DNA from: Scilla litardierei
Lineage: Eukaryota > Streptophyta > Magnoliopsida > Asparagales > Asparagaceae
Length of the DNA stretch: 64,000 nt
Assembly (NCBI GenBank): GCA_030789695.1
Contig: CM061140.1
Span: forward strand, 175,174,319 to 175,238,318
Direction: 5' to 3'
Numbering within the stretch: the first letter of the stretch is position 1; the number at the start of each line of letters is the position of its first letter. Of the stretch, positions 1 to 64,000 are shown piece after piece. Position numbers and translations under genes: made by a program. The notes beneath the pieces were generated by a model. That model did no database searches and was not told the DNA's origin. It saw only the letters and a program-made list of their open reading frames with translations.

Positions 1-446
1 GACATCTTCTTCCACAACAATCCATCTTTGCCCTAATTTGGTAAGTATACTCCAGGCATATGATTGTGTGGTAAGTATTTCATTTACTTTGTTATTGCGA
101 ATTATTCTCTCGGTTGTGAGAGAAGTGTGTGATCCCGGGTTGTGGGAGTCATATTTGAATTGTGTATGATTTGGTCTTGTGAAGGTTTTTCACAAGAATT
201 TCATAGTGGAAATCTTGGGTTAGAGGTTTTCTAACTCGAGTATCCGGAGGGGATCCGGGTGTTTGGGACGTAGGATCACCGGGAACAAGTCGGGGAGACT
301 TGGGTGGATCCGAACCCGTTACATACTTTGTTTGCGTATGTTTAATTCTTGTTGATTGTTGTTAATTCCGCATTGTCGTTTGTTTCTTGCACAATAATTA
401 GGAATAACTATCTTGATTATTTTAAAGTACTATTCACCCCCCTCTA
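1..446 (+). repeat. Probable tail of a Copia-type LTR, plus orientation
   Basis: No coding sequence is seen. The stretch ends (about 430-446) in TATTCACCCCCCTCTAG, a phrase commonly found in the U5 end of plant Copia LTRs just before the primer binding site. No primer binding site follows. The sequence runs straight into the minus-strand integrase fragment, so this would be a truncated LTR end abutting another element. The call rests on that phrase and general character only; it could be another kind of leader. Confidence 0.3.
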
Positions 447-448
447 GT

Positions 449-2017
449 TCATGTGCAGTAGCTACCACCGGGCACTACACCAAGGTCTCCGGATATTTTT
501 CTTTTTCTTGGATTTTTATCCTTGGAGCCTGGTGGTCTGCATCTTTTCTGTTGAGGTGCAGCCACTTCTGCTGCTAGTGGATTGCATCCATCTTTTCGGA
601 TGTCAATCCTAGCTGGAGTGTTTGCAGCAGGGATGTGTGATTTGGCAATCTTCTGGTTGTCAGTAAACGAGTCCGGTAATCTATGAACTGTGTTCTGGAT
701 GTGCAAGATCTTCAGGATCTCATCATCACATTGTTTTGTTACCGGGTCGTAGTGGGTCAAACTTTTTGTATCACACGTTAACATTTGCTTCGCGCTAGAC
801 TTTTCAATGTCTAGGCCCATTTTGGGGAAATATGTCTCATCAAAGTCACAGTCCTCAAGACGTGCCTTAAAAGCGTCCCCCGTTTGGGGTTCTAGGTATC
901 TTATAATGGAGGGTGAGTCAAACCCTACATAAATACCTAGGCGACATTGATGGCCCATCTTGGTCCTCTGGGGTGGTGCATTGGGGATATAAACTGCGCA
1001 GCCGAAGATTCTCAAGTGAGAAATGTTTGGCGGCGTTCCATATGCAAGTTGCATTAGAGAGAGACTCTGACCTCCTGAGGGTCTTATTCTTATTAGTGAT
1101 GCAGCATGCAGAATTGCATGTTCCCATGTATCCACCGGTAATTAGGATTTCATTAGCAATGGACGTGCAATCCATTGGAGTCTTTTAATTAGCAACCCAG
1201 CTAACCCGTTCTGGGTGTGAACATGCGGCACCGGATGTTCAATTTCTATTCCCGTTGTCTGGCAGTATTCTTGAAATGACTGGGAGGTAAATTCCCCCGC
1301 ATTTTCCAGACGTATTTTCTTTATTTGGTTGTCCAGACGTATTTTCTCTATTTGGTTGTCTGGAAAATGCGCCCGCAACTTTATAATTTGTTTCAGGAGC
1401 TTTTGAAAAGCTAAGTTGCGGGTCGAGAGTAGATACACATACGAGTATTTTGAAGATGCATCGATCAGTACCATGAAGTACCGGAAAGGCCCACTAGGGA
1501 GGTGGATGGGTCCACATATGTCTCCGTGTATTCTTTTAAGGAAGCTTGGAGACTCAATATCCACTTTAAGTGGTGATGGCCTTGTTATTATTTTACCCTT
1601 GAAGCACGGTACACAAGGGAATTCTCCCTTCTGAAGAATCTTCTGGTTCTTCAGGTTATGCCCATGGGATTGTGATAAAATACGGTGCATCATCACAGAT
1701 CTGGGGTGGCCAAGTCTATCGTGCGAAAGTAAGAATTTGGTTGATGTCGGGCACTTCAGGTGCTCCGTCAGATTTGCTTCCTCTCTCCGAATCATTGTAT
1801 GGTAGAGGCCCGACGAGAGGCTCTCAAAACGTTCAAGTATGGTTTTAACTCCATTTTCTTGAGATGTTACATATAGTAATTCATTTTCTTTTACATTTGC
1901 TGTTTCCAAGTGGAATCCGTTCAGACGGATATCTTTGAAACTTAGTAAGTTTCGCTTGGAGTTCGGAGAGTATAATGCATCTTTAATTTTAATTTCTGTT
2001 CCTTTGGGAAGCAACAA
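449..2017 (-). pseudogene. Ty1/Copia GAG-pre-integrase and integrase core fragment
   Basis: On the minus strand one reading frame runs from 2017 to 449, broken by a single TAA at about 1139-1141. The N-terminal half carries the GAG-pre-integrase region (HDRLGHP near the zinc-binding segment, then CVPCFKGK). The integrase core follows (HGDICGPI, then ENAGEF, then HTQNG with the glutamate lost as GLAG). The C-terminal half has the Copia phrases AYGTPPNISHLRIFGC and GIYVGFDS. A 27-nt in-frame tandem duplication places DNQIEKIRL beside DNQIKKIRL. Gag, protease, reverse transcriptase and RNase H are absent. The missing core glutamate, the stop and the truncations mark a dead copy. In family terms this is ordinary Copia pol, acting on element cDNA in the nucleus. 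Confidence 0.88.
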
Positions 2018-2145
2018 ATTTAGCTAGGTTGATCCAACAAATTTAGCCAAGCACATTGACCGGATCATGGTCCATTGAAGGAAGATTAACATTTATACGC
2101 GTGCCACCGATACAAAAGGTTTTTATTAACAACTAATTAATCCTA
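2018..2145 (-). other. Copia-associated noncoding segment with an internal deletion junction
   Basis: Read on the minus strand, this contains TTCAATGGACCATGATCC followed by GTCAATGTGCTTGGCTAA, almost the same as 23725-23769 in element D. It therefore belongs to a D-related family. GCTAAATTTGTTG occurs twice within about 30 bases, just before the GAG-pre-integrase frame opens. This suggests that gag and protease were lost by deletion between short direct repeats. Confidence 0.5.
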
Positions 2146-2355
2146 TCAAAATTTAGGTTTTGTTAATGACTTTTTATTAAGGCTAGATAGGTCAACTCCA
2201 TTGGGGCTCTCCAAGGTATTCCCATCCATCTTTCGAGTGTCAAACCTGCATCCATAGAAAAATGTCAGCTTAGTCGAGCATCGTATACGATACATCCTGG
2301 TTTTACTATACTGTTCACGAGGTATTTTGCACGGACCTGCATGGGCCGCCAAACT
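2146..2355 (-). other. Ty3 chromovirus leader after LTR A, with gag start remnant
   Basis: Immediately downstream (minus strand) of LTR A the sequence reads AGTTTGGCGGCCCATGCAGG, nearly the same as the bases after the 5' LTR of element E (26404-26430). It therefore looks like the leader with its primer-binding region. Further on, an ATG opens M-D-G-N-T-L-E-S, matching a similar stretch at 9178-9262. The frame then runs into the Copia-related segment and is lost. Confidence 0.55.
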
Positions 2356-2605
2356 TGTAACGACCCGCTCTCGGGGGCCCGTTACTTATTTGATTTATTT
2401 GCAGGTCCCGCAGTTCACCAGTGAAATCAGCATAGCCACAACTCAGAGATGTACCAACAACACTCTAACCAGCGTACCGACATTATTACAGTCCAAATTA
2501 AAGTACAACAACAACCAGCACTCTCTCACCAGAATACATAAAGGAAATACGGAAAGGAAATGCGGAAAGGAAATACATGGTACAACACACACTCAAACAC
2601 AACAG

Positions 2606-2692
2606 CTAAAACTCCACGGCCTCTGGGTCGAACGCAGGCTCCTCAAACTCTGGTGCAATCTCCTCGATCAGGTCGTCGTCTGCCGGTGCCAT
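2606..2692 (-). CDS. Small acidic ORF inside LTR A (28 aa)
   Basis: ATG at 2692-2690, TAG ending at 2606. The peptide is strongly acidic (MAPADDDLIEEIAP then EFEEP.F) and has no basic residue. It sits 250 nt before the LTR 3' end, close to the place of the 35-codon acidic ORFs in element E and the solo LTR. Length and residues differ, so homology rests on position and composition. It would lie in the transcribed leader downstream of the TATA box. Translation is unproven. Confidence 0.3.
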   Translation of the reverse strand: MAPADDDLIEEIAPEFEEPAFDPEAVEF

Positions 2693-3179
2693 AAATGGAA
2701 CCGAAGGTAAGTCACAACGATTCTAAATAAAGAAAAGGAGTATTGTACAAGTATGACAAAGTGAAAGTAAAGTAAAGTACGGTATAGTGTCTGTACAAGT
2801 GTGGGAAGTAAAGTAACTGAGCAACTGAGTGGTAAAAGTGAACAACACTGAAAAGAGAGCATCTGTACGTGGGAGTGCAAGTGTAACATGCTACTGCTGT
2901 AGCTCATAGCGTGACAAGTAAAGTACGGTGATTGTGCAAAAGTAACTACGTGACTCAAGTAAGAGAGTACAAAAAGTAACGTGTAAGAGCAATCATGGTG
3001 ATAGCAATGGTAAGACTAGAAGGTATGAACTGTAAGCAATTAAACATGCAAAGTACTGAATAAGGTGGCCTAAACTATGTGATGTGACTCATGTATGAAA
3101 TTATGATATGCAACCATGGGTCATCTCCATTGCCACGGGGAGCAAATCCTGGGCGTCAACCACAACATACTTTGAAAAC

Positions 3180-3221
3180 GAGACGAGACGAGACGAGACG
3201 AGACGAGACGAGAGAGAGAGT
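3180..3221 (+). repeat. Microsatellite (GAGAC)n followed by (GA)n
   Basis: Direct reading shows six to seven GAGAC units followed by a short GA run, within LTR A. Confidence 0.9.
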
Positions 3222-4643
3222 GACTCCGGTCATAGCTCCAACACTTTCTCTACAATGAGTTACCACAAACCCCAGTGTCATGTGTATCGATTACATACTT
3301 TCTTACGAGATATTCCTTTGGACTTTTTACAAAACATTTCACGAGATATTCCACAAAAAATTCCACGAGATATTCCTTTAGACATTCCATAAGATGTGCC
3401 ACATTAGTTCCTGTTTACGATGGTAATTAAGCTAGGTTCACTGGTCGACTTTCTTTAAGCAGAGTAAGGTAGATGCTAGCAAATTTGAGGATAAAGACAA
3501 GTCCAACAAACATGGAACACAAAAGTTGTTGTTTTTAAGAGGTTCGTACGAGCACAGTGGAGAACCTGTCGTGACTTACGTATTCGAGGTTGTCGTAGCT
3601 GGCCGGGACTGGATCTAGTGCTGGTGCACGAGATTTGATACCTGTAAACACAAGAAACAATTAGTTAAAGAATACACTATATCCTATTTATTTAACTTGA
3701 TCGTCTTGATTTTAAAACTGATTAAAACGGCGATGAAAAGTGTTCTAAACTTTTATATAGGCTATATATGATAAAAATAGTTTTAATGTAAGAGAGAATA
3801 TTTTTCTGAAACTTATAATAAATTTTTATAATTTTTAGAAATTCAAAAGTAGTTTAAAAACCCAAATTATTTAAGTTTGAAAAATGATTCTGGGAAAAGT
3901 AGGCGTCTGATCGAGATGAAACCAGCGCCATTGGGTCCAGAATATTGTTTTCGATTTTTTGAAGCTATCCCCACATTTTTCTGGGCCATGTATTTCAAGT
4001 TATGGATTAAAAACCATTAAACCATATTTAATAATTATTTAAAATTACGAAAATACCAAATTTTCTTAGTATTTACAAGTTTGCCCTTGAGCTATCTCAC
4101 GCATCCGCCGTTTCTTCGCTCGATGGTCGGAGGGGGGGCTGCGCTCGACGATTGGGGCGGCGACCAAGGGTGAGGCGGCAGAGGCGGGGGCGCGGGGGCG
4201 GCGCAAGGGGTGAAGCGGCATCGTCGGCCGTCGGCGACGGTGAGCGGGAGAGCGACGGGCGCGTGGAGGCACTCGGGGAGATGGGGCGCTGCAGGAGGGC
4301 GACGATCGCCGGAGCAGCGACGGCGGGCTGCGTCGAAGGGCGCTCGTGGGGCGGAGCCGCGTCGAAGAGGGGCGGAGCACTTGGGGATGGCGTCGTGCGG
4401 CGGTGCACAGGGCGGAGCGGCGTCGATGGTGTCGGGCGGCTGCACGGCGCGGCGGTCAGCCCTCCGAGCGTGCACGAGAGAGGGAGAGGGAGAGAGAGAG
4501 GGGAGAGAGAGATAGAGAGAGGGAGAGAAGTGAGAGTGTGCGAGAGATAGACAGAGCGGGAGAGAGGTCTGTGTATGCAAACTGGGTTTCGTTGGTTTCG
4601 AATGAGAGAATAAGCTGTGCGTTGATATAGAGCTGGGGGGTTC

Positions 4644-4651
4644 ATTATATA
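4644..4651 (-). promoter_or_regulatory. TATA box of LTR A
   Basis: TATATAAT on the minus strand, followed by the GC-rich leader-like block. The order (U3, TATA, GC-rich R region) matches element E. Confidence 0.5.
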
Positions 4652-5407
4652 GGATAGAGAAATAGGTAGTAATAAAATTGATAGACATAAAAATATTAAA
4701 TAGGTTGGTTGGATCTGAATCAATTCAGATCCAACAACAAATACGGTGGGTTAATGTGGGTAGTTAGGATATGATTAGGGGTAGATCTAGGTTTTAATTA
4801 GGGGTAAAGTAACTTAGTTAAAAGTGATTAGTAGAAGTAAACAGTCATTAGTGAAAGTGATAGGCAAAATACAATAGATTTGATATTACGGTTTTGCCCC
4901 TGATATTAAATGTGTCCGAAAAATTACGAAAACATACCCACGGGATCGTATCGTTGCGAGGATCGCGAATACAAGATCCGTTCTGGGATTTGAGCTACGA
5001 AAATACTAGTTTTAGGCCAAAACGTTTAGAAAGCGGGTTTGCGGGTTCTAGGTTGAAATGATATCAGAAAATTACGAAATTAATGTGGGGAGCCCTAAAT
5101 GATCATAGGATGCTACTGTAGAAGTTTGAAAACGTTTTGAAAACATTTGGATAGAAAATAAATTCGTTAAGCCAAAACGTTAATAATTGAAAATGAATTT
5201 TTATCAAAATGTTCAGAGGTAATTGATGAACTCCAAACTTACTGAATTACTCCATAATTAGTTTAATGCTTCAAAATATTTTTATAAGAATTTTCGAAAT
5301 CAGTTTTGATATACAACTCCTGACTAACCATTATAAAGAAATTTTAAAATTCTTGAAAAATACGTTAAATACGTATTCGAAGTGTTTGAAAAATACAGGC
5401 CGTTACA

Positions 5408-5722
5408 TCCTACACTCCTTAAAATAATTCCGTCCTCGGAATTAAGAGGATCGACAATTACCTAAGCAATTCAAACGATCGACCGGAAGGCTTGATGAAT
5501 GACCACGACATAGGAAAATAAGTTGTTAATAGCATGAAATATAATGTGATATCACAGTATCAAGAAGCCAAGAGATGATGTCATGTATGAATACATACTA
5601 TTGACATCACCATAGCTTCTATAGCTAGCGTCAACACTAGCATTATTATAATAGCTGTCTTCATTTCTCAAGTAGCCCAGATTACCATGATATAATAGCA
5701 TTGCAAATGGACGAGTATAATA
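5408..5722 (-). other. Pol-deleted internal remnant and pre-LTR block
   Basis: This joins the end of gag directly to the 3' LTR boundary. The last 45 nt resemble element E before its 3' LTR (CCGAGGACGGAAT, then purine-rich GGAGTGTAGGA, then TGTAACGG). No protease, reverse transcriptase or integrase sequence is visible, so pol was removed. Confidence 0.65.
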
Positions 5723-6760
5723 TCAAAAGCGATGATTCATACCTCTAATCGCCTGTTCGATGGCTTCGACATCTTCTGCGACCATGGTGTAGGCCTGTCG
5801 TCTCGGTGGTGGAGCTTGTGGTTGCGCTTGTTGGTACACCTTCTGTTGAGGGGGAAGTGGTGGTCGTTGTGGAGCGTTCCTTGCAGGGGCATTGACGACA
5901 TATCTGTATCTATCTTCCGGGCAATCTCTTGCCACATGATCCTTGGATCCACAAATCAAGCAGAGGTTCAGGTACGAACGGCATTCTGCTTTGATGTGTC
6001 CACTTTTACCACAGTAGAAGCACTCTCGATGTTGTTGCGGTGCTGGCCTCTTGAACTGAGTCTGCTGGACTGGGCGATGCAGATGAGATGAAGGTCGATG
6101 ACTGGATCCATCAGCAGATGTAGGAGGTGGTGGCCTCCGGGGAGGGACAGCTAAAGCTTGTTCTCGCTTCTCTTCTCGTTCTATGAACTCGTACTCGCGG
6201 GCTGCGGCGCGAACCTCAGTATGGGTACAGAGTAAGCGTCCGACCAAGCTCCGTCGGATCTCTATGTTGAGACCCTGCTTGAAGCGTCGGGCTCGGGCCA
6301 TGGGAGTGGCAATCATCTCGGGAGCAAAGCGGCTCAGCCGGGTGAATCGGGCACCATACTGTTCCACTGTCATGGAACCTTGTTTCAACCCAACAAATTA
6401 CGCCCGAAGTTCCATCTGAGCCTCAGGAGAGAAATATTGGGTGCGGAAAAGTTCAGTGAATGTCTCCCATTCGATCGGTCGTTGAAGACGCTTTTCTGCA
6501 GAGCCCCACCAGACTCTGGCTCCATCCGTTAGTTGGGACCTGGCAGTGTCCACCCAGGCATGCTTCCCGATCTGGGCGGCTCTCAAGTTCTCTTCAGTGC
6601 TTTCTAGCCATTCCTCGGCCTTCATCGGGCCATCCTCACCATTCCTGGTTTTCGGGTTGAGCGAGCGAAATTGTTGGATGCCTCCCGTAGGATGATATTC
6701 TCCTCTGATAGCTTGGACCATTTCTCGCAATGCGAGATCCGAGATCTGATGCACTGGGGG
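5723..6760 (-). pseudogene. Ty3 chromovirus Gag, truncated and with one stop
   Basis: The minus strand encodes a retrotransposon Gag capsid region (GPMKAEEWLESTEENLR, then WWGSAEKRL, then FRTQYFSPEAQMELRA). An in-frame TAA follows at about 6395-6397, and then the same frame resumes (LKQGSMTVEQYGARFTRLSRFAPEM). Two CCHC zinc knuckles follow, CFYCGKSGHIKAEC and CLICGSKDHVARDC. The frame stays open to QAIRG and ends soon after. A GT donor at 5742 lies exactly where element E has its gag intron donor. The N-terminus is split from this part by the solo LTR and continues at 9178. The family role is capsid assembly and RNA packaging; this copy is dead and lacks pol. Confidence 0.85.
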
Positions 6761-6765
6761 AGTTG
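6761..6765. repeat. Target site duplication AGTTG (left)
   Basis: AGTTG directly abuts the LTR end. The identical AGTTG lies at 9173-9177 on the other side. Confidence 0.9.
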
Positions 6766-7117
6766 TGTCACGACCCGCTTCCCTAAAATGGAGGCGAGTA
6801 CGTGAAAAGGTCCGCACGAGAGTGGAGCTGTGAAGCCCCAAACCCGATAAGCGTCCACAATACAAAAACAGGTCCCTGTAACCACAACAGAATAGCAATA
6901 ATAACACAAGGAGAGACTGAAATAAAATTTCACATCTCACAAATTTGTCCAACATCAACAAGAGTCCAACATCCAGAAAAGCCACCAGGCTAAAAGAAAA
7001 GAGTCTAAAGGCCCAGAACAAGGCCAACAAAAGAAACGACAACAACAAAGCAAAGTATAGGTGCCACGCACCGATAACAAAACAACTGTCTAATAAAAGT
7101 AAAACACAACGAGGACA

Positions 7118-7225
7118 CTAGGACTGGTTCCCAGTGTCCACGTCCTCCCCGTCAAACACAAGCACGGGCTCGACGTCTGCAAACACCTCGTCCCCAACAA
7201 GTAACTCAGGCTCGGGCTCTAACAT
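7118..7225 (-). CDS. 35-codon acidic ORF inside solo LTR
   Basis: ATG at 7225-7223, TAG ending at 7118; 35 aa. It has exactly the same length as the ORF in both LTRs of element E and matches it at 20 of 35 positions, including the block DEVFAD.EP and the ending DTG.QS. It is acidic throughout, with no lysine or arginine. It lies 352 nt before the LTR end (342 nt in E). No known domain. It could be a real small protein or uORF, or chance openness in a conserved LTR segment. Confidence 0.4.
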   Translation of the reverse strand: MLEPEPELLVGDEVFADVEPVLVFDGEDVDTGNQS

Positions 7226-8431
7226 GTGTCACCCAAAAGAGAAAGGGGCACATGTCAGCAAGTCGAACGACTTGTGCAAGGAAACGGGAAATAATGGTAA
7301 ACTAGCAACCTAGCAGTTAAAACATGGTGCATGGCAAGTAAAGTACGGTGGTAACAAGTAAGGTAAAGTATAGTACAAGTGGCAAGGGGTTGTTGTGACA
7401 TGTAATGTCAAGTACAAGTACAAGTACAAGGGATCACTCAACGAGTGCCCTATTGCCCGCAGGCTGTGTTCAGGTATCAAGTACAAGGGATCACTCAACG
7501 AGTGCCCTATTGCCCGCAGGCTGTGATGAGCTCGTCTTCTGGAACACGAGCCAGAAAGTGTATTTGATAAGTATGGCGTAGGGGTGCACCTAGCCGGAAC
7601 AAGTAACACTAGTATGTAGCGATGCTACGCAATCATGATGAGTATTCAAGCATGCAATGACATGAGCAGATAATTCGCATACCGTTAATTTAAATTAAAC
7701 GTGACAGGCGAAATGCAATGACATGAACATATTCGCGTACCGTTAATTAAATTAAACATGGCAGTTAAAATGCAATAGCAGTTAAGGATGCATGGATGAC
7801 ATGAACAGTTATTTTCGCGTACCGTTAAGGAAAGTAAACGTGACATACAAGCATGATGAAAGTGACGGACCAAGCTTCGTTGTCAAGCTAGGTCAATGGC
7901 GTCTAAACGGCTATCCTTTTACCGTCTAGTCTCTTTTACGCTAAAGCAAGGTAAATGGCCTAAGACATGGCCTAAATCAAGAGATGCAAGTTTCACTTGC
8001 CTAGCACCGGGGATGGCGACTACTTCGTCACACGGATGCCAATCTATGGGGAAATCACTGATAGGGGGAACAACCATCAAACAACATGAAATTTATTAGG
8101 GTTTCATAAAAATACCAATAGGCTATGAAAACATAGAGGAATCGATTTCTTACCAAGAGGAGACGGAAGGAACACTCCGGGGAACCCTAGGATCAGATCT
8201 GGAAAAGATTGGAGAAGTTTGGGGAAACTAGGGTTTTAGGGGATTTGGGGATTTGATGGGTTTTGATGGAGATTTGGGGAAGATGAGGGGTGGAATGAGT
8301 GAATGGATGGATTGGATGATGGATTTAGGGCTTGGAATGGAGAAATGGAGCTTGGAGGAAGATGGGGGCTCAATGGGGGAGAAACTAGGGCTTAGGGTCG
8401 TGTTGGAGAAGATGAAGTCGTTTGGGAGGGG

Positions 8432-8439
8432 TATTTATA
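8432..8439 (-). promoter_or_regulatory. TATA box of solo LTR
   Basis: TATAAATA on the minus strand, directly downstream of the U3 repeat block and upstream of the GC-richer R region. Confidence 0.6.
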
Positions 8440-8480
8440 GGCTAGGCTGGCGGCTGCCCAGAAATTAGGGTTTTAACACA

Positions 8481-8905
8481 GACTAGTCGGTCAAAGAACA
8501 ACCACTGACCGACTAGTTTGGCAACTAGTCGGTCGGTCGTCCAACGCAGACCGACTAAGTGCAAACAGTAACTCCTGAACGAAAATAGGATTCTAGAGTT
8601 AGTCGGTCCATGAACAAGTACTGACCGACTAGTTTAGCATCTAGTCGGTCGATGAACGTTCTTAGACCGACTAAGAGTAAACAGTAACTGATACAAAAAT
8701 AAGATGATGAGTTAGTCGGTTCAAGAAGCATTGCTGACCGACTAGTTTGCAACCTAGTCGGTCAACCAACGTTCTTAGACCGACTAACGATAAACAATAG
8801 CTTCCTCAGAAAATTAGAAAGCTCACTAGTCGGTCCAAGAAGGATTGCCGACCGACTGGATCGTCATCTAGTCGGTCGGTGGCCCTTCTTACACCGGCTA
8901 TTGAG
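8481..8905. repeat. Four tandem U3 units, each with paired inverted repeats
   Basis: Units of about 112-115 bp begin near 8484, 8599, 8711 and 8826. Each contains AGTCGGTC...GACCGACTAG followed by CTAGTCGGTC...AGACCGACTA, so each unit can form two hairpins of the same 8-bp arm (AGTCGGTC/GACCGACT). The block lies immediately upstream of the TATA box on the minus strand, the position of LTR enhancers. Confidence 0.85.
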
Positions 8906-9172
8906 CACAGAAAAGTACCGATACGGAGCGCGAGGCCTCGGGATCGATTCCTAAGACTCCTAGGCTTGATCTAACAGTTAGATATGACCGTTATGAAGTC
9001 CGTCACGAGTGACATACTTCGAAATCGACAATCCTAAGGAAGAAGCGAGAAAAATACGACGAATCGATCGAAAATGAAATCTACGGAGACGAAAACCACA
9101 CAAGAGGAGAAAATCCACCAAAACACATATTATAATATATAAAATCCAGATGCATGAAAAGCAGTCGTTACA

Positions 9173-9177
9173 AGTTG
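9173..9177. repeat. Target site duplication AGTTG (right)
   Basis: Identical to 6761-6765; the pair brackets the solo LTR exactly. Confidence 0.9.
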
Positions 9178-9262
9178 GTCCGTTGTTGGTCAAGTTGCTG
9201 GCTCCAGACTGATCGGCTCTATTGGAGCTCTCTGAGGTGTTTCCGTCTATTTCTCGAGTGTC
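9178..9262 (-). pseudogene. N-terminal continuation of the Gag split by the solo LTR
   Basis: The minus-strand frame reads FDTREIDGNTSESSNRADQS and on to NNGPT, and is in phase with PPVHQISDLALREM at 6760 once the solo LTR and one TSD copy are set aside. The same opening, with an ATG in place of ATA, is seen at 2146-2240 (MDGNTLESPN), so this is the start region of this family's Gag. Confidence 0.6.
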
Positions 9263-9772
9263 AAACACAAAGACATGTACATAAAGTTTAGTAAGAATTT
9301 ATATATGTAGATATGTCTTAAGGAGATTATTAAGACAGATTATCTATTTTTGCATTTTAGATTATGAAGATTAATTTGAATGGTGCAGATCTTTCATAAA
9401 ACAGGTAAAGAATGTACTTTTTATGACACCATTTTCACACCATATCCTCAACATTTAAGTAGTACCCTGCAAAACAACAAAAAACGGATGTATTCTTAAC
9501 ATTTAAGTAGTACATGTGCAAAACAACCGAAAATAATGTATCCTCAACATTTAATTAGTAAAAAATGATGTTACCTCCATATTTAACAATCAAAAATGGA
9601 TGTGCCCTCAACATTTAAGTAGTACATATGCAAAAGTAGATGTATCCTCAACATTTAATTAGTAGATATTCAAAACGGAATCCATTTTCAAAGACACCGA
9701 AACTCTTCTTAAGTTCGTCCCTCAACCGGGTCCCTCGCTGAAACATCTGGAGCCTGTACCCGTCACGGGTCT
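9263..9772. other. Gene-free AT-rich spacer with degenerate tandem repeat
   Basis: No ORF of note. Between about 9440 and 9680 the phrase CCTCAACATTTAAGTAGTA recurs about six times with changes, in units of roughly 40-60 bp joined by CAAAA-rich segments. It forms the distal upstream region of SMT2. Confidence 0.6.
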
Positions 9773-9979
9773 GTGACCTCGCCCCACGCTCTCTCCCCGT
9801 TATCGTGCACCGCCATATCTTTAATAACCACCGTAAGTTTTTCCCAAACCCTAAATACTGCCTTAAAACCCTACCGTAGTTCCTGGGATCCATCGCAACG
9901 CCGCCGCCATTTGTTAAATCCATCTCTCCTCCCCTTTCATCTCTTCGTATCGTCGTTGCATTTTTCCTCGATCTCATCG

Positions 9980-11050
9980 ATGGAGACGATGGCCCTCCTC
10001 TGGACGGCCGCCGTCGTGGGCGCCGCCGTGATATACTGGTTCGTGTGGGTGATGGGCGCGGCGGAGGTCAAGGGCAAGCGAGCCGTCGATCTCAAGATGG
10101 GATCCATCACCAACGACAAGGTCCAGGACAACTACAACCAGTACTGGTCCTTCTTCCGCCGCCCCAAAGAGACGGCCGACGACAAGGTGCCAGACTTCGT
10201 CGACACGTTCTACAACCTCGTCACCGACATATACGAGTGGGGTTGGGGCCAGTCCTTCCACTTCTCCCCCTCCGTCCCCGGCAAGTCCCACCGCGACGCG
10301 ACCCGGATCCACGAGGAGCGGGTCGTGGATCTCATCCGCGCCCGACCGGGGCAAAAGATCCTCGACGTGGGGTGCGGCGTCGGCGGGCCGATGAGGGCGA
10401 TCGCCGCCAAGTCCGGATCCAACGTGGTCGGCATAACCATCAACGAGTACCAGGTGGGCCGGGCCCGGGCGCACAACAGGAAGGCCGGGCTGGACGCGAT
10501 CTGCGAGGTGGTCTGCGGCAACTTCCTCCAGATGCCGTTCGAGGACGACAGCTTCGACGGAGCCTACTCGATCGAGGCGACATGCCATGCCCCAAAGCTG
10601 GAGGAGGTCTACGCGGAGATCCTGAGGGTGTTGAAGCCCGGAGGGCTCTACGTATCGTACGAGTGGGTCACCACGGAAGTGTACAGGGCGGAGGACCCGG
10701 AGCACGTGGAGACGATCCAGGGGATCGAGAGGGGGGACGCGCTCCCGGGGCTGAGGGCGCACAACGAGATATCGGAGATCGCGAGGAAGGTGGGGTTTGA
10801 GGTGGTGGAGGAGAAGGATCTGGCGAAGCCGCCGGCGGGGCCGTGGTGGACGAGGCTGAAGATGGGGAGGACCGCGTACTGGAGGAATCACCTGCTGGTG
10901 ACGGTGATGACGTTCCTGAGGATAGCGCCGAAAGGGGTGGCGGAGGTGCACGAGATGCTGTGCGAGACGGCGCTGCACCTGTCCAAGGGAGGCGACGCCG
11001 GTATATTCTCCCCAATGCACATGATTCTCTGCAGAAAGCCATTGCCATAG
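9980..11050 (+). CDS. SMT2: Sterol C24-methyltransferase, SMT2 type (24-methylenelophenol C-methyltransferase)
   Basis: 356 aa, single exon, close to the usual 355-365 aa of plant SMT2. The family transfers methyl from S-adenosylmethionine to 24-methylenelophenol in the endoplasmic reticulum, the second side-chain methylation, leading to 24-ethyl sterols (sitosterol, stigmasterol). Seen here: an N-terminal membrane segment (about residues 6-27), KGKRAVDL (31-38), the conserved FRRPKE, the aromatic sterol-binding motif YEWGWGQSFHFS (85-96), the SAM motif LDVGCGVGGP (128-137), EATCHAP (199-205), LKPGG and YEWVTT (227-232), and the family ending IFSPMHMILCRKP. It is closer to SMT2/3 than to SMT1 by the N-terminus and the KVPDFVDTFYNLVTDIYEWGWGQ block. 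ATG 9980 is chosen because it begins directly at the membrane segment as in the family. The frame is open upstream to ATG 9773, giving 69 extra residues unlike SMT2. Third positions are very GC-rich. No lesion is seen. Confidence 0.96.
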   Translation: METMALLWTAAVVGAAVIYWFVWVMGAAEVKGKRAVDLKMGSITNDKVQDNYNQYWSFFRRPKETADDKVPDFVDTFYNLVTDIYEWGWGQSFHFSPSVPGKSHRDATRIHEERVVDLIRARPGQKILDVGCGVGGPMRAIAAKSGSNVVGITINEYQVGRARAHNRKAGLDAICEVVCGNFLQMPFEDDSFDGAYSIEATCHAPKLEEVYAEILRVLKPGGLYVSYEWVTTEVYRAEDPEHVETIQGIERGDALPGLRAHNEISEIARKVGFEVVEEKDLAKPPAGPWWTRLKMGRTAYWRNHLLVTVMTFLRIAPKGVAEVHEMLCETALHLSKGGDAGIFSPMHMILCRKPLP

Positions 11051-11820
11051 GGAGAAGAAATTCTGTGTTTTTATGTCTTTTTTAGTCTAATTTGTATCTC
11101 TTTAATTTTAATTTTGTGTTCTTGATTGTAGGAACTATCTAGTAGATTGTGATCTCTAATAAGTTAATTCGTGGAATTTGTTTCTAGTTTTAGTTTAGTT
11201 TAGTTTATTTTTGGGGAAGAGGAGGAGAAGACATTCGAATCTGGATCTCTTCACCCAAAAAAAAAGTCCGAATAACAACCAACATCTTCTGGTCCCCTGA
11301 CTCCGATCTTTGCTTTCCCCCCTCTTTATTATTATTTTTTACTTTGGATCCTTTACAGGTTGGAGCATTGGCCCATGTGACGGGCAAATAGGATTTAATA
11401 TTTGCAAGCTCACATGCATGGCACGTGGTTGCGTGAAGGATGTGGAAGCAGTTGGACCGTTCTGTTTGGCTCTTGGATTCTTTCCGAGGGGCTATAGAAA
11501 AGAATAAAGTTTAACTTTTTCTTTTTGTTCTGTTTTTAATCAAGGTAAAATTGTGGCCTCGTCGTACATCACGGTTTGGTTTGGTGCAGTTGGGATTACA
11601 TTTCACAAATTTCTTTTTGATTTTCTTGGATTATTGTACATAGATGATCCTCAATCCATCCGGTAAAAAAAAAATACTATTCGTAAAAAAACCGTTGAAT
11701 TTGTAACCGATAGATTTAGGTTTAAATAGCATTGGATTCATTTGATTTTGTTGTCACGATGATATATAAAGCGTAGAACAAAATCTTAAAAATATTTCTA
11801 TGTTTGGAGAAAGTCCAACC
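11051..11820. other. SMT2 3' flank, no gene seen
   Basis: T-rich sequence with AATTTTAATTTT and similar plant far-upstream or polyadenylation-like words just after the stop codon. Short runs of A occur at 11250-11265 and 11665. No coding, RNA or element signature is recognised. Confidence 0.5.
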
Positions 11821-11821
11821 A

Positions 11822-12036
11822 TAGTAATAGCCCATGGTATTGTTTTATTCATTCATAGTATAAGAGGTTACACCTAGTAACCAAAGGGTTTGCCACACTA
11901 CATGGTAGTGGGGTGTTATGGTGGATAATGAGGGAGGGGAGATCATAAGTCTTCCTCACTCATAACACTCCCCCTTATCCATCCATTTCCTTGGACTTTG
12001 CATATGAATGCTTCAGGATTCATGATGGTAATGAGG
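11822..12036. repeat. Dispersed repeat shared with 23164-23310
   Basis: AGCCCATGGTATTGTTTTATTCATTCAT, then a TAGTGGGG-like word, then GGATAATGAGGGAGGGGAG and CTTCCTCACTC. The same order of words is seen at 23164-23310 in element D (GCCATGGCTC...ATTCATTCAC...TTAGTGGGGAG...GATGAGGGGAGGGAGG...CTCTCTCAACTC). It ends just before element B. Probably a fragment of a Copia-related or small dispersed element. Confidence 0.45.
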
Positions 12037-12685
12037 TTTGTTACGACCTAAAGATCGTAGTAGCCCGACACCCGCCCGGATCCGCTAACAAATCCCACTA
12101 ACTCGCCCTGTCACAAAGGGGCCGCCGCCCCGAAAATTCGGGGCATCATGGAGACAGGCGCGCCTGGCAGCGTTCCCCGAACCGGGCGAGGCGAACAGCC
12201 GCGGCCGGCCGAGGCGAACAACCGCAGTCGGCCGGGGCGAACGACCGCAGTCGGCCGGGGCGAACGACCGCAGCCGCCCGACCCGCCGAGGTAGCGCGCT
12301 CGGTGACGCGGGGGCAGCTAGGCCAGGCCTGCTGACCGGCGTGGACGTATCCCTCCGCACCAGCGGGCCGTGCCCCAAGGCCAATCGGGACGGCCCGCCC
12401 GACTCCCGCGAACCACGACGCCTAGGGTGGCACCGCCCGGCCTTTAGCTCGTCGCTAGCGACAAACGGCCAAGGATAAGGACACGACCGACACATACGTC
12501 ACCCGACCGTCTGACAAAGCACCCCCTGGCGGCTGAACCGCCTGACAGCTGATGCTTTCGGCCCTGACACCCCGACAAAAGCGCCCTTTGGCCGTTGCGC
12601 CGCCTGACAAAAGCGGATCAGGACCTCCAGTCCCCGAGGCCCCTATCCAAAGTTTCCGCCGTCACACGCGCCAGCTCAGCACGCC

Positions 12686-13243
12686 TAGGGATGGCAAAAC
12701 GGGTGGGCGGGTATGGATATGCACTATCCATACCCGTACCCGCTCAATTTTCCCGTACCCATACCCGTACCCATACCCGTGATGGGTAAATTTTTGTACC
12801 CATACCCATACCCATCGGGTATACGGATACCCGTGGGTACCCGTGTACCCGCTGGGTATGGGTATGGATATCCATACCCATCGTATGGATATCCATATAC
12901 CCAATGGGTATGGGTATACATACCCATTACCTGTAAAAAGATTGACAAACATCCATATCCGTATCCATACTGCAAGCCTTTTGACTAACATGTCAAAAAT
13001 TATTGAAAATTATATATTTTTTTCAAACATCAAAGTAGTAAACATACACATGTATTTTAAAATGACCGGGTACGGGTACCCGTGGGTATGGATATATATT
13101 GTCCATACCCGTCCAATTTTACCCGTGGGTAAAACATGGGTACCCATACCCGTACCCATGGGTACAAAAGTCTACCCATACCCGTACCCAAACGGGCGGG
13201 TATCCACGGGTATCCGTACCCGTGGGTAGAATTGCCATCCCTA
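12686..13243. mobile_element. hAT-type MITE with perfect TIRs and 8-bp TSD
   Basis: 558 bp bounded by the perfect 12-bp inverted repeats TAGGGATGGCAA / TTGCCATCCCTA and flanked by AGCACGCC at 12678-12685 and 13244-13251. An 8-bp duplication and this terminus are typical of hAT elements. The interior is mostly degenerate ACCCGTACCCAT-like words on both strands, giving long imperfect self-complementarity. It has no transposase and sits in the U3 of LTR B. Confidence 0.93.
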
Positions 13244-13269
13244 AGCACGCCTAGTCATCACCCGTCAGG

Positions 13270-13277
13270 TATAAATA
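13270..13277 (+). promoter_or_regulatory. TATA box of LTR B
   Basis: TATAAATA in the context GTCAGGTATAAATACCC. The same context (CAGGTATAAATAC) appears in LTR C. Confidence 0.65.
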
Positions 13278-13750
13278 CCCACATTCCTCTTACGGAAAGG
13301 GGGTTGAAAAATTCTATCATCTTCTATTATTCACACACGAGAGCGAAGGTCTTCCATATCTTTGCTCTCCCACCTAAAGCTCGTCACGGGCGGCGGACAC
13401 ACAGAGAGTCCGACCGGCATGTCTAGCCCCCCTTTTTAAGCCCTATCACTGACTTAGGCATCGGAGGGGCTAAGGGTTGAACCCCAACACAGCCCTTCTG
13501 ACGAGTTGCTCGTGCTGCAGGAGAGCTCGCCCCTGGACCGGAGTCAGCTTCAGCCCCCTGCCGTCCAACCTTCCCAAGCTACTTCCGGCGAGATTCGACC
13601 CCGTGGGCATCACCGGCGACGGACCCGACTTCTTCACCTCACTAATCACTTGTAAAACAGCCTACCTAACCCCTCATTTCCATATAACCACCGTGCCCTT
13701 GGTTCCCCATAATACAAATTCATTGTACGCGAGTTCCACCTCGTAACAAT

Positions 13751-13766
13751 TGGCGCCGTCTGTGGG
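13751..13766 (+). other. Primer binding site of element B
   Basis: TGGCGCCGTCTGTGGG begins 2 nt after the LTR end. The TGGCGCCGT form is usual for plant Tat/Athila elements. Confidence 0.8.
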
Positions 13767-13783
13767 AAAGAAGGGTCACACCC

Positions 13784-16501
13784 ATGTTAGATTCCATGCC
13801 GATCTCGCGGAACCCTGACCACGGCAAAGATCCCGTGGATCAGGAACCGCTCTCTCTACAAATCACCCCGGCGTCCGACCCCCTTCTGGGGATGGGCACC
13901 GAGACTGAACATACTTCGGCCCCCGTCGTCCTGAAGAGCTTCGAGGCCGTCCCCCTGGCCAGGGGAGGCTATCAGACGACGGGAACGAAGCCTCCGCCCG
14001 GCCCTTCAGAGCCCCTGAACGTGAGGCGGAACCTCCACCCTCAATTCGAGGAGGAGGGGGAGAATAGGGGGCTCGCTGAGGAGATTGCGGCCCAGCAAAG
14101 GCTCCTGGAAGAGGAGATGGAAGTTGCGCAGCGGTGGAGGCGCCTGGGGAAGGCGGCCGCTGCGCAAAGGCGTTTGGATGAGGCGGCCGAGACCGCCCGG
14201 AGGGCCTACCAGGAAGAAGAGACCGCCCGCCGCCAACTCCGCTTCATCGTCGCGGAACGCGAAAGGCTGAGGAAGGAAAACAGAAGCAACCAAGAAGTCA
14301 TTGAAGAGACGACGAGGGGACGGCGGCCCGGGAACGGGCGGGACCCGTTGCTGAACAGATCCCCGCCTGGAGGAGGCGACCCGCGTCACCAGCACCGCCC
14401 CTCCGATACCCTGCACGAGGAAGCCGTTTGTCGACAACTACGCTTCCTCGCCGCCGAGCGTGAGAGGCTCCTCCGAGAGAATCAGGAACGGATGGAGGCC
14501 CGAGGAGAGCTGGCCGGGAGGCGCTGGCGCTGGGAGAGCAGTAGCCCACAACCCGTCGAGTCCCCGGCCCGAGGAAGGAGCCCCGCCAGACGACCATCGG
14601 ACTACTCCCCGGGGGCGGAGGACCGTCGACGGCCGCGACGCGACCGAAGCCTGACCCCCGAATGGCGGAGAGGGGATGCCTCGGATCACCCTACCTATCC
14701 GGAGGAGGCCACGCCGCTCGCACGGTGGATCACGTTCGCCCCAAGGCCCAAAAAGTTCAAACCTCCTCACTTGGCAATGTACAATGGGAGGGGTGACCCC
14801 CTCACACACGTACAGCAATACCGGGGGGCGATGGAGGCGCAGGATGTGGACGTGGCGTTCCTGTGCCGACATTTCTCCCAGAGCCTGAGAGAAACCGCGC
14901 TGGACTGGTACTTTGGCCTGCCCGCGAGGACCATCGGGGGCTTTGGCGAATTATCCCACAAGTTCTGCCAAGAGTTCCGGGCCGGGCGGACGAAAAAGAA
15001 GCCCTTAGACTATCTCAGCACGATAGTCCAAAGGGAGGGGGAGAGGACGGGAAGATACCTCCGCCGCTTCCAGGAGGAAAGACGGGCGGTGGTGACATGC
15101 GGCGATGAGGTGCTTATGCTGGCCTTCAAAACGGGGTTGCGGACCCGGAGCCTCCACAAATCCCTGCTCCGAGATCCGCCGGTCGACTATGAAGCGTTGG
15201 TGGCAATGGCGTAAAGGCATGCGTTGGCCGAAGAGACCCTTGGTGCAAAGGTCATACTCCCCCCTGTGAAACCATCCCAAGACGGACCCCGGCCGCACCT
15301 TCGGCCGGGGCGGGAAGAGAGGGGCCGAGCCCGCGATCAGATGGCCCTACCGCGGCGGGAGCCGCCCGAGCCTCGCCCACAAGATCGCCCTGGCCCGGCG
15401 CGCGAGTTTGCCCCGGCGCGGAGGCACCCCAGAGTCATCTCAAGACAAGAGGACCCCCCACCGGCGCGTTACACGCGAATCAACGCCCCCATGATGGAGG
15501 TGCTGGCCGCGGCGACAAGGGCCGGGTTACTGCCGGAGCCTCCCCGGGAGATGAGGACGGACCCGGCGAGGCGGAACCCCCGGAGATACTGCCGTTATCA
15601 CCGGGACCACGGTCACGACACCGACCACTGTTACTCCCTTAAAAGAGAGATCGAGCGACTGATCCAGGCGGGTCACCTGGGGAACTTTGTCGCGGGAAGG
15701 CGGGTGGCGGCAGGAGAGACAGACCCCTCGGAGGAGGGGGGACGGGGACCGCTGGCGAACCGCGATAAGGAGGAGCCCCGCCCCCCGAGGGCGGTCATGC
15801 GAATTGAGATGATAACTGGAGGCCCAACCTCGGCGGGACGAGCGCCCGCAACCCTGGAGGCCGAGGCCCGACAGGTGATGATGGCAGGCGCCGGCCACCG
15901 GTCGAAGCGAAGAAAGATACACCGGCCCCCTATAACCTTTACCGAGGAGGACTGGCCGGAGGCACGGAGCCAGAGCCATGACGCCCTCGTCATCGAAGCT
16001 CGGATTGGGGCGATTGACGTCGGCCGACTCCTGATTGACACTGGTAGCTCCTGTGACATCCTGTTCCTGGCAACGGTCGAGAGGATGGGGTGGGGGCGTG
16101 CAGACTTAGAGCCCTGTGTGGGCCCTGTCGCTGGCTTCACCGGCCATGCGATTCCCACCGAGGGAATGATCACCCTGCCCATGACCCTGGGGGAGGAGCC
16201 GATGGTCGTCACCAGAGAAGCGCATTTTTTCATCGTCGACGTCGCCTCGGCGTACAACGGAATCATAGGGCGTCCATATATGACGGCCATCGAGGCGCTC
16301 CCCAGCCTGCGACATCAGACGATGAAGTTCCGGACCCCGCGGGGGGTGGGACAGGTACGGGGAGGACGGGAGACGCGCGGAGACCACAACCATGCGCCGT
16401 CCCTGTGTAGGAGCCCGAGGCGGGTCCTGACGGCACTCGTCCCAGACGAGAGGGAGGATTTCTGCGACCAGCGGCTGACCCCGGCCGAAGAAGTAGAATA
16501 G
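13784..16501 (+). pseudogene. Element B gag and protease, two in-frame stops
   Basis: Gag begins at ATG 13784, has a charged coiled-coil-like segment (E/R-rich, about residues 95-170), then the capsid core (FKPPHLAMYNGRGDPLTHVQQY, ALDWYFGLPARTI, LSHKFCQEF). It is cut by TAA at 15212-15214 and continues in the same frame with a CCHC-like CRYHRDHGHDTDHC and the aspartic protease LLIDTGSSCDILF. A second in-frame TAG ends it at 16499-16501; element C has E-E-V at the aligned place. These would make the capsid and the processing protease of the particle; as written, neither joins to pol. Confidence 0.85.
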
Positions 16502-17819
16502 GTCCCTATGGCCTCGGGCGAGGGAAGAACCGTCTCCATCGGGACAAAACTCCCGTCCGCGTTGAGGACGGCCCTCGTCGCCTTGCTCCGGGAAAATGCG
16601 GACATATTCGCATGGTCACCCGCCGACATGCCCGGGGTGGACTCGACAGTAATCTCCCACCGGTTGAATGCAGACCCAGAAGCCCGACCTGTTCGACAGA
16701 AGAAGAGAAGTGCGGGGGGCGAAAAGAAGAGGGCGGCCGAGGAAGAAGTAGAGCGGCTCCTCGAAGCCAAATTTGTTCGGCCGGTGGACTACCCCGACTG
16801 GCTCGCCAACATCGTTCTGGTGAAGAAGCCCAGTGGAAAGTGGCGCATGTGCGTCGATTTCACCGACCTCAACAAGGTATGCCCGAAGGACAGCTTCCCT
16901 CTACCCAGGATCGACCACCTGGTGGATCAGGCGTCCGGCTATGAGTTGTTAAGCTTCATGGACGCATTCTCGGGATACAACCAGATACCGATGGCGGAGG
17001 AGGATCAGGAGAAGACGTCTTTTGTCACTGATAAAGGCACCTTCTGCTACACCAAGATGCCCTTCGGACTGAAGAACGCCGGGGCGACCTATCAACGGAT
17101 GGTAGACCGAATATTCGGCCCTCAGGTGGGGGCGAAACTTGGAGGTCTACATCGACGACATGCTGGTGAAGAGCGGGAGGGCCCTCGACCACCTCGCCGA
17201 CTTGCAGGAGACCTTCCAGAGGGTCCGCCTATACAACCTGAGGCTGAACCCCGCGAAATGTATCTTTGGCGTGCAGTCGGGAGAGTTCCTGGGCTTCATG
17301 ATAACGAAGCGGGGAATCGAGGTGAACCCCGATAAGGTGACGGCCCTCATCGGTATGACGGAGCCCCGGACGATCTGGGACTTGTAGCCACTAAATGGCC
17401 GGATCGCTGCTCTGGGGCGATTCCTGTCGAAATCTGCGGAGAAATCGCTCCCCTTCTTCAGGGTCTTGCGGACAGCCTTTGGCGAAGCTAAAAACAATAG
17501 GAAGGTGATCCCGTGGGACGACGACTGTGCGCGAGCGTTCGCGGAACTGAGGGCTTACCTACAGAGTCCACCGCTTCTCGCGCGGCCGGGGGAAGGCGAA
17601 CCCCTAGGGTTGTACTTGGCGACCAACGAGGAGGCTGTTAGCTCCGTCCTGGTCAAGGAGGAAGGAGGGGTGCAGCGCCCCGTTTACTATGCCAGCCGAA
17701 TTCTCCGGGAGGCGGAGACTCGTTACAGCCCTATCGAGAAAGCCGCCTACTGCCTAATAACCACGGCCCGGAAGCTCTGACCCTACTTCCAGGCCCACCC
17801 CATAATCGTCCACACCGAC
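16502..17819 (+). pseudogene. Element B reverse transcriptase and first RNase H, broken
   Basis: RT motifs run in order: ANIVLVKKPSGKWRMCVDFT, the phrase LNKVCPKDSFPLPRID, FMDAFSGYNQI, KMPFGLKNAGATYQRM, then YIDDM. An extra G in the run 17128-17132 shifts the frame just before YIDD; the correct frame resumes at 17139. TAG at 17385-17387 and TGA at 17778-17780 break the connection and RNase H parts. The closest comparison is element C, which reads through all three places. The family copies element RNA to DNA in virus-like particles. Confidence 0.85.
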
Positions 17820-19799
17820 ATGCCCCTCGAAAAGAACCTGAAAAGGCTGGAGCGGTCGGGGAGGATGCTCAACTGGAGCGTCGAGCTCAGCGAGTTCGAC
17901 ATAGCGTACAAAGCCCGGACGGCAATCAAGGGCCAGGCGCTGGCCGACTTCGTGGTGGAATGCACCACGGAAGTCCCGCTGGGGGACCAGGCAGAGCTCC
18001 CGTCGGCGACCATATCCCCACTGAGGGACGATATGGGTAAACCCTCAGCGCCCTCCCCGACAGCAGCGGGCGAATTATGGACCATCCACGTCGACGGCTC
18101 CGCCACAGGCTCCGGGACGGGAGCGGGTATCGTCATTCAGACTCCCGACGGATGTTCGTTGGAATACGCCCTACGCTTCAGCTTCCCGGCCACCAACAAC
18201 GTCGCGGAATATGAAGCCGCGGTTAACGGGCTAAAACTCGCTAGGGCAGTGGGGGCGACGAACGTGTTGCTCCTAAGCGACTCCCGTCTCGTCATTCAGC
18301 AGATCCTGGGGGGCTTCGAGGCCCGAGAAGAAACAATGAAGCGATACCTGAATCGCATCCAAATCGAGCTCCGCAAGTTCAAGAAAGCGGACGTCCGACA
18401 CCTACCCCGCTCCAACAACCTCCGGGCGGATGCCCTGTCTAAGCTGGCTTCCTCCTCGGCGGCCGAGATCGGGAAGGCAATCTACGTGGAAAGCCTGGTG
18501 ACGCCAACAATCGACGAAGAAGAACTGATGTGCGCGGACACGAGAACATCATGGATGACCCCCATTACGAAGTACCTGGAAACAGGCGAGCTACCCGAGG
18601 AACGGATGCTGGCAAAACAGGTGGAGAGGCGGGCCCTGTCATTTGTGCTCCTCGACGGGGTGCTGTACCGCCGCCGCCGAGCCAATTTCGACGTCCTGCC
18701 CTACCTGAAATGCTTGGGCCCAGAGCGGGCTGAGCAAGTCATCCGCGAGGTGCATGAAGGCTTTTGTGGAAACCACCATGGCGGGCGCACCATCGCCCAC
18801 AAAATAATGCGCCAAGGATACTACTGGCCGACGATGATCCGGGATGCGGTACAGTACGTCAAGAAGTGCGAGGCCTGCCAGAAGTTCGGCCGGCGGACGA
18901 CGGCACCCCCGGCCAACCTGATGCCCATCTTGAGCCCGATCCCCTTCGCCAAGTGGGGGCTCGACATCCTGGGGCCCTTCCCAAAGGCCTCCGGAGGAAG
19001 GAAGTATCTAGTCGTCGCCGTGGACTACTTCACAAAATGGGTGGAGGCAGAGCCGCTGGCGCGAATCACGTGGACAGACATGAAGGGCTTCATTTGGCAA
19101 TCCATCATATGCCGCTTCGGGATTCCCCGCTCAATTGTCACTGATAATGGAAAGCAGTTCGATTGCGAAGGCTTCCGCGACTTCTGCTCGGGCTGGGGGA
19201 TCAAACTCCAATTCGCGTCAGTCGCCCACCCGCAGTGCAACGGAATGGCGGAGGCCGCGAATAAATGTATCTTGAATCTGATGAAGAAGAAGGTGGACGC
19301 CGCTCTGGGGGCTTGGGTCGACGAGCTGCCGGGGATCCTGTGGTCTTATCGTACCACCCACAAGGCTTCGACCGGGGAAAGCCCCATCGTGCTAGCCTAC
19401 GGGACGGAGGCGGTCGTTCCCGTGGAAATCGGCGAGGAGACACTCCGGCTAAAGCTCTTCGACAAAGAGGCCAACGGAGGAGGACTCGGCCTCAGCCTGG
19501 AGTTGATAGACGAGGTGCGGGACCGGGCCCTGACTAGCCTCGTCAAGCACAGCCAAAGGATGGCGCGGTATTACGACTCCCGGGTGAAACCGCGGACCTT
19601 CAGGATCGGAGATTTGGTCCTCCGAGATGCCACCTTCCGCCCCGAGACTGCGAAACGGGGAAAGCTGGCCGCTAAATGGGAAGGACCCTACACAGTCATC
19701 GACATTGTCGGGCCGGCCACGTACATCCTGGCCACCCCCGAAGGGAGCGAACTGGCCCACCCTTGGAACACAAAACATCTGCTAAAATTCTACCAATAG
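17820..19799 (+). CDS. Element B second (archaeal-type) RNase H and integrase, open frame
   Basis: 659 codons open to TAG. The first part has the additional RNase H that marks the Tat lineage: IHVDGSATGSGTG, AEYEAAVNGL, LLLSDSRLV, SNNLRADALSKLA (about residues 85-215). The integrase zinc finger follows (H..H...CEACQKF, about 310-355), then the catalytic triad in LDILGPFP, VTDNGKQF and MAEAANK (about 380-485), and a C-terminal DNA-binding region ending HPWNTKHLLKFYQ. It is not a free gene: the upstream TGA at 17778 cuts it from the rest of pol, so it is the intact tail of a dead polyprotein. Confidence 0.85.
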   Translation: MPLEKNLKRLERSGRMLNWSVELSEFDIAYKARTAIKGQALADFVVECTTEVPLGDQAELPSATISPLRDDMGKPSAPSPTAAGELWTIHVDGSATGSGTGAGIVIQTPDGCSLEYALRFSFPATNNVAEYEAAVNGLKLARAVGATNVLLLSDSRLVIQQILGGFEAREETMKRYLNRIQIELRKFKKADVRHLPRSNNLRADALSKLASSSAAEIGKAIYVESLVTPTIDEEELMCADTRTSWMTPITKYLETGELPEERMLAKQVERRALSFVLLDGVLYRRRRANFDVLPYLKCLGPERAEQVIREVHEGFCGNHHGGRTIAHKIMRQGYYWPTMIRDAVQYVKKCEACQKFGRRTTAPPANLMPILSPIPFAKWGLDILGPFPKASGGRKYLVVAVDYFTKWVEAEPLARITWTDMKGFIWQSIICRFGIPRSIVTDNGKQFDCEGFRDFCSGWGIKLQFASVAHPQCNGMAEAANKCILNLMKKKVDAALGAWVDELPGILWSYRTTHKASTGESPIVLAYGTEAVVPVEIGEETLRLKLFDKEANGGGLGLSLELIDEVRDRALTSLVKHSQRMARYYDSRVKPRTFRIGDLVLRDATFRPETAKRGKLAAKWEGPYTVIDIVGPATYILATPEGSELAHPWNTKHLLKFYQ

Positions 19800-19896
19800 T
19801 TGTGAGTTTTTCTTTTCTTATACGCAGTATACATGTCCGTCCGTTCTTCCCATTATGGTTATTCCTACACAAGTTTTGCAGTTCGACAAGACTCCG

Positions 19897-21286
19897 AACC
19901 TCTGGGACAGGGCCAACCCTAGCCACCCAAACCAGAGAAGGGCACGGGCCGGGCTACGCGCCCGCTCCCCCCCTCCAGACCTCTGGGGCAGGGCCAACCC
20001 TAGCCACCCAAACCAGAGAAGGGCACGGGCCGGGCTACGCGCCCGCTCCCCCCCTCAAGACCTCTGGGGCAGGGCCAACCCTAGCCACCCAAACCAGAGG
20101 TGGGCACGGGCCGGGCTACGCGCCCGCTCCCCCCCTCAAGACCTCTGGGGCAGGGCCAACCCTAGCCACCCAAACCAGAGGTGGGCACGGGCCGGGCTAC
20201 GCGCCCGCTCCCCCCTCCAGACCTCTGGGGCAGGGCCAACCCTAGCCACCCAAACCAGAGAAGGGCACGGGCCGGGCTACGCGCCCGCTCCCCCCTCCAG
20301 ACCTCTGGGCAGGGCCAACCCTAGCCACCCAAACCAGAGAAGGGCACGGGCCGGGCTACGCGCCCGCTCCCCCCCTCAAGACCTCTGGGGCAGGGCCAAC
20401 CCTAGCCACCCAAACCAGAGAAGGGCACGGGCCGGGCTACGCGCCCGCTCCCCCCCTCAAGACCTCTGGGGCAGGGCCAACCCTAGCCACCCAAACCAGA
20501 GAAGGGCACGGGCCGGGCTACGCGTCCGCTCCCCCCCTCAAGACCTCTGGGGCAGGGCCAACCCTAGCCACCCAAACCAGAGAAGGGCACGGGCCGGGCT
20601 ACGCGCCCGCTCCCCCCTCCAGACCTCTGGGGCAGTGCCAACCCTAGCCACCCAAACTAGAGAAGGGCACGGGCCGGGCTACGCACCCGCTCCCCCCCTC
20701 CAGACCTCTGGGGCAGGGCCAACCCTAGCCACCCAAACCAGAGAAGGGCACGGGCCGGGCTACGCGCCCGCTCCCCCCCTCAAGACCTCTGGGGCCGGGC
20801 CAACACTAGCCACCCAAACAAGAGAAGGGCACGGGCCGGGCTACGCGCCCGCTCCCCCCTCAAGACCTCTGGGGCAGGGCCAACCCTAGCCACCCAAACC
20901 AGAGAAGGGCACGGGCCGGGCTACGCGCCCGCTCCCCCCCTCAAGACCTCTGGGGCAGGGCCAACCCTAGCCACCCAAACCAGAGAAGGGCACAGGCCGG
21001 GCTACGCGCCCGCTCCCCCCCTCCAGACCTCTGGGGCAGGGCCAACCCTAGCCACCCAAACCAGAGAAGGGCACGGGCCGGGCTACGCGCCCGCTCCCCC
21101 CCTCCAGACCTCTGGGGCAGGGCCAACCCTAGCCACCCAAACCAGAGAAGGGCACGGGCCGGGCTACGCGCCCGCTCCCCCCCTCAAGACCTCTGGGGCA
21201 GGGCCAACCCTAGCCACCCAAACCAGAGAAGGGCACGGGCCGGGCTACGCGCCCGCTCCCCCCCTCCAGACCTCTGGGGCAGGGCC
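19897..21286 (+). repeat. 81-bp tandem array in the 3' region of element B
   Basis: About 17-18 units of 79-83 bp, mostly 81, each with GACCTCTGGGGCAGGGCCAA, CACCCAAACCAGAGAAGGGC and CGGGCTACGCGCCCGCTCCC. Units differ by small indels in the C-run and by rare substitutions. The reverse complement of the array in element C (52741-54372) carries related words (ACCCAAACCGGAGAAGGGC, GCTACGCGCTCGCTCCC). Being 27 codons long without stops, the repeat makes long meaningless ORFs. It ends abruptly at 21286, where element D starts. Confidence 0.95.
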
Positions 21287-22505
21287 TGTAGAGGAATATG
21301 CCCTCGGATCATTTGTATTTGATGCAAATGATAATTTAAGCTTAGATAGGGACTATTTTGCATTTGATGCAAAAGAGATTAAATGTGTCTTAAATTGTTT
21401 AAGACTACATTTAATTAAATAAACGCGTTGAAAAGGATACCTAGATGACGGGATCGTCCCGCTCTAAACGCAGGTTCAAACCGCGTCAAAAACGGAGTCC
21501 AAATGCACAAGTTATAGCCAAAACAAGTCAACCCAAACTGTTGGGCTGAAACCAGCGAAAATGAAGGCCCACCAAGCCCAAATTTTCTGGTTAGGGTTTT
21601 TTGAAACCTGGGATTTTCTTGACTGCTACATTTCTAAGAGAAGCATGACTTTTGGCTAACTTTGGACAATTGTTTGAAGGGTCAAACGGACTCGGATTGA
21701 CGAGCCGTTTTTTCCTACGCGTTCACCGTTGAACACCCTTCGAATTGATAGGTTGTATCAATCATGAAGCTCAACGGTGAGTGAGTTAAAATTCACGGAA
21801 GTTTGCACTTTGTGAAGTGCAAACTAACTTGATTTTGATTAACTCAAATTAATAGTCCCACATCGGATTTTGAGAAAGGGGAGTAGTTAGCCCCTTATAT
21901 AAATAGGGGTCTGCTCTCCTCCTCAAAACTCGTCCCAAGCTCTAGATCTGAGCGGCTCTCGTAAATGTTGGAGCACGCACGGATCTAGGCTAAAATAAAT
22001 ATTCTCTATCTCTCTATAAATTTCTGCCTTACTCTTGAGGGCTTTAGCAAAGCCGCAACGGAGTTCGGATTCAGATCCGAAATCTAGGCGAAGGTTTCAC
22101 TCGCGTGAAACTTTCTTCCGCGCGTGGTTGGCTCGGCGACATGGGATTGATCGCCTCGGGATGCGGAGCGGTTCGAGGAGCAGTTCGGGGAGCGGTTCAA
22201 GGAGCGGCTCGGCGTGGGACGGGAGCAGCTCGGAAGACGGTGCGGAACATCTCGCATGCCCCAGGGTTGAGATTCCGGGTATGTGTTTAAGTTTTCATTT
22301 AATTATTCGCAGTAGTTAGATCCCTCTTGGGGTGGTCAGATCCACACCAAGTTGGCAGAGATCCTGGCTAACAGGGTCTGGTTCCTTAGGGTTGCATGTT
22401 AATTAGATTAACATAAAATCTTTCCGCTGCATTTCTGTCTATGTTCCGTCCGACTTAGGACGGGACTAGAGTTTTTGTGCCCTAAGGGTCCCAGAAAACC
22501 CAGCA
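21287..22505 (+). mobile_element. 5' LTR of Copia-like element D
   Basis: Starts TGTAGAGGAATATGCCC in the B array and ends CCCAGCA before a Met-type primer binding site. 1219 bp. A promoter block at 21855-21905 has GTCCCACATCG followed 30 bp later by TATATAAATA. U5 has the usual Copia-like GTGCCCTAAGGGTCC. The partner LTR would be 36501-37141, but only its first bases look alike, so the pairing is uncertain. Confidence 0.7.
21855..21905 (+). promoter_or_regulatory. USE-like element plus TATA box in LTR D
   Basis: GTCCCACATCG (21855-21865) equals the plant snRNA upstream sequence element consensus RTCCCACATCG. TATATAAATA follows at 21896-21905, with 30 bp between them, near the spacing used by Pol II snRNA genes. 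Confidence 0.6.
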
Positions 22506-22506
22506 T

Positions 22507-22518
22507 TGGTATCAAAGC
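22507..22518 (+). other. Primer binding site of element D
   Basis: TGGTATCAAAGC, one base different from the initiator-Met site TGGTATCAGAGC normal for plant Copia elements, 1 nt after the LTR end. Confidence 0.8.
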
Positions 22519-22559
22519 CATCTCTGTATGCTGATCTAGGACTGCGAATTTATTATTTG

Positions 22560-23075
22560 AATGCTTTTACAGAAAAATGTTTTCTTTAAATTTATGCGAT
22601 AAATTTAAATTTTTTTTTGCTTAAAAATTTTATATGATAAATTTTAAACATGAAAGTTTTAAAATTGAATTTTTAAATTTATGTGATAAATTTTAAAATT
22701 GTTTTAAAGCTTTAAAACTTTATGCGATAAGTTTAAAATGTTGTTTAAAATTTTATGTGATAAATTTTGAACATGGAATTTTTTAAATGATGTTTTAAAT
22801 TTATAAGATATTTTTAAAAACTGATTTTAAAAGTTTAAAATTTTTATGCGATAAATATTTTAAAGTAGCATGCAAATGTTATAATTTTTAAACAAGCTTT
22901 TACTTTATGAGATAAAATAAAATGTTTTAAAAATCGTATTTTTAAATTTAAATGTTAAATTTAAGTATGCGTGCTAAAATTGTTTATGCGATAAACTTTA
23001 GTCTATTTAATTGTTAAATAGTTGTACACTTTTTATGCGATAAAATTTGTGTGGAAATTTGTGTGGAAGAAATTT
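22560..23075. repeat. AT-rich degenerate repeat of a TTTATGCGATAAATTT word
   Basis: The phrase TTTATGYGATAAA recurs about ten times, spaced roughly 30-60 bp apart, between runs of TTTTAAA. No coding sequence is seen. It lies in the leader of element D, where gag would be expected. Confidence 0.7.
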
Positions 23076-23163
23076 TATGGCTCAACTTTTTTTAGAGCGA
23101 ATTGCTGATAACGTGTTGAGAAATAGATTGGAAGAAGTGTGTAAACTAATCTCTAAAATCAAG

Positions 23164-23310
23164 AGTAGCCATGGCATAAGCCATGGCTCTCTATATATTC
23201 ATTCACCTTTGAAGTCCAAGTGACTCCCCACTAAGTTAGTGGGGAGTAAATGGTGAGATGATGAGGGGAGGGAGGCCAAAAGCCTCTCTCAACTCACAAG
23301 TGTAAATTTT
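23164..23310. repeat. Second copy of the dispersed repeat seen at 11822-12036
   Basis: Word order as given for the first copy. An inverted pair CTCCCCACTAA...TTAGTGGGGAG at about 23224-23249 can form a hairpin. Confidence 0.45.
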
Positions 23311-23844
23311 TAATGGCTATGTCTTCTTGTCCCTTATTTGATAACACAAGACAACCCTTTAGGTTAGCCATTAAATAATGATTAAAATTTATTACTTGAA
23401 TTTTAATGACATGCTGTGTTTTAATAAACCATTAACAACACTTCAAGACCTAATTCCTGATTAGGGTAGTCCCTTTAATGAATTTGTAATTCTAATTGTT
23501 ATAATTAATTTTCATTAAAGGACTTCGCTTTTAGCGTTGTTAATAAAATTTATTAAAATCCTAATAATGATTAGGATAGCACGTGAACCTTATAGTTGAT
23601 AAGGACTTAATAAAAGTTATTAAACAAATCCTAAAATTTTGAATTTAAGGATGCAACTAGTTGATAGGATTAATTAGTTGTTAATAAAAGCTGTTTAGTC
23701 TATGGCACACATACAAAAATGACAAGCTTCATTCAATGGACCATGATCCAGTCAATGTGCTTGGCTAAGAGTTCTGGGTCAACCCTTGCTAGTACAAGGG
23801 GCAGTGATCCTGGCTTAGTCAATTCCCTGGCTGTGTTCCACTGG
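23311..23844 (+). other. Noncoding internal part of element D up to the E insertion
   Basis: No ORF of note. It contains the block TTCAATGGACCATGATCCAG / GTCAATGTGCTTGGCTAA, shared with 2018-2145. It ends with ACTGG at 23840-23844, one copy of element E's target duplication. Confidence 0.6.
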
Positions 23845-24430
23845 TGTAACGGTACGTTTTCGTTGTACTTCGTTCGTGCACGTGCTTTTGGCCGTGCACG
23901 TGTTTATTTTAGACTTTATTTGATTGTGAACACTTTTGTGTGATATGCCGTTGCGAACGTCTCGGAGAGTATTAAATAGTGGCACTAATTTGGAACGACG
24001 TTTCTCGAGTCGTTTTTCCACAATTTGAACTCACTCGATGAGACGTGACGACTTTCACTTTTGACGGGAGACGTTTCTATTTTTAGTTTCGTCGTCCGAC
24101 GTCAAATTTGAGATCCGTCTTCTTAGTTAGCTCACATTCGTCGCCACGATCACAACGATATTTATTTTATAATTTTTGGAGTTTATTTGACCACTTTTAT
24201 AATTTTTACAAGTTTTATATTATTTTTAATAATTTATTTTTAAATTAATTTCGGCCAAATAAAATTTATTTGAGTTTAAAACGTTTTAAAGAATTTTTGA
24301 GCCAATTTCCAGCTCATTTGGACCTGGTCAAATCCTAGATTGGGTTGGAGAAGTTTAAATTCAAATTTCAAATCTTTTTGAATTCTAATCCTATTAGATT
24401 TAGCCCTAGACCAAGTCAACCCACCTATAC

Positions 24431-24438
24431 TATATAAG
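24431..24438 (+). promoter_or_regulatory. TATA box of element E 5' LTR
   Basis: TATATAAG, repeated at 31705-31712 in the 3' LTR. Confidence 0.7.
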
Positions 24439-25953
24439 CAACCCCTAGCAAGTCCTATTTTCCAAAGAAATTAGCCCTAGCCTCTTCCAAACTCATTTTG
24501 GACGTTGCGACGAATCGTCGCAACGTTGCGACGTTCAGCCCCGTACGACCGAGGAAAACAGCTCCGTTCGCCCGCTCAGACCGAGGCCCAACCCCGCAAT
24601 CTCGCCGCTCCGCACCGCTGCCATCGACCCCCGTCCGTTCCCCCGCTTGACCGAGAGGAGCTCTCGGTCTGACCGGTCGCCCCGCTCCGCACCGACGGCC
24701 ACTTGTCGCAACCCCGCATCCGTCGCACCACTTGCCTCCGTGGGCCCCCCAAGTTCTTCAGAGCTATTGTGGGTTCCCCAAAGGTCCCTAGGACTACTGT
24801 GGGCCCCACTTTGGTACGTTCTCTTCGACGACTTGCCGCGTACGACGTCGTCGCACGTCGTAGCCCGTCGTCGCACGTACGAGCTTTGGAATCTGGAATC
24901 GTCGCCCGGGATATTTTCTCTGAATTTCCAGCGAGGAATCTAATTGGAATCTGGACGTGGAGCGCGATCTTATTATTCCAACCCCCGGCGTCGCTACCCG
25001 ACGCCGGTGTAGCTCTCGCGTCGTGTTGAGGTAACGTTTTGCACCCCTAGGACCCCCAACCCAATTGCATGCTAATCAAGACTAAAAATCAGTATTTTAA
25101 AGTATTTTTAAATGTTTTAGAATCACTAATCAAGATTAATAAAACGGATGTAGGCCGGTGGACTTGTGCACGTAGGAATCGTGACTTTGGACTCGTTGGA
25201 CGGTGTTTTCTTGACGTGATAGTTACAGGCAAGTGAAACTTGCCAACTCTTGTGTAGGGCCATGTTTTTAGGCCACTTACTTGCTTTTAGCGTAAAAGAG
25301 ACTAGTCAGTGAAATGATAGCTGGCTAGACGCCTACTTGATCTAGTTTGACAACGAAACTAGATCCGTCACCTAAATAATCTAGCTTGACAACGAAGCTA
25401 GATCCAACCCTTAAATTGGTCATTCATGCATGCTAAACTGTCACGTTTACTTTTCTTACCTGTACGCTTTACTACTTGCCATGCCATGTCATCCATGCAT
25501 TGAATGTTGCATCGTAGCACACGCTACAATACTGTCCTCGTACTACTTGTCCGGCTAGGTGCACCCCTACGCCATACTTGTTTATACACTTCCTGGCTCG
25601 TGGACCAGAAGCGGGCCTCATGTGTTGGCCAGAAACCAATGCCCGATACACGTGGAGGGGTAGGGATAAACGGTTACTTGAGCTTAGGAGTTGGCCCGCG
25701 CAGCCACTCTAGCCAAAAGACGGAATCTCTGTGCACGAGGTGCTTACTTTACTTGTCGTGTACTCGTCTTGTGAATGTCATGCCATGCTCGTACTTTACT
25801 TTACTTTACTTGACCTGTTGCACCCATTACTTTAACTGCCATGTCATTGCATCATGCTAGAACTTTTAGGTTGCTCTTACTTGTACTTTCAGTTTCACTT
25901 GCACAAGTCTTTTAGACTTGCTGACATGTGCCCCTTGCTCTTTTGGGTGCCAC

Positions 25954-26061
25954 ATGTTAGACCCCGAGCTAGAGACAGTTGCTGAGGACGAGGTGTTTGC
26001 TGACACTGAGCCCGAGCCTACGTTCGTCGAGGAGTTCGAGGACACCGGAGACCAGTCTTAG
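25954..26061 (+). CDS. 35-codon acidic ORF in element E 5' LTR
   Basis: ATG 25954 to TAG 26061, 35 aa, with 14 Asp/Glu and no Lys/Arg. It includes DEVFADTEPEPTF and ends EDTGDQS. It lies downstream of the TATA box, so in the leader of the genomic RNA. Same length and 57 percent identity to the ORF at 7118-7225. No domain is recognised. Many other AUGs precede it, so efficient translation is doubtful. Confidence 0.4.
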   Translation: MLDPELETVAEDEVFADTEPEPTFVEEFEDTGDQS

Positions 26062-26403
26062 AGACTGATTTTACTTGCTTTTGCTTTAGGTTGCTGTTAG
26101 ATGTCGGTGCTTGCACCTTTTCTTTGTTTTCGTACTTTGTACTTTTGTTGGCCATGCTGGGCCTCTTTTAGACTCTTTTATTTTAGCCTGGTGGCTTTTC
26201 TGCGTTGTTGAGATTTATTATTATGGATATTCTGAGATGTTCTTTTTGTCTCTTTCGTTATTATTATTTTTGTTTCGTTTCGCGTTGCAAGGACCTGCAG
26301 TTTAAAGTGATTGACGCTTATCGGACTTGCGGCTTTGTAGCTTCAAGTCTGAGCGGACCTTCTCACGCTTCGCCTCCACGTTTTTGGGAAGCGGGGCGTG
26401 ACA

Positions 26404-26552
26404 GGTTTTGTTGGTGGCCCATGCAGGTCCTCTTCTTGCGATTGCGAACTAACGGAACAACGATAATAAACGGAATATCCATTAAATAAATAGCAACATC
26501 CAAGTCATTAAGCTATGAGTCTAATTTGTTTGTTCGTTTTCTATGTCCTTAG
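26404..26552 (+). other. Element E leader with atypical primer-binding region
   Basis: The LTR is followed by GGTTTTGTTGGTGGCCCATG and CAGGTCC, not by the usual TGGTATCAGAGC. The same CCATGCAGGTCC block follows LTR A on the minus strand, so it is conserved. TTTTCTATGTCCTTAG directly before the gag ATG looks like a 3' splice site. Confidence 0.5.
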
Positions 26553-27671
26553 ATGGCTGGACGACGACAGACCCGATCTGGCACTGGGCCCAATCGTGCT
26601 GAGGAGCCAGATAGAGAGCCCACCAATGCTGAGATCATGAGGATGATGCATCAGATGATGCAGGTACAGCAGGGCATGCTCCAGAACACTCAGAGTGCTC
26701 CTCGCCATGAGCCAGGAGCGAAGCAGTTTCGGGAGCTGGGCCCGACGTACTTCGATGGATCTGAGGGACCGATGGCTGCAGAGGAGTGGATCAGAAATAC
26801 CGAGGATAATCTGAAGATGTCGAAGGTCAACCCGGCTGGATGGGTTGATCTGGCAAAGAGGCAGCTGAAGGATAATGCCCGAAACTGGTGGGATGCAGAG
26901 GAGGAGTTGTTGGTGAGCCCTATACCTTGGGCTACTTTCAAGTCTAGATTCGATGAGGAGTACTTTCCGAAGGCTGCTAGGAGGGAGATGTTGCAGCGCT
27001 TCATTGAGCTGAAGCAGGGGAGTCTGACGGTGGACCAGTACCACCAGGAGTTTACTAGATTGAGTCGCTTCGCGCCGAAGATGGTAGAGGATGCTGAGGA
27101 GAAGGCTCAGAAGTTACTGCAGGGTCTTTCTCTAGACTTGCAGAGTCTGGTGTCTACGTCGGACATGGAGTCATATCAGAAGTTGCTGGTAGCTGCTCGG
27201 AGACAGGAGAAGATTGCGAAGCAGAAGAGAGGACTGATTTCTGGAGCTGGGAAGAGGCCTATGGAGCAGGTCAGAGGAGTGGTCAGGCCTGGGACTAGGC
27301 CTAATCAGACAGTGCAGTTCAAGAGGCCAGGTGTGCCTCCTGAGAAGACTTGCCATTTCTGTGGCAAGACCGGGCATATCAAGGATCAGTGTAGGAAGAT
27401 GTTGGGACAGTGCCTGATTTGTGGAGACCATACTCATGCTATGAAGGAGTGCCCTAGGTCTAAGGTACCCTGGAGGGATCCCGTTGCAGCACAGCCGTTG
27501 CAGCAGAGAGCACCTGCAGGTCGTGGAGCGCCTCTTCCTCCGCAGAAGAAGGCTTTTCAGCAGGCTGTGCAGCCGAGGATGCAGGCTTACCTGATGACGG
27601 CAGTGGAGAACGAGGCTACGGATGAGGTTATCGCAGGTAATTCTCAAACTAGTTGTTTCCTCCCTAGATAG
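26553..27671 (+). CDS. gag: Element E Gag (capsid-nucleocapsid)
   Basis: 372 aa as read without splicing. The retrotransposon Gag domain spans about residues 55-225 (FRELGPTYFDGSEGPMAAEE, then ARNWWDAEEELL, then ELKQGSLTVDQYHQEFTRLS). Two CCHC zinc knuckles follow, CHFCGKTGHIKDQC (267-280) and CLICGDHTHAMKEC (287-300). The product packages element RNA in cytoplasmic particles. The last residues (after about 361) come from reading into a likely intron whose donor lies at 27637. Unspliced RNA would thus give Gag alone and spliced RNA Gag-Pol. ATG 26553 starts directly after a pyrimidine-rich TTAG. Confidence 0.93.
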   Translation: MAGRRQTRSGTGPNRAEEPDREPTNAEIMRMMHQMMQVQQGMLQNTQSAPRHEPGAKQFRELGPTYFDGSEGPMAAEEWIRNTEDNLKMSKVNPAGWVDLAKRQLKDNARNWWDAEEELLVSPIPWATFKSRFDEEYFPKAARREMLQRFIELKQGSLTVDQYHQEFTRLSRFAPKMVEDAEEKAQKLLQGLSLDLQSLVSTSDMESYQKLLVAARRQEKIAKQKRGLISGAGKRPMEQVRGVVRPGTRPNQTVQFKRPGVPPEKTCHFCGKTGHIKDQCRKMLGQCLICGDHTHAMKECPRSKVPWRDPVAAQPLQQRAPAGRGAPLPPQKKAFQQAVQPRMQAYLMTAVENEATDEVIAGNSQTSCFLPR

Positions 27672-27751
27672 CTTGATTGTTAGATTATGTTTGAATTGAT
27701 TGCATATGAATGTTTGTTAGAATAGGGCTTGATTGTTAGATTATTTGTTAG
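27637..27751 (+). other. Probable 115-nt GT-AG intron between gag and pol of element E
   Basis: Donor GCAG|GTAATTC and acceptor TTATTTGTTAG|GTGTG. Both natural frames close or open inside it: gag stops at 27671 and pol has no ATG before the protease. Removing 27637-27751 leaves one frame of 1470 codons including the stop (4410 nt), joining gag directly to the protease leader found in single-ORF Tekay elements. The intron contains an 18-bp direct repeat (GCTTGATTGTTAGATTAT) near both ends. A donor at the same residue position is present in the related gag at 5742. Confidence 0.7.
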
Positions 27752-30700
27752 GTGTGATTTTGGTGTGCACATTTCCTGCACGAGTCCTCTTTGACTCAGG
27801 TGCATCGATGTGCATTATCTCTCGGAGCTTCGTCGAGAAGCATTCCTTGACGACTTCCTCTCTTCCCAAGAGTTGGAACATCGTCACGGGAAATGGCGTG
27901 ATCTCGGTGCATCGTGGGTGCACTTCTTGCCCTTTGGTGGTCTGTGGACACGAGCTTTACGCTGACTTTATTGTCCACGACATCATCAACTACGATGCCG
28001 TGCTCGGAATGGATTGGCTTGCGAGCTTCTATGCTACGGTCGATTGTCGGAGGAAGAAGGTGGTGTTCGAGATCCCCGGACATTCGGTGTTTGAGTTCAG
28101 TCGAGGTAGCAGTTCGCTTGGCCCTGTCCGATTTCGGGCCAAGCCGGTGGAGCTTGTTGCTATGCAGATGGAGCAGGATAGACCAGCTGTGGTACGTGAA
28201 TTCGACGACATCTTCCCTGAGGAGATGTCTGGGCTGCCACCCGATCGAGCTCTCGAGTTTTCGATCGATCTTATTCCGGGAGCGCAGCCTATTTCGAAGG
28301 CGCCGTATCGGATGGCTCCAGCAGAGTTGGAGGAGTTGCGTAGGCAGCTGGACGAGCTTTTGCAGAAGGGATACATCAACCCTAGTGTGTCTCCGTGGGG
28401 AGCACCGGTGTTGCTGGTGAAGAAGAAGGATGGCTCGCGTCGCATGTGTGTGGATTACCGGGAGCTGAATGCTGTGACTATCAAGAATAAATATCCCCTG
28501 CCGCGGATAGATGACATCTTTGATCAGCTCGGAGGATCGAGGGTGTTCTCTAAATTGGATTTGAGAAGTGGCTACCATCAGCTTAAGGTGAAGAAGGACG
28601 ACATCCCGAAGACAGCGTTCAGGACGAAGTATGGTCACTACGAGTTTGTGGTTATGCCCTTCGGCGTAACCAATGCGCCCGCAGTCTTTATGAACCTGAT
28701 GAATTTGATCTTCTACGATTTTCTAGACAAGTTCGTCGTCATCTTCATTGACGATATTCTGATCTACTCAAAGTCGGAGGAAGAGCATGCCTCGCACTTG
28801 AGGACCGTGTTGGAGATCTTGAGGAAGCATCGTTTGTATGCCAAGTATTCCAAGTGTGAGTTTTGGCTGGATAGAGTTGCCTTTCTCGGGCATGTGGTGT
28901 CTGGTGATGGAATTTCTGTGGATCCCGAGAAGATTGTGGCTATCAGAGAGTGGCCGGTTCCGCAGTCGGCGTCAGAGATTCGGAGTTTCCTGGGACTTGC
29001 AGGCTATTACCGACGATTCATTAAGGACTTTTCTCGGATTGCTGAGCCGATGACCCGACTGACGCGAAAGGATGTGCCTTATGTTTGGTCCGAAGATTGC
29101 GAGAAGGCTTTTGGTATTCTGAAGGAGAGGTTGACGACTGCCCCTGTACTTGCTGTGCCCGATCGGAGTGGAGGATTCGAGATCTTTTGTGATGCTTCTG
29201 GAAAGGGTCTAGGATCTGTGTTGCATCAGCATGGGCATGTGGTTGCGTATGCTTCTCGTCAGCTTAAGGCTCATGAGAAGAACTACCCGACACATGATTT
29301 GGAGTTGGCTGCCGTCGTGTTTGCGCTGAAGATTTGGAGGCACTTCCTGCTGAGTGAGAAAGTGAAGATCTTCACCGATCACAAAAGCTTGAAGTACATC
29401 TTTACGCAGAAGGAGCTCAACATGCGACAGCGTCGATGGTTGGAGCTCATGGCAGACTATGAGATTGACTTACAGTATCACCCTGGCAAGGTGAATGTGG
29501 TTCCGGATGCGCTGAGCAGACTTCCAGCGGTGATGATGTTGACGTCGCAGTGGAGATTGCAGCAGGACTTTTGCGAGACCGGTATCGAGATTATTCTTCC
29601 TGGAGAGACTTCTACGATGATGAGCATGCAGATACAATCGACGATCGTGGATAGGATCAAGGTTGGACAGGCTGGAGATGCTAAGCTGGTGAAGATTCGG
29701 GAGCAGGTGGAAGCCGGTCTGCGGACTGACTTCTTGATTCACGAGGATGGCTCGTTGAGATTTGGAGCCAGGTTGTGTGTGCCGGCTGGAGATATCAAAG
29801 AGGAATTATTGGTCGAGGCACACAGTTCGCCGTATTCTGTGCATCCTGGTGGGACCAAGATGTACAAGGATCTTCGTCTGAACTTTTGGTGGCATGGTAT
29901 GAAGAGGAGTGTGGCTCGGAGTGTAGCCAAGTGTTTGGTCTGCCAACAAGTAAAGGCGGAGCATCAGCGTACGGCAGGGTTGCTACAACCGCTTCCGATT
30001 CCGGAGTGGAAGTGGCAGCACATCACTATGGATTTCGTGACTGGACTACCTCGGAGTCCGAAGCAGAACGACGCGATTTGGGTGATCGTAGACCGATTGA
30101 CCAAATCCGCGCACTTTATTCCCTTCCGAGTAGGACAGTCTACCGAGACGCTAGCGAGGAGATACATGGAGGAGATCGTACGACTTCACGGAGTCCCCGT
30201 GAGTATCGTGTCGGACAGAGACACGAGATTCACATCTCAGTTTTGGCAGAGTCTGCAGAAGAGCTTGGGTACGAGTCTGAGTTTCAGCACGGCGTACCAC
30301 CCGCAGACGGATGGCCAGTCCGAGAGGACGATTCAGATCTTGGAGGATATGTTGCGAGCTTGCATGTTGGACTTTAAGGGATCTTGGGAGGATCATCTCC
30401 ATCACGTTGAGTTTGCCTACAATAACAGCTACCAGGCGAGTATTGGAATGACGCCTTTCGCCGCGCTATATGGAAAGAAATGTCGATCGCCACTGAGCTG
30501 GGATGACGTTGGAGATCGGGAGCTGTTAGGACCGGAGATGATCGTGGAGGCCGTGGATGTGGTGAGGAATATTCGAGAGAAGCTGAGGATTGCGCAGGAC
30601 CGTTTCAAGCATTGGGCAGATGCTAAACGGAGGCCCTTGGAGTTTCAGCCTGGCGATCATGTCTTTCTGAAGATTTCTCCGAACCGCGGAGTTATTCGAT

Positions 30701-31077
30701 TTGGGAAGAGAGGCAAGCTGAGTCCGAGGTTCATTGGACCGTTCGATGTTCTGGAGAGAGTTGGAGCTGTGGCTTATCGCTTGGCGTTGCCACCGTCGCT
30801 TGTGGGAGTTCACGACGTATTTCACGTATCTCAGTTACGACGATACGTTAGTGATCCATCCCACGCTGTGGATTTCTCGGAGATTACGGTTCGTCCGGAT
30901 CTGTCTTATGATCAGCAACCCGTTGAGATTCTGGATCGTCGACAGAAGCAACTGAGGAATAAGACCGTCGACTTGGTTCGTGTGCAGTGGCGTCACGGTT
31001 CCCCCGGTGAGTCTACCTGGGAGCGTGAAGATGAGATGAGAGAGCGTTTCCCGCACCTTTTCCCGAGCAGTGCTTGA
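27752..31077 (+). CDS. pol: Element E Pol: protease, RT, RNase H, integrase, chromodomain
   Basis: Open from before the acceptor to TGA at 31077, about 1107 codons after splicing. In order: aspartic protease FDSGAS; RT with [35 protein letters not shown] and the catalytic FIDD; RNase H with [10 protein letters not shown], the phrase [12 protein letters not shown] and TDHKSLKYI; integrase zinc finger (H...H...CLVC), the catalytic D/D/E in [15 protein letters not shown] and QSERTIQ; then the [20 protein letters not shown] block; and a chromodomain ending [17 protein letters not shown]. All catalytic residues are present. The chromodomain class is thought to aim integration at marked chromatin. 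The first in-frame start codon is TTG, which supports the spliced Gag-Pol reading. Confidence 0.95.
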
Positions 31078-31107
31078 TGTTGATTCCGAGGACGGAATCA
31101 TTTCTAA

Positions 31108-31118
31108 GGCGGAGAGGA
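31108..31118 (+). other. Polypurine tract of element E
   Basis: GGCGGAGAGGA immediately precedes the 3' LTR; the plus-strand priming site of reverse transcription. Confidence 0.75.
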
Positions 31119-33677
31119 TGTAACGGTACGTTTTCGTTGTACTTCGTTCGTGCACGTGCTTTTGGCCGTGCACGTGTTTATTTTAGACTTTATTTGATTG
31201 TGAACACTTTTGTGTGATATGCCGTTGCGAACGTCTCGGAGAGTATTAAATAGTGGCACTAATTTGGAACGACGTTTCTCGAGTCGTTTTTCCACAATTT
31301 GAACTCACTCGATGAGACGTGACGACTTTCACTTTTGACGGGAGACGTTTCTATTTTTAGTTTCGTCGTCCGACGTCGAATTTGAGATCCGTCTTCTTAG
31401 TTAGCTCACATTCGTCGCCACGATCACAACGATATTTATTTTATAATTTTTGGAGTTTATTTGACCACTTTTATAATTTTTACAAGTTTTATATTATTTT
31501 TAATAATTTATTTTTAAATTAATTTCGGCCAAATAAAATTTATTTGAGTTTAAAACGTTTTAAAGAATTTTTGAGCCAATTTCCAGCTCATTTGGACCTG
31601 GTCAAATCCTAGATTGGGTTGGAGAAGTTTAAATTCAAATTTCAAATCTTTTTGAATTCTAATCCTATTAGATTTAGCCCTAGACCAAGTCAACCCACCT
31701 ATACTATATAAGCAACCCCTAGCAAGTCCTATTTTCTAAAGAAATTAGCCCTAGCCTCTTCCAAACTCATTTTGGACGTTGCGACGAATCGTCGCAACGT
31801 TGCGACGTTCAGCCCCGTACGACCGAGGAAAACAGCTCCGTTCGCCCGCTCAGACCGAGGCCCAACCCCGCAATCTCGCCGCTCCGCACCGCTGCCATCG
31901 ACCCCCGTCCGTTCCCCCGCTTGACCGAGAGGAGCTCTCGGTCTGACCGGTCGCCCCGCTCCGCACCGACGGCCACTTGTCGCAACCCCGCATCCGTCGC
32001 ACCACTTGCCTCCGTGGGCCCCCCAAGTTCTCCAGAGCTATTGTGGGTTCCCCAAAGGTCCCTAGGACTACTGTGGGCCCCACTTTGGTACGTTCTCTTC
32101 GACGACTTGCCGCGTACGACGTCGTCGCACGTCGTAGCCCGTCGTCGCACGTACGAGCTTTGGAATCTGGAATCGTCGCCCGGGATATTTTCTCTGAATT
32201 TCCAGCGAGGAATCTAATTGGAATCTGGACGTGGAGCGCGATCTTATTATTCCAACCCCCGGCGTCGCTACCCGACGCCGGTGTAGCTCTCGCGTCGTGT
32301 TGAGGTAACGTTTTGCACCCCTAGGACCCCCAACCCAATTGCATGCTAATCAAGACTAAAAATCAGTATTTTAAAGTATTTTTAAATGTTTTAGAATCAC
32401 TAATCAAGATTAATAAAACGGATGTAGGCCGGTGGACTTGTGCACGTAGGAATCGTGACTTTGGACTCGTTGGACGGTGTTTTCTTGACGTGATAGTTAC
32501 AGGCAAGTGAAACTTGCCAACTCTTGTGTAGGGCCATGTTTTTAGGCCACTTACTTGCTTTTAGCGTAAAAGAGACTAGTCAGTGAAATGATAGCTGGCT
32601 AGACGCCTACTTGATCTAGTTTGACAACGAAACTAGATCCGTCACCTAAATAATCTAGCTTGACAACGAAGCTAGATCCAACCCTTAAATTGGTCATTCA
32701 TGCATGCTAAACTGTCACGTTTACTTTTCTTACCTGTACGCTTTACTACTTGCCATGCCATGTCATCCATGCATTGAATGTTGCATCGTAGCACACGCTA
32801 CAATACTGTCCTCGTACTACTTGTCCGGCTAGGTGCACCCCTACGCCATACTTGTTTATACACTTCCTGGCTCGTGGACCAGAAGCGGGCCTCATGTGTT
32901 GGCCAGAAACCAATGCCCGATACACGTGGAGGGGTAGGGATAAACGGTTACTTGAGCTTAGGAGTTGGCCCGCGCAGCCACTCTAGCCAAAAGACGGAAT
33001 CTCTGTGCACGAGGTGCTTACTTTACTTGTCGTGTACTCGTCTTGTGAATGTCATGCCATGCTCGTACTTTACTTTACTTTACTTGACCTGTTGCACCCA
33101 TTACTTTAACTGCCATGTCATTGCATCATGCTAGAACTTTTAGGTTGCTCTTACTTGTACTTTCAGTTTCACTTGCACAAGTCTTTTAGACTTGCTGACA
33201 TGTGCCCCTTGCTCTTTTGGGTGCCACATGTTAGACCCCGAGCTAGAGACAGTTGCTGAGGACGAGGTGTTTGCTGACGCTGAGCCCGAGCCTACGTTCG
33301 TCGAGGAGTTCGAGGACACCGGAGACCAGTCTTAGAGACTGATTTTACTTGCTTTTGCTTTAGGTTGCTGTTAGATGTCGGTGCTTGCACCTTTTCTTTG
33401 TTTTCGTACTTTGTACTTTTGTTGGCCATGCTGGGCCTCTTTTAGACTCTTTTATTTTAGCCTGGTGGCTTTTCTGCGTTGTTGAGATTTATTATTATGG
33501 ATATTCTGAGATGTTCTTTTTGTCTCTTTCGTTATTATTATTTTTGTTTCGTTTCGCGTTGCAAGGACCTGCAGTTTAAAGTGATTGACGCTTATCGGAC
33601 TTGCGGCTTTGTAGCTTCAAGTCTGAGCGGACCTTCTCACGCTTCGCCTCCACGTTTTTGGGAAGCGGGGCGTGACA
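31119..33677 (+). repeat. 3' LTR of element E
   Basis: 2559 bp, four transitions away from the 5' LTR in my reading. TATA at 31705-31712. Confidence 0.96.
33228..33335 (+). CDS. 35-codon acidic ORF in element E 3' LTR
   Basis: Same frame as 25954-26061, with one of the four LTR differences falling in it (ACT to GCT, T18A). The frame is intact in both LTRs. Confidence 0.35.
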   Translation: MLDPELETVAEDEVFADAEPEPTFVEEFEDTGDQS

Positions 33678-33682
33678 ACTGG

Positions 33683-34996
33683 ACCGCAATGTCGCGAATC
33701 ATGATTGTATGACACCCTGGACTATATCTAGTCAATGCGTTATAAATCTTATTAAAGATTAATTCGTATCCCTCCTTGATTTTGGAGCTTGGTAACTCAA
33801 AGAAGACAATTATAGTTGTTGAGTCTCCTCAAGCTGTGATTTGTTTTTTCTTTTAAGGAACAAACTCCAACATACATGTGATGTAGTCTAGACTTGACCC
33901 AAATCGATGCGTCGGGTCTCCTCGAGTATCGATTTAAGTCAAATCTGGACACGAAATCAAGGGTCTGACTAGACCAGTCATTATGATTTATTGAGTCTCC
34001 TCAAGATCATAAGTGACTGTGGGTAAAAATCGACAGGGAATCACATGTGATGTGATTGACCAAGAGTTAGTCTACCAGTCATGGAACCAATCAACTTGTT
34101 GAGTCTCCTCAAGGTTGTGAGGTTCGGGATGATTGGATCCCTCTTTCAATAATTTTTAAATTCGATTAAATCGTTCGTTATTAAGCTTTAAAACGATCGT
34201 AAAAATAGTGGGAGGATATAGATAGATGAAAGCCAATCTACCTATATTTAATATTGAACATATGCAAAAACTAGGGCAAGACTATGTTTACCGAAGGAAT
34301 CAAAATATAATATTGGAATAAGTTAACTGGTCAAATAGTTGATTGATTGAATATCAAGTTAAATTCTAATTGATGGAATTAAACTATATTCTCGTTGACA
34401 TTAAATGACCTTCTAAAGAACAGACTTAAGAAATATGATTTCATTAAGTTCTGGGTCCAACAAATAAATTAAAGCTACATGTCACTCTTCTCTATATGAG
34501 GCAGCTTGACATATAGGATATTCGAAGTATGTTTCTCCCCACAACTTGTCGAGCTACCCTCAAGGTTGTATGGACAAACAATTCTGATCCGCAAAGTTCG
34601 AAAATTCGATCAAACCGTTTGAGTCGAATACGAGTGCATGAGCGGTGCAAGACTATGTATCCTAACCAGATCTTGAGACAAGCAACTTCTTGAGCTAAAC
34701 TCGAGATTGCAAAGCTCAAGCGTTTGGATACATAAGATGCTTGCATAGCTATTTATGTTGTGTTAATTAATATCTAAATGTGATTTAGAAAAGGAAGAAG
34801 GCACTCCGGAAAGTCAATTGAGAAAGTTAGTTTAATTTATCATTAGTAAAGGCAAAAGTAGGAGGAAATGAAAATGTGATATATTTTGATGTCACGATTT
34901 CAGAATAAATAGTTATACAAAAACGTCTAACACATTTTTTGGACGAATGTCGTCACCTTGCTTCGGAAGCAATGTTTTGTGTTAAGTAATTTGTAA

Positions 34997-35031
<35 letters not shown>

Positions 35032-36490
35032 TGATAATATATAAATACACAAGATAGTAGCAAACTTATATGGTAAAATAGACTAGGCCGTATCGAGAGA
35101 CTAAGCTTCACAAGTCACATAAAGAGGGGTCTGACCTCTCGTATTATGAAGTCTACGGACACTTGTGAGTCTTATCCTCTTAGATAAAATTGGCCGAAAC
35201 CCATCTGTAAGACAGTGGGAAAATGAGTTGTCGAACTCGGTCTGGTACATACTGATGTACCCGAGTCTAGATCAACCAAAATAAGTTATTCGTATATTTT
35301 ATTAAGACACGTGTTCTTGATGAAACACAAGTCTGAAAAAATAAAGAACGAAAAGACAAAAGTATTTAAACTGATTCGATTAGATCGAATGGTTAAATAC
35401 TTAGTTACATAAAATCTTGTGTAATTAAATAAAAATGTGATTTTCTCTCAGGTCAAGTCTGTTAACACATCAGTGTGTTAAATGGTATGAATCACACTTA
35501 GTTAGACTCGGTGCGATACATAACAAGTGACTCTGAGTTAAGTCCTTCTTCTGGGTTAAGTCCCAGATAGTAATGCCTAGATTTTGATAATGTCCTGTGA
35601 GGACATTATCAATAAGATATTCATTAAATCAATCATTAGGAAGTTGTATAATTACTCGAATTTCGTGAGACGAAGAGTCGAGTTAAACATCATAACTGGT
35701 GATGACTTAGTCAACTTCCGGGATGAAATTCGGAGTAGTAACTCCGATTTATAACTTGATGCAATCAGAATAGGTTCGTGTGCGTAAATAAATTTTGGAA
35801 TTTAGTTTACGTGCCCAAGGAAAATGTTTCCTCACTTTCTACAAGTAAATCTTTAAGTTGAAAGATTGGTGCAGAAAAGAAAGTAGTGAAGTGCAATCAT
35901 GTTGGTCGAGAACGGTTTTCATCCTAATTCCTATAAAATGGATTATGTTGAAACCGTCTCGCCGGCAGATGTGCACAGATCTACTCGGACCAAACTCGAT
36001 GTAAAACGCTTAAGTTGACCATGAAAATTGGAGCATTCACTTATAAGTTCGTTTTTCTAAATATGATTTAGACGGACCAACTTATATGAATTAGCCAGAA
36101 AGTTTTCAAGGTCAGTGGGAGCGTATAAATTACATGCGAGGCATCAAAGGGATGGAACATATATTTTGACAAAGTGATCAAAAGAGTTTGATACTTTATC
36201 AGAAATAACTATGAGCCATTTGAAATGACCAGAAACTAATTTAAATGATTATCGTAAGGTACGATGAACTGGATAAGATCCAAGTAAATAAAAATATTAT
36301 GGATTCCGAACGACCAAGTGAATTATTTGAATGAGATTCAAATGGTTGGTCTAACATGAACATAGAAACCCCTTAAGTCTATAGTGTAGACGGTTTTAGC
36401 AGATCCACTCACGAAGGCTCTACCACATGAAGTCGGGAAAACTTATGTGTAAAAACGGTATTAGATACCGAGATAAATGGGCCTGAGTGC
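33683..36490 (+). pseudogene. Decayed interior of element D, with Copia RNase H end
   Basis: No long ORF. At 36393-36453 one frame reads VLADPLTKALPHEVGKTYV, the hallmark end of Copia RNase H (usually ...ADPLTKALP...), followed by stops and the PPT. Upstream the phrase TTGAGTCTCCTCAAG or variants appears near 33820, 33912, 33996 and 34097, and looser forms near 34545 and 34695. An (AT)n run lies at 34998-35027. The element is too worn to assign the other pol domains. Confidence 0.55.
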
Positions 36491-36500
36491 AAGTGGGAGA
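36491..36500 (+). other. Polypurine tract of element D
   Basis: AAGTGGGAGA directly before TGTTGAGAG; GTGCAAGTGGGAGATGTT is a frequent plant Copia junction. Confidence 0.7.
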
Positions 36501-37141
36501 TGTTGAGAGATGATACCCTCGAGGCTATCTATCTTCATGTGTGAATAGCACAAACATCTTGTTCAAAATAACAGTAAGCTGTTTGGTAATAATTTATCTA
36601 AAGTTATGTTATAATGTAGTTAACATTAGATATTAACTTAGGTAAAGTCTTGAGACTTTATGCAAGGTCAAACATGTATCGAGATGCGTATCTCGATCAT
36701 GGAGAAATGTTTGACCGTCTGTAGCATAAGTTTAAAAGGGTTCGTGGTCGTAGATGTTTCGAGACAAGGATATCTAAACATCGGATAGACCATTGTGTCT
36801 TAGTCTTCACCGTTTAGCGGTGGCGATGATCTCATGATCGCTTGACTTGGCGAAGTCGTAGACGAGACACAGGTGCTCATTAGAGAATGAGTTCACTGAA
36901 CGATCCACAAGAGTTATCATATGGTTATTTTGACCAATCTGTCAATGATAACTCTGAGTGATGATAGGCTAGTTGGTCTTTTGACTTGAGGTCATTTTGA
37001 CGAACCTGTGCGTGAACGGTGCCACTTAGATCAAATGACCTAGCTTCGAGGCAAGGCATGTCGAAAGGTCTTTGATTGGGTGACACTTGAAGCGTATGCG
37101 GAGAGTAATGACCAAGAGAGGATTTGTCTCTTGTTAAGCAT
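36501..37141 (+). mobile_element. Probable truncated 3' LTR of element D
   Basis: Starts TGTTGAGAGATGATACCCTC after the PPT, which recalls the 5' LTR start TGTAGAGGAATATGCCCTC. Beyond that I see little likeness to 21287-22505, so it may be the LTR of a different Copia family or a very diverged partner. It breaks off at the CACTA boundary and does not resume after 42124. Confidence 0.45.
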
Positions 37142-37297
37142 ATGTACAAAAAAGTATATTCAAATCATCTATACCTCTAACCCTACAAACAAACAAAGCA
37201 TATGATCAAATAAGTTAAAGAACACACATGTTATTATAAGAGTTCTAATAACATGTCAAAAAACAGTAAATATGGAATATAAATATTAAATATGTAC

Positions 37298-37771
37298 CTA
37301 GCGATGGAGCTCTAGTAACATGTCACGAAGTTGTTGCATTTGTGGATACCTTACTAAATCCAGTTTTCGATTCTCCTCTATAATTTGTTTTCGTTCTTCC
37401 TCTCTTCGCCCATATTCCTCCTCTCTTCTCTGTTGTTCATCCTCTCTTCACCTATATTCATCATCTCTTTTCTTCTGTTCCTCCTCTCTTCGCCAATATT
37501 CATCATCTCTTTGCATATGTTCTTCCTCTCTTGCAAGTTCTCGTTGACGATATTCCTCTAATTGCTTTTGCATGGACATGATTTGAGAGAATGTAGTTCC
37601 ACTGGATTGTGTAGAAGTAGAACCGAAACGAGTCTTTGCTGTCACACCAGGTCCATAAGAACGTTGATGACCACTATGTTGTGGAGGCATCACCTGATTG
37701 TATGTAGCATCATCTATAGACGTGGGTAGGATTCCTCCATTCTTTTCTGTTGCCACCGCACGCCGTTCATC
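37298..37771 (-). pseudogene. Transposase_24-like (plant En/Spm-associated) gene, last exon
   Basis: Acceptor ATTATGCAG|GATG at 37772. The frame contains DATYNQVMPPQHSGHQRSYG, which fits the plant Ptta/En/Spm (Transposase_24) phrase YNQVMGP..HG..RGYG. A Gln/Arg/Glu-rich coiled-coil repeat (REEEH, WRREEEQKK, RREEEYGRREEER) follows, and the frame ends LRDMLLELHR-stop at 37298. One in-frame TGA at 37448-37450 breaks the coiled coil, probably CGA to TGA. The family is an accessory DNA-binding type protein of CACTA elements. Confidence 0.7.
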
Positions 37772-37859
37772 CTGCATAATTTAGACAAGCAATCATAATC
37801 CTAATGATATGCATATAAGAGAAATAGACAACTAAAGTTCGAAATATTTCTTGACATAC

Positions 37860-37961
37860 AATCAACTCCTTCGCTTTTGGATCAGATGCCACATTATTGG
37901 AGCGTGAATGCAAATGGATGAACATATCTCCATCTGATGGTTCCACACCATTTGTCTTAGT
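37860..37961 (-). pseudogene. Transposase_24-like gene, preceding exon
   Basis: 34 codons between GTGAATAG|ACTAAG and GTTGATT|GTATGT, phase 0 at both ends and in frame with the next exon. It reads TKTNGVEPSDGDMFIHLHSR, resembling the family's stretch before the YNQVMGP exon. Confidence 0.6.
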
Positions 37962-38009
37962 CTATTCACAAAAAAACATAATAATTATTTACATATGAAA
38001 TGAAGTTAG

Positions 38010-38169
38010 AAATAACATGACATGATTCATAAAAATGGTGTTCTCTCCGCTCATGACATTGTCCATAGAGTGCAGGTTGACTTGTGCATACATGACTATT
38101 GAGCCTAACACATCGGTGCAGCTCCCTTGAAGGATTATCATACTGTTTTGATCTTGATCCAAAGTGAGC
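38010..38169 (-). pseudogene. Captured HD-Zip IV exon (post-START region)
   Basis: Acceptor TTTACAG|GCTCAC at 38170. One frame reads DQNSMIILQGSCTDVLGSIV then MYAQVNLHSMDNVMSG. HD-Zip IV proteins (GL2/PDF2/ROC) have the conserved N..MLILQESCTD.SGS.VVYAPVD...M..VM.GG here. The likeness fades after about 38040. The frame is offset relative to the preceding exon if the visible splice sites are used, so the fragment is not functional as a gene. Confidence 0.78.
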
Positions 38170-38369
38170 CTGTAAATATATTTTTTCCGTAACAATTGGA
38201 CCCCAAGAATTAGCATCATGCAATCAAACTGAAAATGCCAGACATTGCAATTTATGAGGATTAAGTCTAGCTCAGCTTAATATCGCTCCCTTTACCAGGG
38301 GCAAAAACAAAAACGAATGAAAAGCCTACATTTTGCTCCATAAACAAATAAAAAAGCAAAGAAGCTTAC

Positions 38370-38459
38370 GCGTAGCAGAGAGATAGAGTTCCCTGGGTTT
38401 AAGCTGGTCGTAATTTTAGTGACCTCTTGCACCATATTGCCATTAGACATGACATCGTA
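38370..38459 (-). pseudogene. Captured HD-Zip IV exon (WDILSNGG region)
   Basis: Exactly 30 codons between TTATACAG and GTAAGC, phase 0 both sides. It reads YDVMSNGNMVQEVTKITTSL then NPGNSISLLR. This fits the HD-Zip IV segment (E)WDILSNGG..QEMAHI..G.D.GN.VSLLR that directly precedes the SCTD exon, and the order on the minus strand is the same as in the genes. Confidence 0.78.
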
Positions 38460-38668
38460 CTGTATAAAATTAGACATATATAAATATCTAAGGATGGTTC
38501 TATATATTTGCCAAATCGGGTGAGGGCTCAACTATGAACAAATCTTAGGTTAGCAGCAGCAGGAAATAGCGTATAGCTTAAACAAAGCAGTGCATGTTCC
38601 CAGATTATTCATTGCATCAAGAGGTCTCATCAGATATCGTATATGGAAAAGGGGAATAACTACCCTAC

Positions 38669-38796
38669 CTATTTCTTCTTGAATGTAAAACGTATGAGAA
38701 TGGTGCTCTGAAGAGAACATGCAGTCCATAAGCAATGTATAACTAAATGGATGCGATTGATGCCATCGCTTGGAATGCAACCAGGCTTTCAAGTGA
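38669..38796 (-). pseudogene. Captured HD-Zip IV START-domain exon, degraded
   Basis: Bounded by CTTGCAG and GTAGGG. One frame reads SLVAFQAMASIASI followed by TAG, which lines up with the START phrase SGLAFGA.RW.A.LQ (the stop at the Q, CAG to TAG). It is weaker than the two exons downstream, but lies in the right order before them. Confidence 0.45.
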
Positions 38797-39499
38797 CTGC
38801 AAGGCATGAAAATGAAGTTTATTTAATCAAAACTTTGAAAAGGCTTTCGAAATTAAATGTTTTGCATATATCATTAACATAACTAATTATGAACATAGTA
38901 GGCATAGCTTTTTGGCTGGTTCATTATATTTAAGATGCATAATTCCATCTTCTTTTTCAACTTCTAATACCCGTCTACAGAAATATTTAGAAATACATAT
39001 TTTCTCCTATATTTATCAGATAAAAATCTATTTAAGTATAACCTTGTCCATTCATACACTATATCACATGCATATCTTAATGATCTCTTTTTAGAAATTG
39101 ACTATGCTAGTATCCAGGGAAAAAAGGACTCGGGCATTTTTTTTCCGTCAATCATAAAGAGAATCATCGATATCCATGCATTTAAATACATATTTGGTGT
39201 ACCTGGGATAAAGAAAAATGCAACTAGAAACATGAGTAAAACAAGATTCCTGATATCTTTTAAAAATTCATGCAAAAAATAGGGCATGAACTTAGAAAAG
39301 GAATTAGAAACATGAGTTCAACAACATTTCTGATCTTTTTAGAAAAATTATATGCTAGGAATAAAACATGAATCTAGCACTGGCAATGCATATCAGAGAT
39401 AAGTAAAAAAGTAGATTGAAACATGAGGAAGGCTAGATCTATGTTATCTTTTAAAAAACATACATGTAAAGGGTAAAGCATGAACATAGTATCGTCAAT

Positions 39500-39630
39500 G
39501 ACATGCAGAATGCTATAACCGATGATAACCAGACGGCATTCCTAGAAACCACCGGGTCTCTTTGAGCTACATGACGGAAAGAAACCATAATGATAATCAA
39601 CTCAATGGAACTGAATTGGAGTCCTTCAAG
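39500..39630 (-). pseudogene. Possible further HD-Zip IV START exon
   Basis: After the acceptor GATTTCAG an open frame begins LEGLQFSSIELIIIMV, reminiscent of the (G)ALQLM.AELQVLSPLV start of a START exon. Only a weak likeness; supported mainly by its place upstream of the other HD-Zip IV exons. Confidence 0.3.
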
Positions 39631-39957
39631 CTGAAATCATAAAATGTGAATTAGCTCTATATTTTCTTTAATCATGTTCTCATATTTCCTTTCCGATCGA
39701 CACAACACAGAATCAAAATATTTTGAATATATACCTCTTTTTGAACATATATACGGATTGAAACTCAGCCAGAGCATCTTACCAATATTGTTCATGACCA
39801 GAAGCAGCAATAAACATAAGTACAATCAAGGCAATGCACAAGTTGGGCAAATATATCAAAGAAATTTTAACTTAATTAAGACATTTATTTTCTTCATATG
39901 ATATTTTTTTGATGAATGTATGACAGATAATTTAACAAAGAGGAAAAAAGAACCTAC

Positions 39958-40205
39958 CAGCAAGAAGACTTCGAAACAATTCATCGACAGCCAATGAGCG
40001 CTTTTCGTATCTATCATAAGCCTTGATGTCTATTTTCCTTCCTATTGGGATTACATCCATATTAATTTTCACAAACAACCCCATTGCTGCCTTGTCCGAG
40101 CTCCCATCATGGGATTGATCAGGAGTTTGTTTTGATGAAATGCTGATTAGATTCTTCCTGAATAAACGAATGTGATGCCATCCAACTACATGAGCAGAAG
40201 TAATT
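39958..40205 (-). pseudogene. Captured Aux/IAA exon, domains II and III, degron altered
   Basis: 248 nt between TTGTGTGCCAG and GTAGGT, with no stop. The frame has domain II as VVGWHHIRLFRKN (family VVGWPP[VI]R.[FY]RKN) and domain III as LFVKINMDVIPIGRKIDIKA then YDRYEKRSLAVDELFRSLLA, close to the IAA18/IAA26 group. Aux/IAA proteins repress auxin response factors in the nucleus; domain II is the TIR1/AFB degron. The central Pro-Pro is His-His here, a position where single changes are known to stabilise Aux/IAA proteins. Domain I is not seen and domain IV is not found downstream, so this is a fragment. Confidence 0.85.
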
Positions 40206-41040
40206 CTGGCACACAAAAATACAACTAATGAGACATTGTAAGCAATTCTAGCCCATAATAATATTTTGTTTGGGTTCACTTTTAATTTCAAATGTGAAAC
40301 TAATCATATACACTTTGCATCCATTTTTGAGCGTGTAGAAAATTAGAAATAAACAAAATTTACACAATTTATTTCTACAGAATTGAACAATGCCCATCCT
40401 CTCTTTAGAACAAAATTTAAGAAAGATAGATGTTTCAAAGAGAAACAACCAAAACCAAAAGGCAAAATTCAAGACTACATGCTGTTACATCTAAACGACA
40501 CAAAAATAATCAACAGAAATCTTTCTTAATTAAAACAGAGAGTTCTTATTAGAAAAAGCAAACAAAACATGCCATAAGTCTAACATAGAGCTCCTAAAAC
40601 ATCAAAATGCTTAATAAATTATTTGAACTCACATTGACAATTTATACTCAAACATTGAGCTAATGAAATGAAATTTAAAATCATCAAAAACATTTCCTCA
40701 TAAAACTATGAAAATCAAAAGCAAGTATGTACCCTTTTCTTCTGAACGATTAGTTTAGGCAATCTGTCAAACATTTGGCAAACTTATATACATCAAAAAG
40801 AAAATAAACACAAAAACATCATAAATTATATATTAGATAATAATAAGTCATTTGAAATTAATCATCTATCTATAGTCTACTTTGATAATAATTTGATTTA
40901 AAAACTTAAAAATAAAGGCACTTACCGATGCTCTTTACTCACCGTGGATTGATGGTGCTACCTCTGATCGTTTAAAAATCAAACAATAAAATTTATGACA
41001 TGTATTTGCGACAAAGAAATGATTTTTACAGGACAAATAC

Positions 41041-41169
41041 CTTGCCCTTCATGAAGGTGATGCGCCGCTTGAGCAAGAACGGGGGCTTGTTTGTCCTGCT
41101 CATGAAGAGCCTCTTCAAGGTCACCGCATTGAAGCTGCTCTCCATCCTTCTAACCAAAAACTTATACAA
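41041..41169 (-). pseudogene. Captured exon of ribosomal protein L18 (eL18) gene
   Basis: Exactly 43 codons between GGTGGCAG and GTATTT, phase 0 both sides, no stop. It reads [20 protein letters not shown] then [11 protein letters not shown] and FMKGK. Plant RPL18 has LY[RK]FLVRRT.S.FNAV.LKRLFMS..N..P.SL..L..FM.GK at this place (about residues 32-74). It is a fragment: the first and following exons were not found nearby. Confidence 0.85.
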
Positions 41170-41260
41170 CTGCCACCGAAACAAAACTACAAACAACAAA
41201 TCAAAAACACAAATTAATCAACAAACAATTTGAACAAAATGTGAGAGAGCGGGGGTTTAC

Positions 41261-41530
41261 CTGAAAAAGCCTCCAATCTCGAACAGAACCAATCTTCTGG
41301 CCTCGTCCTCTTTGCCAATCAAAAGCTGGAGGTCAACGGTTGCTAGGGCTCGATGGTCGGAGGTCGTCCTCTTTGCGATCCGCGGCCACCCTCATCTGCA
41401 AACGGATCGTATCTAGGGCTCGACGATTGCTTGGGAATATGCGAGAGAGCGGGGGATATTGAAATATATGGAAAAAATTTCGGTCTGAATTATTGTGGAA
41501 GACGGCGGCAATTAAATATGGGAGGGGTTT
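41261..41530 (-). other. Possible 5' exon of a CACTA chimeric transcript
   Basis: GC-richer minus-strand sequence ending in a good donor TTTTTCAG|GTAAAC (41261/41260), just inside the subterminal repeats. Frames are interrupted, so it would be mostly untranslated. It may itself be captured sequence, source unknown. Confidence 0.3.
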
Positions 41531-41759
41531 CGTGACCTTGGAACGAACAGGCGGGGAGTTTTCTCGGTAAATTGTTTGGGGGTGGGCGGGGAGATTTCGT
41601 GACCTATGAAATTATATACCAAAATTTGCTTAAGTTTTTTGCCAAACGCGGGAATGATTATTTCCAATTTGACATTATCTTTTCTTTAATTTGTGGGGAT
41701 GCCATTTATTTACAATTTACCATTACAAATTTATATGAACTACAAAAAACTTTTCGTTC

Positions 41760-42121
41760 TAGTGTCGACCACCAAGATTGATCCCAGAAAGTATATTAGT
41801 GTCGACCAACAAGGCTGACCCTAGAAAGTATACGTTCTAGTGTCGACCACCAAGGTCGACACTAGAAAGTATACATTTTAGTGTCGACATCTGCAGCCGA
41901 CACAAGAAAATCACCCACTAGTGTCGACAATTTATCTTCTTGTGTCGACAACTTAAGATCAACACAAGATATGAGCTCTAGTGTCGGCATACATGTAGGA
42001 ATCGAAAAAATGGCTTTTCTAATGTCGACTTTCTTCTACCGACACTAAAAGTATACTTTTAGTGTCAGCAAATTTAAGTCGACACTAATTTTGGTCACAA
42101 GAAACTCACTTTTTTGTAGTG
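41760..42121. repeat. CACTA subterminal repeat block and right terminus
   Basis: At least ten copies of (T)AGTGTCGAC or its complement GTCGACACTA, in both orientations, followed by the terminal TTTTTTGTAGTG. Such blocks bind the element's own transposition proteins in En/Spm. Confidence 0.85.
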
Positions 42122-42124
42122 ATG

Positions 42125-43379
42125 CTAAGGCAAGTTGTTCCTTGTGAATTGGCTAAGTGACTGGAAGATGTTGCTTGTTTCAATGTGGCCAAGGGCCGGT
42201 TGTGATGATGAGGGGAGATGTGGTTGTTCTCTTTAGTTATATCCCTTATGTTGCATTTTATCCAATGCATGTGTTATGTTGCACCCTTTATGTTGCATGC
42301 TAGCCCTTGTGACTTAATGTGTTTTAATCCTTTATGTCATTTACTTCTGCTTATTGCATGTATTTAGTGTTGTTTATTGCCTCTTGCTCTAGTCTTAATT
42401 GAATAAAACAAACTTTAATCATATGGATGCCTCAGTCCTCTTAAAGGAGGGTGAGCGACAAACATGGGGTTGTGGAAAACCTGAGTACCGGGTAGGCATA
42501 TGGGATGGACAGCTGAGTTTGTGGACCACTCCTGACGAGCCCACAGAGCCGGAAAGTAGGTTTGGTTTTGGTTGAGTTGGTTGAGTTGGTGAACGGCTTC
42601 TTTTCTAAGAGATTGTCTCGGGAAGTCGTAGCATTCTACCCCCTTACCGGGTGAGTTCCATGTTCGTATGTTTACTCGATACCCATTCTGATAATAAACA
42701 AACAAATTAAATTGCATTTTACCCTTGCACTTAATGTTAATGATGTGCTCTCTTCTATTTGTATGGCTTTAGAAGTTTCATTGGTGTTACTTGTTGTTAC
42801 TTGCGTTGTTGTCCCTTCCCATTGCACCCTATTGCATTAATGTGTATGCTCTTATTTTTGTGGCATCACTGTAACCACTTTCCTCATATTCAACGACATA
42901 CCCAGGTTTTCAAATGACATTTAATTAAATACTTAAGTGACTTAACCTTTCTAATGTGTGATTCCTATTTTAATGTTATAGCTCTTATAGTTTTTGCCTT
43001 GCAGTTTACTTACATCTTGTAGTGTAGTAATGGATGTTTAATTGCCTCATTTCCTTTGCTCCTTTGATACATTAATATATTGCTATGCCATGTTCCGGTA
43101 GTACTTTCACTTGTAGCACTAGTTCACTCAGTAGTTGCATTTAGGGAGTTATACAATCTTCAAACCTATCGTACAATTATACTTTTCCTCTATTTCTCAT
43201 TACTTGTTTCAGGAAACAAAGGGGAGGCGTGCTCCAGAGAGCCACACCCTTATCGCCAGGCTCGAACTCGGGCTTGAGTGTGCTATACTCGGTGGTCATC
43301 CCTGATGAAAAACAAGACTCATCGTCTTCCCAAAGAGCAATTGGATAGAGGCGATCTAGGGGCCCGCGCCACACATGCC
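42125..43379. other. Unassigned LTR-like sequence
   Basis: T-rich sequence with repeated TTGCATG / TTACTTG words, like the middle of long chromovirus LTRs. No TG..CA boundaries, coding sequence or RNA gene could be fixed. It does not continue LTR D from the other side of the CACTA element. Confidence 0.3.
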
Positions 43380-43394
43380 CGTCGACGATGGTCC

Positions 43395-43610
43395 CGCGCA
43401 TGCTCTTCAGCAAAGCTTCCCTCTCGTCGACCAAGCCCGTCTGATCGATGTCGTCAGACCAAGCTCGTCCACAAAGCTTCCCTCTCGTCGACCAAGCTCG
43501 TCCGATTGATGTCGTTCGACCAAGCTCGTCGACAGAGCTTCCCTCTCGTCAACCAAGCTCGTCCGATCGATGTCATCTGACCAAGCTCGTAGACAGAGCT
43601 TTATCTTCAT
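43395..43610. repeat. 61-bp minisatellite, first block
   Basis: About 3.5 units of roughly 61 bp containing AAGCTTCCCTCTCGTCGACC, AAGCTCGTCCGATCGATGTC and GTCCGACCAAGCTCGTCGAC. Confidence 0.85.
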
Positions 43611-43648
43611 ATAAGTAATATACTTTCTATATTTGCATCTTGAAGCTT

Positions 43649-43786
43649 TTTAATGCGCAACAGTTCAATAAAGGGATGGTCAAAGCAATTGCTCCTGCTA
43701 TAGAATCTAGTTTAAAGCTATACGAGGAAGTTTTAGGGTTGGGATTTAAGATATTCTTGTTGACTGTCGGGCTGAAACACACATGA
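43649..43786 (+). pseudogene. Acid phosphatase (HAD class B / VSP-like) exon relic
   Basis: A frame ending in TGA reads FNKGMVKAIAPAIESS then LKLYEEVLGLGFKIFLLTVG. Plant HAD acid phosphatases and vegetative storage proteins have W[VI]..G.APA...SLKLY.E...LGFK.FLLTGR, the loop with HAD motif II. Likeness stops at LLT, where G-R has become V-G. No other exon is seen. It lies between two blocks of the same minisatellite, so it was probably carried in with that repeat. Confidence 0.7.
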
Positions 43787-43794
43787 ACATGTCG

Positions 43795-44205
43795 ATGTCG
43801 ACCAACCAAGCTCGTCGACAGTCTGATCGATGTCGTCCAACCAAGCTCGTCGACAGAGCTTCACTCTCGTCGACCAAACTCCTCCGATCAATGTCATCCG
43901 ACCAAGCCCGTCGACAGTCCGATCAATTTCGTCCGATCAAGCTCGTCGACCAAGCTCCTCCGATCGATGTCATCCGACCAAGCTCGTCAACAGTCCGATC
44001 GATGTCGTCGACGACAGTCGGATCGATGTCGTCCGACCAAGCCCGTTCGATCGATGTCGTCAAACCAAGCTCATAGACAGAGATTCCCTCTCGTCGACCA
44101 AGCCCGACCGAACGATGTTGTCCGACCAAGCTTGCCGATAACCCTATCGATGTCGTCGACCAAGCTTGTCCGATCAATGTCGTCCGAGGCCCCTCTGATC
44201 GAGTC
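43795..44205. repeat. 61-bp minisatellite, second block
   Basis: Five to seven irregular units of the same words (GTCGACCAAGCTCGTC, GATCGATGTCGTCCGACC), with more deletions than the first block. One further unit lies at 61370-61430, beyond element C. Confidence 0.85.
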
Positions 44206-44423
44206 TCACTCTGGAATCTGTACCTCCATTTTCAGGTTTCAAGCACAATCACCTACAGAATCTGTACCTCTTTCATAGCATTCCGGCAGACGCGTCGTCC
44301 CTGCATTGTCGCCTGCATTGCGGGCCTCGCCATCGATGGCTAGCAGCGAGGTCTCGTCAACGCCATCTCGTGGGTGGGATGGCTGGGCGTCGAGCTCTCT
44401 GAGATCGCATGGTCCTTTGCAAG
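44206..44423. other. Unassigned spacer next to element C
   Basis: A short repeated phrase (GGAATCTGTACCTCCATTTT / AGAATCTGTACCTCTTTC). No gene seen. It replaces the missing U5 end of LTR C. Confidence 0.4.
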
Positions 44424-45197
44424 ACTGAAAGTGGGCCGACCTAACGTGGCGAGCTATTGTGGAAGAACAAAGATATTATAGACATTTGCCCTTGTGTGTG
44501 TGTGTGTGTAATCAGAATGAGTTAATTGGCCAACCCCTCTCTCGATGGAGGTGAAGGGGCATTTATACCTGATAGAGGCAGTTAGGTGAGGCTGACCTGG
44601 CGTGCTGAGCTGGCGCGTCTGTCAGCGGAAGCTTCAGACGAGGATGTCAGACCTATGCATGTCAGACCTATGCGTGTCAGCCATGCTTTTATCAGACGGC
44701 GCAACGACAAGGGGCGCTTTTGTCAGTGTCAGAGCCGAAAGCACCAACAGTCAGGGGGGCGCAGCGGCCAGGGGGTGCTTTGTCAGGCTGTCGTGCGACG
44801 GAAGCGTCAGTGGCGTCCTTGTACTAGGTTGTTTGTCGTGTCCGATGAGCCAAAGGGTCGCCATGGGGCGTTAATGGAGCGGGGCCGCTCTCGAACCTCT
44901 TAGTCGCCCTCGACGAGCGATGAGCTACCTACTTGTATTCCTGGCGGACTCGGAGGGAAGCGTGCACCCACCTGGCTAGGCGCGGGGCGTAGTGCGCCCT
45001 CTCCACTCAGTCGGGATGATCTTCAGGGGTGATAAGTGACCAGTGGGCTAATGGAGATGAGGCGATCAGTCGGTGGGGGTAGGTCGAAGTGTCCGTCTCC
45101 GCCAGTCGGGGACTCGGTCGATGGATGGGCCGAGTTGGCTGCGCGTGATGCGAGCTCGGACTGTAGTCCAGGGTAGCACTATCTTTAGGGCGTAACA
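44424..45197 (-). mobile_element. 3' LTR of Tat element C, U5 end missing
   Basis: On the minus strand it starts TGTTACGCCCTAAAG at 45197 and matches the 5' LTR (60271-61369) closely down to CCACTTTCAG at about 44424, then stops matching. The last roughly 350 bp of the LTR are lost. TATA at 44560-44567 (minus; TATAAATG, against TATAAATA in the 5' copy). A (GT)n run at 44495-44509 differs from the other LTR. No target duplication can be tested. Confidence 0.85.
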
Positions 45198-45521
45198 ATT
45201 GCCCCGTCATTCGAGCTTGGGGCGGAAGCCTGGTTCAGGTCGGATGACGCACTATGACGCACTATCCCTCCCCTATTCGGGTGAGGAGTGGTAGCCTTCG
45301 TGCTGAACTCAGAAGCGACGACGGCGGTTGTTTCGAAATACCCGCCCTTCCTTTTGCCACCATCATTACGATTTGACAGGGTGGGGAGGAATCGAGGGGC
45401 CTCAATTACCCAGGATGTGATGTGTGGCGGATGCGACCGGGGGTGGTAGTCGAGGTGTCAGAGTGACTCGGATCGGTGCCGCGTGACGGCGCTTCAACGG
45501 TTGAGATAACCCGCTGCTGGC

Positions 45522-45529
45522 TATAAGTA
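45522..45529 (+). promoter_or_regulatory. TATA-like box upstream of antisense ORF copy 1
   Basis: TATAAGTA, about 180 bp before ATG 45704. The upstream 150 bp share words with the region before copy 2 (TGCGACCGGGGGTGG/TGTGACTGCGGCTGTC, GTGTCAGAGTGACTCGGAT/GCGTCAGAAGGCTCGGAT). Confidence 0.5.
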
Positions 45530-45703
45530 GAGAGTGGGAGGACCGATCGACAGTTTCCTCCGATTTCAACTTTTCTTCACGCGCTTCTTCTTCTCCAATC
45601 TTCCAACTGCCGTCATCGCCGACAGCCGTTGCCGGAGTCGTTAGTCCGATCCCTTCTTCAGCCCGTCTCCTTTCGGTCAGGTAATCTCTTGATCTTTTCT
45701 TGG

Positions 45704-47738
45704 ATGGCTTATCCTCACGAGGTTGGAGGGGGTAGTGGTGCGGTGAGGGAGGAGGTAGTGGAAAAGGAAGAGTAATTGGAAGCGACATTGTGGCGGTGGA
45801 GGGAGAGATCATTCCTGCGGAGGGTGCCGAGGATTGCGGTGACCACTCGATGCAAAACTGACAGGATCAATATCAAGGAAATCCGGGCGAGGTATGTACG
45901 CCCCCCTTGCAAGGTGCGCCTCCCTGGAGCTGACGAAAGGATATGTTTCCCAGGGGATAACGAGGTCGGGGTCTACGTCCGGACTTTCGAGCTTGGCCTC
46001 TGATTTCCCCTCAACCCCTATCTCCTTCATCTGTTGAACTTCTTCGAGCTTCCGCTTTTTGCGTTGGCTCCGAGCTCCCTTGATTTGATGATCGGCGTCG
46101 TCCTCTGCCTCGCCAGCGATCGGAGTCCGTCCCCGGCTCTCTTCCGCCACTTCTTCGTGATGAGGAGGGAGCAGATGCATTACCGTGTGTACGAGAAGAC
46201 GGGACGGTCTATCATCTGACGGGTGCCGACCGACGAGAAACGGTGGAGGGAGAGCTTCGTTTTCGTACTGATGCCGACCGATGTGGTATTGATGTCGAAC
46301 TGGGGGGCATTGAACCCTTTAGTGAATGAGGAGGTTGCCTTGACGGAGGAGGATTTGGCGAGTGCCCAAATTTTGGAGGAAATTCCCGAGGCAGACCGGC
46401 AGCTGGCGAGCTTGACACAGGACGACCGGCTCGCCCAGCATTTTTGGCCCGAAGGTACTTTGAATCTAGCGAACTTTCTCATGTAGGCTTACCCTGATCT
46501 TTCTCTTCTTTGCAGGCGTGGATACGATGCTTTCAAGGGAGGAGGTGTTGAGGGCGGCAGGGGTGCCTGTTGCGAAGAAACTTGATACCCGGGACAAAGG
46601 GAAGGAAGTGGTGGACGAGGAAGGGTCTGCGAGGGTGACAGCCCAAAAACGTGGCGCCGAGACCGCGATTGGGGAAAGGGCGGATAAGAGGCAACGGACG
46701 TCAGAATCAGACGCTTCACCCCCTCGCACTGACAAGGCCGCACCTGAGAGTCCGGCTGACCAGGAAGAGGCTGCCACGGCTCTTCTAAAGATTCCAACTG
46801 CAAGGAAGCCCAGCAGGGCGCCCACCGTTGATCGGTGGGCTTACGGGATTCTCCAGCGGGAGATGGGAAGAGAGGCGCACCCGAGCTGTTAGAGGGCGCT
46901 TGCCCGCTTTAGGTCGACGAGGGCCGAGGTTGAAGCCCTTCCAAGGGAGGATGTCCACCAGCCGACCTGCCAGATAGGCAAGGGGGGGTCTGTGTTTGAT
47001 GATGCCGGAGTGGCGGCCCGTCTGTCGGAAAATAGCGTGCTACCGCGGGATCGCGAATCCTTGACCAATATTGGCACGGAGCGTCTGTGCGCTTCCGCGA
47101 TCTGGCATAACATGCAGGTAGGACGAGTCTCTTACCTCGTCCTACAAGTCTTTTTGCTTACACGTCTGACTGTGTCTTGGCTTCTTTTGCAGTCGGTGGC
47201 TGCGATGGAGGCTCTGCAACGCCACACCCCGGTGGCCCTAGTCAAGGCGTCCCTTAAGAGGACGAGGGCGGAGCTTCATGAGACACAACAAAAGTTGCAA
47301 GAGAAGGACGCGGAGCTGGGACGAGTCATGAGGGTCCGTGACGCTCAAATGAAGCTTGTCGAGTATCTAGAGGCAAAGCAGGCCACGCTCGCCCGTCAGC
47401 TTCAGGAGGAAGAGGATATGCGAGCCGACATCCTGAAGAGGCACTCTGAGAAGATGGACAGCAAGGAGCGGGTGATCGACCTTCAGCAGGGAAAGATAGC
47501 CGATCTGAAGCGGGTGATCGAGGCGGGGAAAAGGGAGGAGGCTATCTTGAAGAGGCAGATGGAGGAGCAGGGGAAGGTATATCAAGGCATGATGGACGCC
47601 GCCGTCCGTCGATATCAAGACGAAACGCTCATACCATTGCTGCGGACGGTGCGGGAGGTGGGCGTCGAGGAAGGGCTGGCGAAGATGAAGAACTGGCGAA
47701 CTTGCATCCCTCGCTTGTGGCCGATTTCCCCAAGCTAG
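45704..47738 (+). pseudogene. Antisense extra ORF of Tat element C, copy 1 (Transposase_28-like)
   Basis: Plus strand, opposite to the element's gag-pol. One main frame, with stops, has IRARYVRPPCKVRLPGADER, ICFPGDNEVGVYVRTFELGL, the segment FPLNPYLLHLLNFFELPLFA and LFRHFFVMRR, the pattern of the plant 'putative gypsy type transposon' family (Transposase_28), followed by MSNWGALNPL and a long coiled coil (47210-47690, E/K/R/Q-rich). Two GT-AG introns are likely, 46455-46515 and 47118-47192. In-frame stops occur near 45773, 46001 and 46217, so it is not intact. The role of this extra ORF is unknown; antisense 3' ORFs are known in Tat-lineage elements such as Grande. Confidence 0.7.
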
Positions 47739-47739
47739 A

Positions 47740-48560
47740 CGTGCCCTTAGCAGAGGAAAAAGAGGAATCAGGCGATCCTCTAGGGGTTGGTGGTCCGATG
47801 GGCGACCCAGCAGATACACAGGCTCCGGGGGGTGATGGCAGAGGATGAAGCGGCCGATTCAAGGAGCTTTTAGGGCGATTTTTGTATGGCCTGCTTTGGG
47901 CCGAGCTGATGTCGCGTTGTATTGTAGGCGAACCCTGGGTTTGTAAAAAGTTAATTATATAAATGAAATGCAAGACTTGTCCTTACTTTTTGTTTTCCTT
48001 GTTGGTTGCGCGGGTGGTGTTTTTGCCTGGGTATGAATGTCCCCAACATTCTCGTACTGACGAGCGTTGAGCCGATGATGAGTAGAATGTTATGATGTAG
48101 TGTGTTCGACTTGGACTTGGGGAGGGAGCTTCCGATTAATGGGTGGACCGCACGCTCATGGCCTGGCGCTCGGAATCGTGCGAGATTGGGCGCCGACTTT
48201 CGTCGATGGGGAGCCGAAGTTTTTAGTCTGACAATCAGGTAGATAAATTAGGATGCACAAGAATATATGTATGATGTGGGGAGGGGATGACCAGTTGCTT
48301 GGACGTGCTAAGTTTTGGATTTATAGAAGGCGATGCTTTGTAAGTAGACCCAAGTGTGGCACGAGCTCGCCATTCGGCCTTCTGGGCCTCCTTTTGTGGG
48401 GCGAAAGCACGCATGGAATGCCGCGATACTCCCTTGTCCGACAATCAGAAATGGTAGTCTGATCCGTTATGCAGGTCTGTACGATAGCACGTCAGGGACT
48501 CCCTTATCCGCTGGACGAACTATCACCCTTGCTCGCCTTAACGTAGTGGAGCGGGTCCTT
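47740..48560. other. Spacer between the two antisense ORF copies
   Basis: The 3' end of copy 1 with a TTAATTATATAAATGAAATG tail (copy 2 has AGTTAAATGAAATGG at 51448), then sequence without gene features. Short phrases such as ACTCCCTTGTCCGACAATCAG / ACTCCCTTATCCG are repeated at 48428 and 48500. Confidence 0.4.
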
Positions 48561-48778
48561 GATCTGAGCGAGGGGAAAAGGCCGGAATTATTTCGAAAAC
48601 CCCGCCAATCGATTTAACGCAATCATTTCGAATCGAAGGCGGGGGGAGATCGAAGCGTCCCGACCGTTCGGCGGGTGACGCGTGGAGGATGTGACTGCGG
48701 CTGTCAGTCCAAGCGTCAGAAGGCTCGGATCTTCGATGCGTGGCGGGAATTCTACGGCTCGGATCTGTCGGGGATTCC

Positions 48779-48786
48779 TATAAATA
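48779..48786 (+). promoter_or_regulatory. TATA box upstream of antisense ORF copy 2
   Basis: TATAAATA in TTCCTATAAATAGGGG, about 180 bp before ATG 48962, the same distance as in copy 1. Confidence 0.6.
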
Positions 48787-48961
48787 GGGGTGGAAAAGGT
48801 CGAGTGAGAGTTTTCCACTTCTGAGTTCCTACGAGAGTTTGCCCTTGCCGGAGCTTCCGATTTCCATTGCCGTCGAAGTCCTCGTCGGAGTTCGTGCCAC
48901 CGTCGCGACACCGTCTTCCAGATACCGGAATCGCATAGGTATACCTCTTTTCCTTCTAGCA

Positions 48962-51329
48962 ATGACCTCATTGACATCTTCCTCTCGTTCATGGGCGTCG
49001 AGGGAGGTGGAGAAGTGGATTAGGTGCGAGGGAGGGATGGAGAACTCCGTCGTGGATATGGTGGAGAGTGAGGAAGAGAGGCCGCCAGAGAGTCATGATC
49101 GCAAGCAGGGGGCTGAGTAGCCAGCAGGTCCGTCTAGGGTGTATCGGAGGGATCCGAGGAAGGGGAAGGGGCATGTGGTGCCGACGCCGAAGTCGCCCGC
49201 ACGGGCCGGGTTTACTGTGGCCACGGTCGGGGATGTTCTAGCCGAGATGTTGTGCGCGGTGTCGGTGGCACGGACACACATCATACCTGAAATCCGTGTG
49301 TCATACATTAGGCCGCCCTACGCAGTCCGCCTACCGACCGCTTCGAAACGGGTGTGCTTCGCAAGAAACTATGAGGTCGGGGTATACGTAGCATGCTTCA
49401 ACCAAGGGCTGCGCTTCCCTCTTCCTCCTCTGCTGCTGGAGATTCTGAATTTTCTGGAGCTGTCGTTGTTCCAACTGATGCCGAACTCTATTAGTGCGAT
49501 CGTTGGCTTCCTCGTTCTGTGTGCGAGTAACAACGTATGACCATTCCTCTCCCTGTTCCGCCATTTCTTCGCGCTTAAGAAACTGAGGTCGTACTATTAC
49601 TTGTCGGCGAAGAAAATTCACCCCCTTATCTTGGGCTTGCCGGGCAAGATTAAGGTTGGAGGGAGCAGTACGTGTTCGTCTCAACGCCTCCGGACTTGGC
49701 ATTGAGGTCGAACTGGGGCGCCCTGAATCCGGATGCCAAGAAGGGTGTTTACTTGAGTGAGAATGAGGAGGAGCGGGCTAGGATCCTAGAGGCAATCCCT
49801 GATGCTGGCAGGGAGTACGGCATGCTCGCCCAAAAGGAGACGATACTTCGGCATATCTGGCCCGAAGGTAACCACAGCTTTGTGGTTGTCGCTCCTAATG
49901 TGCTCACCCTGATCTCTCTTCCTTTTGCAGGCCGGACAATGAGTCTGCCCGTCGAGGAGCTGAAGAGGCTAGTTGCAGAGAAGGCGGCCAAGCAACCTAC
50001 GAAGGTTGAGAAGAAGAGGCCTCATGGGGGGACGTCAACAAAAAAGGCGGAGACGACGAGGAAGGCAGAAACGAAGAGGCCGAAGTTGACTTGAAGTCGA
50101 CCGATCAGGGGCGGTCAGGCGGGGGCGACCAATGATAGCCGACCTGCTGAGGGAACCGCACGCGGAGGCGACCCCTCGATCGTCGACCTCGAAACGGAGG
50201 TTGGTCGGAACGTGCCGGCGGTTGAAGGCTCCCAGAGTGGTTGGTCGCTCCCGAAGGCTGCTGCCGCCGCTGCAACGTCGACCCAGAGCCCAATTCCTCC
50301 GGGTGGTTCCACTGGGTCGGGCTCTGCTGTCCAGACGACTGGCGGGGATCGATGGCCCTATGGCTGCTCGTGGTTCGCGCTAGAGAAGCCCGCCCACTCA
50401 AGCTGTGAGGCCTCGCTCGCCGTCTTTAAGTCGAAGAGGGCTGAGATCGAGAATTTATCGCCTCAGGTTCTCTCGCTGTTGCCCTACCTGGTTGGGTCTA
50501 CCGAGTCGGTTTTCGACGAGGTAGGGGTGGCGGCTAGGCTGGCTGAAAACTGCCAGCTGCCCCGAGACAAAGAATCCTTGGCAGACGTTGGTCCGGAGCG
50601 GCTATGCGCCTCCGCGATATGGCACATTATGCAGGTAGGTCGTCCGGTTTAGACAAACTTTTGCTAAGGCATAGTCTAACCCCATATCTATGCAGGCCAA
50701 CGCTATGGTGGTTGCCACCAGGCGTCATGCCCCGGCTGTAAACAAGGCCGAGGCCCTTCTTGCGAAGAAGCAAGCTGAGCTTGTTAAGCTCTAGAAGGCC
50801 GCTGACGAGCAGCTGTTGCACGAGAGGGCCAAGTGCGGTAAGCTGAAGACGAAGGTCCAGCAGCTGGAGGTATGCCTGAAAAGCACGAGACGAGGGCCGC
50901 CCTTGGAGCGACTCGCCAAGCTGAGCTTGAGGGCGAGCTGAAGGAAGAGAGGGCGCGGGCGGCCGAACGGGTGGAGCAGGTGAACGCCGGGAAAGAAGAG
51001 CTGGCGGCAAAGACCGAAGAATTTCGACTTACCAGGTGGAGCATTTCGTCCCGGCCCTAATGGAGATGAAGATGGAGGGCCTGGACGAAGGCTGAGCAGA
51101 GGGCTGGGAGGCGTGCCTCCAAAGGATAAAGAAGAAAGCGAGCTGCCTTTATCCTTCGACTGAGGTCGATTTCGACCTGCTCGCGACCTCTGACGCGGAG
51201 GAGGCGGAAGCGGAGGGCGACGAGGGTGCGCCTATTGATATAGAGGGCGACAGTCTGGAGACCGACAAAGGGGGTGGCGACCAAGGGGACGGCAGCCAGG
51301 GGGTGGCAATCAGAGGGCTTAGTTCGTAG
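48962..51329 (+). pseudogene. Antisense extra ORF of Tat element C, copy 2 (Transposase_28-like)
   Basis: Same layout as copy 1: IRVSYIRPPYAVRLPTASKR, VCFARNYEVGVYVACFNQGL, RFPLPPLLLEILNFLELSLF, then LFRHFFALKK, LRSNWGALNPDAKKGVY, and RHIWPEG before intron 1. Introns at 49868-49930 and 50635-50695 interrupt the same places as in copy 1 (after WPEG and after the W-H-x-M-Q codons). The C-terminal part is a coiled coil followed by an acidic tail to TAG at 51327-51329. It has stops (49123, near 49540, 50792, 51093) and a frameshift near 49680. It is clearly diverged from copy 1, so the duplication is old. Confidence 0.7.
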
Positions 51330-51479
51330 TTTTCTTTCCTTTTTCTTCTTTTTGTGTAAGTTTCGGACGTTTGATGGGGTCGACCAAGGGGATGCCATTT
51401 TTTGTAAGGTAGGCCCCATCGATTGGTGTAAAAATTTTCGCCCAGGCTAGTTAAATGAAATGGAAGTTTTTGCTAACTG

Positions 51480-51880
51480 ATGCGGTCTGGTTTCTTCTTC
51501 ATAACTGGGTAGTACGGCCCATAGCCGGGGGAGGGAGTGGATTGGTAGGTCGGCCTGTGCCCATCTCCGGTTTGGGTGGCGGAGCTCCGTGAGCTTGCCC
51601 CGGCGATTGGCGAAGTCCGAAGATAAGTGAATTTTTCAATCGGAGGACGGAATTTGATAGTTTTCATGAAAGGAAGAACATTTCATTAATATTTACAAGG
51701 CCACTGATAGTGATTGAGCGAGCGTGCCACCATCCGTGAATGGGTTAGCTCGCCGTCGACCCAAGTTGACTTGGGGGAGGTGAGCTGCTGGCTCGACGAA
51801 ATCGGCGATTCCATAGGTTACTTCCTGTTTTGCTGCGAGCTTCCCTCGATGAGCGGGCTCCGTGTTGATTTTGAGGAGTG
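51480..51880 (-). pseudogene. Relic of a second integrase end plus one array unit
   Basis: 51500-51600 holds one unit of the element's tandem repeat (CATCTCCGGTTTGGGTGGCG, GAGCTCCGTGAGCTTGCCCC). 51630-51870 resembles 54385-54640, the end of integrase and its 3' flank, including GCGAGCTTCCCTCGATGAGCG against GTGAGCTTCCCTCATCGAGCG. It lies outside the main array, so part of the pol-3' junction is present twice. Confidence 0.5.
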
Positions 51881-51889
51881 TCCCGGAGG

Positions 51890-52740
51890 CGCTCGGCCGT
51901 CCCTTGCTGGCGATGGCCTTCCTTCTCTATCGTTACTCTCCGCGTCCCTTATTTGCCTTCTCGATGACGGCGGGTTGTTTGATCTGTTCTGGAAGTTCCT
52001 CAGGCCCGGTAGTGACACTGGAAGGGGAAGAGGAGGGGCAGATCGGAGGCAGGGGCACGTTGTTTGGGACCACTGGCCGGTTGTAGGAAGAGTTGGGCGG
52101 TCGGGGTAGCGACACTCCCACGGAGGTGGAGGTCGTCGTAGAGTGGACGCTGGAAGAGAGAGGTTGTCCACCGCGGCTCCTCTGGCGCAAGTTGTCCAGG
52201 GGAAGCCGAGGTGGAGATGGCGCGCCGTCTATGTGTAAGAGGAATAACTCATCGACGATCTGCCTATAAGATGAATAACTCGTCAGAAAGGCTTGCTTGG
52301 CCGCCCCACGTGAGCATGTCCTGTGATTGGGTGGGCAAGAGACTCTTGGGGGGGGAACGGTCATGTAGGGCGATCTAAAGGTGGGTCGCCTATGATCGCG
52401 ATGGACCAACGAGGGAGGGTCGAACACGTGGGCATCCCTTGCCTTTGTATACTCATGGGAAGCGGTTTAAAGCTTGTTTGCCCCTCTCTTTCTTCGGGGG
52501 CCAAAGGGGGGCTATTTATAAATGTTTGTCATTGATACCCTATGTTGAGCTGGCACGATGAGTTGGCTTGACAGGGTCGGGTCAGTTCAGACCCACTTTA
52601 GTCAGGCGTGACCTGTCAGGCATGAGACATCAAATCTGCTTTCGTCAGAGGGTGAGTCGTCTTTAGAGCGGGCCTCCCGAGTCTGTCCTTTTGCGCTGAT
52701 AAGTCACTTTGGGGGATACTTTCTTGAGGCTGTGAGGTGT
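51890..52740 (-). mobile_element. Possible diverged Tat LTR relic
   Basis: The order CTATTTATAAATG, then GTTGAGCTGGCACGATGAGT, then GTCAGGCGTGACCTGTCAGG recalls LTR C (CATTTATACC, GTGCTGAGCTGGCGCGTCTG, GTCAG-rich). The orientation is the same. No clear ends; likeness is partial. Confidence 0.35.
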
Positions 52741-54372
52741 CCAGAGGTCCTAGCTTTGCACGTGCCCTTTTCTGGTTAGGATGGCGAAGCTCCGTAAGCT
52801 TGCCCCGGAGTCTTCACTGGAGGGGGGAGAGCGAGGGCGTAGCTCGGCCCGGGCCTTTCTCCGGTTTGGGTAGCGAAGCTCCGTAAGCTTGCCTCGGAGT
52901 CTTTGAGAGGGCGGGTATTGGGCCGTCGCCTACCCCGCATCCTCTGTAATCGGACGAGTATTGGGCCGTCGCCTACCCCGTATTTGCCACTCAAGTTTGG
53001 GTGGCAAGGACGGATCCTGCCCTGGAGTCTTCACTGGAGGGGGGAGCGAGCGCGTAGCTCGGCACATGCCCTTCTCCGGTTTGGGTAGCGAAGCTCCGCA
53101 AGCTTGCCCCGAGGTCTTTGAGAGGGCGGGTATTGGGCCGTCGCCTACCCCGCATCCTCAGTAATCGGACGGGTAGTGGACCGTCGCTTACCCGACATTT
53201 GCCACTCCAGTTTGGATGGCAAGGACGGATCCTGCCCCGGAGTCTTCACTGGAGGGGGGGAGCGAGCGGTTAGCTCGGCCGTGCCCTTCTCCGGTTTGGG
53301 TGGCGAAGCTCTGTAAGCTTGTCCGGGAGTCTTCACTAGAGGGGGGAGCGAGCGCGTAGCTCGGCCCGTGCCCTTCTCCGGTTTGGATAGAAAAGCTCCG
53401 TAAGCTTGCCCCGGAGTCTTTGAGAGGGCCGGTATTGGGCCGTCGCCTACCCCGCATCCTCTGTAATCGGATGGGTATTGGACCGTCGCCTACCCCGTAT
53501 TTGCCACTCCAGTTTGGATGGCGAGGACGGATCCTGCCCCGGAGTCTTCACTGGAGGGGGGAGCGAGCATGTAGCTCGGCCCGTGCCCTTCTCAGGTTTG
53601 GGTGGCGAAGCTCCGTAAGCTTGCCCCGGAGTCTTCACTGGAGGGGAGAGCGAGCGCGTAGCTCGGCCCGTGTCCTTCTCCGGTTTGGGTATCGAAGCTT
53701 CGTAAGCTTGCCCCGGAGTCTTCACTGGAGGGGGAGCGAGCGTGTAGCTCGGCCTGTGCCCTTCTCCGGTTTGGGTGGCGAAGCTCTGTAAGCTTGCCCC
53801 GGAGTCTTTGAGAGGGCGGGTGTTGGGCCGTCGACTACCCCGTATTTGCCACTCCAGTTTGGGTGGCGAGGACGGATCCTGCCCTAGAGTCTTCACTGGA
53901 GGGGGGAGTGAGCGCGTAGCTCGGCCCGTGCCTTTCTCCGGTTTGGGTGGCGAAGCTCCGTAAGCTTGCTCCGGAGTCTTCACTGGGGGGAGCGAGCACG
54001 TAGCTTGGCTCATGCCCTTCTCCGGTTTGGGTGGCGAAGCTCCGTAAGCCTGCCCTGGAGTCTTCACTGGAGGGGGGGATCGAGCGCGTAGCTCGGCCCG
54101 TGCCCTTCTCTGGTTTGGGTGGCAAAGTTCCGTAAGCTTGCCCCGGAATCTTTGAGAGGGCGGGTATTGGACCGTCGCCTACCCCGCATCCTCTGTAATT
54201 GGACGGGTATTAGGTCGTCGCCTACCCCATATTTGCCACTTCAGTTTGGGTGGCGTGGACAGATCCTGCCCCGGATTCTTCACTGGAGGGTGGGAGCGAG
54301 CGTGTAGCTCGACCCGTGCCCTTCTCCGGTTTGGGTGGCGAAGCTCCGTAAGCTTGCCCCGGAGTGGAGTGG
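52741..54372. repeat. Tandem array in the 3' region of element C
   Basis: About 1.6 kb of two intermixed unit types. Type 1 (about 85 bp): CGAAGCTCCGTAAGCTTGCC, GGAGTCTTCACTGGAGGGGG, AGCGCGTAGCTCGGCCCGTG, CCCTTCTCCGGTTTGGGTGG. Type 2: TTGAGAGGGCGGGTATTGGG, CCGTCGCCTACCCCGCATCC, then TTTGCCACTCCAGTTTGGGT. Type 1 is the reverse-complement relative of the 81-bp unit of element B, as expected from the opposite orientations. Confidence 0.92.
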
Positions 54373-54463
54373 AGAATGTCCGAGGTGAACTGAAATTTTC
54401 AAGTGGAGACGGCGAAATTTGAAAATATGCTGGAAAGGGAGAAGTTTATTAAAACTCACAAAG

Positions 54464-56392
54464 TCATTGATAATATTTCAGCAAGTGTTCTGCATTCCAC
54501 GGGTGTGCTAGCTCGTCACCGTCCGTGGTCGCCAGGATGTAAGTGGCCGGCCCAATGATGTCGATGACCTCGTAGGGGCCTTCCCACTTTGTTGTGAGCT
54601 TCCCTCATCGAGCGATCTCCGGTTTGAAGGTTGCGTACCTGGGGACTAGTTCGTCGATCCTGAAGCTCCGCTTCTTCACCCGGGAGTTGTAATGCCGGGC
54701 CATCCTCTGGCTGTGCCGGACGAGATTCGTCAGAGCTCGATCTCTCACTTCTTCGATGAGCTCGAGGTTGAGGCCGAGGCCATCCACGTTGATGTCCTCA
54801 TCGAAATATCGAAGCCGAAGAGTCTCCTCTCTCACTTCCACAGGAACGACCGCTTATGCCCCAAACGCCAGCATAAAAGGGCTCTCTCCGGTCGAAGCTT
54901 TGTAGGTCGAGCGGTATGACCAGAGAATGCCCGGTAGTTCGTCTACCCAAGACCTAAGAGCGTTGCCGACCTTCTTCAGGGGGTCCAGTATGCACTTTGT
55001 TTGTTGCCTCCGCCATCCCATTGCACTGCGGGTGCGCCACGGAAGCGAAGTGGAGCTTGATCCCCCATTCTGAACAGAAACTCGGGAAGCCCTCGCAATC
55101 GAACTGTCTTCCGTTATCTATTACTATGGAGCGGGGTACCCCAAAGCGGCAAATAACGGACTTCCAAATGAAGTTCTTCATGTCAGTCCACGCGATATGC
55201 ACCAAGGGTTCGGCCTCGATCTATTTGGTGAAGTAATCGACGGCGATGACAAGGTACTTCCTCCCATCGGAGGCCTTCGGGAAAGATCAGAGGATGTCGA
55301 GTCCCCACCTGGGAAAGGGAATAGGGCTAAGGATGGGCACCAGGTCGGCCGGCGGTGCCGCAGTGTGTCTGCCAAATTTCTGGCATTCTCCACATTTCTT
55401 GACGTATTGGGACGCGTCGTGGATCATTGTTGGCCAGTAGTATCCCCGACGCACTATCTTGTAGGCGATAGTGCGTCCGCTGTAGTGGTTTCCGCAGAGG
55501 CCCTTGTGCACCTCACGGATGACTTGTTCGGCCTGGCCCGGCCCCAGACACTTCAGGTAAGGCAGGACGTCGAACCTTGCGCGGCGCTTGCGGTAAAGCA
55601 CTTTGTCAAAGATCACGAATGACAAGGCCCGCCTCTCGATCTTCTTAGCTTCAAGTCGCTCCTCGGGCATGGCTCCCGTCTCCAAGTATTTCATTATTGG
55701 GCTCATCCAAGTCGTCGTCTGGCTGACACACATTAACTCGCCTTCTTCAATGGTGGGTGTTAGCAGGTTCTCGACGTAAATGGCTTTCCCAATTTCGGCC
55801 GGGGAGGAGGCCAACTTCGACAGGGCGTCGGCCCGGAGGTTGTTGGAACGAGGTAGGTGTTGGACCTCCGCCCTTTGGAACTTCTGGAGCTCGGCCTGTG
55901 CGCGCTTAAGGTAACGCTTCATCAGCTCCTCCCGGGCCTCAAATCTCCCTTGGATCTGTTGGACGACGAGCCGTAAGTCGCTTAGTAGCAGTACGTTCGT
56001 TTTCCCCATCGCTCGACATAGCTTCAATCCATTGACTGCGGCTTCGTACTCCGCGACATTGTTGGTCGCCGAGAAGCTAAAGCGCAGCGCGTACTCCAAC
56101 AGGCATCCGTCGGGGGTTTGGATGACGATGCCTGCCCAGTTCCGGATCCCGTGGCCGACCCGTCAACGTGGATGATCCACAGTTCGCCCACTTCTTCTTG
56201 GGCGGACGTCAAGGGTTTGACTGCTTCCAGAGCTCTCTGCCACGCTACTATCGACTGAGCACTTGAGGGTTCTTTGGGAAGATCTTCGATGATGCACTTC
56301 ACTACGAAATCCGCCAGTTTTTGGCCCTTGATCGCCGTTCGAGCTTTGTATATTATGTCGAACTCGCTGAGCTCGATGCCCCAGTTTAGCAT
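54464..56392 (-). pseudogene. Element C archaeal-type RNase H and integrase, fragmented
   Basis: The minus strand carries the second RNase H (WIIHVDGSATGSGTG, AEYEAAVNGL, LLLSDLRLV with the catalytic Asp kept but Ser-Asp-Leu in place of Ser-Asp-Ser, NNLRADALSKLA), then the integrase finger and core (WGLDIL, VIDNGRQFDCEG, NGMAEATNK), and the end HPWNAEHLLKYYQ followed by TGA 54466-54464. A frameshift near 56100, breaks near 55290 and 54950, and a TGA near 54604 disable it. Good likeness to element B throughout. Confidence 0.82.
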
Positions 56393-56398
56393 TTTACC

Positions 56399-57637
56399 CT
56401 ATCGTTCTAACCTCTTCAGGTTCTTTTCGAGCAGCAGGCTGGTGTGGATGATGATGGTGTGAGCTTGGAAGTATGGCCGGAGCTTCCTTGTCGTTGTGAC
56501 GAGACAGTAAGCGACCTTCTCTATGAGGCTGTAACGGGTCTCTGCATCTCGGAGCATCCGGCTCGCATAGTAGACCGGCAAATATACGCCCTTTTCTTCC
56601 TTGACCAAGACCGAACTAACAGCCTCTTTATTGGTGGCCAGATACAGCCCCAGCTGCTCTCCTTCCTCGGGCTTCACGAGCAGCGGCAGGCTTTGCAAGT
56701 AAGCTCGCATCTCTGCGAATGCTTGGGCGCAGGTGTCGTCCCACTGGATCACTTTGCTGTCGATGTTCTTTGCGGCGAGGGCCCGCCGCAGGACTCTGAA
56801 AAATGGGAGCGACCTTTCCGCGGACTTCGACAGGAACCTCCCCAGCGCGACGACCCTGCCGTTCAGCCGATGCAAGTCTCGGATGGTCCGAGGTTCCATC
56901 ATGTTGATAAAGGCGGACACCTTGTCTGGGCTCGCTTCAATTCCTCGCTTCGTTATCATGAAGCCGAGGAACTTCCCAGATTGCACGCCGAAGATGCACT
57001 TCGCCGGGTTCAGCCTTAGATCAAACCGGCGCACCTTCGGGAAGGTCTCCTGCAAGTCGGCTAGGTGGTCCGGGGCCTTCTTGCTTTTGACCAACATTTC
57101 GTCGATGTAGACTTCCAGATTCCGCCCAACCTGAGAGCTGAAGATCTTGTCCACCATTCGCTGATAGGTTGCCCCTGCATTCTTCAGTCCGAACGGCATC
57201 TTCATGTAGCAGAAGGTGCCCTTGTCGGTTATGAAGGACGTCTTCTCCTCGTACTCCTTCGCCATCAGGATCTGGTTGTAGCCCGAGAACGCATCCATAA
57301 AGCTCAGCAGTTCGTAGCCCGACGCCTGGTCGACCAGGTGGTCGATCCTCGGCAAAGGAAAGCTGTCCTTTGGGCACACCTTATTGAGGTCAGTGAAGTC
57401 GACGCACATGCGACACTTCCCGCTGGCCTTCTTCCCCAAGACGACGTTGGCGAGCCACTCCGGATCACCGGCCTGATGAATTTGGCCTGGAGGAGCCGCT
57501 CCACCACTTCGCTGGCCGCCCTCATCTTTTATCCTCCGGAGCTCTTCTTCTGCCGGACCGGTCGAGATTCCGGGTCTGCGTTCAGCTTGTGAGCGATCAC
57601 TGAGGGATTGACTCAGGGCATGTCCGAGGATGACCAT
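56399..57637 (-). pseudogene. Element C reverse transcriptase and first RNase H, catalytic Asp changed
   Basis: A 412-codon open frame whose first 60 or so codons are out of frame. It contains CRMCVDFTDLNKVCPKD, FMDAFSGYNQI, MPFGLKNAGATYQRM, then VYIDEMLVKS, then LHRLNGRVVALGRFLSKSAE, and RNase H up to LEKNLKRLER. The RT active-site motif YIDD reads YIDE here (the codon before ATG is GAA), which would inactivate the polymerase. Confidence 0.85.
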
Positions 57638-57639
57638 GC

Positions 57640-60234
57640 AAAGATGTCTGCATTCTCTCTGAGGAGGTTGACGAGGTTCTCCCTCAGAGTGGCCGGCATC
57701 TTTGTGCCGATGGAGACAGTCTTGCCCTCCTCGACGGTCACGGGTACTTCTTCGATCTCCTCCGTTGGGGTCGGTCGCTGGTCGCAGTAATCCTCCCGTT
57801 CATCGAGGAGGTCGACCGATAAGGCCTGCTCCGGAGCCTTGTGCTTTGGTTGATCCCACATAGCAACTCTGGGACAGCTTTTCGCTCCCCCACACTTGCC
57901 CTACCCCTCGCGGAGTCTGAAATTTGACCATCGGGTGCAACATGCTGGGGAGTGCTTCAATGGAGGTCATATACTGCCGCCCTATGATCCCATTGTACGC
58001 CGATGCGATGTCGACGACGACGAATTGTGTCATGCGCGTGACGACCTTTGGCTCCTCCCCCAGAGACACCGGCAGAGTGATTACCCCGACAATGGGAACC
58101 GAGTGGCCGTTGAAGCCGACGATGGGCCCCGTGCAAGGCCTTAGGTCCACCGGCTTCAGCCCCATCCTCTCGACGGTTCACATGAACAAAATATCGCAGG
58201 AGCTCCCGGTGTCGATCAGGAGGCGGCTAATGATGGCCGTCCCGATTTGGGCTTCGATGACGATGGCATCGTCATGCGGCAGCTCGACCCCCTCCAGATC
58301 GTCGTCAGTGAAAGCAATGGGCGGTCGAGCCACCCTTCTCCGCTTCGCCTTGGCACCAAAGTCCACCGCCATCACCTGTCGTGCGTATGCTGTTTTGCCC
58401 GAAGATGACGCGGCCCCCGAGGACGGCTCGCCGCATATCACGATATGCACATGACTGCCCTTTGCGGGCGTGGCTCTTCCTGTTCGTCGCTCGGGGGTGG
58501 GTCCGGCCTCCGTGCTCCCCGCAGAGCTCTCTCCTCTCGAGTCGGCCTCCTGCCCTCAACGAAGCCTCGGAGGTGTCCCGCTTGGATCAACTGCTCAATC
58601 TCCCTCTTCAATGTGAAACAATTGTCAGTATCATGACCGTGATCCCAATGGTACCGACAATACTTCTGGAGATCCCTCTTCGCTGGATCTGACCTCAACT
58701 CTCGAGGCGGGTCTGAAAGCAGCCTGGCCCTCGTTGCCGCGGCCAACACCTCTATCATCGGGGCATTGAGCTGCGTGTATTGGGCTCGCAGGTGTCCCTC
58801 CGACCTATGAATCGCTCGCACGGGCTCTCTGGCGGCAGCGAACTCCCGCACCGGGCCAGGACGATCTTGCAGACGATGTCCCTCCAGGTTGCGTCTTGGC
58901 TGGGCCAGCTGGTCGCGGCCCCTGGGTCTGTCTTCTTGCCTCGGCCTGGGGTTGGGCTGATGCTCGCTGCGGGACGCCCCCGCCCTGGCGACCTCCTTCC
59001 TCGTTCCAAGGGCTTCCTCGCTCAGCATGTATCTCTCCGCTTGGAAGATAAGTGCGTCAAAATCGGCAGGCGGGTCTCAGAGGAGGGACTTGTGAAGGCT
59101 TCGGCTAGTTAGTCCTACCTTGAAGGCCGCCATGACCAACTCGTCTCCGCATGCTACCACACCAAGCTTCTCATCTTGGAAGCGGCGCAAGTACTTCCCG
59201 ATCGTCTCCCTTTCCTTTTGGATGATCGTGAATAGGTAGTCTGTGGGCTTCTTCCTTGTTCGCCCGGCCCGGAACTGCTGGCAGAATTTGTGGGACAATT
59301 CCCAAAGCACTCGATGGTCCGGACGGAGAGGCTGTGGTACCATTCCAGGGCGGGGCCTTTCAAGCTCTGCTGGAATCCCTGGCAAAGGAGTATGTCGTCC
59401 GCCCTCTGCATCTCCATCGCCTCCCGGTATTGCTGCACGTGTGCGAGAGGATCACCCGCTCCGTTGTAGGTCATCAGCTGGGGGAGCTTGAACATCGAGG
59501 GTCTCAGGGCCGTCATCCACCTTGCCAAGGGCGTGGCTTCCTCGGGGTATGCGGGGCGTCCGGGGGTATGCTCCCGCTGTCTCTCCGGGGTTCTGCTCCG
59601 GTTCCGACCTTGTCGGCGACGATCACCATGCTCCGGGGGATGGGGAGGCCGCCCGGGAGGGCTCCTCCTGTGCGGCAGGGATCCGGCCGAGGGTGGGCCG
59701 CTGGTCCACGACCGACACTTCCGGGATCTCCTGGTTCTCCCGCCGAAGCCTCTCGCACTCGACGATGATGAAGCGGAGTTGTCGATGATTGGCTTCTTCG
59801 TCGAGATGGGCTTGGCGTGTGGCCTCGGCCTCGTCGTCTTGGCGCTTCTTGTCGGTAGCTGCTTCTTCGTCGCGCTTCCGCTTCCGTGCGGCCTCCATTT
59901 CTTCGTCAAAGAGTTTTTGCTGGGCCGCTATTTCTTCTGCGAGGCCTCTCTGCCCCGCCACTTCTTCGAACTGAGGACGAAGGTTTCGTCTTATGTTTGG
60001 GGGCTCCGAGGGGTCGGGGGACTCTTCAGCTCTGGCCGCCTTGAAGCCTTCCATCATCTTAGTGAAGGCCTCGAAGCTTTGCTGCAAAACACGGGCTGAG
60101 GCCTGGACGGTCTCAGCCATCCCCTCGGGGGGGGGTAGATTAGTTGAGGGAGTCCTTGGGTGAGATTGCGATTCCTGATCCATGGGGGATTTGCCGTGGT
60201 CAGGATCTCGGATGACAGGTATGGAGTTAGACAT
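57640..60234 (-). pseudogene. Element C gag and protease, fragmented
   Basis: Gag starts at ATG 60234 (PVIRDPDHGKSPMDQES, like element B's PISRNPDHGKDPVDQE), with the charged segment AEEIAAQQKLFDEEMEAARK, then after frameshifts the capsid core (FKLPQLMTYNGAGDPLAHVQ, LSHKFCQQFRAG), CRYHWDHGHDTDNC, and protease LLIDTGSSCDILFM ending in a stop. At least four frame breaks (near 59680, 59200, 59070 and 58440) and stops near 58176 and 57800 separate the pieces. Confidence 0.82.
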
Positions 60235-60252
60235 GGGGTGTGACCCTTCGAT

Positions 60253-60268
60253 CCCACAGACAACGCCA
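60253..60268 (-). other. Primer binding site of element C
   Basis: TGGCGTTGTCTGTGGG on the minus strand, 2 nt after the LTR end. Differs from element B's site at CC to TT (TGGCGCCGTC against TGGCGTTGTC), which fits C-to-T decay. Confidence 0.75.
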
Positions 60269-60270
60269 AT

Positions 60271-61369
60271 TGTTGCGGGGTAAGATCCGCGTACAATGAA
60301 TTTGTTTGTTAGGGGGAACCAATGGCACGATGGTTGTAAGGGGGATGGAGTCTAGGTAGGCAGTTACACAGGTGGTGAGTAGAATGACGAGGCTTAGGTG
60401 CTCAACAAAAGCCTGCCCCTGGATCAACTCCACGAGTGCTCCGCTTGTCCGTCGCACTGCTGGAGACGAGCGCTGACTGCTATCTGCGGAGGCGAGCTCA
60501 CCGGCGCACGGAGCAGCTCGTCAGAAAGGCCGAGTTGGGGGTCCAATCCTTAGCCTCTCCGATGCCTAAGTTAGAATCAGGACTTAGAAATGGGGGATGG
60601 GCACGCTGGTCGGACTGAAAGTGGCCCGACCTAACGTGGCGAGCTATTGTGGAAGGACAAAGATATGTGAGACCTTTGCCCTTGTATGTGAGTAATCATA
60701 ATGAAAGTTAATTGGCCAACCCCTCTCTCGATGGAGGTGAATGTGTATTTATACCTGATAAAGGCGGTTAGGTGAGGCTGACCTGGCGTGCTGAGCTGGC
60801 GCGTCTGTCAGCGGATGCCTCGGACGAGGATGTCAGACCTATGCGTGTCAGCCATGCTTTTGTCAGACGGTGCAACGGCCAGGGGCGCTTTTGTCAGAGT
60901 GTCAGAGCCGAAAGCACCAACGGTCAGGGGGCGCAGCAGCAAGTGTGTGCTTTTTCAGGCTGTCATGCGGCGGATGCGTTAGTGGCGTCCTTGTACAAGG
61001 TTGTTTGTCGTGTCTGATGAGCCAAAGGGTCGCCAAGGGACGTTAATGGAGCGGGACTGCTCTCGAACCTCTTGGTCGCCCTCGACGAGCGATGAGCGAC
61101 CTACTTGTATTCCTGGTGGGCTCGGAGGGAAGCGGGCGTACACCTGGCTAGGCGCGGGGCGTAGTGCACCCTCTCCACTCAGTCGGGGTGATCTTCGGGG
61201 GTGATAAGCGACCATCGGTCTAAGGGAGATGAGGCGATCAGTCGATGGGGGTAGGTCGAAGTGTCCCTCTCCGCCAGTCGGGGACTCGGTCGATGGATGG
61301 GCCGAGTTGGCTGCGCGTGATGCGAGCTCGGACTGTAGTCCATGGTAGCACTACCTTTAGGGCGTAACA
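60271..61369 (-). mobile_element. 5' LTR of Tat element C
   Basis: 1099 bp on the minus strand, TGTTACGCCC at 61369 to CCCCGCAACA at 60271. TATA at 60746-60753 (TATAAATA in CAGGTATAAATACAC). Closely matches 44424-45197, with scattered substitutions and small indels. Confidence 0.88.
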
Positions 61370-61430
61370 AGTTCGATCGATGTCATCCGACCAAGCTCCT
61401 CGACAGAGCTTCCCTCTCGTCTGGCAGAAC
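61370..61430. repeat. Single unit of the 61-bp minisatellite
   Basis: TTCGATCGATGTCATCCGACC, AAGCTCCTCGACAGAGCTTC, CCTCTCGTC. The same unit family lies to the left of element C (43395-44205), so C appears to have landed in this minisatellite. Confidence 0.7.
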
Positions 61431-63329
61431 TCTATCTGAACGTTTGATTCACATTCGGATTCCGATTTGAGCGTTCAACGTCCGTTCGGATTTCGATCTG
61501 CGACTTCCGTTTGGTCGCTGAATATCTTTAAGCTCCAAGCTCTGCCTCCATCTCAACTCTTCATCCGCCAGAGCTCTACCTCCTCTGATCGATCCATCGG
61601 GTCTGCTCTGAGCTCGATCAACTCCGCCCCATATTCCCCGCCTGCGTTTTGCTATGGCTCGGTTCACTCATCCGAGCCTCATCCGAGCTTTGCCCCAGCT
61701 CGAGACTTTCATCAGAGCCTCGTCCGAATTCTGGCACCGCTCGGTCCGCGTATCCGAGCGCCCTCACACCAACGTGGTGGTCCCATACTTCACCTTCATC
61801 AATATCGAGTTCCTCGTGATAAGTATCCAAAGCTTAAGGAGTCAAATGCTCGGGTCCCACAACTGTCCATATGTTCGATGAAGATCGGAATGATAATGCA
61901 CCGATCCGTCGAACACACTATAACCTTTCTTAATGGAGGTTCTCAACGGCCGGCACCTGGAAGACCGACAATCCCAGCAACCCATTCTTGTTCGGTTCTC
62001 CACCCAGATCACCAATGGTTCATCAAACGGGTCTTTGATTGTGACGGTGCCGAATTCATCAACTGGGGCAGCCCAGATCTACTCCTCTCATCGATCAACT
62101 CTCCGAGCTCAACCAACTACATCGGGCTTATCAAGCGCCCCGCCAATGATGCCGACTGTACCGAGTCCCCGCAAGCATGCCACTGGGAAGATGCCCAACC
62201 ACAGAGTCGTTTGTCAAAGTTCCTTTCAGCGAGTGCTAAGCCCTCGAGTTTGGAGCCACGGTCCGAACTATCGGGCTCTATTTCCGCTGGGGGCAGCCTG
62301 GGTACCATGCGTATCTCGATTGTGGTAGAGAGCAGAAGCACAGAGCCTGAGCTCGACGAAGGGCTAGGCCTCTTCAAAGAAGATGATGCCCTTGCGATCA
62401 ATCTTTAGCCCTACTCCGGTAAGATCCTGCCAATGCCAATCTATATCATCCAAGCTCGGTCATCCACGCATGCAGAGCTATTGAGGAACCCTTTTCTGCC
62501 CCCATATAAGCAGTAAGCGATGTTTCATTATTTTATTTTATTTTCCCCATGCAGGAGTCCGAACTTCAAGCCGTGATTCGTCCTTGTTCCGAGCCTCGTC
62601 TGAGTTCCGAGCTTGACCCAAGCTTTGTTGGAGCTTCATCCGAACTTGAGCAGAAGCTTCTGAGCTTTGTCCAAGCTGCTTCACCAAGCCCGCTCGAGTT
62701 GCTGTCGCCTCTGTCTGGGATCTCTCCATCAAGAACCCGCATGACAGCAAGCGCGAGGATCCCAATGTCTTGACCCTCGAAGAGAGAGTATGATGACTAT
62801 TACATTTTTCTGAAAAAATTGTTTTTTCTTATTGCATGTTCGATGATATGCCGCTATGAGGAATTTTGCGACACAAAGATCCGTAATCACCATTCAAATT
62901 CCCAACGTCGTATGCCGAACTTTTCCATCCGAGCTCGCGAGCCTGCCTTCGTCACCGCTTGTCGAGCACCAAGCTCTGAGGAGGCCAACCAACCTCTCCC
63001 AAGGACTATGCTCCAAGCTCTGTGCTCCGTCCGAGAACCATTCGAGCTCCGAACAAGCTCGAAGGCGCTAATCATCATTCAAGCTCCAAGAGGATAGTAA
63101 ATCATTTCACGGGTCATTTCTTTCAATCCCTGCTCATAGTATAAATTAAGCCTAACGACTGCTTTTTCGTTCATACTTCTTGCTTTGGCGAGAGTGATTT
63201 TAAACACAGGATAGCCATGGAGGATGCTTCGCGGGTCAAAAGTGGTTTCACAAATGTGGTTCCACATGGACTTCACCGCCTTACATCCCGCCAATGTCCT
63301 CCTCGCCGTCGCCCCCATCGCTTCGGCCT
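61431..63329. other. Unassigned repetitive DNA rich in GAGCT/TCCGAGC words
   Basis: Words such as CCGAGCT, AGAGCTC and CTCATCCGAGC recur irregularly. A 313-codon ORF (61467-62408, plus) and shorter overlapping ones carry no motif I recognise; composition is Ser/Pro/Arg-rich, as expected from such repeats. CCCATGCAG|GAGTCC near 62553 resembles a splice acceptor. I see no gene here that I can support. Confidence 0.35.
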
Positions 63330-63339
63330 CTGATGAAGA

Positions 63340-63815
63340 TGACCTACCCCGGGCAAGAATGACCTATCTGGAGGAAAGAATGACCCATTGCAGGGATAGA
63401 ATGACCTACCTGGGATAAAAATGACACATCCGGAGGCAAAGATGACCTATCTTGGGCGAGGATGACCCATCCAGAGGCAAAAAATGACATATGGAGGATG
63501 CCAGTCCACTGGGGCCAGTCCAGAATGACCCAGATAGGATGGCCAGTCCAGAACGACCCAGGCATGATGGCCAGTCCAGAACGATCCATGCAGAACGACC
63601 CAGGCAGGATGGCTAGTCTAGAACGACCCAGGCATGATGGCCAGTCCAGAACGACCCAGGCAGGAGGGCCAGTTCATAACGACCCTTGCCGAACGACCCA
63701 TGTAGGATGGCCAGTCCAGAATGACCCAGACATGATGGCCAGTTCAGAACAACCAAGGCAGGATGGCCAGTTCAGAACGATCCATGCAGACGAACCAAGC
63801 AGAATGACCTATCCA
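63340..63815. repeat. 28-bp minisatellite and related GAATGACC repeats
   Basis: From about 63500, units of 28 bp, CCAGTCCAGAACGACCCAGG followed by CAGGATGG or CATGATGG, about ten copies. From 63340 to 63500, looser units built on GAATGACCTATC and GGAGGCAAAGATGACC. Confidence 0.88.
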
Positions 63816-64000
63816 TGATCATCTAATAGCTTGGATGAATTACATTTTGGTAAAATTAAACGAACCCAACCAATCAAACTCTTTAGTTCATTTTTTGTTG
63901 AACTAACACATGTTTGATGAGCTGACATATCTTCGACACGTGCACCCTAAGTGTGCATTTGATAGGCCATACTTTCCACTTTACTGAAGTGTGCATGCTC
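63816..64000. other. AT-rich end of window, nothing recognised
   Basis: No ORF, repeat or element boundary could be supported. Confidence 0.5.

Follow-up and report, generated by a model that had tools for sequence, protein, structure and literature searches.

Does one transposable element at this locus of Scilla litardierei carry parts of several unrelated host genes and, if so, in what form and at what stage of its history were they taken up? The first-pass annotation of the window (the whole stretch of DNA analysed, 64,000 nucleotides) described a CACTA element reaching from 37145 to 42121 and holding exons of RPL18, Aux/IAA and HD-Zip IV genes. The core of this description holds: a single CACTA element carries pieces of three host genes that are unrelated to one another and come from different loci, and Pfam confirms the gene identities. 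It is very probably a non-autonomous CACTA (En/Spm) transposon of the Pack-CACTA kind, with the pieces captured before its amplification. Its left border, the target duplication and part of the exon assignment had to be revised.

Element ends and target site duplications

The features that define the element are as follows.

37128..42121, minus strand: CACTA element copy of the window, with its left part missing (95.5% match to copy c4 over 37128-42121)
37127..37128, no strand: left breakpoint of the window copy, where the homology of c4, c5 and c6 ends
37145..37155, no strand: left terminal repeat of the first-pass annotation, an internal match (TACAAAAAAGT)
41755..42095, minus strand: subterminal tandem repeat array (AGTGTCGAC motif; 11 matches with at most one mismatch, 41761-42086)
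42109..42121, minus strand: true terminal inverted repeat, CACTACAAAAAAG

The 13 bases of the terminal repeat are identical in seven of the eight copies read, with one change in c7, and the terminal TAGTG at 42121 is identical in all eight, while the flanking DNA differs among copies. The left end placed at 37145, with an ATG/ATG duplication, is false: TACAAAAAAGT lies internally in c4, c5 and c6 (three of the four copies with both ends found), and BLAST comparison with these genomic copies extended the homology past 37145 to 37128, c5 and c6 sharing window positions 37128-37347 at 96.8%. The idea that the element had inserted at a palindromic site, with its left end at 37145, was rejected on comparison with the genomic copies.

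The full copy c4 (C5:42.09M) is 5,857 bp long, and the true left end of the full copies, CACTACAAAAAAA..., is situated approximately 864 bp further out than the window copy reaches. This outer left part is absent from the window, except for short matches to the subterminal repeats, and a search for CACTACAAAAAAA in the window allowing one mismatch returned a single match, the repeat at 42109..42121. Only the right CACTA end survives in the window copy, the left end of which would have been lost later.

Both CACTA ends were found together with 3-bp target duplications in c4, c5 and c6 (GTT, AAT and CCA, respectively); in c7, TTG is present on either side, with the left end mutated to CATTA. The duplications match in 4/4 copies with both ends found (contigs C4, C5 and C13), that is, in four of the seven other copies fetched; the left ends of c1, c2 and c3 were not found, and the window copy has none. 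A 3-bp duplication is given for the CACTA superfamily (PMC8978399). Subterminal repeats are present on the right side in the window and on both sides in the c4 sequence. The assignment to CACTA (En/Spm) is based on these terminal inverted repeats, 3-bp duplications and subterminal repeats.

The left boundary was indeed false, as would be expected if the fragments were separate old pseudogenes without a common element around them. However, the same arrangement recurs between true CACTA ends and target duplications in four copies on C4, C5 and C13, which refutes separate pseudogenes and leaves this explanation with next to no probability.

Captured host gene fragments

Three segments of host origin were delimited inside the element.

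40967..41239, minus strand: captured RPL18 segment with part of intron 1, exon 2 (41041-41169) and part of intron 2 (Pfam and genomic match)
39538..40622, minus strand: captured Aux/IAA segment with part of intron 1, exon 2 (39958-40205), intron 2 and the start of exon 3 (39538-39602) (Pfam and blocks shared with gene L043)
38012..38472, minus strand: captured HD-Zip IV segment with exons 38370-38459 and ~38038-38169 and the intron between them (Pfam and genomic matches)

The parent genes were sought in the same genome, as the first-pass annotation had proposed, and the nearest loci lie on C8 for RPL18, on C12 for Aux/IAA and on C12 and C4 for HD-Zip IV.

The RPL18 exon at 41041-41169 was correctly recognized (PF17135, E 6.6e-12). 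Over 273 bp of exon and introns, the segment is 91.6% identical to the RPL18 gene L016 (C8:4.82M), with 13/144 sites differing in the intron parts. Over a stretch of 130 bp, the degenerate RPL18 locus L017 (C8:86.0M) is just as close (93.8% vs 92.3%), and the source could be a relative of L016 such as L017. In the exon, the majority sequence of the copies carries one synonymous change relative to L016 (26 sites) and four non-synonymous ones (103 sites), a ratio near 1 that derives from five changes in total; two other RPL18 loci differ from L016 by 13-15 synonymous and 4-5 non-synonymous changes.

The Aux/IAA exon at 39958-40205 was likewise confirmed (PF02309, E 3.8e-23), and a protein search with its frame returned 71 proteins among 80 candidates, all with an Aux/IAA domain and the best 55% identical. 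The segment matches the nearest Aux/IAA gene, L043 (C12:293.55M), in four collinear blocks of 78-86% identity, introns included. The fragment differs from L043 at 19/58 synonymous and 15/188 non-synonymous sites; since the differences are mostly synonymous, L043 may represent a paralogue of the gene that was actually captured.

For HD-Zip IV, two to four exons had been proposed over 38010-39630, and two were found. Both are START-region exons matching PDF2_C: 38370-38459 gave E 8.3e-6, just below the curated cut-off, ~38038-38169 gave E 1e-11, and the two joined by hand gave E 3e-21. The segment is 84% and 86% identical to C12:239.013M and C12:239.022M, respectively, and 82-88% identical to the HD-Zip IV gene at C4:30.06M. 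An HD-Zip identity was rejected for 38550-38822, which had no Pfam match in this or the other frames of the stretch, and for 39451-39636, which also had no Pfam match and includes the first part of Aux/IAA exon 3 (39538-39602).

The retained RPL18 intron parts and the collinearity of the Aux/IAA intron blocks with L043 argue for capture at the DNA level. The element would have acquired the intron-containing pieces of the three genes directly from genomic DNA, probably one at a time.

Genomic copies and timing of capture

A search of the same genome for further copies, also proposed in the first-pass annotation, placed the element family at nine loci, most of which hold all three captured pieces. 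The whole 401-bp RPL18 region was found at eight loci on five contigs (96-100% identity). Seven of these eight also have the Aux/IAA region, and seven have the HD-Zip region, c1 and c2 being assigned by position across insertions of 16-24 kb. The ninth locus is a fragment at C13:0.32M. It was considered as a stepwise intermediate without RPL18 and Aux/IAA, and no match to either was found near it in genome searches with those regions. This interpretation was rejected: the 5 kb fetched matches window positions 37455-39868 and breaks off within the Aux/IAA part, and the locus looks like a truncated copy. The mean pairwise difference among the eight copies compared is 3.6%. We infer that capture preceded amplification of the element; the pieces would have entered the region downstream of the leader exon described below before the element multiplied.

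Leader exon, splice sites and transposase remnant

Two further features flank the captured segments.

41261..41590, minus strand: putative leader exon with the donor CAG|GTAAAC at 41261/41260 and TATATAA from 41618 (from sequence, the transcription start being inferred)
37300..37961, minus strand: 3' remnant of a Transposase_24-like gene, two exons, broken (PF03004, E 2.1e-4 with the exons joined)

Among 28 genomic places, 12 match only ~41252-41300, and this stretch is therefore ascribed to a wider CACTA family and not to RPL18. The captured exons, which recur in other copies, and the remnant of the element's own Transposase_24-like gene share the minus-strand orientation within one element, as originally described. 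The statement that splice sites are mostly intact applies to the RPL18 exon, to exon 2 of Aux/IAA and to the first HD-Zip exon, where they are canonical; at the second HD-Zip exon, an acceptor alone was seen. A chimeric transcript could still be formed, since the captured exons follow a leader exon that ends in a donor.

What had been called a Transposase_24-like gene is a weak, broken remnant, scoring 21.9 bits, below the cut-off of 28.7, even with its exons joined by hand. Singly, the first exon gave E 0.025 and the second gave no match, and an in-frame stop lies inside exon 2 in both the window copy and c4. A protein search with this piece yielded 0/16 candidates at E <= 0.001, and no other transposase family was detected among 20 frames of the element scanned. 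Apart from this remnant, the window copy has no long transposase frame, and no complete transposase gene of the element family was seen. The transposition enzymes would be supplied in trans. Host coding DNA between the ends, no functional transposase in the window copy scanned and presence at several sites place the element with Pack-CACTA.

Coding potential of the captured exons

Another important question is whether the joined exons could encode a functional chimeric protein, that is, a case of exon shuffling. Splice sites are retained at the captured exons, the RPL18 and Aux/IAA exons are open in the window copy, skipping of the Aux/IAA exon would leave the first HD-Zip exon in frame with RPL18, and the exon changes among copies show a slight synonymous excess. 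However, the evidence does not support such a protein: phases clash, frames are broken, and the Aux/IAA exon carries TGA in 6/6 other copies holding it, against CGA in the window. Read on from RPL18, the frame meets a stop after 28 residues of the Aux/IAA exon; read on from Aux/IAA, it meets one after a few residues of the HD-Zip exon. Frameshifts affect RPL18 in two of eight copies and the first HD-Zip exon in one of five; at the start of the second HD-Zip exon, the window lacks two bases of the C4 gene, and the same frame is found in the four other copies read. In place of the GWPP motif of the Aux/IAA gene, which we take to be the degron, the window copy and five of the six other copies have GWHH, and the sixth has GWLH. 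In 16 modelled exon combinations, with the leader start assumed and the transposase remnant kept unspliced, the longest ATG-started frame was 150 aa, and the first ATG gave 20 aa in all 16.

The rate of change among copies is the same in exons as in introns. The exon changes comprised 26 synonymous and 42 non-synonymous, versus a neutral expectation, drawn from the rest of the element, of 20.9 and 56.4 (p 0.041, for one of six frames tested, a value that would fail correction). This is a marginal hint of weak past constraint. An intact joined frame under purifying selection, the mark of an exon-shuffled gene, was not found, and a functional chimeric protein is highly improbable. The captured fragments look like non-coding cargo.

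The Pack-CACTA element may be transcribed from its own promoter, which would give a spliced non-coding chimeric RNA. That this RNA or its small RNAs would act in trans on the genes of origin (RPL18, Aux/IAA or HD-Zip IV) is unlikely. The exon stretches carried by several copies measure 90-248 bp, identity between the RPL18 segment and the C8 gene reaches 92% across 273 bp, and the leader and donor lie upstream of the captured exons in the sense direction; however, the longer Aux/IAA and HD-Zip blocks are just 82-88% identical to their nearest relatives.

Comparison with known CACTA elements

Capture from three sources had been called unusual; it is less so than claimed, since multi-gene capture by CACTA elements is already published. 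A clear precedent is Tgm-Express1 of soybean, a CACTA element of 5.7 kb with five fragments whose captured splice sites are used; it resembles the Scilla element in its near-equal size, in having taken up pieces of several unrelated host genes, introns as well as exons, and in its usable splice sites (PMC1947982). Its chimeric transcripts, which start from the host F3H promoter, were detected by RT-PCR, whereas the Scilla element has three fragments, a putative leader exon of its own and several dispersed copies (PMC1947982). Maize Pack-CACTA elements may hold several loci in one element (PMC8903248), and those of Arabidopsis, rice and maize are similarly non-autonomous, with coding DNA of at least one locus (PMC8903248, PMC13317346). 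Unlike these Pack-CACTA elements, the Scilla element keeps a Transposase_24-like gene remnant, and its duplications are 3 bp, in contrast to the 5 nt given for rice and maize CACTA elements (PMC8903248, PMC13317346). The Tpn1 family of Japanese morning glory also comprises non-autonomous CACTA elements with a captured host interior and conserved ends, although in another plant and with other captured sequences, and one member forms chimeric transcripts with the gene containing it (PMC5105172). On wheat chromosome 3B, 140 CACTA gene-capture events are reported, with 19 captured genes transcribed and under selection, whereas the Scilla fragments give no clear sign of selection (PMC4290129). The combination of RPL18, Aux/IAA and HD-Zip IV in one element was not found in a limited literature search, which is not proof of its being unpublished.

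The Scilla element illustrates in good resolution a process for which several plants have already provided cases: nearest source loci and intron edges were found for a multi-gene capture, and the capture was placed before amplification. It also exposes a pitfall, as a single copy made the boundary, the target duplication and the open frames seem correct; comparison of copies overturned the first two, and the open Aux/IAA exon became the exception. A more speculative interpretation, suggested by a promoter, leader exon and donor that would lie directly upstream of the captured RPL18, Aux/IAA and HD-Zip IV exons, would regard the element as a mobile gene trap, in which the spliced non-coding RNA of each copy, or small RNAs, would shield the element from silencing or tune the parental genes; we consider this quite unlikely. 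If the element is transcribed, it would allow the question whether escape from silencing is aided by captured exons to be put to a natural test.

Host gene fragments carried by the element

Pfam searches of the CACTA element in the window (C11:175174319-175238318 of the 3.68-Gb assembly) bore out the presence of three minus-strand host genes, RPL18 (PF17135, 6.6e-12), Aux/IAA (PF02309, 3.8e-23) and HD-Zip IV (PF25797 PDF2_C; 8.3e-6 and 1e-11 for two exons separately, 3e-21 after joining by hand). The features are as follows:

41618 (-), TATA-like site
41252-41300 (-), end of GC-rich leader, with donor site at 41261/41260
40967-41239 (-), RPL18 segment
40917-40964 (-), two strong donor-like sites, GTGAGT and GTAAGT
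39538-40622 (-), Aux/IAA segment, in four blocks
39538-39602 (-), start of Aux/IAA exon 3, part of the Aux/IAA segment
38012-38472 (-), HD-Zip IV segment

In a match to solved ribosomes, the RPL18 exon of the element corresponded over its full length to residues 32-74 of plant eL18. Canonical acceptors and donors were present at the RPL18 exon, Aux/IAA exon 2 and the first HD-Zip exon, and for these the intact splice sites claimed in the first-pass annotation stand. Its HD-Zip IV label for the exon 3 start was wrong, as this part is collinear with the Aux/IAA gene at C12:293.55M.

For 12 of the 28 places found with a 401-bp query, the match was restricted to the end of the leader. The RPL18 segment begins at 41239, and the host DNA would have been inserted immediately 3' of the leader exon that belongs to the element itself. 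The TATA-like site, the leader and the donor follow one another in this order, all upstream of the captured exons with acceptors; judged from sequence, this is the layout for a putative chimeric RNA. The donor-like sites between the RPL18 and Aux/IAA parts possibly mark an extra exon.

Element boundaries and copies

The window and the other seven copies fetched (c1-c7) shared an identical terminal TAGTG, at 42121 in the window, and each had different flanking DNA. The left end had been placed at 37145; this is not an end, since the motif TACAAAAAAGT is internal in c4, c5 and c6, whose homology to the window runs on to 37128 and whose left start is CACTACAAAAAAA. These copies carry 3-bp duplications (GTT, AAT and CCA), and c7 has TTG on both sides, with its left end mutated to CATTA; the ATG/ATG target duplication proposed for the window is a chance match. 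Left ends were not found for c1, c2 and c3. Because the outer left part was not found elsewhere in the window, apart from short matches to subterminal repeats, the window copy is truncated, through either a deletion or an insertion that exceeds the 37 kb lying upstream in the window.

Table. Complete copies of the element
Copy, length
c4, 5,857 bp
c5 (L013/L025), 6,764 bp
c6 (L014/L026), 7,227 bp
c7, about 11.8 kb, including a 6-kb insertion

In c5 and c6, a different segment of 1.6-2.0 kb, which defines them as a sub-group, occupies the position of the Transposase_24-like remnant of the window and c4; its best Pfam E-value in the four frames scanned was 0.098.

The RPL18 region was found at eight loci, with the Aux/IAA region in seven of those and the HD-Zip region in seven (for c1 and c2 it was assigned by position and strand, at a distance of 16-24 kb); amplification appears to have followed capture. 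A ninth locus, C13:0.32M, matches window 37455-39868 only. The eight copies differ by 3.6% on average (range 1.9-5.5%, n=28 pairs), which corresponds to about 1.4 million years if the rice substitution rate, 1.3e-8 per site per year, is applied. Intron differences between the majority sequence of the copies and the nearest gene (RPL18, 13/144; Aux/IAA, 38/268) give about 4 and 6 million years, respectively, at the same assumed rate, and either age may be the date of a paralogue, not of capture.

Other features were also observed in the window. An open 356-aa frame at 9980-11050 (+) with methyltransferase and sterol methyltransferase domains (PF08241, PF08498) is apparently an intact host gene, and a complete young LTR retrotransposon occupies 23845-33677 (ACTGG flanks it on either side, and its LTRs share 99.84% identity across 2,559 bp). 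Tandem arrays at 19898-21286 and 52801-54365, with units of 81 and 87 bp, sit inside two inverted repeats, 13265-21061 and 53210-60758, which are 68-70% similar.

Nearest source loci

Searches of the same genome for parent genes and other copies, as had been suggested, yielded other copies and near loci for all three fragments. The best match for the RPL18 segment as a whole was the RPL18 gene L016 at C8:4.82M, 91.6% identical along the exon and the intron edges on either side of it; translated exons of this gene scored 8.4e-66 against Ribosomal_L18, and the stretch fetched yielded no last exon for it. Since a degenerate locus at C8:86.0M (L017) is equally near over the shared 130 bp (93.8% vs 92.3% for L016), the fragment may in fact derive from some relative of L016 or of L017. 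A third, broken locus on C10 showed 79%, and two more (C11, C3) matched the exon only (81-84%).

The four Aux/IAA blocks are collinear with the C12:293.55M gene, whose translated exons score 4.2e-52. Within the Aux/IAA introns of the element, window 39603-39735, 39780-39953 and 40348-40496 are absent from this gene. The HD-Zip IV segment matched C12:239.013M and 239.022M (84% and 86%) in two pieces, as well as the HD-Zip IV gene at C4:30.06M (82-88%). The nearest relative, C12:239013164-239022127, is split by 8.5 kb and lacks two bases of its first exon, and is therefore probably a pseudogene. Introns are kept in the fragments, which were therefore taken up as genomic DNA.

Coding capacity and selection

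A chimeric protein from the captured exons is unsupported. All six other copies holding the Aux/IAA exon carry a TGA in place of the arginine codon present in the window and the C12 gene, and the frame is additionally shifted in c6 and c7. Frameshifts also affect RPL18 in 2/8 copies (c5, c7) and the first HD-Zip exon in 1/5 (c4); relative to the C4 gene, two bases are missing where the second HD-Zip exon starts, with the same frame in all five copies read there. With the exons joined directly, translation in the RPL18 frame stops after 28 residues of Aux/IAA exon sequence, and that in the Aux/IAA frame after a few residues of the HD-Zip exon. When the window exons were modelled in 16 combinations, the first ATG always led to 20 aa, and the longest ATG frame (150 aa) comprised RPL18 and HD-Zip with Aux/IAA skipped.

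Change among copies was equally frequent in exons (1.6-2.5%) and adjoining introns (1.5-2.2%), and the RPL18 exon differs from L016 by 1/26 synonymous and 4/103 non-synonymous changes, a small count. Evidence against the absence of a working protein comes from the pooled exons, with 26 synonymous and 42 non-synonymous changes vs an expectation of 20.9 and 56.4 based on the spectrum in the remainder of the element (p 0.041 in one frame out of six tested).

Comparison with known CACTA gene capture

The element is genuine, a non-autonomous Pack-CACTA that is present in multiple copies and carries pieces of three host genes, compared with five in the soybean Tgm-Express1, described as a 5.7-kb CACTA with intronic and exonic parts of these genes, the exons of which become part of chimeric transcripts (PMC1947982). 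On wheat chromosome 3B, 140 CACTA capture events are reported (PMC4290129), and morning glory Tpn1 elements have captured host sequences as well (PMC5105172); aberrant excision of neighbouring insertions has been proposed as a capture mechanism (PMC13317346). Multi-gene capture by Pack-CACTA elements is of a kind already known, and the Scilla element adds a further member.
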